Shown here piece by piece: positions 1 through 64,000 of a stretch of 64,000 nt of DNA (position 1 is the first letter of the stretch; every line of letters begins with the position of its first letter). The stretch covers positions 948,001 to 1,012,000 of the forward strand of contig NZ_CP141608.1 of the NCBI RefSeq assembly GCF_035581345.1, given 5' to 3'. Position numbers and translations under genes: made by a program. Under the pieces are notes generated by a model. The model was not told the origin of the DNA and did no database searches. It worked only from the letters and a program-made list of their open reading frames with translations. This stretch comes from Pseudomonas sp. JQ170C. GTDB lineage: Bacteria; Pseudomonadota; Gammaproteobacteria; Pseudomonadales; Pseudomonadaceae.

Positions 1-73
1 GCAATGCTTCGGCGAGCTGGGAGCGAGCAGCGTTGGCGGTGCAAACAAACAGGACGCGGATCTTGCCAGTCAT
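1..73 (-). CDS. arsenate reductase, low-molecular-weight phosphatase type (5' end only)
   Basis: The reverse strand from position 73 reads MTGKIRVLFVCTANAARSQL and runs off the window edge after 24 codons. The CTANAARS segment is the C-x5-R-S phosphate/arsenate-binding loop of low-molecular-weight tyrosine phosphatase-like arsenate reductases, which reduce arsenate to arsenite in the cytoplasm. The gene diverges from arsR across a 115-bp gap, so both could share one operator region. Because only the first 24 residues are present, a non-arsenic LMW phosphatase cannot be excluded, but the ars neighbours make ArsC the best call. Confidence 0.75.
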   Translation of the reverse strand, partial: MTGKIRVLFVCTANAARSQLAEAL

Positions 74-157
74 CACTAGATGCTCTGCTAATATATGGTT
101 TTTCAAATATACGCTTTTCCAAATGTATCGCAAGCTTGTGATGATGGGTGGCTTTAC

Positions 158-177
158 ATGTGCGTCTTCATGCACAT
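158..177. promoter_or_regulatory. candidate ArsR operator
   Basis: ATGTGC at 158-163 and GCACAT at 172-177 form an inverted repeat 12-31 bp before the arsR start. The TGCACATAT part recurs at 562-570 immediately before the monooxygenase start. Two copies bracketing arsR suggest an autoregulatory operator. Assignment to ArsR is inference from position. Confidence 0.4.
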
Positions 178-188
178 ATATTGCTCTC

Positions 189-527
189 ATGACGACTACT
201 GACAATCTCCGCGCCCAAGCCATCGATGCTGCCATTGAGTCGCTGGATGAAGCCTTCTTCAAAGCTCTCTGCGAACCCTCTAGGGTCGCGGTGTTCAAGC
301 GCGTGCTTCAGTTAGGGAGGGCGGATGTCGGCGAAATAGCCAAAGCTTTGCCGCAGGAGCGCTCTGTGATCTCAAGGCACTTACAGGTGCTGCACGACGC
401 TCACATCGTGAAAGCCACCAAAGTGGGCAGACAGGTTTTCTATGAAGTGAATGGCGGGGCGATCGTCGAGCGTTTGGAGGGCCTCCTCCAGCGAACCAAG
501 GGTCTGGTTTCGCTGTGCTGCCCGTAG
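189..527 (+). CDS. arsR: ArsR-family metalloregulatory repressor
   Basis: This is a 112-aa winged-helix repressor beginning MTTTDNLRAQAIDAAIES. The core matches the ArsR/SmtB fold: a dimerisation helix, then PSRVAVFKRVLQ, the ERSVISRHLQVLHDAHIV recognition helix and the VGRQVFYEVN wing. ArsR proteins repress the operon until As(III) or Sb(III) binds. The classical ELCVCDL cysteine motif is absent at the usual place (ADVGEIAKALP), and the only cysteines are one at CEPSR and a C-terminal CC pair, so the sensing site may be of a variant type. Upstream in-frame ATGs exist back to 33, but the protein fold begins near 189. Confidence 0.85.
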   Translation: MTTTDNLRAQAIDAAIESLDEAFFKALCEPSRVAVFKRVLQLGRADVGEIAKALPQERSVISRHLQVLHDAHIVKATKVGRQVFYEVNGGAIVERLEGLLQRTKGLVSLCCP

Positions 528-548
528 CGTGGCTTTTTTTCTCTTGAT

Positions 549-570
549 ATATGCATGAGTGTGCACATAT
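549..570. promoter_or_regulatory. second copy of the arsR-region operator-like motif
   Basis: ATATGCATGAGTGTGCACATAT contains TGCACATAT, identical to 171-179 before arsR. It overlaps the 5' end of the monooxygenase gene, so a repressor bound here could also affect translation initiation of that gene. Function is inferred from the repetition. Confidence 0.35.
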
Positions 571-1660
571 GAATGAATTGAGTCGTACTTTGGATGTGGT
601 TGTCATTGGGGGAGGCCAAGCAGGTTTGGCGCTTGGTTGGCACTTGCAGCATCACGGCTTGGATTTTCTCATCATTGATGAGCAGATACGCCCAGGCGGA
701 AACTGGCGTAACTACTACGACAGCCTGCAGCTGTTCTCACCGGCTGAACACTCAGCGCTGCCGGGGCTGCCGTTTCCTGGTGACCCCAAGAGCTATCCGC
801 TACGGGACGAGGTGGTGAAGTACTTGGAGGCCTACGCTGCCGAGTTTCGACTGCCTTTTCAGGGCGGCATCCGAGTGGTGGGCGTAGCGCAGAAGGAAAA
901 GGTGTTTGAGGTTCGCTGCGACACCGGAGCGATCCTCACCGCACGTTCTGTGGTCGTAGCATCGGGAGGATTTAGCCGGCCGTTCACGCCCAGCGTTCCT
1001 GGGTTGGAGGGCTTCTCAGGGACATGTCTGCATATCTCAGCATATCGAACGCCAGAGCCCTTTACTGGCCAGCGCGTCGTAGTGGTTGGAGCCGCGAACT
1101 CAGCTGTCCAGATCGCTTATGAGCTTGCAGGCGTCGCCGAGGTAGTGCTGGCAACCCGCGAGAAAATCCGTTTCTTCCCGCAGCGAATCCTCGGGCTCGA
1201 TTTTCATGCTTGGCTGAAATTCACCAGGCTGGAGCAAACACGATGGTTGAGTGACCAGAGCACTCCCGTGCTCGACACTGGCAAGTACCGGAAGGCCCTC
1301 AACGCCGGTCGATTCCGGCGTAGGGCAATGTTCCAGCAAGTGCTATCCGATGCTGTTGTCTGGCCGGACAGAAGCACGACCCAAGTCGATGCGCTGATCT
1401 TTGCGACGGGCTTCCAGCCAAACCTTGATTTCCTGTCAGGCCTCCCGGTCGCAGACCGGAGTGGACGTGTGCTGCAACACAACGGTGTAGCCAGCAAGGT
1501 GCCTGGCTTGTACTTCGTAGGCTTGCCGAAGCAACGTAACTTCGCCTCGGCAACACTCAGGGGCGTGGGTGCTGACGCCAGTTACCTAATGCCTCGACTG
1601 CTTCATCATCTGGGCAAGGATTACCCGTCTCAGCTATCAGCTTCACCCCGCCAAGCCTGA
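569..1660 (+). CDS. ArsO-like FAD/NADPH-dependent monooxygenase
   Basis: This 363-aa flavoprotein begins MNELSRTLDVVVIGGGQAGL, with the FAD-binding GxGxxG signature (GGGQAG) at the N-terminus. A second Rossmann motif, VVVVGAANSA, lies mid-protein for NAD(P)H. ATGFQPN near the C-terminus is the conserved ATG motif of these enzymes. Members of this family occur in ars operons as ArsO. The exact substrate is not established by the sequence. It follows arsR by 41 bp on the same strand, so it is probably cotranscribed and arsenic-induced. ATG 551 is an alternative start adding six residues. ATG 569 was preferred because 551 lies inside the repeated operator motif and has no ribosome-binding site. 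Confidence 0.75.
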   Translation: MNELSRTLDVVVIGGGQAGLALGWHLQHHGLDFLIIDEQIRPGGNWRNYYDSLQLFSPAEHSALPGLPFPGDPKSYPLRDEVVKYLEAYAAEFRLPFQGGIRVVGVAQKEKVFEVRCDTGAILTARSVVVASGGFSRPFTPSVPGLEGFSGTCLHISAYRTPEPFTGQRVVVVGAANSAVQIAYELAGVAEVVLATREKIRFFPQRILGLDFHAWLKFTRLEQTRWLSDQSTPVLDTGKYRKALNAGRFRRRAMFQQVLSDAVVWPDRSTTQVDALIFATGFQPNLDFLSGLPVADRSGRVLQHNGVASKVPGLYFVGLPKQRNFASATLRGVGADASYLMPRLLHHLGKDYPSQLSASPRQA

Positions 1661-1718
1661 TCTTTGGCGGGACAACGGATCGAAACTGGAAGTTGCAGAC
1701 GCCTGTTTCGTGACGCAG

Positions 1719-2708
1719 TCAGCGACTGAGCGACGCTGTGGTCGTCGATCGATCCCGGCAAAGGAGCGATGGAATCGCTCGAACATAGATCAACTCGAAA
1801 ACCAGCTCAACGAGGGTCTGGGTGATGACTGCGGCGGCAGCGAGTCCGCGCAGTTCTTCGGGCAAGGCCAGGGCGAGCGGCAGGACCACCAGCGAATTGC
1901 GCGTCGAGGTACTGAATGTCACCGCCCTGGCCGCTCCGACGGGCAGTTTAAACATCTTCGCGACCAAGGCGCCGATCATCGGGGCCAGGAAAGCGAAGGC
2001 GATATATACAGGCAGCACCGGTGCGAGCTTTTCGATCTGGTTCACCACAGGGGCGATCTGGGAGCCGACTACAGCGATCAGTACTGCCGCCATCGCCGGT
2101 ACCGGCAACCAGGCCCAGGCATCGGCCCAGACTTTTACTACTGTGGAGCGTTTGACCAGGGCCTCGGTCAACAGGGCCAGGATCAGGGGACCCACGATCA
2201 GCGCCAAGAAGGCTTCGAGGAATGGGCCGACCTGCATCTCAACCCCGGAGTTACCGCTAAGCATAAGACTGAGGTAGAGCGGCAGCAACGCGAGCTGGAG
2301 TAGCAGCAGGATGGGGGTAGCTGAAAGAATCAAGCGTGAGTCGCCCCGGCCAATGTGGGTGAACACCACCACATAGTCGATGCAGGGCGTCAGCAGGACA
2401 AGTAGCGCACCAATCAGAATGGCTGGCTGGCCTTCCAGAAAGCGGGTCAGCCCCCAGACCAGCAGCGGGATCAGGATGAAGTTGGTGACCATGAGCGCTG
2501 CCATAAAGGGCTTGTTGCGCAGTCCTTCTCGCAGATTCAGGAAGGGAATCTGCAGGAACATCGCGTACATCAGTATGGCGATGCTAGGGGTAGTCAAGGC
2601 CGACAACCCCTGTGCAGAGGATGGAGCCAGAAGCCCACCGAGTGCGGCGACTATCACCGCGACGAAGTAGATAGGTATCTGGTTTTGCTCAAGGGTATCT
2701 CTGTTCAT
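1719..2708 (-). CDS. ACR3/BASS-family arsenite efflux permease
   Basis: This is a 329-aa polytopic inner-membrane protein beginning MNRDTLEQNQIPIYFVAVIV, with about ten hydrophobic segments. The PCIDYVVVFTHIGRGDSRL and STSTRNSLVVLPLALALP segments are typical of the bile acid:sodium symporter/ACR3 superfamily, whose ars-linked members export arsenite. The conserved Cys in TPCIDY matches the ACR3 catalytic region. The gene converges on the monooxygenase gene. In-frame ATGs up to 2780 were rejected because the upstream residues are charged and unlike the family, and GAGAG precedes ATG 2708. Whether it pumps arsenite rather than another oxyanion is inferred from context. Confidence 0.75.
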   Translation of the reverse strand: MNRDTLEQNQIPIYFVAVIVAALGGLLAPSSAQGLSALTTPSIAILMYAMFLQIPFLNLREGLRNKPFMAALMVTNFILIPLLVWGLTRFLEGQPAILIGALLVLLTPCIDYVVVFTHIGRGDSRLILSATPILLLLQLALLPLYLSLMLSGNSGVEMQVGPFLEAFLALIVGPLILALLTEALVKRSTVVKVWADAWAWLPVPAMAAVLIAVVGSQIAPVVNQIEKLAPVLPVYIAFAFLAPMIGALVAKMFKLPVGAARAVTFSTSTRNSLVVLPLALALPEELRGLAAAAVITQTLVELVFELIYVRAIPSLLCRDRSTTTASLSR

Positions 2709-2833
2709 GGGGCTCTCAAGTTTAAGACGTCGCATACTGATCCACATAATGGCGCTTCGAGCATCCTCTACTCGCGCCATCGGTCCGGCTCCAGTATTTT
2801 ACAGGGCAGGCACCGTACATAAGTGGGGCAGCT

Positions 2834-3076
2834 ATGAGCGCCATCATCCTTGAATCCGTGTTGACCTGCCCGCATTGCGGCTTCGCCAAGCAGGAGGTCA
2901 TGCCCACGGACGCCTGCCAGTTCTTCTACGAGTGTGACAGCTGCAAGACCCTGCTACGCCCGAATCCTGGTGACTGTTGTGTGTTCTGTTCGTTTGGCTC
3001 GGTGAAGTGCCCACCGATCCAGGAGCAGCGCGGTTGCTGTGGTTTAGACGCACCTAAAGTGCCCCGCCAGATCTGA
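2834..3076 (+). CDS. GDCCVxC-domain small protein
   Basis: This 80-aa Cys-rich protein carries two CxxC pairs (CPHCG and CDSC) and the signature GDCCVFCSFGSVKCPPIQ. Such GDCCVxC proteins are common in mercury and arsenic resistance clusters, and some relatives are selenoproteins with Sec replacing the last Cys of the motif. Here that position is an ordinary TGT Cys codon. It probably binds a soft metal through its cysteines, but no reaction is established. It diverges from the permease gene across a 125-bp gap. The stop is followed by a stretch without clear genes. Confidence 0.75.
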   Translation: MSAIILESVLTCPHCGFAKQEVMPTDACQFFYECDSCKTLLRPNPGDCCVFCSFGSVKCPPIQEQRGCCGLDAPKVPRQI

Positions 3077-3109
3077 TCTCTGGCAGGGCGATGGACCGAG
3101 ACTGTTCAC

Positions 3110-3450
3110 CGAGTCCCTAACTCGTCGAGACCATGCGGGCGAACGGTGCCGAAGCTGTATTCGTTTGGATCGATCAATGGAGCCAACTGAGCAGGGCTTT
3201 GAGTGGTTTGGTCAATTGCCAGCCGCAGCTCACTTAGGGGCTGCAGATTGGGATGTAAACCCGTGGCCACGATGATCTCATCCGCCTCAGGCAGCGGCCG
3301 GCCATTGCTGCGCACAACGACTCCCTCGCCAGTCGCGTCGATTTGGCTACGTCACCACAAACGGGTGACACAGGGTACTTGTTGGAAAAGGGCGCCTACT
3401 TCAGGCGCATGAAACCATCCTTCAAACCCAAGGAGTCAATCAAGAGGATG
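3110..3450 (-). pseudogene. decayed flavin-dependent oxidoreductase relic
   Basis: Reverse-strand reading gives GWFHAPEVGALFQQVPCVTRLW, an in-frame TGA near 3350, then RSQIDATGEGVVVRSNGRPL and EIIVATGLHPNLQPLSELRL. It continues into ALAPLIDPNEYSFGTVRPHG. This matches the C-terminal third of FAD-dependent oxidoreductases (ATG motif, LIDPNE...GTVRPHG) that accompany ars clusters. The N-terminal half is missing and at least one frameshift plus one stop are present, so it is non-functional. Nothing further is recognised between 3,450 and the cusF stop at 3,577. Confidence 0.65.
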
Positions 3451-3576
3451 GTGGAGCAATCAACTCTTCACTATCCCGTGGGGCTGCCGACCTTTCGCTG
3501 ACCTGTACGCCCAAGAATGGTGGATGGCAGGTTCGATAACTGCTTGTGAAGGTCGAATCAGCCATCCATGCCATTG

Positions 3577-3939
3577 TTATTTCAGGGGCTTGATCGACAC
3601 TATGGTGGCTGCCATACCCTCGGCACGAAACTCAAACGCTACTTGATCCCCAGCTTTCAGGCCTGCCAGTTGCTCGGTTGTTGCATTGAATGCCATGGTC
3701 ATGGCGGGCCACTGCAGGGCCGGCACGGCGCCATGCGCAATCGTCACTGTGTGCTTCGTAGTATCGATAGCCTTGATCGTTCCCTCCGCTTTGGCCACTG
3801 GAGCCTGTTTGGTCTCTTGCTTCATCTGCATGCCCTCCATGGGCATAGCCTCCTTCTTCATTCCCGGCATGTCCTCCGCCTGTGCGGAAAGAGACAGTGC
3901 GACAACGGTGCTTGCAACGGCAATCAGGGTCAGTTTCAT
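3577..3939 (-). CDS. cusF: CusF-like periplasmic copper/silver chaperone
   Basis: This 120-aa protein has a Sec signal peptide ([20 protein letters not shown], cleaved after AQA) and a Met-rich linker ([18 protein letters not shown]). The CusF beta-barrel follows: [20 protein letters not shown], then [10 protein letters not shown]. The His, Trp and two Met of that core are the CusF Cu(I)/Ag(I) ligands. CusF delivers metal to the CusB/CusA pump. Its start overlaps the cusA stop by 4 bp, making it the last gene of cusCBAF. Confidence 0.9.
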
Positions 3940-6900
3940 ACGGCTTTACCTTGAGGGTTGGTGGATACAACGGGGAGGTGCCGACGGCGCATCAAGCGAT
4001 AGGCCGCCGGAATGACAAAGAGAGAAAGCAAGGGAGCCGTGACCATGCCACCGACCATCGGTGCAGCGATGCGACTCATCACTTCACTACCGGTCCCGCT
4101 GCCCCAGAGTATCGGCAATAGGCCGGCGATAATGACGGCGACGGTCATGGCCTTGGGTCGAACACGCAGCACCGCACCTTCGCGAATCGCCTCGACCAGC
4201 CCACGCTCTGTGTTGTCACCGAGGTCTTCACGTTCGGCCCAGGCCTTCTTCAGGTACAGCAGCATGATCACTCCAAATTCGGCAGACACACCGGCCAGGG
4301 CGATAAAGCCAACGCCGGTGGCCACCGACAAATTGAAGCCCAGCAGATAGAGGAACCATGCTCCGCCGGTCAGAGCGAATGGCAGCGTGGCCATGATCAA
4401 CAAGGCCTCGTCGAGGCGAGCAAAGGTCAGATAGAGCAGGACGAAAATGATAAGCAGAGTGGCCGGCACTACCAGCTTGAGTCGGGCATTGGCCCTTTCG
4501 AGAAACTCGAACTGCCCCGAGTAGCTCAAGCTCATCCCTGGCTGCAACTTGACCTGCTCACTGACGACACGGCGCAAGTCGGCGACCACCGAGGCAATAT
4601 CCCGCCCCCGCACGTCGATATACACCCATCCGGAAGGCCTTGCATTCTCGCTCTTGAGCATCGGCGGACCGTCGCTGACCTTGATCCTAGCCACCGTGCC
4701 AAGGGTGATTTGGTTTCCTAGTGGGGTGTAGATCGGCAGTTGCTCCAGGGCGCCGAGCGAATCACGCCACTCGCGCGGATATCGCACATTGATTGGGAAG
4801 CGTGCCAGTCCCTCAATGGTCTCCCCGATGTTTTCACCGCCGATTGCGCCGGCGACGATTGACTGCACATCGGCGATGTTCAGCCCATAGCGGGCAGCGG
4901 CTTTGCGGTCGATATCCACGTCGATGTAACGGCCACCGGTTAGGCGCTCAGCCAGCGCAGAACTGACCCCAGGTACGTCCTTGGCCACGCGCTCAACCGC
5001 CTGAGTGGCTGCATCAATCTCTGTCAGGTTGCTACCGGCAATTTTCACCCCGATCGGGCTCTTGATCCCAGTGGCGAGCATATCGATGCGATTGCGAATC
5101 GGCGGGATCCAGATATTGGTTAATCCCGGCACACGGACCACCCGATCCAGTTCCTCCACCAACTTTTCCTGGGTCAGGCCGGGTCGCCATTGCTCACGCG
5201 GCTTGAACTGAATGGTGGTTTCGAACATCTCCAGTGGCGCCGGGTCGGTAGCGGTTTCGGCGCGGCCTGCTTTACCGAAGACGTGTTCGACTTCGGGCAC
5301 CGTCTTGATCAGACGGTCAGTCTGCTGCAGCAATTGCGCCGCTTTCTGCGCCGACAACCCTGGCAGCGCCGAAGGCATGTAGAGCAGATCGCCCTCGTCC
5401 AGTGGAGGAAGGAACTCACCCCCCAACCGGGACATCGGCCATAGTGTGCTGAGAAACACCAGCAGGGCGACCAGCATAGTGGCTTTGGGCCGACGCAGCA
5501 CTGCGTCCAAGGCGGGTTGATAGAGCCTGATCAACCAGCGATTCAGCGGGTTCTGTTCCTCATTGGGAATTCGTCCGCGAATCCAGTAGCCCATCAGCAC
5601 CGGCACTAGTGTCACCGATAATCCGGCTGCCGCCGCCATGGCGTAGGTTTTGGTGAACGCCAGGGGCCCGAACAGCCGCCCCTCCTGTGCTTCCAGAGTG
5701 AACACTGGGATGAACGACAAAGTGATGATCAACAGGCAGAAAAACAGCGCTGGCCCTACCTCGGTCGCAGCTTCAGTCATTACAAGCCAATGATGTTCAC
5801 CCTTGAGCTCTTGCCCGGGATGGGCCGCGTGCCATGCCTCGATCTTCTTGTGAGCATTCTCGATCATCACCACTGCGGCGTCGACCATGGCACCGATGGC
5901 GATGGCGATCCCGCCCAGGGACATGATGTTGGCGTTAATTCCCTGGTAGCGCATGACAATGAAGGCCATCAATACCCCGACCGGCAGCGAGATAATGGCC
6001 ACCAGGGATGAGCGCAGATGCCACAGAAATATCCCGCAGACCAAGGCGACGACGATGAACTCTTCGAGCAACTTGTGGCTGAGGTTTTTCACGGCGCGGT
6101 CGATCAGCTTACTGCGATCGTAGGTAGTGACGATTTCCACCCCGGTCGGTAGGCTTTTCTTCAATTCGTCGAGCTTGGCTTTGACTGCTGCGATGGTCTC
6201 GCGAGCGTTCTTGCCGCTGCGCAGAATCACCACGCCGCCGACGGTCTCGCCTTCGCCGTCGAGTTCAGTGATACCGCGACGCATCTCTGGACCCAACTGG
6301 ATCGTTGCGACTTCGCCGAGAGTTACTGGTACGCCACCGGCACCTAGCTTGAGTGGAATTGCTCGAAAGTCATTCAATGTCTTCAGGTAGCCTGACGCAC
6401 GAACCATAAACTCGGTTTCCGCCATCTCCAACACGGCGCCGCCGGTTTCCTGGTTGGCCTTGCCAATCGCCTCGGTGACCTGCGCCTGGGTGATGCCGAG
6501 GCTGGCCAGTTTGAGCGGATCGAGCTGCACTTGGTACTGCTTGACCATGCCGCCCACGGTGGCCACTTCCGCCACATTGGGCAGGGTCTTCAGTTCAAAT
6601 TTGAGAAACCAGTCTTGAAGTGCACGGAGTTGCGCTAGGTCGTGTCCACCGGTGCGATCCACCAGGGCGTACTGATAGATCCAGCCCACCCCAGTGGCAT
6701 CTGGCCCCAATGCCGGCTTGGCACTGGCGGGCAGGCGACTTTGTATCTGGCTTAGGTACTCCAGCACCCGGGAGCGAGCCCAATACATATCGGTACCGTC
6801 TTCAAACAGCACGTACACAAAGCTGTCGCCGAAAAAGGAATAACCGCGCACGGTTTTCGCCCCTGGCACCGAGAGCATGGTGGTGGCCAACGGGTAGGTC

Positions 6901-7094
6901 ACCTGGTTCTCGACGATCTGCGGTGCCTGGCCCGGATACGGGGTGCGAATGATCACCTGCACATCGGACAGATCTGGCAGCGCATCGATGGGCGTGCTCT
7001 GCACCGACCAGACGCCCCAGGCCGTGACAAACAGCGTGGCCAATAGCACCAGGAAGCGGTTAGCCACTGACCAGCGGATAAGAGCCGCAATCAT
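3936..7094 (-). CDS. cusA: CusA-type RND copper/silver efflux transporter
   Basis: This is a 1,052-aa RND permease of full family length. TM1 is at the N-terminus ([19 protein letters not shown]). The TM4 signature [20 protein letters not shown] is the HME4 pattern of monovalent Cu/Ag exporters, differing from the HME1 pattern in the czcA of this window. RND pumps are proton antiporters that move metal from the periplasm or cytoplasm through a tripartite channel to the outside. It overlaps cusB by 4 bp and cusF by 4 bp, so translation is coupled. Confidence 0.95.
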
Positions 7095-8575
7095 GGCTGA
7101 TCCCCTAGTTTTTCCAGGCGCTCAACGCGCAAACCATCATCGGTTTGACTGACGGATACACGAACCTTGTCGCCCGACTTGAGCCCCTGCATGAGCGCAG
7201 GGGTTGCTAACGGAAAGGTCATGGTCATGCCTGGCATACCCAATGTTTTGAACGGACCGTGGGCAAGCGTGACATCTTGGCTATTGATCTGCAGGACTTG
7301 CCCCTCTGACTCATGAAGGGCGGAGGCGGCAGTGGGTGGTGCTGGTACTTCCAGCGTGGTTGCGACAATGCCCTTGAGGCTGGCTTCGGAGTCGAGCAAG
7401 AACTGTCCGGAGCTGACTACCTGTTCACCTTCCTGCAAGCCTTTCAATATTACCGTCTTGCCGTCGTTTTCCAGTCCGAGTTGCACTTCTACCGGACGGT
7501 AGCGACCCGCGTCTTCGGCGAGCATCACCAGCGTGCGCCGGCCAGTACGGATGACTGCCTCGCTCGGCACCCACAACGTACTTTGCTCGGTCGTACGGTT
7601 CAGACGCACTTGCGCTGTCATTCCCGGTCTGAGTCGCCCGTCAGCGTTGGGGAGCTCGACTCGCACACGGACAGTGCGGCTGTCCGGATTGGTTTCCGGC
7701 AGAATCGCACTGACCGTGCCGTTGAGCACTGTCCCCGGGAAGGCTGGCAGGCGTGCTTCTACCGTCTGTCCGACGATGATTGATCCAGTTTCCGACTCTG
7801 GAACGGCCACCGCCAGCCAGACGCTGCTCAAACCATTGACCCGGGCCAGCGTCTCGCCAGCCGCCACGGTCATGCCCGTACGGACATTCAACTCTTGCAG
7901 CACACCGCCAATGGGGCTGGTAAGGGTCAAGTTCGGCTGGACCTTGCCGCTGCGCTCTACCTGAGTAATCAGTGCCGCGGGCATTCCCGTGAGGCGGAGT
8001 CGTTGGCGGGCCGCTGCCAGCAAGTCGGCATCGCCATTATGTTTAAGTGCGAGGAATTCTTCCTGGGCAGCAGCCCACTCCGGTACCAGGATATCCGCCA
8101 ATGGTGCATTCACCGTGAGCAGGTCGCCTGGGGCGCGGGCATAGACCCGTTCCACAAAGCCAGCGGTACGTGCCTGAATCACCGCAACTTCCCGCTCGTT
8201 GAATGCCAGCACGCCGACAACGTCCAGGCTAGAAGCGAGGACGCCACGGGTGACGTTTGCCAGGCGCATGCCCAGATTCTGAGTCAGGTCGGGGTCGATG
8301 CTGATGGCGGCACCGGTGGTTGTGCCATCCGCGTATTGTGGTACCAGCTGCATGTCCATAAAGGGCGATTTGCCCGGTTTATCGAACTTCTGCTGCGGCA
8401 CCATCGGGTCGTACCAATACAGCACCTTGCGTTCGTCTTGCGTTTTGGGAGCCTGCTGTGTGAGCGCATCAGGCATTGTGTTCATGCGTTGCTGAGCGAA
8501 CCAGTAGCCGCCACCAAGGCCTATGGCCACCGAGAAGCCTGCCAGCAAACCCCCTTTCCAGATTCGAGTGCTCAT
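7091..8575 (-). CDS. cusB: CusB-type periplasmic adaptor with C-terminal CusF-like domain
   Basis: This 494-aa membrane fusion protein has an N-terminal membrane anchor (residues about 8-28) and the heavy-metal-binding segment [16 protein letters not shown] near residue 55. Barrel-sandwich and beta-barrel domains follow. A terminal domain reads [20 protein letters not shown] and [10 protein letters not shown]. That C-terminal region repeats the CusF fold, so the operon carries both a fused and a free CusF (3577-3939). The adaptor links CusA to the outer-membrane channel and passes on Cu(I)/Ag(I). It overlaps both neighbours by 4 bp. Confidence 0.92.
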
Positions 8576-9834
8576 CGGCTGGTGTCCCCGTAGTTGAAAT
8601 ACAAGCGAGCATTCGTCAGCGCTCGCTGTTCTTCGACGTCAATTTGTTTAAGGCGAGCCTCGATGAGTTCACGTCGGGCCGCGATAACAGACGCCAGGTC
8701 GCCTTTCCCTGCGCGGTAGCTGGCCATGCTCAGTCCAACCTTTTCCTTGGCCAGGGGGACCAGGGTTTCCCGGCTGCGGCTCACGGCACGGTTTAGACGC
8801 TCGTAGTCAGCCAAATCAGCTTCCAGTTGCTGGGTATGCTCGCGTGTAAGAGCTTCGCGCTCGGCTTCCAATTGATTCAGCTCGGCGTGTTTGGCGGCGA
8901 TCCTGGGATTTTGTCGGGAGCCGGGGAACAACGGCAGGTCCCATGAGAGTTGCACGCTGACCATATCGCCAAACTCCCGCCCGCGGCGCTGATAATCGAC
9001 TTCCCAGCTCCAGTCGGACTGCTTTTCCGCTTCGGCTTCGCGCACTTTGGCTTCAGCCTCGCGGGTCATCGGTGCAAACGCTGCCAGTTCAGGATGATGT
9101 TGCAACTTGTGGGAATAGCTCGAGCTATCGACAGGCCATTCCGGCAGACGGCCCACAGGCTGGTCATTGGCGGCGGCGCCAATCCAGCGCTTGAGAGCCG
9201 CTCGAGCTTGTGCTCGCTGGCGAATCAGATCGTCCTGTTGCTCTGCCAATTGCGCCGCTTCCTGCCTGGGTGTGATCGCATCGGCAGGCTGGGCTCGGCC
9301 ACCGGCGATCTGCGCCAGGACGGTATCGCTCAACAGACGATTTTCTTTGTAAAAATCCTGGAACAGCACCTCTTTACGCTCGACTGAATAGCTGCTGATC
9401 CAGGCCGATGCCGTGGCCTGCCGGACATTCAATCGCTCGACTTGACCTTCAGCCGCGGCTCGATCAACGGCCGCTTCGGCGACCGCGGTACGCGCCCGGC
9501 GCTTGTCGCGGTTGGGCACCTCCTGCATGACCCCAACCATTTGCATGGTCATGAAGTCCTGGTCAAGGCTCCAGCGATCGGGACCGCCAATCGGGTAGTT
9601 CTGTACCCCCAGCAGCAACTTGGGATCGGGTAATTCCCCTGCGGGGATTGCGGCACTGCTGGCAGCTTGCAGCTTGGCCGCTTGGGCCGTCAGTGAGGGG
9701 GCGTTGTTTTCGGCTAGCCGCAGGGCTTCATCGAGGGTCAGCGGGGCGGCGACGCTCGACAATGCCAGTACGCTTGCCAGCAGACCGGCCACGAGGGACC
9801 AACCTGTGCAATAGCACTTAGAGTTCATGTTCAC
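8572..9834 (-). CDS. cusC: CusC-type TolC-like outer-membrane channel
   Basis: This 420-aa TolC-family protein has a signal peptide (MNSKCYCTGWSLVAGLLASV), followed by the repeat-like LTLDEALRLAENNAPSLTAQ start of the outer-membrane efflux domain and long alpha-helical segments with heptad character. It forms the exit duct of the CusCBA pump. It is the first gene of the four coupled cus genes. ATG 9828, two codons in, is an alternative start. Unlike many CusC proteins it shows no clear lipobox, so lipidation is uncertain. Confidence 0.88.
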   Translation of the reverse strand: MNMNSKCYCTGWSLVAGLLASVLALSSVAAPLTLDEALRLAENNAPSLTAQAAKLQAASSAAIPAGELPDPKLLLGVQNYPIGGPDRWSLDQDFMTMQMVGVMQEVPNRDKRRARTAVAEAAVDRAAAEGQVERLNVRQATASAWISSYSVERKEVLFQDFYKENRLLSDTVLAQIAGGRAQPADAITPRQEAAQLAEQQDDLIRQRAQARAALKRWIGAAANDQPVGRLPEWPVDSSSYSHKLQHHPELAAFAPMTREAEAKVREAEAEKQSDWSWEVDYQRRGREFGDMVSVQLSWDLPLFPGSRQNPRIAAKHAELNQLEAEREALTREHTQQLEADLADYERLNRAVSRSRETLVPLAKEKVGLSMASYRAGKGDLASVIAARRELIEARLKQIDVEEQRALTNARLYFNYGDTSR

Positions 9835-9927
9835 GATTCCTGTGATGAATCACCGCGCGCCTCTTCAGACATGCACGCAGGTATGCCATCGCATCAATGG
9901 CCGATGGGACTCAGTGTGGTACAGGAA

Positions 9928-10269
9928 TCAGGCGCAGGGCGGTCGCCATACCCCTGAAAGGGGCTGCGTAGGTAGGAAATCGCCGAAGACGGACGTCACG
10001 ACGGGGCTGGACAAGGTAACAGGAGGCTTGATGATCGAGACTTGCAGCATGCCGCCAGTCTTGCATTCCTGGCCCGGCTTGCAGGGCTTGCCGTGTTCGG
10101 CAGGGCTTTTCATATCGTTGCAGCAGTCCATGCCCATGTCGTCCATCATCGCCATGCCCATGGTCTTCATCGGGCAGGGTTCAGTCGGTGCCTCGATACC
10201 CGCCATCCCACTGAGGGGAAGCGCCAGGCTAACCAGGAAAATGAGGCAACACCGTATGTAGCGTTTCAT
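9928..10269 (-). CDS. small Met/Cys-rich periplasmic protein preceding cus
   Basis: This 113-aa protein has a Sec signal peptide (MKRYIRCCLIFLVSLALPLS) and a segment rich in metal ligands: CPMKTMGMAMMDDMGMDCCN, then CKPGQECKTGG. I do not recognise a named family. The Met and Cys clusters and the position 93 bp before cusC, on the same strand, suggest a copper-binding accessory protein expressed with the efflux operon. It could belong to the loosely defined DUF2946-like small proteins. Confidence 0.65.
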   Translation of the reverse strand: MKRYIRCCLIFLVSLALPLSGMAGIEAPTEPCPMKTMGMAMMDDMGMDCCNDMKSPAEHGKPCKPGQECKTGGMLQVSIIKPPVTLSSPVVTSVFGDFLPTQPLSGVWRPPCA

Positions 10270-10388
10270 GTTGGGGAGTCTAGTCGCTGCTCACGCACCG
10301 GACAATTACAAATCTCTTAGGAAGAGTGAACCGTTCCGAGTTTCGCAGACATCACAATGCCTCAGAATGAGGCCAACTAGGCGGTTCC

Positions 10389-10493
10389 ATGAGCAGTCGG
10401 CTTTTTCCCGAAGAGTTCAAGATCCAGGCTGTAAATTGAGTGACTGAAAACTGTTACCCGTAGCAGACGAGGTGTCACGCTTGGCTGCACAGT
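10389..10493 (+). pseudogene. relic of an IS3-family transposase orfA
   Basis: An ATG at 10389 opens MSSRLFPEEFKIQAVN followed by a stop. The sequence then continues as VTENCYP, and in a shifted frame as VADEVSRLA. This matches the start of IS3-family OrfA proteins (PEEFKIQAVNQVTE...GYPVADVAARLG). Only about 105 bp survives, with a stop and a frameshift. It lies in the 295-bp gap between copS and the cus-linked small gene, marking a former insertion at the junction of two resistance modules. Nothing else is recognised in that gap. Confidence 0.55.
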
Positions 10494-10564
10494 GGTGACA
10501 AACGGGTCATGTGGGTGAGTGTTGGTGAAATTGGTTAGCGCAACATTGATGGCACAAGAGTTCG

Positions 10565-11959
10565 CTACCCGGCCGCTTCCTGTTGATCGGCGGGAAAAGC
10601 AAAGTGAAAGGCGGTCAAACCTTCAGATGAGGTGCACCAGACTCTACCTTTGTGTGCTTCTACAATGGAACGGGTGATCGCAAGACCGAGCCCTGCATTG
10701 TTGGGACCACCCTCCCGCCTCGCAGGGTCGGCACGGTAGAAACGATCAAAGATCTTGTTGATGTGCTGCGAATCAATTGTGGCTCCGCTATTTCGGATGG
10801 TGAGTGTCACCTGGTCTGCGGAATGCTGGATCTCCACCGCGATCTCCTTTCCTTCCGGCGTGTATCGCATGGCGTTCGAGAGGATATTGGAGACAGCTCG
10901 ATCAATCATCAGACGGTCTCCAGTGATGATTCCCCTTCCATGAAGGCTTAGCCGTACTCCTCGATCCTCAGCCAGTAATTGGTAGTACTCGAAAAGCTTG
11001 GACACGAGATCTTCAAGTTTGATGTCGACCTGCTCAGGAATGATGAGCCCGTTGTCGGCCTTGGCGAGGAAGAGCATGTCATCGATCATGCGGGACATCC
11101 GCTTCAGGTCCTCCAGATTCGAGTACAGGTTCTCCTCATACGCGTCCAAATCGCGTTTCCTGGTCAGCACGACCTCGGTGTGCGTTAGCAGGTTACTCAC
11201 CGGGGTTCTTAACTCGTGTGCGATGTCGGCCGAAAAGTTGGATAGGCGAACGAATGCGTCATCCAAGCGTGCGAGCATTCCGTTGAAGGACAAGATCAGT
11301 TCTTGAAGTTCAAGTGGCACAGGTTCCAGAGGGATGCGTTCTTGGAGTGACCTAGCAGACATGGACGTCGCAACCTTCGTGATCTGCTCGACGGGACGCA
11401 GCCCACTTTTCGCGACTAGCCAACCCAAGCCTGCGCTGACCAACGCGCTGATAACCAAACCGACTCCGAACCACCGTTGCAGGGTTTCAAAGAAATGCGC
11501 ATGGCTGGTGATATCCAGCATCAGCATGACGGTGCCGGGGGCTAGGTCGCCTGGGATCTTGACGTGAGACGTGACGCCGCGGAAGTTATGGGATTCGTCC
11601 TGCCATTCCCACATGGTTTCTTTTTCAGCACGCTTGTAACGATCGGGGATCTGCACGGTTTTGAGATCTGAAAACAGTACAGCACCGTCTGAGTTGAGGA
11701 TCTCCGCCGTCAGATCCTGGTGGGCGCCTAATAATGCGCTTAGTTGCGGTCGTAGCCCTTCAAGCCTTGCTCCCGGTGCCTGGATCGACAGGATGTGTCT
11801 TGTCGACTCCAGCTTCTCGAATAGCGCTTGTTCATCGAGCATTCGGAAGTGATGTTGGCTCAGCATGTTGAAGCTGATGCCTGCGACCGCCAGTACAGCG
11901 ATGACCGCGAACATGATCATCAAGGTCAGACGTTTGACGAGTGAGGACTGTGACAGCAT
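10565..11959 (-). CDS. copS: copper-responsive sensor histidine kinase CopS
   Basis: This 464-aa heavy-metal sensor kinase has TM1 near the N-terminus, a periplasmic sensor loop, TM2 around residues 160-180 and a HAMP domain. The DHp motif is FSADIAHELRTPVSNLL, and the ATPase region includes NILSNAMRYTP and NNAGLGLAITRS. It phosphorylates CopR when periplasmic copper rises. The copR stop and the copS ATG overlap as TGATG. A GTG one codon upstream is possible. CusS and IrlS are close relatives, but the neighbouring copA/copB operon supports CopS. Confidence 0.88.
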   Translation of the reverse strand: MLSQSSLVKRLTLMIMFAVIAVLAVAGISFNMLSQHHFRMLDEQALFEKLESTRHILSIQAPGARLEGLRPQLSALLGAHQDLTAEILNSDGAVLFSDLKTVQIPDRYKRAEKETMWEWQDESHNFRGVTSHVKIPGDLAPGTVMLMLDITSHAHFFETLQRWFGVGLVISALVSAGLGWLVAKSGLRPVEQITKVATSMSARSLQERIPLEPVPLELQELILSFNGMLARLDDAFVRLSNFSADIAHELRTPVSNLLTHTEVVLTRKRDLDAYEENLYSNLEDLKRMSRMIDDMLFLAKADNGLIIPEQVDIKLEDLVSKLFEYYQLLAEDRGVRLSLHGRGIITGDRLMIDRAVSNILSNAMRYTPEGKEIAVEIQHSADQVTLTIRNSGATIDSQHINKIFDRFYRADPARREGGPNNAGLGLAITRSIVEAHKGRVWCTSSEGLTAFHFAFPADQQEAAG

Positions 11960-12636
11960 CACTCAGTTGTATCCATCATGTAGCCCATGCCTCGGGCTGT
12001 GTGAATGAGCTTCGGAGCAAAGTCGTCATCAATCTTTGCCCGCAGCCGCCGAATCGCCACCTCGATCACATTGGTGTCGCTGTCGAAATTCATGTCCCAC
12101 ACTTGGGATGCAATTAGGGATTTGGGCAGCACTTCACCGCGACGCCGCATCAGAAGCTCTAGAAGTGAAAACTCCTTTGCTGTCAGATCAATTCGCTTGC
12201 CGTTTCGAGTGGCACGCCGCTTGAGAAGGTCAACCTCAAGATCCGCCATTTTCATGGTGGTTTGAGCTGACGAGCTGATGCCCCGGCGCAGTAGCGTACG
12301 GACCCGAGCGAGTAGCTCTGAGAATGCGAATGGTTTTATGAGGTAATCGTCGGCCCCTAGCTCAAGGCCTTTCACTCTATCGTCTACGCCATCACGAGCC
12401 GTCAGGAACAAGACAGGGACGTCTTTACCTGCCGCGCGAACCATCCGCAGGACTTCCCAGCCATCTAGCCCCGGCATCATCACATCGAGAATCAGTAGGT
12501 CGTAGCTTTCGCTCAGTGCATGTTGAAGGGCGTCGGTACCCGAGAGGACACGATCAACAGTAAAACCTGCCTCTGCGAGGCCCTGCTGCAAGTAGGCTCC
12601 GGCTTTTGGCTCATCCTCAGCTACGAGTAGTTTCAT
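11959..12636 (-). CDS. copR: OmpR-type response regulator CopR
   Basis: This is a 225-aa regulator starting [20 protein letters not shown]. The receiver carries the acidic pocket DE, the phosphoacceptor in [14 protein letters not shown] and the conserved Lys in DDYLIKPF. The C-terminal winged helix ends in [20 protein letters not shown]. CopR activates copper-resistance promoters. It is divergent from the first PtrA-like gene, and candidate CopR boxes lie at 12698, 13332 and 13653. An 18-codon upstream extension to 12690 was rejected because the family begins at MKLLV. Confidence 0.9.
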
Positions 12637-12697
12637 GTGCTTTGACCCCAATGGTGTACATGTCCAGTTTGCAGCAAAAAAGCCGCCCAACCAGAAC

Positions 12698-12714
12698 CTG
12701 ACGCAAAAGTAATG
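12698..12714. promoter_or_regulatory. candidate CopR (cop) box, divergent copRS / PtrA-like
   Basis: CTGACGCAAAAGTAATG resembles the better boxes at 13332 and 13653 (TGACA/TTACA, then gap, then TGTAAT) but is degenerate in the second half. It sits 62 bp before copR and about 115 bp before the PtrA-like gene, so it could serve either direction. Confidence 0.4.
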
Positions 12715-12828
12715 TAGGCATCAGGCAGCTGTCAGGGAGTCCTGTCTACGGTCTGTTATGACAGGCATCGCAATCGTGCCTGCCGTTAGCGGTAGCAGTG
12801 ACCCTGACAACCTGGTGGAGATCGTCCT

Positions 12829-13188
12829 GTGAAATCGCTCAAACCAGTGCTTCTTGCTACAGCTATGCTGCTGTCTTCAACTGTGTTCGCTGAAGGTGGA
12901 AGCGACCGTGCGCTCGAAAGAATCCAGTTACTTCGGGACCAGGCCGAGGCCGTACTGGTAAAAGCGGAGAAAGCTGACCTCGGCCAACGGCATGTACACA
13001 TGAAAGAGCACATGGCCATGTTGCAGGACTTGATGAGCCAGCTGCATCAAGACCATCCCAAAGCAGGCATGACAAAGGATGAACATCTAGCGTGGATGGA
13101 GAAACACGACAAGATGGTGGATGAGGTCCTTGGTCAAATGGTCCGTGAGCACAAGCTAATGATGGCGGACAAGGAGTGTCATCCATAA
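12829..13188 (+). CDS. PtrA-like small periplasmic protein (119 aa)
   Basis: It has a signal peptide (MKSLKPVLLATAMLLSSTVF) followed by the AEGGSDRALERIQ start that characterises the PtrA N-terminal domain family of copper-induced Pseudomonas proteins. The remainder is helical and rich in Met and His (HVHMKEHMAMLQDLMSQLHQ, EKHDKMVDEV), suggesting periplasmic copper binding. It stands between copRS and copA, divergent from copR, and is closed by a strong hairpin at 13231. The exact role is unknown. The call rests on the signature and context. Confidence 0.7.
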   Translation: MKSLKPVLLATAMLLSSTVFAEGGSDRALERIQLLRDQAEAVLVKAEKADLGQRHVHMKEHMAMLQDLMSQLHQDHPKAGMTKDEHLAWMEKHDKMVDEVLGQMVREHKLMMADKECHP

Positions 13189-13230
13189 CCCCGAATTCAC
13201 GGCCGTTCCCCTCTGCTCCTTTGGCCTAGC

Positions 13231-13257
13231 GGCGCCCAAACGGCGCCGTTTTTTTGG
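13231..13257 (+). terminator. rho-independent terminator after the PtrA-like gene
   Basis: GGCGCC, loop CAAAC, GGCGCC, then GTTTTTTT. It separates the first PtrA-like gene from the CopR box that drives the next unit. Confidence 0.8.
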
Positions 13258-13331
13258 GGCCAGATTCAGTCATTTCGTTTCAGTCTCCGCAGCAGACGTT
13301 TGGCCGGGTGGAATGATCAGTCGCAAGAACC

Positions 13332-13346
13332 TGACAGAACTGTAAT
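13332..13346. promoter_or_regulatory. candidate CopR (cop) box
   Basis: TGACAGAACTGTAAT is a near-palindromic match to the cop box described for Pseudomonas copper operons (TGACAnnnnTGTnAT). It lies 92 bp before the 68-aa PtrA-like gene. Confidence 0.65.
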
Positions 13347-13438
13347 ACCCAGCTCAGCTTTCTGAAAGCGCAGGCTAGCTAATGTGACCCTAAGCCTGAA
13401 GCCCTTGGGGCTCACCGTAACCCGCTGAGGCACAACTG

Positions 13439-13645
13439 ATGAACTTGATCAAAACGCTCGTGATGATGGTCACCTTTGGCATGTCTAGCCTTGCTCTGGC
13501 TGAAGGCGGTGCCGACCGCATCTTTGCAAGGATGGAGGCAGCCCGGCAGACCTCCGTGAGTACGAATCAGCTTGCACAGCAGAAGAAGGACCAGGCGCCG
13601 GTAGCAGCTGAGATTCACAAACAAGCGAAGCATGAGAGCTGCTGA
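13439..13645 (+). CDS. PtrA-like small periplasmic protein (68 aa)
   Basis: It has a signal peptide (MNLIKTLVMMVTFGMSSLAL) followed by AEGGADRIFARMEAARQ, the clearest match in the window to the PtrA N-terminal signature. The mature part is about 47 residues and ends HKQAKHESC. It lies under a cop box and just before the box that precedes copA, so copper induction is expected. PtrA was named for an effect on type III secretion in P. aeruginosa. Here only the copper context is supported. Confidence 0.75.
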   Translation: MNLIKTLVMMVTFGMSSLALAEGGADRIFARMEAARQTSVSTNQLAQQKKDQAPVAAEIHKQAKHESC

Positions 13646-13652
13646 GTCGAGC

Positions 13653-13668
13653 TTACAGAAATGTAATC
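13653..13668. promoter_or_regulatory. candidate CopR (cop) box upstream of copA
   Basis: TTACAGAAATGTAATC matches the cop-box pattern and lies 163 bp before copA. The interval 13,669-13,831 contains no other gene. Confidence 0.65.
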
Positions 13669-13831
13669 ACTCGGGAATCTGTTATGTGGCAGTTTCAGAT
13701 TGCTCTTTCCCACCGCGGCTTGTGCTTTCTGAAAAGTCTACAAGGCTTGTGGGAATCCTAAGGAAATCGGGACCTTCGACCTCGAACAGCCCGAATATCA
13801 GCGAATTACCTGACTGACTGGACACTACGGC

Positions 13832-15742
13832 ATGCAAAGCAAAACCACGAGACGATCCTTCGTCAAAGGCCTGGCCGCTACTGGACTACTTGGTGGATTG
13901 GGCATGTGGCGCACGCCGGTCTGGGCCGTGACCAGCCCTGGCCAACCTAATGTGCTGACAGGCACCGATTTTGATCTGTACATCGGTGAGCTGCCGGTCA
14001 ACATCACCGGAGCGGCTCGTACGGCAATGGCGATCAACGGCTCGCTGCCTGGACCAATTCTTCGGTGGCGCGAAGGTGACACTGTCACGCTCCGAGTTCG
14101 CAACCGCTTGAAGCAGGATACTTCCATCCATTGGCACGGCATCATCCTGCCGGCGAACATGGATGGTGTGCCTGGCCTGAGCTTCCATGGCATCGCACCT
14201 GATGGCATGTATGAGTACAAGTTCAAGGTCCATCAGAACGGGACCTACTGGTACCACAGCCATTCTGGGCTACAGGAACAAGTCGGGGTGTACGGTGCAT
14301 TGGTCATCGATGCAAAGGAGCCCGAGCCGTTCACCTATGAACGGGATTACGTGGTCATGCTTAGCGACTGGACCGATGAGGACCCTGCCAGAGTTCTGTC
14401 CAAGCTCAAGAAGCAGTCGGACTATTACAACTACCACAAACGCACGGTTGGCGATTTCGTCAACGACGTAAGCGAGATGGGATGGTCAGCTGCCGTGGCG
14501 GACCGGAAAATGTGGGCTGAGATGAACATGAGCCCAACCGATCTGGCTGATGTGAGCGGCTATACCTACACCTATCTCATGAATGGCCACGCCCCGGGCA
14601 GCAACTGGACGGGCATCTTCAAGCCGGGCGAAAAGATCCGGTTGCGCTTTATCAACGCCTCGGCCATGACGTACTTCGATGTGCGGATTCCCGGTTTGAA
14701 AATGACTGTGGTCGCAGCCGACGGACAGCATGTCAAACCGGTGAAGGTCGATGAGTTTCGAATAGCGGTTGCAGAAACTTACGATGTAATCGTCGAGCCG
14801 GATGACGCGCAGGCTTATACCATTTTCGCGCAAACCATGGATCGCACAGGGTACTCCAGGGGCACATTGGCCGTACGTGAAGGTTTGCAAGCTCCCGTGC
14901 CAGCAGTTGATCCGCGTCCTCTCATCTCGATGAGCGATATGGGCATGGATCACGGCGATATGGGCGGAATGGATCACGGGTCAACGCAGGGCGGTATGCC
15001 TGGCATGGCCGGCATGGATCACAGCAAGATGGCTGGGATGGACCATAGCAGCATGGCCGGCATGGATCACAGCAAGATGGCTGGGATGGACCATAGCAGC
15101 ATGGCCGGCATGGATCACAGCAAGATGGCTGGGATGGACCATAGCAGCATGGCCGGCATGGACCACAGCAAGATGGCCGACATGGATCACAGCAGCATGT
15201 CTGGAATGCGCGGAGCCATGCAGACTCACCCAGATTCGGAGACCAACAACCCCTTGGTCGACATGCAGACGATGTCGCCGACGCCTAAGTTGAGCGATCC
15301 AGGAATCGGACTGCGCAACAATGGACGCCGTGTCCTGACGTATGCGGATCTGCGAAGCACTTTCATTGATCCAGACGGCCGAGAGCCTGGTCGCACTATC
15401 GAACTACACCTCACCGGACATATGGAAAAGTTCTCATGGTCTTTTGATGGGATTAAGTTTTCTGATGCAGAGCCCCTGCGCCTCAAGTATGGCGAGCGTC
15501 TTCGCCTCACTTTGGTCAACGACACCATGATGACTCATCCCATCCATCTCCACGGCATGTGGAGCGACCTGGAGGACGAGGACGGTAACTTCATGGTGCG
15601 CAAACACACTATCGACATGCCTCCTGGCTCAAAACGAAGTTATCGCGTGACTGCCGATGCTTTAGGGCGATGGGCCTATCACTGCCACTTACTGCTCCAC
15701 ATGGAAATGGGCATGTTCCGAGAAGTCCGTGTGGACGAATAA
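13832..15742 (+). CDS. copA: copper-resistance multicopper oxidase CopA
   Basis: This is a 636-aa periplasmic multicopper oxidase. A twin-arginine signal ([19 protein letters not shown]) sends it out folded. Copper ligands appear as HWHG (about residue 101), HSHSG (about 142), HPIHLHG (569-575) and [12 protein letters not shown] (617-628). Between the middle and last domains lies a Met/His tandem repeat, with four copies of a 16-residue unit, that can bind many Cu(I) ions. CopA oxidises and sequesters periplasmic copper. It is the first gene of a six-gene run (copA, small protein, copB, cytochrome, DUF411), ending at the terminator at 18421. Confidence 0.95.
15008..15199 (+). repeat. 48-bp tandem repeat inside copA
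   Basis: Four copies of a 48-bp unit encode [16 protein letters not shown], and the last copy carries an A-to-D change (MADMDHSS). DNA identity between copies is nearly complete, indicating recent expansion or gene conversion. Copy number probably varies between strains and would scale Cu-binding capacity. Confidence 0.9.
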
Positions 15743-15756
15743 TCTGGAGATCTGAG

Positions 15757-16086
15757 ATGAGCAAACCAATGAAACGTAGCGCCTTTTTCTTCTCTGCCGC
15801 CATGGTAGGTCTTCTGGCTGTTTATGCCCCTTCCTCGTGGTCCAGTGAAAATCATGAGCAACATACCCAGAAGTCTGCTGACGCCCCGAGTTCAGCTAAA
15901 TCCAACGCCGGAACCAAGGGCGCACAGGGTAAGCAAGCCGAAGGAATGGATCATGGCTCTATGAAAGGCATGGACCATGGATCTATGAAGGGTATGGATC
16001 ATGGGTCGATGGAAGGCATGGATCACAGCGAAATGATGGATTCGCACGGCGGCGACAAAGCTAAGGCAGGGAAAGATGACCAATAG
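15757..16086 (+). CDS. small Met/His-rich periplasmic protein between copA and copB
   Basis: This 109-aa protein has a signal peptide ([20 protein letters not shown]). Its C-terminal half is made of [12 protein letters not shown] repeats ([20 protein letters not shown]) like those in CopA and CopB. The start is 15 bp after the copA stop, behind a GGAGATCTGAG ribosome site, and the end overlaps copB by 11 bp. It is probably an auxiliary copper sponge or a detached CopB N-terminal domain. I do not recognise a named family. Confidence 0.7.
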
Positions 16087-17155
16087 GCTGGCACGACCAT
16101 CGCTCTTGGCATTGGCTGTGTCCCTCAGCGCACTGAATGGTGCGCCTAGCTTTGCGGCTGAAGAAATGGACCATTCAGCGATGGGGCATGGGTCTATGCA
16201 AACGGATCCAGCCTCTTCACAAAGCGCGATGCAGGGAATGGACCACAGCCAGATGGGGGCAAGCAAGCAGCCGAAAAAGGCCACTTCTGTTGATCACAGC
16301 AAGATGGATCATAGCTCCATGCAGGGAAGCAAGGACTCCATGGACCATAGCAAGATGGGCCATGGGAGCATGGAAGGTATGGATCACGGAGCCATGGATC
16401 ATTCGAAGATGGACCACGGTTCTGCTAATGCCCCCACGGCGACCAGTCGTACTCCGATTCCTGTACTGACTGATGCGGACCGAAACGCGGCGTTTCCTCC
16501 ACTGGGCGGTCATGAAGTTCACGATAGCGGTATCAACAGCTTCTTCTTGTTGGATCAGCTTGAGTACCAGGACGCAGACGAAGGCAGCACGCTGGCTTGG
16601 GATGCTTCGGGATGGGTTGGGGGCGACATCAACCGGCTATGGATCCGTTCTGAGGGCGAGCGCACAAATGGCGTTACCGAGGATGCCGAGCTCCAGCTTT
16701 TATACGGGCGCTCAATCGGTCCTTGGTGGGATGTGGTTGCTGGGGTTCGCCAGGATTTCAAACCAGAATCTCCCCAGACATGGGCAGCTTTCGGTATTCA
16801 GGGCATGGCGCTGTACGAATTCGAAGCTGAAGCTACCGCTTTCATTGGTGAGAATGGTCAGAGCGCCGCACGGCTGGAAGGCGAATACGACATCCTCCTG
16901 ACTAATCGCCTGATCCTGCAGCCTACCGCAGAAGCTAATTTCTATGGCAAAAACGATCCTGCGCGTGGCGTAGGTTCCGGTCTCGCCAACACCGAAGTTG
17001 GACTGCGCTTACGATATGAGCTCGTTCGCCAATTTGCACCCTACATAGGCGTCACCTGGAGCCGCTCCTACGGCAAAACTGCAGACCTGATTCGCGAAGA
17101 AGATGGGGATGTGGATGAAGCCCGATTCGTTGCTGGCATTCGGATGTGGTTTTGA
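16076..17155 (+). CDS. copB: copper-resistance outer-membrane protein CopB
   Basis: This 359-aa protein has a signal peptide, then about 100 residues of MDHSKM/MDHSSM repeats, and then a C-terminal outer-membrane beta-barrel. The barrel shows amphipathic strands such as [18 protein letters not shown] and ends in FVAGIRMWF with a terminal Phe. CopB works with CopA in periplasmic and outer-membrane copper handling. It overlaps the preceding small gene by 11 bp, indicating coupled translation. Confidence 0.92.
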
Positions 17156-17164
17156 GCACCTGAC

Positions 17165-17956
17165 ATGAAGAAAACAATTACAACGCTTGTGGCAGCAGGC
17201 GCCTTGGGTAGTGCGGCTGTTCTGGGGGTCGCGTATTTCGGCCTGGTCAACGTTGGTGCTGATGATCCTCACTTTCCGGCAGTCCATGCATTCCTCTCCA
17301 TGGCGCGGGATCGCTCTATCGAGGTTCGCGCACGAGATATCGAGGTACCGAATCTAAAGGATGAAACCCTGATTCGTACTGGCGCCGGGAACTACAATGC
17401 CATGTGTATTGGCTGTCATCTCGCCCCAGGGGTTGATAAGACTGAGCTCAGCCAAGCACTGTATCCGTCTCCTCCCAACCTCACCAAGATTGGCCTAGAC
17501 GATGGTCCCGCCGCTGCGTTCTGGACCATTAAACATGGTATCAAGGCCACCGGCATGCCTGCTTGGGGCAAGAGCATGGGTGATCAATATATCTGGGGCA
17601 TTGTCGCATTTCTGGACCAACTACCGCAGATGAACGCTGAGCAGTACAAAGCGCTGGTAGCAACCAGTGGCGGGCACCAGCACGGCGGTGGGGAAAGTGA
17701 GATGCACAATCATGAAGGTCAGCATGGCGGGAATAAGCCTGGCCACCACAGCAAGCCTGCCTCCACAGGAGGCCATCACGATATGGGGCAAGCAGAGGCG
17801 CATCATTCACCTTCCGCTGATCCCGCCAGCGCCAAGCCTGACACCGACCATCACGGCGGTCATGACGCGGCCGAAGCTGATAGTGATCATCACTCCAAGC
17901 CGACTCCGAAGACTCATACGCACAGTGATGGAAAGGAGCATCCCCATGAAAGTTAA
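17165..17956 (+). CDS. membrane-anchored cytochrome c with His-rich tail
   Basis: This 263-aa protein begins with a hydrophobic anchor (TTLVAAGALGSAAVLGVAYF). It has one haem-binding site CIGCH (Cys81, Cys84, His85) and a probable Met ligand in TGMPAWG. After about residue 165 the chain becomes a His/Asp/Gly-rich tail (HQHGGGESEMHNHEGQH onward) of nearly 100 residues, likely a metal-binding extension. It follows copB by 9 bp and overlaps the DUF411 gene by 11 bp. It may pass electrons in copper oxidation with CopA, but that is inference. Confidence 0.8.
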   Translation: MKKTITTLVAAGALGSAAVLGVAYFGLVNVGADDPHFPAVHAFLSMARDRSIEVRARDIEVPNLKDETLIRTGAGNYNAMCIGCHLAPGVDKTELSQALYPSPPNLTKIGLDDGPAAAFWTIKHGIKATGMPAWGKSMGDQYIWGIVAFLDQLPQMNAEQYKALVATSGGHQHGGGESEMHNHEGQHGGNKPGHHSKPASTGGHHDMGQAEAHHSPSADPASAKPDTDHHGGHDAAEADSDHHSKPTPKTHTHSDGKEHPHES

Positions 17957-18401
17957 AAGCCGCTTCCTGAGGTTGACCGCCCTTGCTGCATTTCTCACGC
18001 TACCGCCAGTTTACGCAGCCGTGCCAACCGCGATCGATGTGCACCGAGATGCAAACTGCGGGTGCTGTACAAAGTGGGTTGCATACATGGAACAGAATGG
18101 TTTCAAGGTCATCGATCACGTTGAAACCGATATGAGTGCTGTAAAGCAGAATCTCGGGGTCGTGCCACGTTTAGCGTCCTGTCACACCGCAGTGATCGAC
18201 GGAAAGTTTGTTGAGGGGCATGTCCCAGCTGAACAAGTTCGAGAGCTGGCAAAGCGAAGTGACCTGCTTGGCATTGCCGTGCCAGGGATGCCCGCAGGCT
18301 CTCCAGGGATGGAAGTGGATGGTGTTACGCATGCTTATCAGGTCATCGGCCTCACCAAGAGCGGAGGTGATGAAGTGGTTGCAGAATATCCAGGCCACTA
18401 A
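17946..18401 (+). CDS. DUF411 periplasmic copper protein (CopG-like)
   Basis: This 151-aa protein has a signal peptide (MKVKSRFLRLTALAAFLTLP) and then the thioredoxin-like DUF411 domain. HRDANCGCCTKWVAYM carries the CGCC metal/redox motif, and RLASCHTAVIDGKFVEGHVP supplies further Cys and His ligands. DUF411 proteins (CopG in some copper clusters) bind copper through the Cys motif. It is the last gene of the copA operon and is followed by the terminator at 18421. A much longer in-frame upstream reading is a shadow of the cytochrome gene. Confidence 0.85.
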   Translation: MKVKSRFLRLTALAAFLTLPPVYAAVPTAIDVHRDANCGCCTKWVAYMEQNGFKVIDHVETDMSAVKQNLGVVPRLASCHTAVIDGKFVEGHVPAEQVRELAKRSDLLGIAVPGMPAGSPGMEVDGVTHAYQVIGLTKSGGDEVVAEYPGH

Positions 18402-18420
18402 CCCTTCCTTAGACCAATAA

Positions 18421-18450
18421 AAACGGCGCCTTGTAGGCGCCGTTTTTATT
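18421..18450. terminator. terminator closing the copA operon
   Basis: AAACGGCGCC, loop TTGTA, GGCGCCGTTTTTATT. The A-tract before and T-tract after the stem would also let it stop the convergent DUF2790 transcript. Confidence 0.85.
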
Positions 18451-18472
18451 GTGGGGAGGGCATCCTGATCAG

Positions 18473-18805
18473 TCAACTCTGACCGCGGCAACCTATGCCG
18501 GCTGTGCGGTACTCAAGAATGTTGAGCTTTCCAGTCGAGTCTTCATAGGTCATTTGCGCCGGCATCACGTCACAGGTACCCCGGTTCGAGGTCATACTGA
18601 TCACTTTCGCAATGTCGAGTTTCATCCCGTAGCGATAGTGGGTTACCTCTGGTGGTTTTTTTCCATTGGCAGCGGCATAAGCGCGCATAGCTTGTTCATT
18701 CGCCTGAATCATCTTTCCGTGCAATCGGTCGGATCCGCCCTCAGCCAATGCGGTCGAGGATGCGGTCAGGATCAGCAAAGCGGCAATTCCTTTAAAAATT
18801 CTCAT
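18473..18805 (-). CDS. DUF2790 small periplasmic protein
   Basis: This 110-aa protein has a signal peptide (MRIFKGIAALLILTASSTAL), then AEGGSDRLHGKM as in PtrA-like proteins, and then the DUF2790 core THYRYGMKLDIAKVISM with Cys at CDVMPAQMTYED and at IGCRG. It therefore joins a PtrA-like start to a DUF2790 body. ATG 18805 was chosen because AGGAG sits 8 bp upstream. Its function is unknown, but such proteins are typically metal-induced. A paralogue lies at 40960. Confidence 0.75.
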   Translation of the reverse strand: MRIFKGIAALLILTASSTALAEGGSDRLHGKMIQANEQAMRAYAAANGKKPPEVTHYRYGMKLDIAKVISMTSNRGTCDVMPAQMTYEDSTGKLNILEYRTAGIGCRGQS

Positions 18806-18891
18806 GTTCATCACTCCTATTTGACGTGACTGAATCTTAAGGGAATGGACCTGTCGTTCGAATGATGGGCCGATTACATCTTCGTAAGTCG

Positions 18892-19026
18892 GGCTCAGGC
18901 ATAGCTGAAGGGTACCCACATCACGCACAAGATACCGACAACCTTAGCAAGGCCGCTGATCAAGCCATGTACGAAGCCAAGCAGCGCGGCAGAAACGAAG
19001 TGATGCTGTTCAGCAGTGAGAGCTGA
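18892..19026 (+). pseudogene. C-terminal relic of a GGDEF (diguanylate cyclase) gene
   Basis: The forward strand reads GIAEGYPHHAQDTDNLSKAA, then DQAMYEAKQRGRNEV, ending at a stop at 19024-19026. AxxADQAMYxAKxxGRN is the invariant C-terminal end of GGDEF domains. No start and no GGDEF site remain, so this is a fragment cut by rearrangement. The rest of the 18,806-19,243 interval shows only a short TTACATCTTCGTAA inverted repeat near 18,873. Confidence 0.7.
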
Positions 19027-19243
19027 TCTGCTCACCTGCGCCCAGATTGACATCCCTTCTCTGCCGGTAGCAATCAGCGCTCCGTTTCAGGGGGTGACTT
19101 AGGGAGGTCTGCTTTGGGGGTGGAAAGCAGTCGCTCATGATTGACCGCTCTCGACTCAGAAAGTGGGGCTCAAAGGGATCAGACTTGAGGTCAGAGGGGC
19201 GGCGGTGAGTAAGTCTCAGCTTATGACGTTCAAGGCCAATCGA

Positions 19244-20425
19244 TTACCAGAGGGACGGGAACAGGAACTCGATAGAGTAAGGGGAGAGGCTTAGAGAAAC
19301 CGACTTGAGTCCCTCCCATTTGATCAACCCCTCGTCGGCCATCTGCGAAAGAAGGGTTCGGGTTGTACTTTCGCTTAAGCCCATTTTGATTTGGATAGCG
19401 TCGTTCGACTGATCACCGTGGCACAGCAAATCCTTGTAGAGTTCGCAAGCCTTGATGCTGAACTCCGGCAACACCTCACCTTTTATGGTGTAGAAAGCTT
19501 CCTGATGCCGCTGTTGGAAGTAGTTGTCGATCCGCTGATTCAGCATCCGTGGTTCTAGTATGGAGCTGAAATAATTCACCTGATCGAGAGCGGTCTCGAC
19601 GAAGTAGCGAGTGAATTTCAGCAACCCTGCATCGGAGAGCTCGCCACGTCCGTCGAAATCGCCTTTGCGAACATGGTCAGCAGCATTCAGCGCTGCATAG
19701 TACGCCTCGGCGTTGCGGCCGAAGCCACGGGACATTGACCACAAGTCTGAACCACCCAGACCACTGGCCTTGAGATACTGGTCGGTGAATAGGCGACCTG
19801 TGCGGCCATTACCATCCACGAATGGGTGAATCCACATCAGTCGGTGATGCGCAGCTGCAGCAGCCAGAATTGGTGAGATGCCGTGGTGCCGGTCCAACCG
19901 GTAGGCGGTTTCGAACCAATTCATGTAGGACATAAGTTTCTCGGCAGTTGGCGGGATGTGCTTGCCGACCCTAACACCCCGATCCCTGAACTGCCCCGGG
20001 ACCATACGGATGCTCTCACCATCGTCGTTGACTTTCATGTCCAGTAGCACGTCGGGTATGCCTTTGTAGAGCTCCCGGTGCATACGTGCGACTGCGTCCC
20101 TGGTACAGATTAGCGAATCTGCGATCGGGTCATCCGCCAGGCGTTTCTGCGCTTCAATGTGGCATTTAATCTTCTCTAACTCATTTGCGACTTTGACGTC
20201 GGTTGGCATTTCATGGGTGCTTAACACGTCTGCCGGTAGAGCGGAGTTGCCCTCAATTTTGTTGCTGTAATACGAGTTTACCTTATGAAGATGCTCCATC
20301 AGAGGGAGCCGTAGCGGTGGGGGGACGTTGATGCGAAGTGCTGCGTCGAGCCGCATGATCTCAACGACCACATCCTGTAGGTCACCTGGGATACGGTCTT
20401 GAGTGATGAGGGGAGTAAGTGCCAT
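19244..20425 (-). CDS. Fic/DOC family protein, probable AMP-transferase
   Basis: This 393-aa protein carries the complete Fic catalytic motif HPFVDGNGRTGR (His200 to Arg211). An N-terminal inhibitory helix shows SNKIEG (Ser54 to Gly59), the S/TxxxEG/N autoinhibition pattern. A C-terminal winged-helix-like part follows (MGLSESTTRTLLSQMADEGL). Fic enzymes transfer AMP or related groups to target-protein hydroxyls, and the inhibitory helix keeps them off. It stands alone between the copper and nickel modules and has no obvious antitoxin partner. Target unknown. Confidence 0.88.
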   Translation of the reverse strand: MALTPLITQDRIPGDLQDVVVEIMRLDAALRINVPPPLRLPLMEHLHKVNSYYSNKIEGNSALPADVLSTHEMPTDVKVANELEKIKCHIEAQKRLADDPIADSLICTRDAVARMHRELYKGIPDVLLDMKVNDDGESIRMVPGQFRDRGVRVGKHIPPTAEKLMSYMNWFETAYRLDRHHGISPILAAAAAHHRLMWIHPFVDGNGRTGRLFTDQYLKASGLGGSDLWSMSRGFGRNAEAYYAALNAADHVRKGDFDGRGELSDAGLLKFTRYFVETALDQVNYFSSILEPRMLNQRIDNYFQQRHQEAFYTIKGEVLPEFSIKACELYKDLLCHGDQSNDAIQIKMGLSESTTRTLLSQMADEGLIKWEGLKSVSLSLSPYSIEFLFPSLW

Positions 20426-20704
20426 TTGCCGGATGATTACTTTGTCGTAAGCCTAGGCTCTGTTCGAAAGAGATTTTGCAGACATTGTGAATCGCACGGA
20501 TGGGGTGTGCTCACATACCAGACCGAAGGTCTCGAAATTCTGTAGATCCTATTCATTGTGGACAGGCGTAGCGATGGAGTCTATGAGTTCGAGAATAGGT
20601 CTTGCTCCCTGGGAGCAGCGCAGCTGGGAACTTCATAAGATTCTTTTCCTAAGGGAAGTGATGAAGCGCGCCCCAACGATTCGTTGGAGCGCGGTATCAG
20701 CGGG

Positions 20705-21361
20705 TTACTTTTTGACAGAGAGATAGTCGCCAGAGGTTTTCAACGAGACGGTCACCTCGCTGTTGGTGCGGTTACGCCAGAACCAACCATGGGTGCCGTC
20801 AAATAGAGCAGTGATCTCTCCTGTGTCGCCCTTTACCTGCTTGGCTTTGCTGTAGCTGTGGAAGTCGCCTTGGGCTGCGTTGTAGGTCTCTCCATGAGTG
20901 TCATGGTTGACCGGGCCAGTCGCGGTCCACTCGTAGCTGGCTGTACTGCCTTTGCGCATCTCCAGCTTGATTTCTCGGCCTTCGCCTGGCTTGAGCGTCA
21001 AGGTCATGTAGTCCGTTTTTGCCGCAGGTGCTGCTGTGGTGGGTTGTGCAGTCGGGGTGGCCATAGGCTGCACTTGAGCCACTGGTTGCGGCGCTGGGGC
21101 GACCACGGACGTGGAAATAGCAGCGGTTGGTTGTGGCGGCGCAGCATCGGCCAATGCCTCTTGCGCCAAGCTGATTTTCAGCTCACCCATTTGTGTCAGC
21201 CCCAAAGCTCGACCGACCCCAGTGGGATCAATGGCGTATTCCGAAGGCATCACCACCGTCACCAGCAGACCCAAGGCAGTTGCCAAAGCGATCACGGTGG
21301 AACGGACGAGCTGACGGCTGCTGGGCAGTTCACTTGCAGTTGGAAGCGGGGTATTGAACAT
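20705..21361 (-). CDS. transmembrane anchor protein, HupE-linked
   Basis: This 218-aa protein has a cytoplasmic N-terminus, one TM segment (LVRSTVIALATALGLLVTVV), a Pro/Ala/Thr-rich linker (residues about 70-115) and a C-terminal soluble domain starting YMTLTLKPGEGREIKLEMRK and containing GTHGWFWRNRTNSEVTVSL. It is 12 bp downstream of the HupE-like gene and so is cotranscribed. Pairs of this kind occur together in Pseudomonas metal clusters. No biochemical role is recognised. A contribution to nickel/cobalt handling is inference. Confidence 0.65.
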   Translation of the reverse strand: MFNTPLPTASELPSSRQLVRSTVIALATALGLLVTVVMPSEYAIDPTGVGRALGLTQMGELKISLAQEALADAAPPQPTAAISTSVVAPAPQPVAQVQPMATPTAQPTTAAPAAKTDYMTLTLKPGEGREIKLEMRKGSTASYEWTATGPVNHDTHGETYNAAQGDFHSYSKAKQVKGDTGEITALFDGTHGWFWRNRTNSEVTVSLKTSGDYLSVKK

Positions 21362-21373
21362 AGTCAGAATTCC

Positions 21374-22111
21374 TTACGAGGAAACAAGCAGGCCGGTTAA
21401 CTGGTAACCCATAAGTAGGAAGCCGGCACTCATCATGGCGACATTGGCGATGTAGGCATGGCGCCAGAAGCTGGCTGTCCGCCGCCAATAGCCGATCAGG
21501 ATGAGAATGCTGCCAAGCGCCAACAGCTGACCGATTTCAACGCCAACGTTGAAGGCAATCAGATTGGGAATCAGGCCATCTGAAGAGATCTCGTACTCCT
21601 GGATCTTAGTCGCCAGGCCGAAACCATGCAGCAGGCCAAACACCAGCGTGGCTACCTTGGTGTTCGGCTGGAAGCCAAACCAGCGTTGAAACGCGCCCAG
21701 GTTGTCGAGCGCCTTGTACACCACGGAGAAACCGATGATGGCGTCGATGACATACGAGCTGATGTTGATTTCCGTGAGCACGCCTAGTAACAGGGTGACC
21801 GAATGCCCGGCGGCAAACAGCGTTACGTAGAGCCCGACATCCTTCATTCGGTACAGGAAGAAGATCACCCCGAACAGAAACAACAGGTGGTCGTACCCCG
21901 TCATCATGTGCTTGGCGCCCATGTAGATGAACGGCAAGAGCATCACGCCCGAGCTTTCCTGAATAAAGCCTTTATCCCCCTCGGCGACGGCATGAGCCAA
22001 CGCCTCGGGCATGCCTAAACAAAGCGATGCGACAAGTAAAAAGAGCAGCAATAGCGGTCGATGTGGGCGCATAGCGAACACATCCCCGCCACTTGTTGGG
22101 TGCAAGTGCAT
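21374..22111 (-). CDS. HupE/UreJ-like membrane protein
   Basis: This 245-aa protein has a signal-like start (LLLLFLLVASLCLGMPEALA) and six or more hydrophobic segments, with the HupE/UreJ_2 signature YMGAKHMMTGYDHLLFLFGV and later LFAAGHSVTLLLG and LHGFGLA. HupE/UreJ proteins are nickel (or cobalt) permease candidates. It lies in one block with a His-rich small gene and the anchor protein, divergent from rcnR, and so is probably under the operator at 22564. ATG 22072 is an alternative start giving a cleaner signal peptide, but AGGAT precedes 22111. Confidence 0.75.
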   Translation of the reverse strand: MHLHPTSGGDVFAMRPHRPLLLLFLLVASLCLGMPEALAHAVAEGDKGFIQESSGVMLLPFIYMGAKHMMTGYDHLLFLFGVIFFLYRMKDVGLYVTLFAAGHSVTLLLGVLTEINISSYVIDAIIGFSVVYKALDNLGAFQRWFGFQPNTKVATLVFGLLHGFGLATKIQEYEISSDGLIPNLIAFNVGVEIGQLLALGSILILIGYWRRTASFWRHAYIANVAMMSAGFLLMGYQLTGLLVSS

Positions 22112-22158
22112 GGATCAATCCTACGTTGCAATGATCTTGAGCCGCTGTGCGGCAATGG

Positions 22159-22518
22159 TCAGGAAGCAATCGGAGGACGGGGGGGGCGCTCGATCAGGAA
22201 TATTGGAGATCGGGGAAGTGAATGCCCTGGTGCGGTGAGCCGCACGAGAGGCTTCTGCTGTGCACAAAGCTGCACCGTAGAGCTCAGCTGAGGGGTCTCG
22301 TGCTGGTGATCAGGGGTTAATGGCGAGTGGTAATGGTCGGAGCACTGTGTACAAGTTGATGCTCCATGGCTGTGATCATACTCAGCTCCTTGCACCACCT
22401 CTGCTACAGGATGTTTACCGGGCACTGACAACGTATAGGCATGCCCCGTCCACGCCGAGATAACGGCCAGAGCGAGAGCAAGAATCACCATCGTTGATAG
22501 AGAACGACTAAACATCAC
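22159..22518 (-). CDS. His/Cys-containing small exported protein
   Basis: This 119-aa protein has an N-terminal hydrophobic segment (TMVILALALAVISAWTGHAY), a ligand-rich middle (YDHSHGASTCTQCSDHYHS, then HQHETPQ) and a basic, Pro-rich end. It resembles the short periplasmic metal-binding proteins found at the head of nickel/cobalt or czc operons. No named family is recognised. It is the first gene leftward from the RcnR-type operator and is followed after 47 bp by the HupE-like gene. Confidence 0.6.
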   Translation of the reverse strand: MMFSRSLSTMVILALALAVISAWTGHAYTLSVPGKHPVAEVVQGAEYDHSHGASTCTQCSDHYHSPLTPDHQHETPQLSSTVQLCAQQKPLVRLTAPGHSLPRSPIFLIERPPRPPIAS

Positions 22519-22563
22519 AGGTGCCTTTCAGGCCTATTCCAAAGAATCTGAAGCGTGCTTGAA

Positions 22564-22584
22564 GTATCCCCCCGGGGGGGATAC
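22564..22584. promoter_or_regulatory. RcnR/CsoR-type operator
   Basis: The sequence is GTAT, six C, seven G, ATAC: a G/C-tract palindrome of the kind bound by RcnR/CsoR/FrmR repressors. It is placed between two divergent genes (starts at 22518 and 22623). One site could control both the HupE block and rcnR-rcnA. Confidence 0.85.
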
Positions 22585-22622
22585 GATGCCAGCGTAATTC
22601 ATCGAAACCAGAGACTCAAGTC

Positions 22623-22940
22623 ATGACTGAGCATGTGCACCTCGATGCCCATGACCACCCACATGGTCATACACATATCCATCAAAGCCACGAAGCGATC
22701 ATCAAGCGCCTCAAGCGTGCGGACGGCCACTTGCGAAGCATCATTGCGATGATCGAGGAGGGCCGTGAGTGCGTCGACATCGCACAGCAGCTGCATGCGG
22801 TTGAAAAAGCGGTTTGCCAAGCCAAGCGGACGCTCATTCAGGATCACATCGACCACTGCCTGGAAGACACCGTCGTGGCATTGAGTAACGGGGATCGCTC
22901 ATCGCTTGAAGAATTCAAGCAAATCACCAAGTACCTTTAG
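22623..22940 (+). CDS. rcnR: RcnR-family metal-sensing repressor with His-rich N-terminus
   Basis: This 105-aa all-helical CsoR/RcnR-type repressor shows the family core IIKRLKRADGHLRSIIAMIE, then GRECVDIAQQLHAVEKAVCQ, with the Cys and His that form the metal site. The first 23 residues are an unusual His-rich extension (HVHLDAHDHPHGHTHIHQSH), as in DmeR-like regulators. It probably represses its own operon through the G/C palindrome at 22564 until Ni(II) or Co(II) binds. The rcnA start lies 7 bp after the stop. Confidence 0.88.
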   Translation: MTEHVHLDAHDHPHGHTHIHQSHEAIIKRLKRADGHLRSIIAMIEEGRECVDIAQQLHAVEKAVCQAKRTLIQDHIDHCLEDTVVALSNGDRSSLEEFKQITKYL

Positions 22941-22947
22941 GTTCCCC

Positions 22948-24084
22948 ATGCCGAACTTCGCAGATTTGCTACAGCAGGGTGGAGCCCACGCCTGGCTGTA
23001 TTTTCCCAGTGCCATCTTGCTGGGTGCTCTCCACGGGCTTGAGCCTGGTCATTCCAAAACCATGATGGCTGCATTCATCGTTGCGATTCGTGGCTCTGTG
23101 AAGCAGGCAATCCTGTTGGGCCTTGCCGCCACGATTTCCCACACGCTGGTGGTCTGGCTGGTCGCAATCGGTGGCATGTACCTGGGTAAGGGGCTGGATG
23201 CTCAGACTACAGAGCCTTACTTCCAGCTCGCATCTTCTGCCCTGATCATTGTGATTGCCCTGTGGATGCTTTGGCGGACGTGGCGTGGCGAGCAGATGTT
23301 CAAGTTCGAGCAAGGCGATGATCACCATCATAGTGATCATGACCACGGGCTTCACGATGAGACTCACCGTATTGATACCGGCCATGGCCGGATCGAGCTT
23401 TCAATCTTCGAAGACGGTATGCCCCCGCACTGGAGGATGAAAGTGCTGAGTGGCCATGCCTGGCCGGCTGCTCAAGTTCTATTGACCACCACCAGGTCCG
23501 ACGGGAAGAGCCAGCAATTCGCGTTTGTCGAGCGGGAAGGGTATCTCCAATCCACGGTTGATATTCCTGAACCCCATGAATTCAGCGCTCGGCTCAGTCT
23601 CGGGCATGCTGGCCATTCGCATGACTATGATCTCGATTACCGCGAGCACGATCATGGCCACATACATTCCGAGCGGGAGGGCTTGGAGCTGTCCGTCGAT
23701 GACTACCAGGACGCGCATGAGCGTGCTCATGCCAACGACATCCGTAAGCGCTTTACCAATCGGGAAGTGACAACGGGGCAGATCATCATGTTTGGCCTGA
23801 CCGGTGGCCTTATTCCATGCCCTGCAGCCATCACGGTATTGCTGCTCTGCCTCCAGGTTAAAGAAGTCGCACTTGGCGCCATATTGGTTCTGTGCTTCAG
23901 CATTGGCTTGGCGCTTACCCTAGTGGCAGTAGGGAGCGCAGCAGCGATTGGTGCAAGACAAGCGTCCAATCGCTGGCCATGGCTGGGTACCGTGGCGCGG
24001 CGTGCGCCCTACCTCTCCAGCGTCCTGATTATCGGTGTCGGCCTCTATGTAGGCTTCCATGGCTGGATCGGACTGAACAGCTGA
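22948..24084 (+). CDS. rcnA: RcnA-type nickel/cobalt efflux permease
   Basis: This 378-aa NicO-family permease has the HGLEPGHSKTMMAAFIVA motif in TM1-2 and a long His-rich cytoplasmic loop (DDHHHSDHDHG, later HAGHSHDYDLDYREHDHGHIH). The closing signature is FGLTGGLIPCPAAITVLLLC. An inserted segment between the two His-rich stretches makes the loop longer than in E. coli RcnA. It exports Ni(II) and Co(II). ATG 22948 was chosen because the upstream in-frame start at 22906 lies inside rcnR. Confidence 0.9.
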   Translation: MPNFADLLQQGGAHAWLYFPSAILLGALHGLEPGHSKTMMAAFIVAIRGSVKQAILLGLAATISHTLVVWLVAIGGMYLGKGLDAQTTEPYFQLASSALIIVIALWMLWRTWRGEQMFKFEQGDDHHHSDHDHGLHDETHRIDTGHGRIELSIFEDGMPPHWRMKVLSGHAWPAAQVLLTTTRSDGKSQQFAFVEREGYLQSTVDIPEPHEFSARLSLGHAGHSHDYDLDYREHDHGHIHSEREGLELSVDDYQDAHERAHANDIRKRFTNREVTTGQIIMFGLTGGLIPCPAAITVLLLCLQVKEVALGAILVLCFSIGLALTLVAVGSAAAIGARQASNRWPWLGTVARRAPYLSSVLIIGVGLYVGFHGWIGLNS

Positions 24085-24096
24085 GGGGCCTGCTCA

Positions 24097-24534
24097 GTGT
24101 TCGAACTGACCAGCTACATCGGCCTATTTCTGGCGGCACTCGGTGCCGCCACCTTGCTGCCCATGCAGTCAGAGGCAGTACTCGCCGGCATGCTGGTCTC
24201 CGAGAAATATTTGCCCCTTACTCTGCTACTGGTGGCCACAACCGGCAACGTTTTGGGCTCGTTGGTTAACTGGGTGCTTGGGCGCAGCATCGAGCACTTC
24301 CGGCACAAACGTTGGTTTCCGGTTAGTGAGAGCAAGCTCGAAAAAGCCCAGCAGTCCTATCAACGCTACGGCCACTGGTCCTTGCTACTCAGCTGGGCTC
24401 CGATCATTGGCGATCCTCTAACCCTGGTCGCGGGCATTATGCGTGAGCCCCTGTGGCGCTTCTTTTTGATCGTCACCCTGGCCAAGGGGGGACGTTATCT
24501 ACTGCTCACAGTGCTCGTCCTGGGAGGCTCGTGA
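24097..24534 (+). CDS. YqaA-family DedA-like membrane protein
   Basis: This 145-aa protein with a GTG start has several membrane segments and the YqaA pattern (LPMQSEAVLAGMLVS, GNVLGSLVNWVLGRS, WAPIIGDPLTLVAGIMR). It belongs to the SNARE-associated/DedA superfamily, whose members affect membrane lipid homeostasis. It follows rcnA by 12 bp and overlaps the TraX-like gene as TGATG, so it is part of the rcn operon. Its link to nickel/cobalt export is unclear. Confidence 0.8.
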   Translation: MFELTSYIGLFLAALGAATLLPMQSEAVLAGMLVSEKYLPLTLLLVATTGNVLGSLVNWVLGRSIEHFRHKRWFPVSESKLEKAQQSYQRYGHWSLLLSWAPIIGDPLTLVAGIMREPLWRFFLIVTLAKGGRYLLLTVLVLGGS

Positions 24535-25274
24535 TGAGCGCGTATGAGCTAACAGCACCGGTCATCAAGAATCGCAATGCCGGCCAGGACCTGATCAAGT
24601 GGTTAGCCATGATCACAATGTTCATCGATCACCTGCGCTTGGTGTGGCCCGAAATGGGCGACCTGTTTATCGTTGGACGGCTCGCCTTTCCGCTGTTTTG
24701 CGTAGCGATTGCCGCCAATGTGGCGCGTACGGGCCCCGGCGAGCTACTGACAGCCGCCAATGGTCGATACCTCATCTTGATGATCCTGTTCGCGATCATT
24801 TCCGAGGTTCCCTATCGCTACATCAGCACTTCTGGACTATTCAATGTCTTGGTGACTCTGACACTGGGGCTGCTGGTCACGTGGGGGATTCATCATCGCA
24901 CGTGGTTGGCTGGGGCCCTTGCAATCACCGCAGGGGCGCTTGCCTATCTGCTCAACGATACGCTGATGTACGGGTTCTATGGCGTCCTTGTACCAGCGAC
25001 AGTGCTTATTGCGATCAAGCGGCCAGGCATACTGTGGTTACTGCCTGCACTCCTGTGCGTATTGATCAATACTCGCAGCAGCATCGTCGCCCGGGCTCTG
25101 GATCTAAACACTCCGTCGATCCTAGCCTTGGGCACTGCCTGCGCCGCTCCGCTTCTAGGCTTGTGGCTCCTGCGCCAGAGCCTGCATTTCAATGTACAAC
25201 CGGTACGTCAGTGGGGGTATTGGTTCTATCCAGGCCACTTGGTCGCATTGCTAGCTCTCCGCTTGTGTCTGTGA
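24534..25274 (+). CDS. TraX-family membrane protein
   Basis: This 246-aa protein has about eight hydrophobic segments and the TraX start DLIKWLAMITMFIDHLRLVW, with IVGRLAFPLFCVAIA following. TraX was defined as the F-plasmid pilin acetylase. Chromosomal homologues are acyltransferase-like proteins of unknown role. Nothing here points to pili. The start overlaps the yqaA stop by 1 bp, so the gene is translationally coupled to the rcn operon. Confidence 0.8.
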   Translation: MSAYELTAPVIKNRNAGQDLIKWLAMITMFIDHLRLVWPEMGDLFIVGRLAFPLFCVAIAANVARTGPGELLTAANGRYLILMILFAIISEVPYRYISTSGLFNVLVTLTLGLLVTWGIHHRTWLAGALAITAGALAYLLNDTLMYGFYGVLVPATVLIAIKRPGILWLLPALLCVLINTRSSIVARALDLNTPSILALGTACAAPLLGLWLLRQSLHFNVQPVRQWGYWFYPGHLVALLALRLCL

Positions 25275-25403
25275 GGCATAGAATGCCTTTCATCGGCTTA
25301 CCCACAACTGAACCCGCAAGCTCTTGTTTGATGAAGGCAAATAGCCATACTCTGTGCGTGGTGGAAGATTCCGCCTATAAAAACTACGCATGGAGTTAGC
25401 CTG

Positions 25404-25535
25404 ATGAAAGTTGTTTCTCTCGTTATTGCTGCTGTCCTTTCGTTCTCTTCGGTTGCTGCGTTTGCGCACAGTGGTGGTACCGATTCCAAGGGTTGCCACA
25501 CCAACCACAAAACTGGCGGCTACCACTGTCACTAA
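25404..25535 (+). CDS. YHYH-domain mini-protein (43 aa)
   Basis: This 43-aa exported peptide starts MKVVSLVIAAVLSFSSVAAF (signal, cleaved after AFA). The mature part of only about 22 residues is dense in His and Cys: HSGGTDSKGCHTNHKTGGYH, then CH and stop. The HSGGTDxxGCHxxxxTGGYHCH pattern matches the YHYH-domain family. It may bind a metal through His and Cys. It lies 129 bp after the TraX-like gene and is followed by a GCCCAGC/GCTGGGC hairpin at 25542-25559. Confidence 0.75.
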   Translation: MKVVSLVIAAVLSFSSVAAFAHSGGTDSKGCHTNHKTGGYHCH

Positions 25536-25579
25536 GCGGCAAAGCCCAGCGGTTGCTGGGCCATTCCCAATGGTGGTCA

Positions 25580-26974
25580 TCAGGACCACAGTTGAAAGAA
25601 TGCTCCCCAATGTCCATTGCGCACCACGTACACCAGCAAACCGACTATACCGCAGCTGAGTAGTACCTGAATGACACCGCGCTTGAAGTGAAACAGTGCA
25701 ATGGCAGCGGCTATCGCAATTACCAGCGACGGCCAGTCCAGACCTGCTCCAAATCCATTGGGCCAGAGTACGTGGTAACCGAAAAACATCGCCAGGTTCA
25801 GGATCACTCCGACCACGGCAGCTGTGATGCCGATGAGTGGCGCAGTGAATTTCAGTTCGTTATGGGTCGACTCGACCAAGGGCCCACCGACCAGAATGAA
25901 CAGGAAGGAAGGCAGAAAAGTGAACCAGGTCACCAAGCTCGCCGCTACGGCACCGGCTAGGAACGTCTGCTCAGGACCAAAAACCTGCTGGACATAAGCG
26001 CCGACGAAGCCAACGAACGCCACGACCATGATCAACGGACCAGGTGTGGTTTCACCTAAGGCCAGGCCATCGATCATTTGGGTCGGGGTCAGCCAGCCGT
26101 AGTGCCCCACAGCGCCTTGATAGACATAGGGCAGCACCGCATACGCACCACCGAACGTCAGTAACGCTGCCTTGGTAAAGAACCAGCTCATTTGGGTGAA
26201 CGTCCCGTTCCAGCCAAACATCGCGGTCAGGAGGCCCATGGGTAACAACCACAGCAGGACGCCTACCAGTATCAGCAGCATTAGCCGAGACCAGCGAAAC
26301 CGGGCGTGTGCAGGCGTTGGGGTGTCATCATCGATCAGAGCCGTGCCATAGGATTTCTTCGCGGTACCGTGGCCACCAGTGCGAAATTTTTCTGGGGCAA
26401 GGCGGCCGCCCAGATAACCCAGCAGTGCCGCGACCAGGACAATGACGGGGAAAGGAACATTCAAGGCGAAAATCGCGACGAACGAAGCGGCAGAAATGGC
26501 CCACAGCCATCCGTTTTTGAGTGCTCTTGAACCGATTCTATGAGCGGCATGGACCACGATGGCGGTGACTGCAGGCTTGATGCCATAGAACAGTCCAGCC
26601 ACGATGGGAACGTCACCGAAGGCAATATAGACCCATGACAGCACAATTAGAATGAACAGCGAAGGGAGCACAAACAGCCCACCCGCAATCACCCCACCCC
26701 AAGTGCGATGCATCAGCCAGCCGATATAGGTCGCCAACTGCTGTGCCTCTGGCCCAGGAAGCAGCATGCAGTAATTCAATGCATGGAGAAAACGCCGTTC
26801 TGATATCCAACGCCGACGTTCTACCAGCTCCTGGTGCATGATCGAGATCTGACCCGCAGGCCCGCCGAAGCTGATAAAGCCGAGCTTCAGCCAGAACCAC
26901 AGTGCTTGTGCCAAGCTAACAGGCGCTGGTCGCACCAAGTCAGGCGCATCCACCGGTAGGGTGTCCTTAGTCAT
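25580..26974 (-). CDS. chrA: chromate efflux transporter ChrA
   Basis: This is a 464-aa long-chain chromate transporter made of two homologous halves. The first contains [20 protein letters not shown] and [17 protein letters not shown]. The second contains [20 protein letters not shown] and [18 protein letters not shown]. ChrA exports chromate and protects against Cr(VI). No chrB, chrC or chrF is seen nearby. It converges on the YHYH gene, and the 154 bp upstream of it hold nothing recognisable. Confidence 0.93.
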
Positions 26975-27128
26975 CGGTGTTGCCCTCCGATGGGCGCTCG
27001 AGCGAGCAGCTGGCGAAAGTACATGCTCATGAAACGATTGTCTCGTGATGTTCGGACTTTGGTGTTTTGGTGGTACTCGCGAAGCAGCTTGCGATCATTA
27101 GCTTTTTATAGGGGCGCAAAACTGAACT

Positions 27129-27590
27129 TCAAATCCAGCGGCGAACACGAGCGCAATACTTATCCAGATCGTCACCAAACAACCGACGCAAGGCACGTTC
27201 TTCCGGCAGGATCTGAAAACGATTGATGTACAGGACGAACGCCGCAACTCCCAGCAAAGCGAAGGGTGAAGCAAGAAACACCGCCCACGCCGCCAAGGCC
27301 AATGCAAAGCCCAGGTACATGGGGTTTCGAGTCACGCGATAGATACCTGAAGTAACCAGGGCTGAAGCCGATGCTGGTTTCAACGGATTGACCGTTGTTT
27401 TGGCCTGATGGAAGCAAATTACGCCTGCCAAACAAACACCGGCGCCAATCACTGATAACACAAGGGAGCCGACAAGGCGCCAACTCAGAGGCGCCTCTAC
27501 GGCCGGCCATTGCGCTGCACTGAGCCACATCAACAAAGCGCAAATCGCCGCTACCAAGGGGGGCGGGACACGGTTCTCGAACCAGTGCAT
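27129..27590 (-). CDS. isoprenylcysteine carboxyl methyltransferase (ICMT)-like protein
   Basis: This 153-aa four-helix membrane protein carries the bacterial ICMT/PEMT-like signature LVTSGIYRVTRNPMYLGFAL and later LPEERALRRLFGDDLDKYCA. Such proteins bind S-adenosylmethionine at the membrane face. Bacterial substrates are mostly unknown. It is a frequent passenger in czc-type clusters. It follows the DsbA-like gene by 4 bp on the same strand. ATG 27590 (ribosome site GGAGT) was chosen over 27623, which lies in the dsbA-like gene. Confidence 0.82.
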   Translation of the reverse strand: MHWFENRVPPPLVAAICALLMWLSAAQWPAVEAPLSWRLVGSLVLSVIGAGVCLAGVICFHQAKTTVNPLKPASASALVTSGIYRVTRNPMYLGFALALAAWAVFLASPFALLGVAAFVLYINRFQILPEERALRRLFGDDLDKYCARVRRWI

Positions 27591-27594
27591 GACA

Positions 27595-28263
27595 TTACTC
27601 CTTGGTTTTGGCGACCTCATCACGGACCAATTGACGCAGTGCCTGCGGGCTGAACTCGTTCAGGCTTTGACCATTTACGAAGAACGTCGGAGTGCCCTGT
27701 ACGGCTAAGGCTTTAACATCCTGCATGTCGACTTTAAGCGCCGCATCAACCCCCGCAGACCGCATGTCTGAACGGGCTTTATCCAGATCGAGACCGACCT
27801 CTTGCGCAGCCTCCCACGCCTTGGCTACTTGAGGATCATCATGCCAACCTGGTTGGGCCTCCAAAACCGCCTCCAGCACTTGCTGGTAGAGATTCTGCTT
27901 TCGCGATGCCTCGAGCAGACGGGCAACCTCTTCTGAACCTTGGTGTAAAAGCGTATAGCGCAAGACCAGACGAACATCGTCAGGATGCTCCGCGAGAATC
28001 TTTTTGACGTAGGGATAGAAAGCCCGGCACGCCTCACAAGAAGGATCAAAGAATTCGACAATGGTGACCGGGGCGTTTGCCTTACCGAACGCAGGTGAAT
28101 GGAAGCGCACCAGATTGGCCGTAGCCCTGACAGGCGGTTCGGCAGGGGGCATCGTTGAAGTTTGAGCTGGTGGGGTCGGTGTTGGTTGATACAACATGAC
28201 AGCCGCACCAAAGGCAGCCAGCACCAGAATGCTGATGGTCAGGACCAGGGTACGACGATTCAT
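27595..28263 (-). CDS. DsbA-like periplasmic thiol oxidoreductase
   Basis: This 222-aa thioredoxin-fold protein has an N-terminal anchor (LVLTISILVLAAFGAAVMLY), the active site FFDPSCEACRAFYP (CEAC) and the cis-Pro loop VQGTPTFFVNG. It should introduce or rearrange disulfides in periplasmic proteins. Its start overlaps the dsbB-like gene by 4 bp, forming a self-contained oxidase pair of the BdbD/BdbC kind inside the metal island, separate from the host dsbB at 52868. Confidence 0.85.
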   Translation of the reverse strand: MNRRTLVLTISILVLAAFGAAVMLYQPTPTPPAQTSTMPPAEPPVRATANLVRFHSPAFGKANAPVTIVEFFDPSCEACRAFYPYVKKILAEHPDDVRLVLRYTLLHQGSEEVARLLEASRKQNLYQQVLEAVLEAQPGWHDDPQVAKAWEAAQEVGLDLDKARSDMRSAGVDAALKVDMQDVKALAVQGTPTFFVNGQSLNEFSPQALRQLVRDEVAKTKE

Positions 28264-28694
28264 GTGGTAGAGCTCCGACGGATGATAAGCAGCAGGACAG
28301 AAATGGACATAAAGGCAGCTAGTGCTAACAGAGGCAGCGGAACAACGCCAAACAGCGTCATGCCAGCGTCAGTGCAGGATGGACCGGTCGCAGTACAGGG
28401 CACAATTGGCTGCGGAAGCAGGCCTGCATAGAGCAGGCTGTGCCCCAGCGCAACCAACCCACCACCGATCGCGAGTGGTAACGCATAGCGCCAGACCGCA
28501 AAATCTGAGCGATAGCAAGCAATAGCCAAAATGATCGCAAGCGGGAACATAAAGGCTCGCTGGAACCAGCACAGCACACAAGGCTCCTGGCCCATCACCT
28601 CTCCAACAAATAGCACCGCTAGTGTGGAAGCTAGCGCGAGCAGCCAGGCCAGCAGTAACAACATCCAAGAGCTGGGGGTAACGCCGTGGTTCAT
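28260..28694 (-). CDS. DsbB/BdbC-like disulfide-bond formation membrane protein
   Basis: This 144-aa protein has four TM segments and two Cys pairs: CVLCWFQRAFMFPLAIILA, with the quinone-proximal CxxC, and later VPCTATGPSCTD. DsbB proteins reoxidise DsbA with quinones. It differs clearly from the chromosomal dsbB and pairs by 4-bp overlap with the DsbA-like gene. It follows the PCu(A)C gene by 9 bp in one probable operon starting at the CDF transporter. Confidence 0.85.
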   Translation of the reverse strand: MNHGVTPSSWMLLLLAWLLALASTLAVLFVGEVMGQEPCVLCWFQRAFMFPLAIILAIACYRSDFAVWRYALPLAIGGGLVALGHSLLYAGLLPQPIVPCTATGPSCTDAGMTLFGVVPLPLLALAAFMSISVLLLIIRRSSTT

Positions 28695-28703
28695 ATGCGT
28701 TCC

Positions 28704-29138
28704 TCAGTTAGCGCCTGGAGGCACTGCAGTAAAGGTCACCGGGAGCGTCTGACCATCAGCAAATTGAAGCGTTATCGCAATCTGATCACCGAGGGCCAGC
28801 GGCTTCTGGCGCTGCATCAGCATCAAGTGATAACCACCGGGAGCAAAGGCCAAGGTGCCTGACGCAGGTACCTGTACCTGATCAATATGCTGCATTCTGG
28901 CCATGCCATTTTCCTGGATACTTCGATGAATCATGACTTGGCCGAACAGGTCGCTTTGCGCACCATTCAGCGCAACCGGCTCAGCACCGGTGTTCGTCAA
29001 CGTAAAGTAACCGGCGGCCGGTAAGTCACCGGGTAGCAGCCGAAGCTGCGCGTTCTGTACTTGCACTTGGGCCATTGCAGCATTTGCTGTTAGCAGCAAT
29101 AGCACAGCAGCCAGCTGTCGTCCGATCCGTTGCATCAT
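28704..29138 (-). CDS. PCu(A)C-type periplasmic copper chaperone
   Basis: This 144-aa protein has a signal peptide (LAAVLLLLTANAAMA) and the DUF461/PCu(A)C fold: QLRLLPGDLPAAGYFTLTNT, then VMIHRSIQENGMARMQHI and GGYHLMLMQRQKPL. The H-(x)n-M and HxMxM groups are the Cu(I) ligands. These chaperones supply copper to cytochrome oxidase or to detoxification. AAGGAT precedes the ATG at 29138. The CDF gene ends 23 bp upstream. Confidence 0.85.
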   Translation of the reverse strand: MMQRIGRQLAAVLLLLTANAAMAQVQVQNAQLRLLPGDLPAAGYFTLTNTGAEPVALNGAQSDLFGQVMIHRSIQENGMARMQHIDQVQVPASGTLAFAPGGYHLMLMQRQKPLALGDQIAITLQFADGQTLPVTFTAVPPGAN

Positions 29139-29161
29139 GACTATCCTTGTGTTGAAGCCAG

Positions 29162-29980
29162 TTAGTTGGAGTGTTTGGGCCCACAGCACGACTTGACCTC
29201 AGTCGGCTCTGCCGGGGATTGTCCGGGCTCACAGAGGCTTACCAGCATAGGCTTTGACCCTTCGCGCGTTGAGACCGCATTGGATACCGGGGCGCAGCAG
29301 GAAGCAGCAGGTTTAGTAGACTCCACTGCGCAACATTCAGCAGGTTCAGCGACCACCTCCGGCTGCGGATTGAGCTTCCACTCATGCCAGGCTTCGCGAA
29401 GGACCTGTCCAGCGGAATGCAGGAACAGTGCAGCAATCGCCAGACCCACCGCGATATCAGGCCACAGGCTGCCAGTTAGAGCCACCAAACCAGCCGCGAT
29501 AATCACACTGGTATTGGCAATCAGGTCGTTACGTGAACACAGCCAGGTCGAGCGCATGTTCAAGTCATCACTGCGGTGGCTAAACAGCAGATAGAAGCAG
29601 ATGCCATTGGCAGCCAATGCGATAAACCCGACCACCCCCATCCAATCCGCTTCAGGCACTTCTTGCATGATCAACTTGCGAGCAGCGTCGGCGACCACCA
29701 CAAGCCCGAAGAGCAGCATAAAGCCGCCTTTGAACAAGGCCGCCCCGGCGCGCGCTCGGACGCTTCGGTGCAGTACAAACAGCGTCACCGCGTAAACCGA
29801 GGCGTCCCCAAACATGTCCAGCGAGTCGCCCAGCAATGCGGTAGAGCTCGCAATCAAACCGGCGGCAAACTCCACCACGAACATCACCGCATTGATGGCC
29901 AGAACGATGTAGAGAATGCGGCTTTGTCGGGCGCGCAACTGCGCTAGTTCGCCGGCTTTGTTTTCGCAGCAGCTGTCCAT
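29162..29980 (-). CDS. cation diffusion facilitator-like transporter with Cys-rich tail
   Basis: This 272-aa protein begins MDSCCENKAGELAQLRARQS. The CDF membrane domain follows (AINAVMFVVEFAAGLIASST, then LLGDSLDMFGDASVYAVTLF, where the Asp residues form the transport site). Instead of the usual CDF C-terminal domain it ends in a tail with three CC pairs (ECCAVE, SCCAPV, SCCGPK). The Cys tail suggests a thiophilic metal such as Cd, Pb or Hg. The promoter at 30012 and divergent cadR indicate MerR-type induction. Four codons before the chosen ATG there is GAGG. Confidence 0.82.
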   Translation of the reverse strand: MDSCCENKAGELAQLRARQSRILYIVLAINAVMFVVEFAAGLIASSTALLGDSLDMFGDASVYAVTLFVLHRSVRARAGAALFKGGFMLLFGLVVVADAARKLIMQEVPEADWMGVVGFIALAANGICFYLLFSHRSDDLNMRSTWLCSRNDLIANTSVIIAAGLVALTGSLWPDIAVGLAIAALFLHSAGQVLREAWHEWKLNPQPEVVAEPAECCAVESTKPAASCCAPVSNAVSTREGSKPMLVSLCEPGQSPAEPTEVKSCCGPKHSN

Positions 29981-30011
29981 TTTCCCATCCTCACGCATGA
30001 CCGATTGCGAT

Positions 30012-30042
30012 AGCATGAAGGTTCTAGCAACTATAAGGTCAA
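30012..30042 (-). promoter_or_regulatory. CadR-type promoter with 19-bp spacer
   Basis: On the reverse strand there is TTGACC (30042-30037), a 19-bp spacer, then CATGCT (30017-30012). The overlong spacer is the hallmark of MerR-activated promoters. The spacer contains an imperfect dyad (ACCTTATAG, TTG, CTAGAACCT) where CadR would bind and untwist the DNA. It drives the CDF operon at 29980. Confidence 0.75.
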
Positions 30043-30047
30043 GCACC

Positions 30048-30491
30048 ATGACTGTACCGAACTACACCGTAGGTCAGTTGGCCAAGGCCACAGACACCAA
30101 GGCCGTGACCATCCGTTATTACGAGCAGCAGGGGTTGCTACCTTCAGCCACCAGAACTCCCGCGGGCTACCGCCTCTACACGGAAATCGAGCGCGATCGC
30201 CTGCTGTTTATTCGACGCAGCCGTGGGCTGGGTTTCAGCCTTGATGATGTACGCGAACTGCTCGGCCTGGCGGATCGGAAGGAACACTCCTGCGCAGCAG
30301 TCGATGCCAAAGTCGAACTACAGCTTGCTCAAGTGAGAGAGCGCATCCGTGATCTACAAGGCCTGGAAAGCGAGCTGACACGGTTGATCGCGTGCTGCCA
30401 AGGCGGCGTGATTGAAGAGTGCCGGATTATCGAATCCCTATCGAATCGATCTGCTGTGCGTCCGGAGTCGACTGACACGGTTTCACGGTAA
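30048..30491 (+). CDS. cadR: MerR-family regulator CadR
   Basis: This 147-aa protein has the MerR DNA-binding start YTVGQLAKATDTKAVTIRYY, then a dimerisation helix. Metal-site cysteines follow: KEHSCAAVDAK, and ACCQGGVIEECRI at the C-terminus, the Cys arrangement of CadR/PbrR-type Cd(II)/Pb(II) sensors. It is divergent from the CDF operon and probably activates it through the 19-bp-spacer promoter. ATG 30048 is preferred to upstream ATGs lying inside the CDF gene. Confidence 0.85.
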   Translation: MTVPNYTVGQLAKATDTKAVTIRYYEQQGLLPSATRTPAGYRLYTEIERDRLLFIRRSRGLGFSLDDVRELLGLADRKEHSCAAVDAKVELQLAQVRERIRDLQGLESELTRLIACCQGGVIEECRIIESLSNRSAVRPESTDTVSR

Positions 30492-30495
30492 GAGA

Positions 30496-30800
30496 TCAGC
30501 TCGCGACTTTGAAACAGAGACAAACACTGGTCCCCGCCTGCTCTTGGCTACTGAGACTGACTTCCCCGCCAAAGCGCTCCATGATCTGCTTGACCATGAT
30601 CAAACCGATACCCAACCCACCCAGTTTGGTGGTGTAGAAGGATTTGAACGCCATCATCTCTTGCTGGCGGGTCATGCCTTTACCGGTATCGTTGATCGAG
30701 AGTGGAGCTTTAGCCCATCGGCAGACAGTGTGGTACTGATATCTAGCCGGCCACCCTCCGGCATCGCTTCAATGGCGTTGGCAATCACACTTTGATTCAT
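30496..30800 (-). pseudogene. C-terminal relic of a histidine kinase
   Basis: The reverse strand encodes NAIEAMPEGGRLDISTTLSA and, after a frameshift, INDTGKGMTRQQEMMAFKSF, then GGLGIGLIMVKQIMERFGGE, ending GTSVCLCFKVAS and stop. These are the N, G1 and G2 boxes of an NtrB/AtoS-type kinase ATPase domain. The N-terminal part is missing and the frame is broken. It is not the partner of the adjacent CzcR-like regulator, whose kinases are of a different class. Confidence 0.65.
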
Positions 30801-31220
30801 TTTTGCAATACGTGTGGTGTCCGTGTCTCAACTGCTTTCCCTGACATGGGTAGAAATAATATAAGATCAGTGGTGAGGCATATTGTTTCATCTGTGAGGG
30901 CTGAGAATCCCTGCCTCGAAAAAGAACGTTCACTTGAAGGTTCTAGCTTGCAGAAGATGATCAATCGTATCGCTGAAGCGCTATGACAGCTCATCTAGTT
31001 ATAGCGATATATCAGCTGGTGTGTTATTAAATTTTGAAAGTGGGTGTCCGAAAAATACCCACAAATATAGAATTTTTGAAGATGCTGTTGGTGAAGTTGT
31101 AGGCGAAATTAAGCTTTGAATAGAGCATTATAAGCTGCGAGATTTCTCACGCTAAATAAATCCCGCTTTGACGGGGTTTTTAGTGTGCTAAGGGTGGCGT
31201 ATGGTTTGTGGTGTAAGTTT
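30801..31220. other. AT-rich stretch without recognisable gene
   Basis: It contains two overlapping opposite ORFs of about 64 codons (30792-30986 forward, 30797-30994 reverse), neither with a plausible start site or family signature. The DNA is AT-rich compared with both flanks. The only other feature seen is the hairpin at 31160. Confidence 0.5.
31160..31181 (+). terminator. terminator-like hairpin
   Basis: TCCCGCTTTGACGGGGTTTTT: a short GC stem followed by five T. It points rightward, with no obvious gene to serve, so it may be a leftover from a deleted gene. Confidence 0.6.
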
Positions 31221-31895
31221 TCAACGTTTATCTAGCACGTATCCTACACCTCTCAGTGTATGGATGAGCTTGGTTTCAAAGGGGTCATCTATTTTGGCTC
31301 GGAGTCTGCGAATTGAGACCTCCACTACATTCGTGTCGCAGTCGAAGTTCATGTCCCATACCTGCGAGATTATTTGTGTGCGACTTAAGACCACGCCGGA
31401 GTTGCGCATCAGGTAATGCAGCAGAGCAAACTCTTTCGTAGTTAAATCAATACGTTGGCCGTCTCGGAAGGCTCTATGGCGGCTCTGGTCCAGCTCCAGA
31501 TCTGCTACTTGAATGATCTCAACCGAGGCAGGATGATCCGCTCTACGCATCAAGGCTCGTACGCGGGCTAAGAGCTCCGGAAACTCAAACGGCTTGACCA
31601 AGTAGTCATCCGCACCATTTTCCAATCCTCTGACTTTATCTGCAAGGCGACTTCTTGCGGTCAGCATCATAATGCGCGAAGGGCAGTTTTTTCGCCGTAG
31701 CAGCTCGAGCACTTGCCAACCATCCATCTCTGGCAAGTTAATATCGAGGATGATAAGTTCGTATTCATGCTGCTTGGCTAGGAAGAGGCCATCAGGGCCG
31801 TTGTGCACGAAATCTACAACATAACCACTTTCCGTAAGCCCTTGTCGCACGTACTCCGCTGTTTTTACCTCGTCCTCAATTACCAGAATTCGCAT
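31221..31895 (-). CDS. orphan OmpR-type regulator, CzcR-like
   Basis: This 224-aa regulator starts MRILVIEDEVKTAEYVRQGL, with the phosphoacceptor in LIILDINLPEMDGW and the winged helix ending DPFETKLIHTLRGVGYVLDK. It is a close paralogue of the czcR at 44259, sharing TEFALL-type and CDTNVxExSIRRLRAK segments. No kinase gene follows; downstream lies only a relic of a different kinase class. It could be phosphorylated by the CzcS at 42844. A candidate box lies about 100 bp upstream. Confidence 0.85.
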   Translation of the reverse strand: MRILVIEDEVKTAEYVRQGLTESGYVVDFVHNGPDGLFLAKQHEYELIILDINLPEMDGWQVLELLRRKNCPSRIMMLTARSRLADKVRGLENGADDYLVKPFEFPELLARVRALMRRADHPASVEIIQVADLELDQSRHRAFRDGQRIDLTTKEFALLHYLMRNSGVVLSRTQIISQVWDMNFDCDTNVVEVSIRRLRAKIDDPFETKLIHTLRGVGYVLDKR

Positions 31896-32400
31896 GGGGT
31901 TTTGTCTCGATATCGCTGAGCAATTAAATAGCGCCTGTGCGCCGGTAGTATTTAGTAAAATAGTAAATCAATTTTTGGCACTCAGGGTCTAAATAACGCA
32001 TTTGTAATTTATTGGTAATATGGCTGATAGCCTGGCGATATATTGTGTCGCAGCTTGGCTTGGAGGTGATATCAGCCGCTATTATGGTTCGCAGCATGAC
32101 AGTATGAAGTATTTTTTATTTCTGGTTTTTGTGTTGGGTGCGTTGAGGTCTGATTACAAAGAGACCTCACTCGATGAGGAGGCGGAACATTGGTGCAGCC
32201 ACGAGTTGCATCGTCATGTGATGGTGAAAGTTGGACGGCTTCTCGAATTTTAACCACGAAAAAAAAGGCGCCCAGAGGGCGCCAAATATTCACCTCTAAC
32301 CAAAGGAGCAATTAAGCTTCTTAAGGTGAATTAGTGGAACGAGTGGTGCTCAACGGCCTAATAGAATTAGTGCTCAGGGATCACTGATCCTATGAGGTAT
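31896..32400. other. intergenic region with regulator box and terminator
   Basis: AT-rich DNA between the orphan regulator and the oprD-type gene. It holds the CzcR-box-like sequence ACGCATTTGTAATTTATT (31996-32013), which precedes the regulator, and the oprD terminator at 32259. A 77-codon ORF (32020-32253) has no family signature or ribosome site and was not called. Confidence 0.5.
32259..32283 (-). terminator. terminator of the oprD-type gene
   Basis: Read on the reverse strand: GGCGCC, CTCT, GGGCGCC, then eight T. It lies about 120 bp after the porin stop. Confidence 0.85.
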
Positions 32401-33744
32401 TTACAGAATAGAGAGTGGGTATTCGACGATCAGGCGGACCTCATCTAGGTCCGATTCAAATGCCGTGGCGCGAGTGTTAGCCTGGCGTACCCGGAAAGAA
32501 AGGTCTTTGGCGGTCCCAGTCTGCACTACGTACTTGACTTCGATGTCACGTTCCCATCGCTTCTGGTCGGTAAGTGGATTGCCGTTATCATCGGTCCGCA
32601 TGTAAAACTGGTTAGCGTTGGAGTAGTCGGCGTCAGTGCCCTTGCCATAGCGAGTCATGAACGAAAGACCAGGGATACCGTAGCTGGTCATGTTCAGGTC
32701 GTAGCGTAGCATCCACGAGCGCTCATTCGGCGAGTTGAAGTCGCTGTACTGGATTGAGTTATCGAGGAAGATGGAGTCAGACTGGCGCAGATAGTCGAAG
32801 TCATCGTCGCCGTTGTTGCGCTGATGAGAAAGAGCCAGCGTATGGCCGCCGAAGCGAACGCCGACCTTAGCGCTCCAGATGCTGTTGTCGAAATCGCCCA
32901 GCAACTGTTTGCCTTCATCGAGCGCACGGTAGTAGTTCAGGCCACCAATCAGCGCGACGTCGTCATTGAGGGGGTAGCTGAAGCTGGAACCAGCATAATA
33001 CTGGTTCCAGACGTCCTTCAGGCGGCTGGCATAGAGGCTCACGCTGATATTCTCGTTGACGTCATAGTCAGCACCGCCGTAGCCAACCCAAGGTGAGTCA
33101 ACTGGGCCACCATAGAAGGTCGCAAACTTATCGCGCATATCGCTAGAGACTGGCTGGCTCATCGAATGCAGACGACCGGCCTGGATGGTGAGGCCCTCAA
33201 AGCTAGTGTTCTCGGCAGTAACGCCGCGGAAGCTTTCCGGCAGCAGGCGTGAATCGCCGAAAGCAACCACCGGAGTGAGAGGGAACACGTCCCCGACTTT
33301 CACCACGGTGTCCAAGAATCGAACTTTAGCGGCGCCACCCAGCTTGGTGTATTCATCGCGCGCTTCGCCCTCGCTGTTGACCGGGAGTACGTCAAAGGAG
33401 CTGCGGCCGCCATTTCGGCCGTCACCGGTGTCAAGCTTGAGGCCGATCATTGCGAAGGCGTCTATACCAAAACCAACGGTGCCTTGGGTAAAGCCCGAAT
33501 TAAAATTGGTGATGATTGCATGAGCCCATGCTTCGGAGTAGCCGTTCGTGTTGCCCTTGCCACTGTTGTAAGTGGGGGCGGAGCTGTCACGGTTATCACG
33601 ATTGAAATAGAAGTTTCGGTTCAAAACGGTGAGGCTGCTGCCCTCAATAAAACCTTCTGCTTTTTCCTCTGCCTGGGCTGTAACTGCATAACTGCCGGCG
33701 AGCGCAGAACATGCGGCCAGGTAAAGCGACAATTTACTTCTCAT
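32401..33744 (-). CDS. OprD-family outer-membrane porin
   Basis: This 447-aa porin has a signal peptide (KLSLYLAACSALAGSYAVTA), a mature start AEGFIEGSSLTVLNRNFYFN and NRD motifs typical of OprD, then 18 alternating beta-strands and an end IVEYPLSIL. OprD porins import basic amino acids, small peptides or organic acids. In P. aeruginosa, CzcR represses oprD, causing metal/carbapenem co-regulation. Here an OprD gene is divergent from czcC with CzcR-like boxes at 33885 and 34010. Its substrate is unknown. Confidence 0.9.
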   Translation of the reverse strand: MRSKLSLYLAACSALAGSYAVTAQAEEKAEGFIEGSSLTVLNRNFYFNRDNRDSSAPTYNSGKGNTNGYSEAWAHAIITNFNSGFTQGTVGFGIDAFAMIGLKLDTGDGRNGGRSSFDVLPVNSEGEARDEYTKLGGAAKVRFLDTVVKVGDVFPLTPVVAFGDSRLLPESFRGVTAENTSFEGLTIQAGRLHSMSQPVSSDMRDKFATFYGGPVDSPWVGYGGADYDVNENISVSLYASRLKDVWNQYYAGSSFSYPLNDDVALIGGLNYYRALDEGKQLLGDFDNSIWSAKVGVRFGGHTLALSHQRNNGDDDFDYLRQSDSIFLDNSIQYSDFNSPNERSWMLRYDLNMTSYGIPGLSFMTRYGKGTDADYSNANQFYMRTDDNGNPLTDQKRWERDIEVKYVVQTGTAKDLSFRVRQANTRATAFESDLDEVRLIVEYPLSIL

Positions 33745-33884
33745 TCAATGCTCCTTCGATTGCGGCAGCTTTTATTATGATTGTCCGACTCGGGTGTTTA
33801 GGTGATTGTTCTGACCCGGCGGCGCGCGTAGCGAAGCGCCTTGCGCAATACTTACAGGCGGAAGATAACGGGAGGGTGATAAGA

Positions 33885-33906
33885 TAATTACAATTTTGTC
33901 ATGTTG
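33885..33906. promoter_or_regulatory. candidate CzcR box before oprD-type gene
   Basis: TAATTACAATTTTGTCATG is near-identical to 42341 (AATTACAATTCCGTCATG) and similar to 40879. It lies about 140 bp before the porin start and 240 bp before czcC. Confidence 0.55.
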
Positions 33907-34009
33907 TTGTTATTCACTGTATAGGGCGCTCGCGCTGCCATGTACAGCCCTTCCTTAAACCCCATTGGATACGCAGTTTCTACAAGGTTTACGGGCAAAG
34001 CTTCGATTG

Positions 34010-34028
34010 ATTACGAAATTGTAATTTT
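34010..34028. promoter_or_regulatory. candidate CzcR box before czcC
   Basis: ATTACGAAATTGTAATTTT is an interrupted palindrome (ATTAC/GTAAT) 116 bp before the chosen czcC start. Confidence 0.55.
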
Positions 34029-34143
34029 CCAGCCACCCCTCTGATAGCTATCGCTGATTAGAGTGCCATCACCTAATCCAGTGGGGCTTGGCAGCTATTT
34101 CTGCATTCTCGCCAAGCTTTATCGAAGTTTGCGCACGAGGATC

Positions 34144-35424
34144 ATGAAAGTGCCCCGGTACGATAGAAATGTCTTGTTAAAGACCTCACAGTCTCCTTGG
34201 AGGCTACTTGCGCTCTGTGCGCTAATTACGGGCCTGATTACACCTGCAGCACTCGCTGGGCAAAGCATTAACCTCTCCCAAGCACTTTCCACTGCGATGG
34301 ATTCCAACCCTGATATGGCCGCTGCACGGCAGGAAATTGGCATTGCCGACGGGGCTCGTAAGCAGGCTGGTCTCATCCCTAACCCGGAGATTTCATACGA
34401 GGTTGAAGACACCCAGCGAGACACCAGTACCACCTCCGTATCGATTGCCCAACCCTTGGAACTTGGTGGAAAACGGGCCGCCAGAATCGAAGTTGCTACG
34501 CTCGGCCAGGGGATCGCACAGATGGAGCTGGAGCGTCGTGTGAACGGTCTACGAGCCGATGTTGTGCAAGCGTTCTACGCAGCCCTGCGAGCCCAGACGG
34601 GGCTCGACCTGGCCAAGCAGTCTCTTGACTTGACCGAGCGCGGACTGCGTATCGTGGATGGCCGCGTGCGGGCGGGTAAATCCTCACCGGTAGAGGCTAC
34701 ACGAGCTCAAGTGCAGTTAGCCGAGGCCAGGCTGCAGGTGCGTCGTGCCGAAACGGAGAAATCTACGGCATATCAGCAGTTGGCTCAGATCACTGGCAGC
34801 GCAGTTACGGTCTTCGACCGCCTTGAGTCACCCACCTTGTCTCCGGGCACACCGCCACGGCCAGCGGAGTTGTTGGCCAGGTTGGATCAAACCCCTGAGA
34901 TGCGTCAGGCCGTGGCGAAAATCGACCAGAATGACGCTTCGCTCGGCTCGGAGAAGGCCCAGCGTATTCCGAATCTGACAGTTAGCATTGGTAGCCAGTA
35001 CGACCGTTCAGAACGGGAAAGAGTCAATTTAGTTGGATTATCGATGCCACTTCCGCTGTTCGACCGTAACCAGGGCAACATCCTTTCTGCTGCTCGCCGG
35101 GCTGATCAGGCCCGTGATCAACGTAATGCTGTGGAGTTGAGGTTGCGTAGCGAAACTCAAACTGCTTTGAACCAGTGGGCTACCGCCATGCAGGAAGTTG
35201 AGTCCTATGACCAGACCATCCTGCCCTCTGCCCAACAAGCTGTGGATACCGCCACTCGCGGATTCGAGATGGGCAAATTCGGTTTCATCGAGGTACTGGA
35301 TGCCCAGCGCACCTTGATCGTTTCTCGTGGCCAGTACCTCGACTCGTTGGCTGCGGCAACCAATGCGCGTGCTCAGGTGGAACGGGTTTACGGCTACGTC
35401 GGTTCGGATGCCGGCGTTCGTTGA
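34144..35424 (+). CDS. czcC: CzcC-type outer-membrane efflux channel
   Basis: This 426-aa TolC-family protein has a signal region (LLALCALITGLITPAALA), then QSINLSQALSTAMDSNPDMA, the start of the outer-membrane efflux domain, and two helical repeats ending FGFIEVLDAQRTLIVSRGQY. It forms the exit duct of the CzcCBA Co/Zn/Cd pump. ATG 34144 was chosen over 34063 because the longer form has no signal-like start. A 218-bp gap without a gene separates it from czcB. Confidence 0.9.
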   Translation: MKVPRYDRNVLLKTSQSPWRLLALCALITGLITPAALAGQSINLSQALSTAMDSNPDMAAARQEIGIADGARKQAGLIPNPEISYEVEDTQRDTSTTSVSIAQPLELGGKRAARIEVATLGQGIAQMELERRVNGLRADVVQAFYAALRAQTGLDLAKQSLDLTERGLRIVDGRVRAGKSSPVEATRAQVQLAEARLQVRRAETEKSTAYQQLAQITGSAVTVFDRLESPTLSPGTPPRPAELLARLDQTPEMRQAVAKIDQNDASLGSEKAQRIPNLTVSIGSQYDRSERERVNLVGLSMPLPLFDRNQGNILSAARRADQARDQRNAVELRLRSETQTALNQWATAMQEVESYDQTILPSAQQAVDTATRGFEMGKFGFIEVLDAQRTLIVSRGQYLDSLAAATNARAQVERVYGYVGSDAGVR

Positions 35425-35642
35425 GCCTGCCAGACATTTTCTTCGTCATGCGGCAATCATTGAGTCGGGCACCAATGAAGCGCGCCGCGAGATTAGCAGG
35501 GCTGTGTGCGAAGGCTGAGCACACTCGGGCATACGGCATGACGCCTCGCCTGGTTACAGAACAACTTCATGTTTATCGAGTGTGTTTTGTCACCTTCGGG
35601 ACATGAGTCAAGTTCAATATTTTTGATAATTTGGAGTTACCA

Positions 35643-37232
35643 ATGGCATCAACAACTCCCCGAAAGCAGCGGCTGATGATTGCGGCCGTTGTCGTAATCG
35701 GTTTGGCCGCGGCGGGTCTAATTCTAAGTGGAAACCCGGGTCAGTCCGGGGAAAAAGGCCATGGTCATGGTGAAAGTCATGAGGAAGCGTCGGCTCACTC
35801 AGATCCCGAGCACCACGGCGAAGCTTCGGCGGAGGTGCATGAAGATGCCGACGAACATGCAGATGAAGAGCATCATGAGATCGAAGAGGCCACCAAGGGC
35901 GAGCATGGTGGCAAGCTTTTCACTGAGGGTAATTACGCGCTTGAAGTGACGATTTTTGAGGAAGGCGTAGAGCCTCAGTTCCGGCTCTATACCTACCTGG
36001 ACGGAAAGCTTCTAGACCCAGCTGCCAGTACTGCGCAAGTGACTTTGTCGCGTCTTGGGCAGGCTCCACAACTCATCAGCTTCAGCAAAGAGAATGATTA
36101 TCTTCGTGGCGATGCCGTTGTCGTAGAGCCTCATTCTTTCCAGGTTTCCATCAGCGCCAAGCACAAAGGCAAAAGTTACTCGTTCGGTTACGAGCAGGTT
36201 GAGGCCCGCGTGACCATGACGGATGTGCAGCTTGAGCAGGGTGGCGTCACGCTCGCCACTGCTGGTCCCGCGAAAATTGCTTCCACGCTGCAGGTGCTCG
36301 GTGAGGTTCGCTATAACGGCGACCGTACGGTTCAGGTGACCCCGCAACTTGCCGGTCGGGTCGATTCGGTGGCAGTTAGTGCTGGCGATACGGTCCGCAA
36401 GGGCCAGGTGCTGGCCAAGATATCCAGCCAAGCGCTTGCCGAACTGCGTGGCGAGCTGCTTGCTGCACAGCAGCGTTCGGCGCTTGCCCGCACGACCTAC
36501 TCGCGTGAAAAGCAATTGTGGGAAGAGAAAATTTCTGCCGAACAGGACTTCCTACAGGCGCAGGTTGCCATGCAGGAAGCCGCTATCGCGGTGCAGCGCG
36601 TCCAGCAACAAATCGCCTCGCTGGGCGGTACTCCAGCCAAAGGCCAGAACCTCACCGAGTTCGAGATTCGCTCTCCTATTGATGGCGTGATAACCAGCAA
36701 AAGCATATCGGTTGGTGAAGTTCTCAAAGAGGACTCTGCGGTCTTTACCGTTTCGGATTTGTCGACTGTGTGGGTGGATTCAACCATCGCGGCAAAGGAC
36801 CTGGGCGTAATCGCCGAAGGGCAAAAAGTTGTAGTGAGCTCCAGTGCATTCGTAGCCAAGGCGGAGGGTACCATTTCGTATGTCAGCGCTCTGGTTGGGG
36901 CACAAACCCGCTCCGCAACGGCTCGCATCGTTCTTGCTAATCCAGATCGGGTATGGCGTCCCGGTTTGCCGGTGACCGTCGAGGTGGTTGCTGCGGAGAG
37001 CGATGTTCCCGTTGCTGTGGCGGTCGAGGCGATCCAGACCGTTCGAGACTGGCAGGTGGTATTCGGCCGCTTCGATAACCAGTTGGAGGCTCGGCCTGTT
37101 GAACTTGGCAAGTCCGACGGACGCTTCGTAGAAGTTATCTCGGGTCTGAAGGTGGGTGATCGTTACGCACTGAAGAACAGTTTTCTGATCAAAGCTGAGC
37201 TAGGCAAAGCCGGCGCGAGCCATGACCACTAA
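35643..37232 (+). CDS. czcB: CzcB-type periplasmic adaptor
   Basis: This 529-aa membrane fusion protein has an N-terminal anchor (LMIAAVVVIGLAAAGLILSG) and a long His/Glu-rich segment (HGHGESHEEASAHSDPEHHG and onward to about residue 85) suited to Zn/Cd/Co binding. An extra beta-rich domain follows before the barrel-sandwich hybrid (VTPQLAGRVDSVAVSAGDTV). The ribosome site TTGGAG supports ATG 35643. It couples CzcA to CzcC. The PII-like gene follows after 14 bp. Confidence 0.92.
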   Translation: MASTTPRKQRLMIAAVVVIGLAAAGLILSGNPGQSGEKGHGHGESHEEASAHSDPEHHGEASAEVHEDADEHADEEHHEIEEATKGEHGGKLFTEGNYALEVTIFEEGVEPQFRLYTYLDGKLLDPAASTAQVTLSRLGQAPQLISFSKENDYLRGDAVVVEPHSFQVSISAKHKGKSYSFGYEQVEARVTMTDVQLEQGGVTLATAGPAKIASTLQVLGEVRYNGDRTVQVTPQLAGRVDSVAVSAGDTVRKGQVLAKISSQALAELRGELLAAQQRSALARTTYSREKQLWEEKISAEQDFLQAQVAMQEAAIAVQRVQQQIASLGGTPAKGQNLTEFEIRSPIDGVITSKSISVGEVLKEDSAVFTVSDLSTVWVDSTIAAKDLGVIAEGQKVVVSSSAFVAKAEGTISYVSALVGAQTRSATARIVLANPDRVWRPGLPVTVEVVAAESDVPVAVAVEAIQTVRDWQVVFGRFDNQLEARPVELGKSDGRFVEVISGLKVGDRYALKNSFLIKAELGKAGASHDH

Positions 37233-37246
37233 TTCGGAGTTGAGCT

Positions 37247-40722
<3,476 letters not shown>

Positions 40723-40814
40723 GTTCACAGCGCTATTTTTGTGTAAGTAAAAAAACTGCTCTTGAGCGCAATGCTGTTTACTTAAAGTCACAAATTGACG
40801 ATTCGCACTGAATA

Positions 40815-40841
40815 GCCCACAACACTTGTTGTGGGCTTTTT
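40815..40841 (+). terminator. terminator of the czc operon
   Basis: GCCCACAAC, ACTT, GTTGTGGGC followed by TTTTT, 93 bp after the czcA stop. Confidence 0.9.
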
Positions 40842-40878
40842 CTACTTGATTAGAACTAAGTGAATGGCATTACCTTTC

Positions 40879-40901
40879 AAAATTGTAAGTTTTTTGTCAT
40901 G
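40879..40901. promoter_or_regulatory. candidate CzcR box before DUF2790 gene
   Basis: AAAATTGTAAGTTTTTTGTCATG combines the ATTGTAA half-site with the TTTTGTCATG segment also present at 33885. It is 59 bp before the DUF2790 start. Confidence 0.5.
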
Positions 40902-40959
40902 TCGGTGATGCCAACGTATTGCTAAGGTACTCTCGAGATGGTTAATTTAAGAGAGTATT

Positions 40960-41283
40960 ATGAAAAAGCTTATTGTTACTGCGGCGCTGGTTATCTTCTC
41001 GGTGACTGCGCAAGCCAATACTTATTCCGAGAAACGTCAGCTGCAGTTCATTCAGGAGCATCAGAAGGCCGTAGCTGCCTACGCCGAGAAAAATGGTAAA
41101 CCAATGCCGGATATTCAAGACTACAAATACGGTATGAAGATCGACGTGGCTAAGTTTGTACGGCAGTCTCAAGACCCTCGAAACTGCTCAGTCTACCCAA
41201 GGCTCATGACCTTCGAAGACTCCATGGGTACACTAAAGACTTTTCGATACTCAATGTTTGCTACCTGTATCAATAATAAGTAG
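40960..41283 (+). CDS. DUF2790 small periplasmic protein
   Basis: This 107-aa protein has a signal peptide (MKKLIVTAALVIFSVTAQA) and the DUF2790 core IQDYKYGMKIDVAKFVRQSQ, with Cys at RNCSVYPRLMTFEDSMG and at FATCINN. It is paralogous to 18473-18805 (YGMKLDIAKV) but lacks the AEGGSDR start. It stands under a candidate CzcR box between czcA and a strong terminator, so metal induction is likely. Function is unknown. Confidence 0.78.
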   Translation: MKKLIVTAALVIFSVTAQANTYSEKRQLQFIQEHQKAVAAYAEKNGKPMPDIQDYKYGMKIDVAKFVRQSQDPRNCSVYPRLMTFEDSMGTLKTFRYSMFATCINNK

Positions 41284-41318
41284 GTTATCTTTGATTGCAA
41301 AAAATACGAACTCAAAAA

Positions 41319-41343
41319 TGCCAGGCAGTGCCTGGCATTTTTT
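41319..41343. terminator. terminator after the DUF2790 gene
   Basis: TGCCAGGC, AGT, GCCTGGCA followed by TTTTTT, with an A-tract before the stem. Confidence 0.9.
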
Positions 41344-42029
41344 ATTTGAAATCGATTTTAACGATGCGGGTCACGCTTTCTTGAGTTCTTTTGCAGCGCG
41401 TTGACCTGGATGGATAGGCCGAAGCTAATCAGTTCAGGATTTGGAACTGTGTAGGGCGTTTTCGTTCACCCTGCAGAAGTAAAGAGTTATGGGGAATCGG
41501 TCTGATGGCCCGGAAACCGTATGGTACCATTTCGATTCAGCTTGGTTTGTCCCTACTATTCGCGGCGGAGAGCAGTGCTGTGGCGTTACCCAACATTGGG
41601 GTGGAGCATCATCTTTGTGGGAATTATCGAAGCTTGCCTCAGAACCAGTTTGACGCTGTACAGGCTTGGCTGGATGTTGAATCAACCAGCACCAGCCATC
41701 TGTCTAGGACGTCACTCGTACTCGTCGGAGTTCTACCGCAACGATAAGTCCGAGAATATCAAGGATTCTACAAGGTGGCCGTATGATGGCATATTTTAAC
41801 GGGCCCAGACTGCACGCTGGTGTGAGCTACAGCAAAATCACTGAAGTCAACGTCATTCAGCTGCTGTTGTGTAAACGGCATAACGTTAAGTTTGAGACGG
41901 GCGGTTTTGCTGGAGAGGCCAAGGCTGAGCCAGCTAGAAAAGATAAACCAAAATTAGAATTAAAAAGCCAGGCAACTACCTGGCTTTTTGTTCGTCAATA
42001 TTGTCATTAGGAGTCCGGCTCCATTCCGA
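41344..42029. other. 686-bp stretch without a supported gene
   Basis: Overlapping ORFs occur (41505-41747, 41521-41799, 41783-42010), but none has a ribosome site, signal or recognisable family. The sequence may be a decayed gene. It ends in the hairpin at 41965. Confidence 0.45.
41965..41985. terminator. bidirectional terminator next to PtrA-like gene
   Basis: AAGCCAGG, CAACTA/CCTGGCTTTTT: A-tract, seven-pair stem and T-tract. On the reverse strand it follows the PtrA-like stop at 42030 by about 45 bp. Confidence 0.8.
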
Positions 42030-42245
42030 TTAGTTGTCGGACTTTTCCTGGCGTTTTTCGGGCTCTTTCTGTTGCTGTGCATCTTGCCCATTCTTTTTTT
42101 CCGACTGATCGCCCCAGAGACGGGCCTGTTCTGCTCGGAAGTCTTCGGTGAAGCTTTTCGCTCGTTCGAAGCCTCCTTCAGCATAAGCAGTGCCCATGAG
42201 ACCAAGAAGCAAGCTACCAACAGCGATAAATTTTACAAATCTCAT
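42030..42245 (-). CDS. PtrA-like small periplasmic protein (71 aa)
   Basis: This 71-aa protein has a signal peptide (MRFVKFIAVGSLLLGLMGTA), then AEGGFERAKSFTEDFRAEQ, the third or fourth instance of the AEGG-x-x-R start in this island, and a Gln/Glu/Lys-rich charged tail. No metal ligands (His, Cys) are seen in the mature part, unlike the 119-aa copy at 12829. A candidate CzcR box lies about 96 bp upstream. Function is unknown. Confidence 0.7.
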   Translation of the reverse strand: MRFVKFIAVGSLLLGLMGTAYAEGGFERAKSFTEDFRAEQARLWGDQSEKKNGQDAQQQKEPEKRQEKSDN

Positions 42246-42340
42246 GATGAGCCTCTGAACATACTAGTAGGCTGGCCAGCGTGGCTGCCTTTGTTGCTTA
42301 GCAGTTTAGGAACGAGAAGCTAACGCCATGATGAGTCAAT

Positions 42341-42360
42341 AATTACAATTCCGTCATGTT
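42341..42360. promoter_or_regulatory. candidate CzcR box
   Basis: AATTACAATTCCGTCATG matches 33886-33903 at 16 of 18 positions. It could serve the PtrA-like gene to the left. Confidence 0.5.
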
Positions 42361-42843
42361 CCGGAGCGGTGCACAGTCTTTAGCCCTTAAATTCATGGGC
42401 GTGGTGTCTATCTCAGCGTTGTCGGGGCGGTGACAGAAGCGCACTCTTTTGCTTTTCTCGTTGTTGATGAGGTAATTAAACCGATGATTTTCGAACTGTT
42501 CACTGCTTATCAGCGACCAACCAGTAGTTTTTGCAGATCTGAAACGTATGCCTGCTTATGCTAAAAGGTATGTGTTGACCGTACCGACTGAATTCTTAAT
42601 TTTGGCGCTGATATGTGTTTGCCCGACCATGTATTTGGCCTATAGCTTGGATGCCGTAAGCGCTCAGGAGAAAGTTAACGTATATTATTTTGTGCACTTA
42701 TGGAGAGATTTTCGCGTCTCTATGGATCCGCAAATCATGGAGCGTTAAGGGTCTTTGCTGAATGAGAGAGACCCGCCTATCGACAGACCCTCTCTTCTAC
42801 AAGGTGTATCGCTGAGTTAAATTCTAAATTGAGCCGTTTGTAC
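42361..42843. other. intergenic region with one doubtful small ORF
   Basis: A forward 66-codon ORF (42548-42748, start MPAYAKRYVLTVPTEFLILA) has one hydrophobic segment but no clear ribosome site or family. It is recorded here rather than called. Nothing else is seen. Confidence 0.35.
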
Positions 42844-44262
42844 TTAAGTGACCCCGCTGGCGTGATGTCTCGCATGTTCTTCTGGAAAGCTCAGATGGAA
42901 CCATGTGAAATTCTCATCGACAACTTCTACATCAGCCACGCCGTGGTGCAGGCACATGATTGATTGGACAATGGCTAAGCCTAGCCCTGTGCCGCCTTCG
43001 CTCCTTGCGCGGCTTTTGTCTACTCGATAAAAGCGTTCGAACAAATGTGGCAGATGTTCTTTGGGGATTCCACGGCCAGGATTGCCTACGCTCAGTGTAA
43101 CGCCGCTCGGTCCTCTATGGACTCTGACAAAGACTGTCCTTCCGCTTGGGCAGTATCTGATCGCGTTGGAAAGAAGGTTCGAGACTGCACGCTGAATCAT
43201 CAGCCTGTTCCCTTGCACTACGTCCGCGCAGCCAGAGATCTGCAGCTGGACTTCACTTTCCTCAGCCGTGATGCTGAAAAGGTCGCACACCCGCTGAACT
43301 TCGTCCACCAACACAATGGCCTCGAAATCGACCAAGGAAGCCGGATGGCTGACCTGGGCTAGGAAGAGCATGTCGGAAACCATACGGCTCATACGGTCCA
43401 GTTCCTCAGTGCAGGATTCGAGCACGTCACGGTATTCCTCAGGTGATCTATCCCTAGTCAGCGCTACCTGGGCCTTGCCCATCAGGTTAGAAAGGGGGGC
43501 CCGGAGCTCGTGTGCGAGATCGTCAGAAAACTGCGAGAGCTGCTGCACGCCATCATCCAAGCGAGCGAGCATGATGTTGATCCCATCAGCTAGCTCCTTC
43601 AGTTCTGCCGGCATGCCATTGGTTGGGAGTCGATGCTCAAGACTCTCGGTGGAGATCTTTGATGCGACTTTCAAGAACTTAGTCAGTGGCAATAAGCCGC
43701 GGCGGACGGTCCACCAGCCGATGACGAGGATTAGCGCAAGGAGGAGGGGGGATACCATTAGAGCCCAGGTCAACAACGCCTTTAGCAGAGCCTTGTTGGA
43801 GGTCTGGTCCATGGTCATGTAGACGCTTACCTCTCTGCCATTTCCTAATTGCATGATGCGCGACGTGCTCAGCATCGGTCTGTCCAGCGAGTCGCGCCAC
43901 TCATATTCTTCCATCTGTACAGTGGCGCGGAACTGGTGTACCTCTTGGTTGACCTGCTTGGACCCAATCGTGAGTAGCGGGGTCTGACTCTGTGCCGGCT
44001 GGAAAATGCTCACGTACAGGTTGTTATGGCCCATGACCAGGTCGACAAGCTGATGTGCGTCTGCGGTAACGCCGGAAATGTCCGTAATGCTGGACAGATT
44101 GTGAGCCATCCCGCTCATTTTGACGACGAGATCACTTCGTGCCGTCCTTTCAAGAGCTTGGCCCACCATCAGGTAGCCGAAGGTGGCAAACATCAGCAAC
44201 AAAGTCGCGCTCATCAACCCAACTTTAAGTCCCAGCTTTACGGCCAGGCTGAATGGCCTCAT
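42844..44262 (-). CDS. czcS: heavy-metal sensor histidine kinase CzcS
   Basis: This 472-aa kinase has TM1 (GLMSATLLLMFATFGYLMVG), a periplasmic domain of about 130 residues, TM2 (ALMVSPLLLALILVIGWWTV) and HAMP. The DHp motif is FSDDLAHELRAPLSNLMG, and the ATPase boxes include NLLSNAIRYCP and GTGLGLAIVQSI. It responds to periplasmic Zn/Cd/Co and phosphorylates CzcR. The start overlaps the czcR stop as ATGA. Confidence 0.88.
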   Translation of the reverse strand: MRPFSLAVKLGLKVGLMSATLLLMFATFGYLMVGQALERTARSDLVVKMSGMAHNLSSITDISGVTADAHQLVDLVMGHNNLYVSIFQPAQSQTPLLTIGSKQVNQEVHQFRATVQMEEYEWRDSLDRPMLSTSRIMQLGNGREVSVYMTMDQTSNKALLKALLTWALMVSPLLLALILVIGWWTVRRGLLPLTKFLKVASKISTESLEHRLPTNGMPAELKELADGINIMLARLDDGVQQLSQFSDDLAHELRAPLSNLMGKAQVALTRDRSPEEYRDVLESCTEELDRMSRMVSDMLFLAQVSHPASLVDFEAIVLVDEVQRVCDLFSITAEESEVQLQISGCADVVQGNRLMIQRAVSNLLSNAIRYCPSGRTVFVRVHRGPSGVTLSVGNPGRGIPKEHLPHLFERFYRVDKSRARSEGGTGLGLAIVQSIMCLHHGVADVEVVDENFTWFHLSFPEEHARHHASGVT

Positions 44263-44933
44263 GCACGCTCCTCAAAAATGTACCCAACGCCTCGCAGCGT
44301 ATGAATGAGTTTGGTTTCAAATGGATCATCGATCTTCGAGCGCAGGCGCCTGATAGCGACATCAATGACGTTGGTGTCGCAATCGAAACTTATGTCCCAG
44401 ACCAGCGAGATGATTTGTGAGCGTGTCAGTGCTTCGCCTGTACGGCTCATCAGCAAGCGCAACAAGGCAAACTCCTTCGTGGTGAGGTCAATCCGTGTTC
44501 CCCCCCGGAACACCCGATGACGTTCAGAGTCCAGCTCCAGGTCGCCGATTTTGAGTGTGCTCTTTTCTACGAGCTCATCGCCGCGTCGCTGCAGCGATCG
44601 AATACGGGCGAGCAGCTCTGGAAACTCGAACGGCTTAACGAGGTAATCATCTGCCCCGCCGTCTAGGCCCTTGAGTTTGTCATTGATACGGCCGCGAGCG
44701 GTCAGCATGATGATGCGAACACGGCTCGTATGTCTGATCGTTTGGAGAAGATCCCAGCCATCAATGCCAGGTAGGTTCACATCCAAAAGAACTAGCGAGT
44801 AGGTGTTGTGACTAAATAAGTGTAGGGCGTCAACACCATTATGCGCTATATCAACGACATACCCGCTTTCGGAGAGGCCCTGCTGAAGATATTCAGCAGT
44901 CTTTATTTCGTCTTCCACAACTAGCACGCGCAT
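44259..44933 (-). CDS. czcR: OmpR-type response regulator CzcR
   Basis: This 224-aa regulator starts MRVLVVEDEIKTAEYLQQGL, with the phosphoacceptor in LVLLDVNLPGIDGW and the winged helix ending DPFETKLIHTLRGVGYIFEE. It is closely similar to the orphan at 31221. It probably binds the ATTACAA...TTGTAAT-type boxes scattered through 31.9-45.1 kb, including TACAAATTTGTA 182 bp upstream of itself. ATG 44933 was chosen because the extra MRSI of the upstream start is outside the family alignment. Confidence 0.9.
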   Translation of the reverse strand: MRVLVVEDEIKTAEYLQQGLSESGYVVDIAHNGVDALHLFSHNTYSLVLLDVNLPGIDGWDLLQTIRHTSRVRIIMLTARGRINDKLKGLDGGADDYLVKPFEFPELLARIRSLQRRGDELVEKSTLKIGDLELDSERHRVFRGGTRIDLTTKEFALLRLLMSRTGEALTRSQIISLVWDISFDCDTNVIDVAIRRLRSKIDDPFETKLIHTLRGVGYIFEERA

Positions 44934-45843
44934 AATTGATCTCAAGATGTGAGGGGTGAGAAGTTTGCCTAGTGCACTAATAACATCGCTGTAGGTTGCA
45001 AAGGTAGGTCGGAGTAGTGCATAGCACTCAGTATGTCTCTAATATTAAGCATACCTCATGGTCACTTTATGGCGTGTGAATTTTAACGTGAAGTAAAGGG
45101 CTTTGGCGAAATCCTACAAATTTGTAATATGGTTGCAAGCTTTCTGACATCTATGTTGGCTTACCCACCTGAGCATAGCGGGTTCTATGGTATCCCGCGG
45201 TTGATGATGGTCACGGCTGACAGGCAGATTAGGCCGGGAAACGCTGCATTTGTAGCAAAAAATTGAATGTGCCGAGGGTGTCGGTGGCAGTAAACTTAGG
45301 GTGTGGTTCGCGTTGAAAATGACCTAAGACTCTGTTAATGAATATTTTATTATAGGGCGGTTGCAGGCGTTGGTGCGATTGCATATGTTCTATGCATATT
45401 TGAAGGTGCTATTGCTTGTCTACATTGTAATTACCTTGCCATTCTTATTTTAGTCTTCTTTGCCAGGCTATCCGAAGTATCAGAGGTAGTGCTTTTTGGG
45501 AAGTGTCTAATTTCAGAGTGGCATGATGATGGCAATGAGAGCCCGAGCCTTAGTGGAGGCTGAACTAGAGTAGCTGGTCACTGGCGTCGCAGGTCTCGTG
45601 CAGTCGGTTGCTCGCGGCCATCGGATTTTCACTATCGCAGCAGTAGATGATCTTTACGAAATAAAGGTTTGCTAGGTTGTCGTCGCTGGTGCGGTAGCAT
45701 GATGACAATTCCGGCTGATATTACGGGCATTGAACAGTTGCTCCTAAACGAGCCTCGGGAGTCCGCAGCGTGCTGACACTCATCCTCCCGCGCTCGAACC
45801 GGCGTCTGCCGGCAGGGCAGGGGTTACGACGGCGGTAGTTTTA
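44934..45843. other. 910-bp AT-rich junction between czc and recombinase modules
   Basis: It contains the palindrome at 45115 and otherwise no convincing gene. On the reverse strand near 45,550-45,700 an open stretch reads CYRTSDDNLANLYFVKIIYC, then ENPMAASNRLHETCDASD and stop. It has no ATG start and may be a gene relic. The GC-rich segment at 45,770-45,835 is unlike its AT-rich surroundings. Confidence 0.45.
45115..45126. promoter_or_regulatory. candidate CzcR box upstream of czcRS
   Basis: TACAAATTTGTA is a perfect 12-bp palindrome, followed by ATATGG, upstream of czcR. It is the most symmetric member of the repeated motif set. Confidence 0.6.
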
Positions 45844-46098
45844 TTATTTTGTAGTGTTTAGTTCGTCAAGAGCCGAAATGTTATTTTTAAATGCGACGGC
45901 AAATATAGCTCGATTCTTAGCCATGAAGATGCTCGCTTCCTCAGCAATGTCCTCAGAGATACCAGGAACATTTTTTAATAGAAGCTGGGTCAGTGATTCA
46001 CTAAGCTCAAGCATTTGGTCATGGGCGTCAGCAAGCTTCCTGTCCAAAAAAGTAGTCTCCAAATCACGTGTGCTACGGTAGAGAGTTTCTACAGCCAT
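45844..46098 (-). CDS. YebG-family protein carried by the island
   Basis: This 84-aa protein starts MAVETLYRSTRDLETTFLDR, with ADAHDQMLELSESLTQLL and EEASIFMAKNRAIFAVAFKN, covering the full YebG family. E. coli yebG is a DNA-damage-inducible (SOS) gene of unclear function. This copy is AT-rich, unlike the host stub at 52523 (MAVEVVYRSSRDLERLF), so it is foreign and not a piece of the host gene. GAGGG precedes the ATG. No CTG-N10-CAG LexA box is seen upstream, so it may depend on read-through from the recombinase operon. It is complete and may replace the disrupted host gene. Confidence 0.8.
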   Translation of the reverse strand: MAVETLYRSTRDLETTFLDRKLADAHDQMLELSESLTQLLLKNVPGISEDIAEEASIFMAKNRAIFAVAFKNNISALDELNTTK

Positions 46099-46126
46099 GT
46101 CTGGCCCTCATGTGGTGTAGGTTTAG

Positions 46127-46143
46127 CTGAGCAAGATGCTCAG
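46127..46143. repeat. inverted repeat between yebG copy and recombinase operon
   Basis: CTGAGCA, AGA, TGCTCAG: a perfect 7-bp inverted repeat just after the last recombinase gene and before the yebG copy. It could be a protein-binding site or a weak terminator. No T-tract follows. Confidence 0.5.
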
Positions 46144-46209
46144 AATCGATTTTACATGCTGAGTCGCATCTGTGCAGAGGCGATTGTAAGATAAAACTAT
46201 CAAAATGAA

Positions 46210-47568
46210 TCAAAGTAGCGCTTCGAATGACAGCAGCAAGTCGAGTAATGCTTTAGTTTCCTTGGAGGGACGCTGTTCTGTAAGGTTAGCCAGCAGCGCC
46301 GTTGCTTGCTCCCGTATGGCGTCGATCTCCGTCAGTGTTTTGAACTTCGGTGAGGTCTTGGATATCGCCATTGCCTCTTCCCATGCTAGGTGGATGTAGC
46401 GTTCTAATGATGCAAGACGTCGATGGCCAGTTAGCTCCTGAATCTTACGCTTTAGAGACTCTGTTTCCAGTATTGCTTGTTTGAAATCCTCAAGGCTGTC
46501 GGCTTTCTGTCTCAGAATTTCTGCAACAAATATTTTTGTTATGAAACGGTGGCGAAATAGGTGCGGACTAACAGGGTCCAAAATTTTTCCTAGCTTCGCG
46601 ATGTGTTGAATTTCAGCTGTGAAAGCGTTTGGTGTCAGGGGGTTCCCAGTTCTTTCGTTCAGAAATAGATAGTCGTGCGTGGTCTTGAGTCTACGTGCTA
46701 GGGGAGCTCTCACGTACTCAATGTAGTCCGTAAGTAATTTTAAATCTGCCTGAGATATCGGGATTTCTCTGAATCGCCCAGAATCGTCCGCAGCCGGGTT
46801 TATGCTGCGTCTGACACCACCTTTTAGAGTGACGACCCGCAAATGTTGTGTCTGGACCGCTGCTCTAACGTCTCTCACCCGAAGCTGCCCTACCTCCGCG
46901 CGCCTCGCCCCTAGCATCTCGAAGCAGCGGATCATGACACGTCGTCTTGATTTGACATATGGGGACGCCGATGCGTCTGCAGCTGCGGCAAGGCGAAGAC
47001 ACTTTATTGTCTCAATATTTATTGGGAAACGCTCCTCGACCCTTGTCATTGGAGGTATCGCCGAGTGAGACTTTGAGTTTCGAATAAGCTTTGATCCGTC
47101 GGGAGTGAAGATCGTTTGTTCTATTGCTGTAATGGTTAAGCGACTAGGTGAATGGAACTCTCTAGATAAAAAATCGATAAAGTCTACGCAGTTTTTTGCA
47201 ATGTTTTTAACTGTGTTTTGGGTGCGTAGTTTTGTACCATCCGCTCTGCGTTGGCCGAGTAGGGTTGTGACAAAAAAATTGAATTGCAAATCGGTGAGAT
47301 CAAGAAATCTTGTATTTTGTGCATCGCAATAACGTATCAGGTGGCTAATGTTTGTGGCGTAAGAGAGTAGTGAACCACCTCTGTCGCTTCTTGAAAGCCC
47401 CCTATCATAGAGCTCCAATAGCCATATGTTAGCTTCGATGCACCACGAGCCGCTTGGCCATCTAAGTGTTGGGATATTTCCTGCATCACTGAGGATGATC
47501 GAGTGATCAGGTTTAACAGCGAACGGAAGTTTTTGATTGATGTTAATATGTTTATAGAGCTTTTTCAT
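46210..47568 (-). CDS. tyrosine recombinase, fourth gene of GInt-like operon
   Basis: This 452-aa site-specific recombinase is the most canonical of the set. The Arg I region is MLGARRAEVGQLRVRDV. The HxxR box is SPHLFRHRF (His336, Arg339), followed by LTGHRRLASLERYIHLAW with His382 and the probable nucleophile Tyr391. An N-terminal SAM-like core-binding domain precedes this. The start overlaps the small HTH gene by 17 bp. It should cut and join island attachment sites together with the two larger recombinases. Assignment to the ginABCD block rests on gene number, sizes and order. Confidence 0.85.
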   Translation of the reverse strand: MKKLYKHININQKLPFAVKPDHSIILSDAGNIPTLRWPSGSWCIEANIWLLELYDRGLSRSDRGGSLLSYATNISHLIRYCDAQNTRFLDLTDLQFNFFVTTLLGQRRADGTKLRTQNTVKNIAKNCVDFIDFLSREFHSPSRLTITAIEQTIFTPDGSKLIRNSKSHSAIPPMTRVEERFPINIETIKCLRLAAAADASASPYVKSRRRVMIRCFEMLGARRAEVGQLRVRDVRAAVQTQHLRVVTLKGGVRRSINPAADDSGRFREIPISQADLKLLTDYIEYVRAPLARRLKTTHDYLFLNERTGNPLTPNAFTAEIQHIAKLGKILDPVSPHLFRHRFITKIFVAEILRQKADSLEDFKQAILETESLKRKIQELTGHRRLASLERYIHLAWEEAMAISKTSPKFKTLTEIDAIREQATALLANLTEQRPSKETKALLDLLLSFEALL

Positions 47569-48079
47569 GAAGCTTGCCCGCTAACGTTCCCACAGTTGAC
47601 AGCATATCAAGCAGCTCGCTTGATTCTTTTGCATAAAGTGCCGATGCTACGCTGTCGTTGCAAAGCTGAGCAAAGGACCGAGTTTGGCGCATGGATAGTC
47701 GCAGCAGCTTGGTTATAGCCAATAGATCCAAATTCAGCTGAGCATTTTCTTGTGTGAGTTTGGCTATTGTGTCTTTTTGACTTTTTCGTTTTACCGAGGT
47801 CGGCGTAGTAGCCTGTGTCACTGCACTCAAAGCGCTGGCCCGTAGCTGATCCAAGTGCGTAAACCCACCAGGAGCGTAATGCTCACAGTGACGTTTCAAT
47901 GTGTTCAATGATGTTTTGGAAATCCCCAGCTTTTCAGAGTGATAGCTCGACAGCTTTCCCTGGCTTTTGAGCGATGAAAGAAGCACAGAGTCTTGTAAGT
48001 ATGCGGCCGGATTAGCAGAAACTAAAACTAGTAGTTTGCACAAATTTTGGATTGACTGCTCTTGAGTAGCACTACTCAT
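47552..48079 (-). CDS. small HTH/coiled-coil protein of the recombinase operon
   Basis: This 175-aa protein has a probable helix-turn-helix around residues 40-65 (KLSSYHSEKLGISKTSLNTL) and a following helical segment with coiled-coil character (QKDTIAKLTQENAQLNLDLL). It has no recombinase residues. It overlaps the 702-aa recombinase by 4 bp and the 452-aa one by 17 bp. GInt islands carry one such non-recombinase gene required for excision. A directionality or accessory role is inference. Confidence 0.7.
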   Translation of the reverse strand: MSSATQEQSIQNLCKLLVLVSANPAAYLQDSVLLSSLKSQGKLSSYHSEKLGISKTSLNTLKRHCEHYAPGGFTHLDQLRASALSAVTQATTPTSVKRKSQKDTIAKLTQENAQLNLDLLAITKLLRLSMRQTRSFAQLCNDSVASALYAKESSELLDMLSTVGTLAGKLHEKAL

Positions 48080-50184
48080 GTATTATTTCCTTTGTCTCGA
48101 ATTGTGGCGATGATTCTATAAGGGGTGCCGTCCGAGCCAGTCAGAAATTCTGGTTCTATTTTTACTGATCCGGTCGAAATGCAATAGAGTAGATACTCTT
48201 CTATTTGTTCTTCTGGTAGTATTGCAAAATCAGATATTTGATAATGCTTTTGTATGAAAGTGGTAAGGTTACTTACCTTATCGGGCTCTGCGCGAAGCAT
48301 CCGTGCGCCCCACTCTGCTTTCACCTCTCTCAAGACCTGACCTGGTGTGCTTTCGGTAATGTAGTGGTAAATCATCTCGCTATCGCCGTGGCCAAGCACC
48401 CACCTCAAAATATCCAAAGTGTCTTCTTTTTCTGTTTGATGCCAAAAGAAAACTTGCGCAAAGAATCGTCGAAGTTGGTGATGCCGCAAATAAAACCGAC
48501 GCCCTCTATCGTCTAGGGGAGTTTGAAAGTAATCGCAAAAAATGTCGAACTTCAACTGAGATGTGTGCGGGTGCAAGTTCTCGAGCCTGCCGTTTTTTAA
48601 TGGCCCGCTTAGTACTTCTCTGTGCCGGTCGAGTAAGCCAAGTTTTATTAGGCTTGCCTGCATGGTCTCTAAGCTTTGAATCATGTCCGCAGCGATATGG
48701 GGTATTGGTCGAACAATTTTTACGTTCAGTCCGTAAAGCCCGGTTTTTCGATTGACTGTTTCAAGGGATCGGTGGTCTGAGGAAAGGCATTGGCCTGCGA
48801 TAATTTTCCTCAGTTCCGAAGCACGCCGAGCCTGTAGTACTCCTAGCGTGACTTGGATCGCCCCCAGTAGTACCTGCATGAGTTCGTGGAGTGAGGGAGT
48901 TGATCGAAGCGAGTCAAATTTCGCCTTGAAGTTAGGGTCGTTTTTTCTGGTGCGGGAAGAAAATTGCTTGTTCCAGACATTTACATTGAGTGCGCTCAAT
49001 TTTCCATCTAGGTAGCGGGATATATCAATAGACTCGCATCGTGTGGATTGATACGGTATTCCCATAATTATCACTGATTCCATTAGCCTTAGGTAGCTTG
49101 AAATGATTGCTTTGCCATATTCAAGATAGAACTCAATTGAGTCTCTAAGGCACTTTAGGGTGAGCGCTACAGGCAGCGAGGTGAAACGTCCTACTTTGCT
49201 TAGGTTAAACTGCTCCTCAAGGTATTCCGAGGATGGGATTTCGAGATCTGAAACTGGTGTGAGATTAGAGTTCTGTCGTAACACCCTTAAAACTTCAAAT
49301 GTTGAAAGAATCGCTCCGGTTGCAGGCGGAGTCATACTTGCATGTCTTGCGCGTACGGGAACCCGTGAGAACTCAGGGACTTGATAGTTGCGAGGCTTTA
49401 GCACGAAAAAAGTAGGGATCGGATAGTGTTTTACTCCGCCTAATGTATTCACATATAGGATTCTAGCTATTTTTGTTGTGTCGATAGTGAGTGCTGATCG
49501 CGGGCCGCAAATGTAAAATCCCGCAAGCCAAAGCGCCGCTCGCACCGTGCAAATATCTTCGCGTTGCGGGAAATCGTCACGCAGCGCATCCTCGATTTCT
49601 AGGATACTTTGCGATAACTCCTCCCATGGCTCCGTCAAGATTGGGTAATCTTCGAGTGCCTGATAAATTTCAATTTTTGGGGTTGACTCAACTAAACCTT
49701 TCAGGAAGCCTCTAAGTTTTTCTGGCCATTCATACACCACAGTAGAAAGGTTGGGTGAGCGGCCACAGCTTGCAAGCAGCGCCTTAAGATTGTTGCTGTT
49801 AAGCAATTTTAAGCCATGTTCGTGTATGCGGAAGCTGTCGTTATTAATTAGTAGCCAGTCAATCACACCGACTGTATTTGCAACCTTCCTTTGCATTGTC
49901 GAATTTGATAGTGTGGACATCGGGTTGTAGTTTGTTCCGGCAGCGCAAATCCACCTTTTAAAAAGTCTGCACAAATCTCCATCCAAGCAAGATGTAAGGG
50001 GGACGGTTTCGACCAAGATTCTGAAGTCGATGCGCATAGGTTCGGATAGACCAAAGTCGAGATCCCAAGTTTCCGCTTCAAATTTGTTTTTAAGGAAGGG
50101 GGCTGAATCGAATGGTGTGGGTTCGCTTCCGAAATACTTATCAAAGTACTCAATATTTGCTTTGAGGAAGTCTAGGTTATCCAT
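48076..50184 (-). CDS. large tyrosine recombinase, second gene of GInt-like operon
   Basis: This 702-aa protein has its catalytic part near residues 550-610. RHHQLRRFFAQVFFW supplies HxxR, and VLGHGDSEMIYHYI supplies GH and the probable nucleophile Tyr. ARRASELRKIIAGQCL matches the Arg I box. The 430-residue N-terminal region is unlike ordinary integrases. It overlaps the first gene by 8 bp and the third by 4 bp, so expression is coordinated. It belongs with the other two recombinases as one machine. Confidence 0.8.
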   Translation of the reverse strand: MDNLDFLKANIEYFDKYFGSEPTPFDSAPFLKNKFEAETWDLDFGLSEPMRIDFRILVETVPLTSCLDGDLCRLFKRWICAAGTNYNPMSTLSNSTMQRKVANTVGVIDWLLINNDSFRIHEHGLKLLNSNNLKALLASCGRSPNLSTVVYEWPEKLRGFLKGLVESTPKIEIYQALEDYPILTEPWEELSQSILEIEDALRDDFPQREDICTVRAALWLAGFYICGPRSALTIDTTKIARILYVNTLGGVKHYPIPTFFVLKPRNYQVPEFSRVPVRARHASMTPPATGAILSTFEVLRVLRQNSNLTPVSDLEIPSSEYLEEQFNLSKVGRFTSLPVALTLKCLRDSIEFYLEYGKAIISSYLRLMESVIIMGIPYQSTRCESIDISRYLDGKLSALNVNVWNKQFSSRTRKNDPNFKAKFDSLRSTPSLHELMQVLLGAIQVTLGVLQARRASELRKIIAGQCLSSDHRSLETVNRKTGLYGLNVKIVRPIPHIAADMIQSLETMQASLIKLGLLDRHREVLSGPLKNGRLENLHPHTSQLKFDIFCDYFQTPLDDRGRRFYLRHHQLRRFFAQVFFWHQTEKEDTLDILRWVLGHGDSEMIYHYITESTPGQVLREVKAEWGARMLRAEPDKVSNLTTFIQKHYQISDFAILPEEQIEEYLLYCISTGSVKIEPEFLTGSDGTPYRIIATIRDKGNNT

Positions 50185-52459
50185 TTGATGAGATGCCTAT
50201 GTCGCTCATTGGGCCAAGTTCCTTCGCAAGTTTGAATACTTCGAGGGCTTCAAAGCTGTTGTCTTTATCAGAATGTAGATGGTCAAGTAAGTGCTCGCAA
50301 AACTCTGCCCAATGCATAAGGTTTTCGCTCAATTCGACTTCTTCTCTACGCTCTTTCAAGGTCAGTAGTATTCTCGCGACGGGCAAACTAATTGATATAA
50401 GGACCTTGGTGTTGCCTGGTCGAGTTGGATCTGGTAAGATAGGCAGAGTTTCTTCGTTTATGTCAGGTAGTGTGTGGTTTTCCAGAAATGAGGCGAGCTC
50501 ATGGTCATTAGTGAAATTTGTCGCCTCTAGTAGGAGCTTGCTGGACTTCATTGCTTGAACTATTACCCCTGTCTGAAAAACTCTAACCCACCGGTCCCGA
50601 AAGTAATGCAAGATACTTGTGGGTAAGTAGGTCGCTAGTAATTTTGGGTCGTAGTTAGCGTGACCTAATACCTTTGCCATCGAATGGAGGCTGCCAGTCT
50701 CTAGGAAATGTACGACGCCGGATGTGGTTCTCATTTTTGAGGGGCAGAGAATAGCCTTGGCGAAGTGCTCGAGTTCTTCCGGTTTCCAATGGGATAAGTC
50801 ATGGGTTGTTGTGAGTTCGTTTACTAGGTTCTTTACTCGTCCGTCGTCAGTTTTTGCTTTGCACCCGAACTCACATGGAGGGCCTACGAATTGCCTGGAG
50901 GTCAGCAGTAGCTTTCGCCATCGTGGGTCGTTTGTTTTTTTTAAGGACGCACGCAGTGGTGAAGTGATGTCAACTAGTAGTTGAACTATTTTCTTTGATT
51001 CTTCATTCAGTGGAATTCGAATTTCAGATTTGCTGGGGCCGCGCCGATCTTTATGGCCATGCAGGTATTCTATTGTGTCTCCCGAGTCTATACCCCTGCA
51101 CTTGCCATTTTTATCAAAGATCGCCACGCTGGTGAGAAAACTTGGGGTGATCTTAGGGTCTAATGAAATAAGTTTTATGCATATTGGTATTAAAGCGTCA
51201 GTGGTTGGTAGTCCTAGGCTTTCAGCAATGGGGCCGTGAGAAACGTTGCAGTTTTTGAGAACGCGTCGGAGTTCGTCGTATCCATATATTTCTAGGGTTG
51301 CGGCGAGATTTTTTAGCTGGTCTGGATTATCGTTCGACGCGAGCCAGGCGTTAGGCTCATCGTGTAGTCTGGAGCCCGTAAGTATAGGTTTGCCATCTCG
51401 AGCTAAAAGAGCGAGTCTCTTGTTGGCAGTCTGAACCCTTTGAACAACTCTGTTACACCATTCAATTGCTGCGCTATGGCAGAAAATGATCCGTCTTTTC
51501 AGGTGTCGAAATGCTTCGTCATCTGAGATATGGAGGGGGATCTCTGTCAAGAGATTGGCTTTTACAATTCCGCCCGAGCGTTCTTTTAGATTTTTGTTTT
51601 GTCCGCGTGAATCGGTCGGGGCCGGATCGGCGAGACAATCAGGTTTTGCAAAAAGACCATTCGGAATAAGTTGGGTTTTGATAAACGGTATAATTTGATA
51701 GCGCCAAGAAGCTATGGCAGTCTCATGATGTAGGTTCTTTTCTACGGAGCTAAGGTAAAGGTGTCTCCACAGGGCGCTGAAAAAAAGAGTGGAGCCATCT
51801 TTGTTGCTAAAATCCGCTTCGTCGAACTCATTTGGATATATGGAAAGGTACGAGCTAAATAAACTGACAAATTGAATGTTTGGCAAGCGACGGCCTGCAA
51901 GATACGTTTCGCATATGTTGTATAACAGCTGGGTGAATTTCCTACCATATGAGTAATAAACGTTGACGAGGGGTAAGTTGACAGTTTTCCCTGCTCCGTT
52001 GAGGCATGCCCACCCGGACCAGTACCAGACTTTCTCCTCATTCAAATGTAAGCTTTCAAAGGCTGAACGATACTTGATAAATAATGGATTGGCGGTCGTA
52101 TCCGAACCAAACGTTGAAAAGGGCGGGGCGTCATGTTGGGATCTGACGCAGTTTACGACAGCCGTAAGTTTTCTAATGATTGTAGAAATCGTCCCTTTAG
52201 TTAGGGTGGCGAATTTCGGGCTTGATAGAGCGCCGCAAAACGTGGCGAGAATCTCATCGCTGGCAGTGGACGCGACATCCTGATAGGTAAGCGTTTGATC
52301 CGTAATCTGAAGGTAGCACTCGAGATAGCGGAGCGTGCTAGTAATGCGCTGCCCCTGAGGAATATGGTCTCTGGCAAAGAGGGAGAGAGGCCGCTCTTCA
52401 AGATTTTCAAACGGATGGTCCGCCCGCGCGATTATGTCTTTGATAATTGTCAATGTCAT
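50177..52459 (-). CDS. large recombinase-like protein, first gene of GInt-like operon
   Basis: This 760-aa protein has a C-terminal half that aligns with the tyrosine recombinase end: PSKMRTTSGVVHFLETGSLH, then VLGHANYDPKLLATYLPTS. The usual HxxR motif reads SKMR, so the first catalytic His is a Ser; the Arg, GH and Tyr are retained. A Cys-containing segment (PPCEFGCKAKTDD) is present. The start is 64 bp inside the junction with host yebG. No separate promoter is obvious, so transcription may come from the host yebG promoter. Confidence 0.75.
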   Translation of the reverse strand: MTLTIIKDIIARADHPFENLEERPLSLFARDHIPQGQRITSTLRYLECYLQITDQTLTYQDVASTASDEILATFCGALSSPKFATLTKGTISTIIRKLTAVVNCVRSQHDAPPFSTFGSDTTANPLFIKYRSAFESLHLNEEKVWYWSGWACLNGAGKTVNLPLVNVYYSYGRKFTQLLYNICETYLAGRRLPNIQFVSLFSSYLSIYPNEFDEADFSNKDGSTLFFSALWRHLYLSSVEKNLHHETAIASWRYQIIPFIKTQLIPNGLFAKPDCLADPAPTDSRGQNKNLKERSGGIVKANLLTEIPLHISDDEAFRHLKRRIIFCHSAAIEWCNRVVQRVQTANKRLALLARDGKPILTGSRLHDEPNAWLASNDNPDQLKNLAATLEIYGYDELRRVLKNCNVSHGPIAESLGLPTTDALIPICIKLISLDPKITPSFLTSVAIFDKNGKCRGIDSGDTIEYLHGHKDRRGPSKSEIRIPLNEESKKIVQLLVDITSPLRASLKKTNDPRWRKLLLTSRQFVGPPCEFGCKAKTDDGRVKNLVNELTTTHDLSHWKPEELEHFAKAILCPSKMRTTSGVVHFLETGSLHSMAKVLGHANYDPKLLATYLPTSILHYFRDRWVRVFQTGVIVQAMKSSKLLLEATNFTNDHELASFLENHTLPDINEETLPILPDPTRPGNTKVLISISLPVARILLTLKERREEVELSENLMHWAEFCEHLLDHLHSDKDNSFEALEVFKLAKELGPMSDIGISSNG

Positions 52460-52484
52460 ACCCCGCCGAGAAAACAGGCTTGCC

Positions 52485-52502
52485 AGCAGCTAGCAAGCTG
52501 CT
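52485..52502. repeat. inverted repeat at the island's right end
   Basis: AGCAGCT, AGCA, AGCTGCT: a perfect 7-bp repeat between the recombinase start and the yebG junction, overlapping a second dyad GCTTGC...GCAAGC. It is a likely binding site for the island recombinases. Confidence 0.55.
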
Positions 52503-52522
52503 TGTGCTAGGTATAGACAAGA

Positions 52523-52630
52523 TTATGCAGAACGCAAAACCAGCTTCTTGTCGTGACGGTCTGCTTCAGCTTTATCCATGAACAAGCGCTCCAGATCGCG
52601 GCTGCTGCGGTATACCACTTCGACGGCCAT
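52523..52630 (-). pseudogene. yebG: 5' stub of host yebG disrupted by the island
   Basis: Starts MAVEVVYRSSRDLERLFMDK, continues AEADRHDK and then diverges into KLVLRSA and a stop. YebG proteins continue HDKMLEL at this point, so the break falls at codons 28-29, close to 52,548. The GC-rich codon use matches the core chromosome, unlike the island copy at 45844. The ribosome site GAGGTG and the LexA-type box at 52672 are intact. The remaining 35 codons cannot give a functional protein. Confidence 0.82.
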
Positions 52631-52671
52631 TCATCACCTCACATGCCTTTTGAATAACAGTGTGCTTAGCA

Positions 52672-52687
52672 CTGTGTTTTTGTACAG
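52672..52687. promoter_or_regulatory. LexA (SOS) box of yebG
   Basis: CTGTGTTTTTGTACAG fits the CTG-N10-CAG LexA consensus and lies 42 bp before the yebG start. yebG is a known SOS gene in E. coli. It now controls the truncated yebG and, by read-through, probably the recombinase operon. Confidence 0.75.
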
Positions 52688-52867
52688 TGTTAATGATAGG
52701 GTAATCCTCAGGACTAAGATAGTGGCAATTCAGCAGTCTGCCGTGCGGGACAGGTCGCGTCGGTTTTTCCAGCCCTGGCGCGGCACTTTTACCGCTCTCA
52801 ATGGTCTTGTCCTGCGTGTAGAATTCCTGGGCAGGCCGTCAGTTATCTAGTCAATCAAGGATTTGCA

Positions 52868-53374
52868 ATGAACGATCAAACATCGCGCCTGAACCGGGAA
52901 AGGCGCTTTCTGGTGCTGCTGGGAGTGATTTGCCTGGCGCTTATCGGTGGTGCCTTGTACATGCAGATCGTTCTCGGTGAGGCGCCATGCCCACTGTGTA
53001 TCCTGCAGCGCTATGCGTTGTTGCTGATTGCCTTGTTTGCCTTCATTGGTGCCGCCATGCCGGGGAAACGCAGCCTGACGATCCTTGAGGGCCTGGTTGT
53101 GCTCAGCGCCATCGGGGGCATGGCCGCGGCGGGCAACCACGTCTATATCCTGGCCAACCCGGCCGTCAGCTGTGGCATCGACACCCTGCAGCCCATCGTC
53201 GATGGCCTGCCGTTGGCGACGGTGTTGCCGCTGGTGTTCCAGGTCGATGGATTCTGCTCCACGCCGTACCCGCCGGTACTGGGACTTTCACTGGCCCAAT
53301 GGGCGCTGTTGGCGTTCGCGTTGACGGCCATTCTGGTGCCCTTGGGGATCTACCGGAACCGTCGCAAGGCTTAG
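52868..53374 (+). CDS. dsbB: disulfide bond formation protein B
   Basis: This 168-aa inner-membrane protein has four TM segments. The cytoplasmic-proximal CxxC is CPLCILQRYALLLIALFAF and the second Cys pair lies in VSCGIDTLQ...GFCSTPYP. It reoxidises DsbA with ubiquinone. A ribosome site AAGGAT precedes ATG. It is upstream of cyoABCDE and divergent from yebG, the expected core context. It is distinct from the island's BdbC-like gene at 28260. Confidence 0.92.
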   Translation: MNDQTSRLNRERRFLVLLGVICLALIGGALYMQIVLGEAPCPLCILQRYALLLIALFAFIGAAMPGKRSLTILEGLVVLSAIGGMAAAGNHVYILANPAVSCGIDTLQPIVDGLPLATVLPLVFQVDGFCSTPYPPVLGLSLAQWALLAFALTAILVPLGIYRNRRKA

Positions 53375-53938
53375 ACAAAAGTCATGTATTGACGCAAGTC
53401 TGTTGAGCAATGAAATTTTCACAATGCGTCGCACCCCGGTTGATCTGGATCAAGCACCAAGCCTTGTATAATGGGCGTTTCAGGGCTATTGGAAGGGGTG
53501 CGACAAACTGTCGCGAAACTGATTTGTAACGCTCGATTGTTGCAGGTTCGGTAAAAGACTGTTGCTCAATTAGTCATAGTCATTGATTGTCTACCTATCT
53601 ACAATCGCCCCCAATTTCCGTTCGGCACCGCTTGCGAGTCGCAGGAACAAAGGAGCTTAAGCCTTCTTTTTGCTGACTCTGACGAGCATCGCCTGCGGCG
53701 ATGCCGGGCTGACCCCCCTCCGTGATTTCCCGCACCAAATGGAATTGGTCTGAATACAGGCCTGTTGCCTACGAAGTCAGAATAATAAGCACCGTAATAC
53801 CCGGTCGATACCGAGCCGCCGCAGCTGGCATCACGGTATGACCGTATTCGATCCCATAAATGCTAACGCTTGGCAGGACGAAGTGTTGGCGACCAAAACA
53901 CAAATTGCATTGAAGCAAGCTGCTCTAGAGGTCGTGAG
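53375..53938 (+). promoter_or_regulatory. long cyoA promoter and leader region
   Basis: The -10 TATAAT at 53467-53472 implies transcription near 53,479 and a leader of about 460 nt before cyoA. The leader contains A-rich patches (AATAATAA at 53781, AAAACACAA near 53895) of the kind bound by Hfq/Crc in Pseudomonas. No gene is seen. Confidence 0.5.
53440..53453. promoter_or_regulatory. ANR/FNR box upstream of cyoA
   Basis: TTGATCTGGATCAA is a perfect TTGAT-N4-ATCAA site. It overlaps the -35 area of the -10 TATAAT at 53467-53472, consistent with repression of cyo under oxygen limitation, as described for P. putida. Confidence 0.85.
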
Positions 53939-54883
53939 ATGAGTAAAAAGCGTTACCCCAGACTGTTTGGCATTCTGCCCTTTTTAGGCATGCTTTTACT
54001 CAGTGGGTGCAACTGGACCCTGCTCGACCCGAAGGGCCAGGTCGGCATTGAGCAAAAGAACCTTATCCTGATCGCTACCGGCTTGATGTTGCTGGTGGTG
54101 ATTCCTGTCATTTTCATGACCATCGCGTTCGCCTGGAAGTATCGCGCTTCCAACAAGGCGGCGACCTACACCCCTGACTGGTCGCACTCGACCAAGATCG
54201 AAGTGGCGGTGTGGACCATCCCGGTCCTGATCATCATTGCCCTGGGCTATGTGACCTACAAGACCACCCACGAGCTGGACCCTTATCGTCCGCTGGTTTC
54301 CGATGTGAAGCCGGTGCAGATCGACGTGGTCGCTCTGGACTGGAAATGGCTGTTCATCTACCCGGAACAAGGCATTGCCACGGTCAACAAGATCGTCTTC
54401 CCGGCCAACACCCCGGTCAACTTCCGCGTGACGTCCGACTCGGTGATGAACTCGTTCTTCATTCCAGGCCTGGGCGGTCAGATCTACGCGATGGCCGGCA
54501 TGACCACCAAGCTGCACCTGATCGCCAACGAGAATGGCGAGTTCGACGGTATCTCGGCGAACTACAGCGGTGCAGGCTTCACCGGTATGAAGTTCAAGGC
54601 AATCGCCACCTCCCAGGCCGATTTCGAGGCGTGGGTGAACGAAGTCAAGCAATCGCCTAAACAGCTGGATCCGGCTGAATACGCGGCATTGGCCAAACCT
54701 AGCGAAAACAATCCAGTCGCGCTGTACAGCGTGGCCCCGTCTGACACGTTCCAGGACATCGTAGACAAATACGAAGGCATGAACCGTGGCAAGCCGGTGG
54801 TTCACGAAGAGCAGACCAAAGCAGCGGCCGGTACCGAAGGGATGGACGTGAGTATGCATTCAGCTGCTGGGGCAGAGGAGTAA
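53939..54883 (+). CDS. cyoA: cytochrome bo3 ubiquinol oxidase subunit II
   Basis: This 314-aa lipoprotein has the signal and lipobox [10 protein letters not shown], two TM helices, and the COX2-like periplasmic domain ([20 protein letters not shown], without the CuA site, as expected for quinol oxidases), followed by the CyoA C-terminal domain. It is part of the proton-pumping terminal oxidase. First gene of cyoABCDE; cyoB follows after 3 bp. Upstream ATG 53870 was rejected because the lipoprotein signal begins at MSKKRYP. Confidence 0.95.
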
Positions 54884-54886
54884 GAG

Positions 54887-56905
54887 ATGTTCGGTAAACT
54901 AAGTCTGGATGCGATTCCGTATCACGAGCCGATAGTCATGGTGACGATTGCCATGATTGCGCTCGGCGGTCTCGCGCTCGTTGGTGCTATCACCTATTTC
55001 CGCAAGTGGACCTACTTGTGGACCGAGTGGCTGACTTCGGTCGACCACAAAAAGATCGGGGTGATGTACATCATCGTCGCGATGATCATGCTGCTGCGCG
55101 GCTTTGCCGACGCCATCATGATGCGCTCGCAGCTGGCCATGGCCACTGCAGGCTCCGAAGGCTACCTGCCGCCTGAACACTATGACCAGATCTTCACCGC
55201 CCACGGTGTGATCATGATCATCTTCATGGCGATGCCATTCTTCACCGGCCTGATGAACCTGGCGCTGCCGCTCCAGATCGGCGCCCGTGACGTTGCCTTC
55301 CCGTTCCTGAACTCCCTGAGCTTCTGGCTGCTGGTGTCCGGCGTTGCGCTGGTCAACATCTCCCTGGGCGTTGGTGAATTCGCCAAGACCGGCTGGGTGG
55401 CCTATCCGCCACTGGCAGGTATCCAGTACAGCCCTGGGGTCGGTGTCGACTACTACATCTGGGCGCTACAGATATCCGGTCTGGGTACCACACTGACAGG
55501 CGTCAACTTCCTGGCCACCGTGCTGAAAATGCGCGCCCCTGGCATGAAGCTGATGGACATGCCGATCTTCACCTGGACCTGCACCTGGGCCAACGTCCTG
55601 ATCGTGGCTTCGTTCCCGATCCTGACCGCTACCCTGGCACTGCTGACGCTTGACCGTTACATGGATTTCCACATTTTCACCAACGAACTTGGTGGCAATC
55701 CGATGATGTACGTCAACCTGTTCTGGGCTTGGGGTCACCCTGAGGTTTACATCCTGATCCTGCCGGCCTTCGGTGTGTTCTCGGAAGTCACCTCGACCTT
55801 CACCGGCAAGCGCCTGTTCGGCCACAAGTCGATGATCTACGCTTCGGGCGCGATCGCGGTACTGGGCTTTGCGGTATGGCTGCACCACTTCTTCACCATG
55901 GGTTCGGGCGCAAGCGTCAACACCTTCTTCGGATTGGCGACCATGCTGATCTCGATCCCGACCGGTGTGAAGTTGTTCAACTGGCTGTTCACGATCTACC
56001 AGGGCCGTCTGCGCTTCACCGCGCCGGTATTGTGGACCCTGGGCTTCATGATCACTTTCTCGATCGGTGGTATGACCGGCGTTCTGCTGGCTGTTCCAGG
56101 TGCTGACTTCGTTCTGCACAACAGCCTGTTCGTAATCGCCCACTTCCACAACGTGATCATCGGTGGTGCGGTGTTCGGCTACATTGCCGGCTTCGCCTTC
56201 TGGTTCCCGAAAGCCTTCGGTTTCACCCTGAACGAGAAGTGGGGCAAAGCTGCCTTCTGGTTCTGGATCTCCGGTTTCTACGTGGCCTTCATGCCGCTGT
56301 ACGCACTGGGCTTCATGGGTATGACCCGTCGTCTGAACCACTCCGACAACCCGCTCTGGGAACCGTACCTGTACGTTGCCTTGGTCGGTGCTGTGCTGAT
56401 CCTGTTCGGTATCGCTTGCCAGCTGATCCAGCTGTACGTCTCGATCCGTGACCGCAAGGACAACATGGACGTGACCGGTGACCCGTGGAACGGCCGTACC
56501 CTGGAATGGTCGACCTCGTCGCCACCTCCGTTCTACAACTTCGCCACCATGCCTGAGAAAGTGGGCCTGGACGCCTGGCACGAAGCCAAGGAAGCGGGTG
56601 TTGCCTACAAGGCTCCGGCCAAGTACGCACCGATCCACATGCCTAACAACACTGCCACTGGCGTGTACATGGGCGCACTGATCACCGTCTTCGGCTTTGC
56701 CTTCGTCTGGCACATCTGGTGGTTGGTCGCGGCCAGCCTGGTCGGCACCATCGCTGTCTTCGTTGCTCACGCTGCGCGTGACGACCAGGGCTACATGGTT
56801 CCTGCCGAGGAAGTGGCGCGCATCGAAGGTGAGCGCATGAAGGCCCTGGGCCTGGCTACCGGTTCTCCGGTTGGCGCACGTGTCGAATCGTTTGAACGGG
56901 TTTAA
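54887..56905 (+). CDS. cyoB: cytochrome bo3 ubiquinol oxidase subunit I
   Basis: This 672-aa haem-copper oxidase core has about 15 TM helices. The signature [20 protein letters not shown] includes the CuB His and cross-linked Tyr, and [10 protein letters not shown] carries the His pair. It binds haems b and o3 and CuB, reduces O2 and pumps protons. It is 3 bp after cyoA and 3 bp before cyoC. Confidence 0.98.
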
Positions 56906-56908
56906 TCA

Positions 56909-57538
56909 ATGTCCAGTCATGTAATCAACGCTGATACTCATGCTCATGGTCACGACCATGGGCACGATGACCACCACCACGACTCGGGCCAGATGACCGT
57001 CTACGGTTTCTGGCTGTACCTGATGACCGACTGCATTCTGTTTGCGTCGCTCTTCGCAGCTTACGCGGTGCTGTCCGGCAACTTTGCCGGCGGCCCGTCG
57101 GGTCATGACATCTTCGAGCTGAACTTCGTACTGGCCGAGACCGCGCTGCTGCTGTTCTCCAGTATTACCTTCGGTTTCGCCATGTTGCAGATGTACAAGG
57201 GCAACAAGGGCGGCGTACTGGGCTGGTTGGCAGTGACCTTCCTGCTCGGTGCAGGCTTCATCGCGATGGAAGTCTATGAGTTCCATCACCTGATCGCTGC
57301 GGGCTTCGGCCCACAGCGCAGCGGCTTCCTGTCGGGCTTCTTCGCCCTGGTCGGCACCCACGGTCTGCACGTGACCGCCGGTCTGATCTGGATGGCTGTG
57401 ATGATGTACCAGATCAACAAGCACGGTATCACCGGTACCGCCAAGACCCGCATGAGCTGCCTGAGCCTGTTCTGGCACTTCCTGGACGTGGTCTGGATCT
57501 GCGTGTTCACCGTTGTGTATCTGCTGGGGGTTCTGTAA
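56909..57538 (+). CDS. cyoC: cytochrome bo3 ubiquinol oxidase subunit III
   Basis: This 209-aa COX3-like subunit has five TM helices after a His-rich N-terminus ([17 protein letters not shown]). [15 protein letters not shown] is characteristic. It stabilises the oxidase core. The His-rich start is longer than in E. coli CyoC. It directly abuts cyoD. Confidence 0.95.
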
Positions 57539-57871
57539 ATGGCTAACGCACATAACAGCCACGCCGAGGGCAACCACGGTAGCGTGAAGTCCTACGCAAT
57601 CGGCTTCATCCTGTCGGTCATCCTGACCGCCATTCCTTTCGGCCTGGTGATGTACCCAAGCCTGCCGAAAGACATGACCGTGTTGATCGTAGTGGCCTTC
57701 GCCGCGATCCAGATCGTGGTGCACCTGTACTACTTCCTGCACCTGGACCGCTCGAAGGAGCAGCGTGAGAACGTCAGCGCCTTCTTGTTCACGGCAATGG
57801 TCATTGCCCTGTTGGTTGGCCTGTCGCTGTGGATCATGTTCAGCATCCACACCAGCATGATGGCGAAGTGA
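57539..57871 (+). CDS. cyoD: cytochrome bo3 ubiquinol oxidase subunit IV
   Basis: This 110-aa protein has three TM helices and the family pattern KSYAIGFILSVILTAIPFGL and VVHLYYFLHLDRSKEQREN. It assists assembly of the CuB site. It is immediately downstream of cyoC, and cyoE begins 12 bp later. Confidence 0.95.
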   Translation: MANAHNSHAEGNHGSVKSYAIGFILSVILTAIPFGLVMYPSLPKDMTVLIVVAFAAIQIVVHLYYFLHLDRSKEQRENVSAFLFTAMVIALLVGLSLWIMFSIHTSMMAK

Positions 57872-57882
57872 GGTAAGACGGC

Positions 57883-58770
57883 ATGTCCATTAAGCACTTT
57901 ATCCAAATCACCAAACCGGGGATCATTTTCGGTAACGTGCTTTCTGTGGCAGGCGGTTTTTTCCTTGCCGCGCAAGGGCATGTCGACTTCATGCTGTTCC
58001 TGGCCACGGTGATTGGCACTTCTCTGGTGGTGGCGTCCGGTTGCGTGTTCAACAACTGCATCGACCGTGACATCGACATCAAGATGGAGCGCACCAAGAA
58101 CCGTGCAATGGTTCAGGGCCAGATCTCGCTGAAAGTCGCACTCGCCTACGCCACCCTGCTCGGGGTGGCCGGGCTTGGCCTGCTGTATGTGCAGGCCAAT
58201 GCCCTGGCGGCGCTGTTCGGCCTGATCGGCTTCGTCATCTATGTGGGTTTCTACAGCCTGTACCTGAAGCGCAAATCGGTGCACGGCACCCTGGTTGGCA
58301 GCCTGTCCGGTGCCATGCCTCCGGTGATCGGCTACTGCGCCGTGAGCAACACCTTCGACCTGGCTGCGTTGACCCTGCTGGTGATGTTCAGCCTCTGGCA
58401 GATGCCGCATTCCTATGCCATTGCGATCTTCCGCTTCAATGACTATCTGGCTGCCTCGATCCCGGTCCTGCCGGTCAAGCGTGGCATCCTGGTCGCCAAG
58501 AAGCACATCCTCTGGTACATCGTGGCATTCCTGGCGGCAACCCTGATGCTCACCATCGGTGGTTACGCCGGCATGAGCTACATGGCCGTCGCAGCCGCCA
58601 TGGGCATGTACTGGCTGTACATGGCCTGGACCGGCTACAAGGCTGTGGACGACCGGCTCTGGGCGCGCAAGCTGTTCGTGTTCTCGATCTTCACCATCAC
58701 CGCCCTGAGCGTGATGATGTCGCTGGACACCAAAGTGCCGACCGAGCTGCTGCTGACCTACGCACACTGA
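57883..58770 (+). CDS. cyoE: protohaem IX farnesyltransferase (haem O synthase)
   Basis: This 295-aa UbiA-family prenyltransferase has nine TM segments. [19 protein letters not shown] is the prenyl-diphosphate site and the second conserved region includes [20 protein letters not shown]. It converts haem B to haem O for CyoB. Last gene of the operon, followed by a strong terminator at 58791. Confidence 0.97.
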
Positions 58771-58790
58771 TTCCAGTGTGGGTAAACAAG

Positions 58791-58823
58791 AACGCCCCGT
58801 GCTGCAGAGCACGGGGCGTTTTT
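58791..58823 (+). terminator. terminator of cyoABCDE
   Basis: ACGCCCCGTGCT, GCAG, AGCACGGGGCGT followed by TTTTT. Confidence 0.92.
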
Positions 58824-58907
58824 GTTTGTGCGTGGTATGGCTGCCCTCTGATCCAGGCAGGGTTTGCCGATTAGCGTGACCTCCCATTCAAATGTGAGGG
58901 TCGCACC

Positions 58908-60038
58908 ATGAGTATTTTGACTGTGTATTTCTGCGGCACAGGCTCCCATCGTTTCGACACCGCCAACCCCAGCTTCTGGAACGGCGAGTTGGTATCGACC
59001 CTGGCCAGCAACGACCAGCGCCGTGAGTTTGCCCACTGGGTGGCCATCGACGGGCCGGGCAGTGGCAACCTGCAAGCCGATGAGCTGTTCATCAGGACCG
59101 AGCTGTACGGCCCGACGGGCACGTTGTTCGGTAGCGGCTGGGAAGAGAACGTCGACCACGCCCTGCACATCATCAAGGGCCACTGTAGCTGGCAGCGCAA
59201 GGCGCTGAGCCAGGAGCAGTACCAGCAGCTCAAGGCTGCGGGGGTGCCGATCGAAGATGTAAAGGAGACCGGCTCCTGGTACTGGCGAACCTACGACTTC
59301 GGCGAGCGCCTGCTGACGCCCCAGCAACTGCAGGAACAGATCATCAGAACGTTTCGCCAAGGTGGCCTGATTCCCAGCCAGGTCAACCTCGTGGGCTGGA
59401 GCAGGGGCGGGGTGAGTTGCCACATGCTGGCCAATGCCATGCTCAATGACCGCGCGCTCAGCCACATTCCGGTCAACATCTTTGCCATCGACCCGGTGCC
59501 AGGGTTGCTGAACTTCCAGGCACACCGCATCCAGCTTGGGGAAAACGTCCGGCAGTACGTGGGGTTCTATTCACGTGACGAACGATCCAAGGGCTTCACA
59601 TGCGTGATACCCAGAACCCACGCCAGTACCCGTTGCCATATCTACCCGCTGCCAGGGCGCCACGCGACCCTGGTGGGCAATGCGTCGGTCGACGGTGTGA
59701 CCAAGGGGAAGGCGCTGATGGAGCCCGGCCTGATCGTGCGCCACTTTGCCGAAGTCTGCCTGACGCGCTGGGGCGTCAAGCTCGGCAACCGGCTCAACCT
59801 CAGCGACGACGAGCTGCAGGCCTATCATCAGGCGATGAGCAGGGATGACGACGAGTACCAGAACATGCGCGATTACTCATACACCGTGCTCACCGAGGCG
59901 CAGGAAGGGGAGCGCTGTGTGTCCCTGGGCGACAAGGGGACGGCGCTCTCGAAGGTCGCCGGTGGGATGTTCCAGCCTGGCAGCGGCCTGGCGGCAGCCG
60001 TGAAGTGGGACGCGCAGGCCTATAAAGCCATTCGCTGA
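58908..60038 (+). CDS. alpha/beta-hydrolase-like protein with GWSRGG elbow
   Basis: This 376-aa protein begins MSILTVYFCGTGSHRFDTAN, a start shared with DUF5621-type proteins known from Legionella. It contains NLVGWSRGGVSCHMLANAML, a nucleophile elbow G-x-S-x-G, and a later FAIDPVPG (possible Asp) and His residues. This is compatible with a lipase/esterase of the DUF2235/Tle-like kind. No signal peptide or membrane segment is seen. It stands alone between cyoE and alaC. Its substrate and role are unknown. Confidence 0.65.
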   Translation: MSILTVYFCGTGSHRFDTANPSFWNGELVSTLASNDQRREFAHWVAIDGPGSGNLQADELFIRTELYGPTGTLFGSGWEENVDHALHIIKGHCSWQRKALSQEQYQQLKAAGVPIEDVKETGSWYWRTYDFGERLLTPQQLQEQIIRTFRQGGLIPSQVNLVGWSRGGVSCHMLANAMLNDRALSHIPVNIFAIDPVPGLLNFQAHRIQLGENVRQYVGFYSRDERSKGFTCVIPRTHASTRCHIYPLPGRHATLVGNASVDGVTKGKALMEPGLIVRHFAEVCLTRWGVKLGNRLNLSDDELQAYHQAMSRDDDEYQNMRDYSYTVLTEAQEGERCVSLGDKGTALSKVAGGMFQPGSGLAAAVKWDAQAYKAIR

Positions 60039-60176
60039 GTGTTGAACCGGCGGCACAGCAGGTATTTGTGCCGCCCTCTGGACAGCCGCCCCACCCAGGC
60101 TCTATTGTTCGCTCCGGCCACCGCAGTGGCCAACGTCGCTCGGACGGTTCCGGGCGCTTACGTCTTCGAGGAAGCC

Positions 60177-61373
60177 ATGGCTGACCAAGGTTCGCCGCGC
60201 CGCTTTACGCGCATTGATCGTCTCCCCCCCTACGTCTTCAACATCACCGCCGAACTCAAGATGGCCGCGCGCCGTCGTGGCGAGGACATCATCGACCTGA
60301 GCATGGGCAACCCCGACGGGGCCACGCCGCCGCACATCGTTGAAAAACTGGTGCAGGTCGCCCAGCGTGAAGACACCCACGGCTACTCGACGTCACGCGG
60401 TATTCCACGCCTGCGCAGGGCGATTTCGCGTTGGTACAAGGACCGCTACGAGGTCGAGATCGACCCGGAAAACGAAGCCATCGTCACCATCGGCTCCAAG
60501 GAAGGCCTGGCGCACCTGATGCTCGCCACCCTGGACCATGGCGATACGGTGCTGGTGCCCAACCCCAGCTACCCGATTCACATCTACGGCGCAGTGATTG
60601 CCGGTGCGCAGGTGCGTTCGGTGCCGTTGGTGCCGGGTGTGGACTTCTTCAACGAGCTGGAGCGGGCGATCCGCGAGTCGATCCCCAAGCCGAAGATGAT
60701 GATCCTGGGCTTCCCTTCCAACCCGACCGCGCAGTGCGTCGAGCTGGACTTCTTCGAGCGCGTGGTGGCCCTGGCCAAGCAGTACGACGTGCTGGTGATC
60801 CACGACCTGGCCTATGCCGACATCGTCTATGACGGCTGGAAGGCGCCCTCGATCATGCAGGTGCCTGGCGCCAAGGACATCGCGGTGGAGTTCTTCACCC
60901 TGTCCAAGAGCTACAACATGGCCGGCTGGCGTATCGGCTTCATGGTCGGCAACCCCGAACTGGTCAGCGCCCTGGCGCGGATCAAGAGCTACCACGACTA
61001 CGGCACCTTCACCCCGCTCCAGGTGGCTGCCATTGCCGCCCTCGAAGGGGATCAGCAGTGTGTGCTCGATATCGCCGAGCAGTACCGCCAGCGTCGCAAC
61101 GTGCTGGTCAAGGGCTTGCACGAGCTGGGCTGGATGGTCGAGAACCCCAAGGCGTCGATGTATGTCTGGGCGAAGATCCCTGAGCAGTACGCGCACCTGG
61201 GCTCGCTGGAGTTCTCCAAGAAATTGCTGGCCGAAGCCAAGGTCTGTGTGTCGCCAGGCATTGGTTTCGGTGATTACGGCGACGATCATGTGCGTTTTGC
61301 CCTGATCGAGAACCAGGACCGTATTCGCCAGGCCGTGCGGGGTATTCGTCAGATGTTCCGCAAGCAGCAGTAA
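60177..61373 (+). CDS. alaC: AlaC-type alanine/pyruvate aminotransferase
   Basis: This 398-aa class I/II PLP aminotransferase begins [20 protein letters not shown]. The substrate motif is [19 protein letters not shown], the PLP-lysine is in [15 protein letters not shown], and the C-terminal Arg is in [15 protein letters not shown]. The family (AlaC, formerly YfdZ) makes alanine from pyruvate. A strong GAGGA precedes ATG 60177; the 46-residue upstream extension was rejected. Confidence 0.9.
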
Positions 61374-61385
61374 AAACGCGTAGTG

Positions 61386-61418
61386 CGGGTGGGCGTCGGC
61401 AATGTCGGCTCCCACCCG
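61386..61418. repeat. REP-like inverted repeat after alaC
   Basis: CGGGTGGG and CCCACCCG enclose a 17-nt loop. The long symmetrical stem without a T-tract resembles Pseudomonas REP elements more than a terminator. Confidence 0.55.
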
Positions 61419-61555
61419 TGCGATGGGCGACTAAGCCGCCTGTCAGAAGTCAGATATTTCTGCTGTACCCCCCTTCTCAAACGTTGGCCGAAGCATAGAA
61501 TGGCGGCGGGTTTCCTCCCAATAACGATAATCTGCCCCCCCGTCTTTTTCTCATC

Positions 61556-61927
61556 ATGTCCGATAATCCTTGCTTGAACTGCGGCGCCTGCTGCGGGTAT
61601 TTCCGTGTGTCTTTCTTCTGGGGCGAGTGCGAGTCGGCAGGTGGTGTGGTGCCCGACGACCTGGTGGTTCAGATCAACCCCACCCGTGTGGCGATGATCG
61701 GTACCGACAGCAAACCCTGCCGTTGTATCGGCCTTGAGGGCGAGATTGGTAAAGGGGTGAGCTGCTCCCTTTACGAGAAGCGCTCCACACCTTGCCGTGA
61801 ATTCGAGGCCGCCTGGGTCGATGGCAATGCCAACCCCAGCTGCGATGCCGCGCGTGCGGCCTATGGCTTGCCACCGCTGGAAGCCAACGAACCGATCTGG
61901 CCGGATGAAGGGGCCGAGGTCGCCTGA
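61556..61927 (+). CDS. YkgJ-family cysteine-cluster protein
   Basis: This 123-aa protein starts MSDNPCLNCGACCGYFRVSF with the CxxCxxCC cluster, then CRCIGLEGEIGKGVSCSLYE and STPCREFEAAW. These are the conserved Cys of the YkgJ/CxxCxxCC family, thought to bind zinc or an iron-sulfur centre. The substrate is unknown. A run of ordinary chromosomal spacing surrounds it. Confidence 0.85.
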   Translation: MSDNPCLNCGACCGYFRVSFFWGECESAGGVVPDDLVVQINPTRVAMIGTDSKPCRCIGLEGEIGKGVSCSLYEKRSTPCREFEAAWVDGNANPSCDAARAAYGLPPLEANEPIWPDEGAEVA

Positions 61928-61992
61928 AGGGCGTATCAGCCCGAGGGTGAGGTAGACTGTGCGGCTTTTCGGCAAGAACAGGAGTTCTACCC

Positions 61993-62553
61993 GTGCCGCA
62001 CCCCTATGCCTTTGCCCAGGACCTTAGCCTGCTGACACCGCGTTTGCAGTTGCGCCCCATGGGCGCCAACGATGCCGCGGCCTGGTTTGCGATCATGGCC
62101 GATCCGCAAGTCATGCGGTTCTGGAATCACGCCCCCTGGCACGAGCTGTCCGAAGCGCAAGCGGCCTTGGCGGCCGATCGCCAGGCCTATGCCGACGGAC
62201 AGGTGTTCAAGCTCGGGATCTATCGTCGCGACAGCGACGAGCTGATTGGCATGTGCCAGTGCTTTCACGTTGACGCCGAGTCGCGCCGCGGCGAAATCGG
62301 CTACTGCCTGGCCAGCAATGCCCAGGGTCAGGGCTTTATGGGCGAGGCGCTGGAGCACTTCGTCCGGTACCTGGGCCAGGGCCTGAACATGCGCCGCCTT
62401 GAAGCCGAGATCGATCCGCGCAACAGCGCCTCGGCACGTACCCTGGAGCGCCTGGGCTTCGTCTTGGAAGGCACCCTGCGCCAGCGTTGGTGCGTGGCCG
62501 GGGAGTTGTCCGATTCGGGGCTCTACGGACTGTTGCTCGAGCAGGTCGGCTGA
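61993..62553 (+). CDS. GNAT-family N-acetyltransferase (RimJ/RimL-like)
   Basis: This 186-aa protein with a GTG start has the acetyl-CoA fold: LTPRLQLRPMGANDAAAWFA at the N-terminus, GEIGYCLASNAQGQGFMGEA as the cofactor-binding motif A and NSASARTLERLGFVLEGTLR near the C-terminus. The pattern fits acetylation of ribosomal or other amino groups. Target unknown. It overlaps the following membrane-protein gene as TGATG. Confidence 0.9.
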   Translation: MPHPYAFAQDLSLLTPRLQLRPMGANDAAAWFAIMADPQVMRFWNHAPWHELSEAQAALAADRQAYADGQVFKLGIYRRDSDELIGMCQCFHVDAESRRGEIGYCLASNAQGQGFMGEALEHFVRYLGQGLNMRRLEAEIDPRNSASARTLERLGFVLEGTLRQRWCVAGELSDSGLYGLLLEQVG

Positions 62554-63110
62554 TGATCGCGCACCGCTATATCTCGATCACGCTGCTGCTGTTTCTATCC
62601 TGCCTGTGTTTCAACGCCCTGTACCTCAGTGGCGAGGGCCGCCTGCATGCGTTGCAGGCGCTGTTGTATGGCCCCTGGGGCATCGTTTTCGAGATGTATG
62701 GCTGGTTCGCCAATCCACTGCTGGGGCTGGCGATCCTGCTGCACCGGCGCTGGCGCTGGGTGTCGCTGCTGCTGGGCCTCGGCGCCCTGGCCCTGGCTTT
62801 GAGCAGCTTCGGCATCGAGCGTGTGCCAGACAACCGTAGCTATGACTTCTTGAATCTGGAGCATTTCGCTCCAGGGTTCTATCTGTGGCTGTTGTCGATC
62901 CTCGGGTTTTGTCTGGGTCAGGCCTGGTGGTGCCATCAGGTGCGCCAAGGGCTGTCGATACCCGGCTGGCACTGGCTCGATGCCGCCTTGGCGGTGGTGC
63001 TGGGGCTGGTGATTCACTTTGCGATACAGGCGCCGAGCCTCAGGTTTGAAATCGACCGGGCCCTGGCGCCGCCGTCCTCTGTACAACCGTCCCCTCCCAA
63101 CGCTATCTAG
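62553..63110 (+). CDS. hypothetical integral membrane protein
   Basis: This 185-aa protein has about four hydrophobic segments (YISITLLLFLSCLCFNALYL, then NPLLGLAILLHRRWRWVSLL, FYLWLLSILGFCLGQAWW and DAALAVVLGLVIHFAIQ). No named family is recognised. Its start overlaps the acetyltransferase stop and its end overlaps the convergent YdcZ gene by 4 bp. Confidence 0.7.
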   Translation: MIAHRYISITLLLFLSCLCFNALYLSGEGRLHALQALLYGPWGIVFEMYGWFANPLLGLAILLHRRWRWVSLLLGLGALALALSSFGIERVPDNRSYDFLNLEHFAPGFYLWLLSILGFCLGQAWWCHQVRQGLSIPGWHWLDAALAVVLGLVIHFAIQAPSLRFEIDRALAPPSSVQPSPPNAI

Positions 63111-63586
63111 CGAGAGGTCGAGGTGCCCCACTGCACCACCAGCATGCCCAGCACGATCAGGCCAACGCCTGCCAGGCGCAGGCCGTTCACTGGGCGCTCG
63201 GGCAGGCCCATCAAGCCCCATTGATCAATGATCAGGGAAGACAACACCTGACCGGCGATCACGCAGACGATAAACCCCGCGGCGCCCAGGCGTGGCGTCA
63301 GCATCAGCGCCGCAGTGATGTAGGCCACCCCGGCTGCACCTCCCAGCCATGCCCACCACGGTGCCTGGGCCAGCGCGCCGAGCTGTGGCAAGGGCGCACG
63401 CAGTGCCAGCAGCGCCGGAATCACTAACAGCACACTGACCCCAAGCGACACCAGCGATGCCCACAAGGGGTGCCCCAGCAGTCGGCCCAGGGCGGCATTG
63501 CTGCCGGCCTGAAACGGCACTGCAGCCCCGGCCAGCAGGGCGATAACCAGCGGCAGCAGGGCGGCGGGGGCGAAAGACAGGTTCAT
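63107..63586 (-). CDS. YdcZ-family (DMT superfamily) membrane protein
   Basis: This 159-aa protein has five hydrophobic segments and the DUF606/YdcZ pattern GAAVPFQAGSNAALGRLLGH, then VAYITAALMLTPRLGAAGFI and VIAGQVLSSLIIDQWG. It is a half-sized relative of drug/metabolite transporters. Substrate unknown. The divergent LysR gene 89 bp upstream is a likely regulator. Confidence 0.85.
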   Translation of the reverse strand: MNLSFAPAALLPLVIALLAGAAVPFQAGSNAALGRLLGHPLWASLVSLGVSVLLVIPALLALRAPLPQLGALAQAPWWAWLGGAAGVAYITAALMLTPRLGAAGFIVCVIAGQVLSSLIIDQWGLMGLPERPVNGLRLAGVGLIVLGMLVVQWGTSTSR

Positions 63587-63675
63587 GGCAAGACTCCTTG
63601 TAAGTGGCTTGCTAAAGTCTTTGTTATTCGCGTGAGTAATGGAAATTCAAACGCTGCACAGGAACTATTCGCCTG

Positions 63676-64000
63676 ATGGATGATCTGCGCCGTATTGATC
63701 TGAACCTGCTGCTCACCTTGCATGCGTTGCTGGTTGAACAACATGTGTCGCGGGCCGCCGTACGCCTGCATCGCAGCCAGCCGGCGGTCAGCCATGGCCT
63801 GGCGCAATTGCGTGAATTGTTCGGCGACCCTTTGCTGGTGCGGCGGGGCGGGCGGCTGCAGGCCACCGCCCGCGCCCAGGCCCTGCTCGAACCCTTGCAG
63901 CAAGCGCTGGCGCAGCTCGACGGGCTGATTGCCAGGCCTGGCTTTGATCCCGGCCAGGCGCAGCGCAGCTTTCGCCTGGCGATGTCGGACTACGGCGCCA
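63676..64000 (+). CDS. LysR-family transcriptional regulator (5' part)
   Basis: The reading frame from ATG 63676 is open to the window edge (108 codons). MDDLRRIDLNLLLTLHALLV, then HVSRAAVRLHRSQPAVSHGL and LFGDPLLVRRGGRLQATARA are the LysR winged-HTH domain. The effector domain is outside the window. It probably controls the divergent YdcZ gene. Confidence 0.9.
   Translation, partial: MDDLRRIDLNLLLTLHALLVEQHVSRAAVRLHRSQPAVSHGLAQLRELFGDPLLVRRGGRLQATARAQALLEPLQQALAQLDGLIARPGFDPGQAQRSFRLAMSDYGA

Follow-up and report, generated by a model that had tools for sequence, protein, structure and literature searches.

A Pseudomonas island splits the SOS gene yebG and carries a second yebG behind a four-gene recombinase operon

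Among described integrative elements, the closest in plan to the locus reported here is SE-6283. According to the available part of its description, this element sits in bcp and also carries bcp, as if complementing the disrupted gene (PMC9345347), and the annotation of pSEA1 places bcp directly behind four SE core genes. A second point of reference is the GInt, whose gin operon is transcribed from an internal promoter as well as from outside, as stated in the excerpted report (PMC5385486). A third is provided by integrative elements whose attachment site rebuilds the target on insertion, the targets being tRNA genes in the accessible section of the source (PMC4383910).

Here we analysed a stretch of 64,000 nucleotides (the window; positions 948,001 to 1,012,000 of the genome) from Pseudomonas sp. 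JQ170C. It contains most of an island of 68,179 bp, measured from outer end to outer end (genome 932361-1000539) and delimited by a split host gene together with an inverted repeat. The island occupies 1..52539 of the window, and its left 15.6 kb lie beyond it, in locus L004. We interpret it as a yebG-inserted integrative element that replaces the SOS gene lost on insertion, with transcription of its recombinases tied to DNA damage as a by-product, and we assign this interpretation a probability of roughly 0.7. Substitution of the SOS gene is its better-supported core; capture of the SOS promoter is supported in part.

The genome is a single contig of 5.94 Mb, in which dsbB is divergent from host yebG. 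Two lineages of yebG, type I and type II, occur in Pseudomonas and are about 60% identical. As the earlier note had observed, the host frame is intact for 28 codons and then broken. The 5' stub (codons 1-28, 84 host bases; 52547..52630, minus strand) translates as MAVEVVYRSSRDLERLFMDKAEADRHDK, followed by seven island-coded residues and a stop codon at 52523-52525. The missing part of the protein, MLELAELLAEVL...TPAE, is encoded on the same strand 68 kb from the stub, by a 3' remnant outside the window (about genome 932182-932361; 932.18-932.36 kb). When 15 type-I native loci were compared by script, an uninterrupted CA(C/T)GACAA(A/G)ATGCT was found across the break point in 14, L061 being the one that did not fit the pattern. 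The break is thus real, since 14/15 type-I natives continue through that point.

Read in the yebG sense, the right junction passes from host CACGACAAGA through AGCTGG into TTTTGCGTTCTGCA..., and the left junction from ...TGTAGAAAGCAAAA through TGCTCG into host AACTGG. Native genes of relatives carry ATGCTCG, ATGCTGG or ATGCTTG at this site without a break. This indicates that TGCTCG, the far-junction spacer, which is as in native host genes, belongs to the host, and that AGCTGG, the 6-bp spacer at the host/element end (52540..52545, minus strand), belongs to the element. The island ends form an imperfect inverted repeat with 12 of 14 positions matched, a value reached by none of 200000 random island pairs, and the imperfect direct repeats AAGAAGCTGG and AAAATGCTCG agree at 7/10 positions by hand count. 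The element tip carries a motif C-like sequence, TTTTGCGTTCTGCATAATCTTGTCT (52515..52539, minus strand), whose first 14 bases lie in the inverted repeat. When a tip motif was built from 33 relatives, with the present sequence left out, the first 25 island bases scored 17.7 bits against it, and the maximum among 2000 shuffles was 13.6. The motif lies mostly 51-55 bases upstream of R1 in relatives (one outlier at 131) and 61 bases upstream of it here.

Behind the stub, four overlapping genes (gaps of -8, -4 and -17), R1 to R4, are encoded on the same strand as yebG. R1 (50177..52459, minus strand; 760 aa) opens with an ATG at 52459, 63 bases past the stub stop, in agreement with the earlier placing of a first recombinase gene just past that stop; alignment of homologues suggests a TTG at 52453 as its start. 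A tyrosine-recombinase fold is predicted for R1 with moderate model confidence; its catalytic Arg I and HxxR His are missing, and we regard it as the Tfp/GinC analogue. R2 (48076..50184, minus strand; 702 aa) is a large tyrosine recombinase with residues R454, K480, H569, R572, H599 and Y608, to which we assigned the catalytic roles. R3 (47552..48079, minus strand; 175 aa) is a small protein conserved in the operon, similar in size to Srap/GinD, with a marginal profile match to one Srap. R4 (46210..47568, minus strand; 452 aa) is an ordinary tyrosine recombinase (Phage_integrase PF00589, 3.3e-14) with R222/R223, K249, H336, R339, H382 and Y391. The catalytic set is complete in R2 and R4. R1-R3 matched no NCBIfam or Pfam family at the limits used (1e-3 for NCBIfam).

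Of the 22 named loci that were fetched, 18 contain the four genes in identical order; three of the remaining loci stop at a contig end, and L051 holds a partial R1 only. Loci with R1-R4 include Methylophilus, Methylotenera, Paucimonas, Caballeronia, Serratia, Hafnia, Kordiimonas and other Pseudomonas. R1-R4 mark out a four-protein tyrosine-recombinase element family with a recognisable tip, for which we found no name. The genes upstream of the R1 relatives include comM in sense and, in antisense, that of an HrpB-type helicase, as named from their translations. Many loci of the family, which shares the 25-bp tip motif, are in genes read as comM (sense) or hrpB (antisense) (L006-L056, L105, L119-L121). 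No second case of R1-R4 at yebG was found among the genomes searched. The closest relative of R1 (58%, P0002) and an island-type yebG (87%, P0012) share the figure of 7181 bases for the longest contig, which suggests that R1-R4 and yebG may travel together.

The earlier note had mentioned neither the hairpin at 52478-52498, considered below, nor the second yebG at 45844-46098 (minus strand). The latter is a complete island-borne gene of type II, 84 aa long, 111 bases after R4. It scores 77.9 bits against PF07130 (cut-off 27.5; 5.6e-22), which makes it a member of the YebG family, and is 57.5% identical to host yebG and up to 80% identical to the type-II natives sampled. No good LexA box was found within the 320 bases upstream of it, where a weak CTG-N10-CAG lies at -195, inside R4. 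The gene is also preceded by a weak promoter-like sequence (TGCACA-N16-TAAAAT), so that it need not depend on 6.5 kb of read-through. The gap between R4 and yebG also holds a perfect 7-3-7 palindrome, CTGAGCA-TCT-TGCTCAG in the yebG sense (46127-46143), which lacks LexA spacing and could be an operator, or a terminator on the other strand. The remaining cargo, as read from its ORFs, is largely metal-resistance-like, with two RND pump sets (window 3936-9834 and 34063-40722) and a copper oxidase-like gene (window 13832-15742). Response regulator/kinase genes also occur in this cargo (window 1-42000).

A survey of the genus revealed that the combination of a split yebG and a second copy recurs. 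A YebG match was present in 392 of 398 Pseudomonas genomes. We inspected 123 of these singly, by our reading of the list all with more than one match or with an E-value above about 6e-41; each of the remaining 269 gave a single match, whose E-value was better than that of any split piece. yebG was split in 8/398 genomes (G000, G004, G096, G101, G136, G301, G358 and G390), every one of which also has a full-length type-II copy, and no split yebG without a substitute was seen among the 398. Stub and remnant fall on different contigs in five drafts (G004, G096, G136, G301, G390), the copy being on the stub's contig. A ninth split genome, G724, came from another draw; a single contig of it holds both a full copy and a remnant. 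The eight cases amount to about five distinct islands, the yebG copies being identical among G101/G301/G358 and between G004/G390. The 320 bases upstream hold a good LexA box in none of the eight island copies, as against all nine type-II natives read (at 92-207 bases). The nearest natives of the island copies differ among the nine sampled (78-89% identity), so that yebG has, judging from these identities, probably been captured more than once. Type-II yebG is often near a gene that we read as psiE-like.

The seven other islands share a layout of their own. Their yebG breaks after about codon 17, and the substitute ATG lies 304-374 bases from the stub ATG on the same strand, between the LexA promoter and the cargo. 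A four-gene operon encoding about 412, 490, 720 and 148 residues lies beside the 3' remnant, antisense to yebG; in G358 its ORFs are fragmented. We call this operon ginABCD-like and the islands GInt-like from their layout and the published description rather than from a sequence match to the type member. Kilobases of metal-gene cargo are common to the present island and several others, at 68-76% nucleotide identity. The islands have thus exchanged modules, and the yebG substitutions may not be fully independent. A module of an HTH protein, a protein of about 192 aa and a helicase-like protein of 461 aa near the 3' remnant is likewise common to the present island (L004:4846-7097; genome 932846-935097) and G096 (L100:11433-13710), with 65-72% nucleotide identity.

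We asked whether the second yebG could be ordinary cargo, present by chance. In favor of this, 15 records of Pseudomonas plasmids contain YebG genes, and G030, G038, G105 and G063 have a second YebG match although their host yebG is intact. Against chance stand the presence of a copy in 8/8 split genomes, its position near or behind the stub and on the same strand, its want of a good LexA box, and the SE/bcp precedent. We therefore consider chance carriage very improbable. A counter-case to substitution is G030 (L096, G030:C26), where a GInt-like end lies away from yebG together with a copy that matches the one in G004/G390 exactly, and host yebG is intact. A YebG gene is also found on one Pseudomonas phage record (Y12).

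Upstream of the stub, the host promoter retains its LexA-type box (CTGTGTTTTTGTACAG, or CTGTACAAAAACACAG in the yebG sense; 52672..52687, minus strand), reported as intact in the earlier note, and a -10-like TATCAT (52693-52698). The CTG-N10-CAG box starts 57 bases before the start codon here and 56-60 bases before it in 14 type-I natives, so that, by sequence, a conserved SOS-type box marks a putative LexA-regulated promoter in all of these. In P. aeruginosa, PA3413 and PA3414 are up after H2O2, and PA3414 is called a 'YbeG' homologue, in the available text of PMC1250226. The pattern CTGTN8ACAG occurs at 53 sites genome-wide, versus 16 for the reversed control. The same whole-genome scan found none inside the island; the sites next to it on either side lie at 753 kb and at 1,058 kb.

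From this arrangement the earlier note had proposed that the island entered yebG so as to borrow its promoter; on that reading, the insertion was selected since the LexA promoter would make recombinase expression and excision responsive to damage. The geometry on which that proposal drew is borne out: the island lies in yebG, the box is intact, the operon is on the same strand, and a scan of 52460-52523 returned weak promoter-like sites only, in line with the claim that the operon has no obvious promoter of its own. A site matching 10 of 12 promoter positions at 52459-52431 coincides with R1's own start and thus could not serve the whole R1 gene. The degenerate tip promoter and the lack of CTGTN8ACAG on the island speak for the proposal as well. 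As a purpose, however, it was not supported. In 7/8 islands the operon lies at the opposite end from the promoter and in antisense, and SOS-promoter capture cannot therefore explain repeated insertion in yebG. Moreover, the R1 relatives are found in different targets, which we read as comM and hrpB, and the leader hairpin is in the way. We know of no SOS link for comM or hrpB. Selection for a damage-responsive promoter is thus an unlikely reason for the insertion. Driving recombinases is not a trait common to these islands, given their position at the far end in seven of them; bringing yebG is.

A different view, to which we give more weight while still doubting it, is that the operon runs from a promoter at its own tip, either with TTGTC as -35 or as TTGCGT-N16-TATACC (a weak site overlapping the tip), that the hairpin insulates it from read-through out of the host, and that the SOS promoter has no bearing on mobility. 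Among 32 relatives a -10 peak follows TTGTCA by 16-17 bases, with a median best score of 1.37 (maximum in 300 shuffle rounds, 0.74), and an internal promoter is reported for the gin operon, in addition to outside transcription (PMC5385486, in part). The present tip, by contrast, has a -10 score of -3.36. Four of the 32 relatives score lower still, so that loss of the tip promoter is nothing special to this island. The strong leader hairpin (52478..52498, minus strand; -16.2 kcal/mol), with its T-rich tail, resembles a terminator or attenuator, or an operator dyad. Terminator-like sites in the region number nine, versus a chance mean of 7.8, and as a class are not above chance. Of 33 leaders compared, the present one is the most stable in folding energy, as insulation would have it; its z of -3.4 ranks third, behind L040 and L121. 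Stable leaders are no family feature, however (mean z of relatives, -0.5), and masking of the SD by the leader was not above shuffles, 76% of 300 being at least as closed. As predicted from its fold, the hairpin could end or attenuate read-through. SOS-driven expression of the recombinases is accordingly plausible, at about even odds, as far as the sequence can tell.

We therefore favor replacement of the lost gene. The 68-kb element with R1-R4, presumably mobile, has inserted in yebG and split the host gene, and it carries a xenologous yebG that lacks a good LexA box and follows R1-R4 in the same direction. Read-through from the LexA promoter of the host would then join R1-R4 and the substitute yebG in a single unit, by which the lost SOS gene function may be replaced. 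Transcription of the recombinases would become tied to DNA damage as a by-product of orientation. A bolder extension holds that yebG is a shared docking gene since YebG matters to the islands themselves: each of these different four-recombinase islands would destroy host yebG and put a captured YebG back behind the host's LexA promoter. In the present island, recombinases and YebG would make up a single damage-induced unit, and damage would supply both the recombinases and a DNA-binding excision helper. We regard this as quite unlikely.

Cumulatively, the survey presents the following: 1) one SOS gene serves as a repeated integration site of two recombinase systems without detectable relation, the generic recombinase domain apart; and 2) the substitute lacks a good LexA box in every case seen. 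These islands offer a clean test of whether such elements keep a broken host stress gene working and gain stress-responsive mobility.

Compared with known systems, the present island shares with the GInt (ginABCD) a recombinase operon of four genes at one of its ends, a large cargo and imperfect direct repeats of about 10 bases, and it resembles the GInt-like yebG islands in carrying a substitute yebG. It differs from the latter in gene order, in the break (codon 28 here, about codon 17 there) and in the opposite orientation relative to yebG. For R1, R2 and R3 no relation to the gin-like proteins of these islands was detected, R4, the ordinary recombinase, alone giving a match; ginABCD with GinC and GinD homologues was thus not found here by comparison with the gin-like operons of the yebG islands, which were used in place of the type GInt (P. 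stutzeri DSM 4166). Like target-restoring elements, the island may let its target's function survive insertion, but it supplies a complete divergent gene instead of the missing host end. For the Gamma-mobile-trio (GmtX/Y/Z), R1-R3 had no NCBIfam match at 1e-3, NCBIfam being a collection that should include GMT models.

The comparison with SE elements (strand-biased circularizing integrative elements, which by definition circularize with strand bias and leave no empty site) is closer. In the available part of their description, SEs have a core of a degenerate recombinase-fold protein, a large and an ordinary recombinase and a small protein, as well as imperfect inverted repeats with a 6-bp spacer (PMC9345347), and all of these have counterparts here. 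The split attB at both ends, with possible imperfect inverted repeats and a 6-bp spacer, that marks an SE in the accessible text of PMC10214605 is present. Homology of core proteins to known SEs (Tfp, Srap) was not found in comparison with SE-6283 and SE-6945: R1, R2 and R3 showed no clear similarity to Tfp, IntB and Srap of these two, with none between R1 and Tfp and a marginal 9.5 bits between R3 and Srap among eight sequences. The gene order is ordinary-degenerate-large-small in SEs and degenerate-large-small-ordinary here; the element's 6 bp lie at the operon-proximal end, the reverse of what we take the SE rule to be; and the R1-R4 family, unlike SEs, is also found in Betaproteobacteria. 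SE-6283 targets bcp and the present island yebG, and each brings a substitute for the gene in which it sits, placed immediately after its core genes. SE-6283 is the nearest precedent, and its plan recurs here with another gene order and an SOS gene as a new target.
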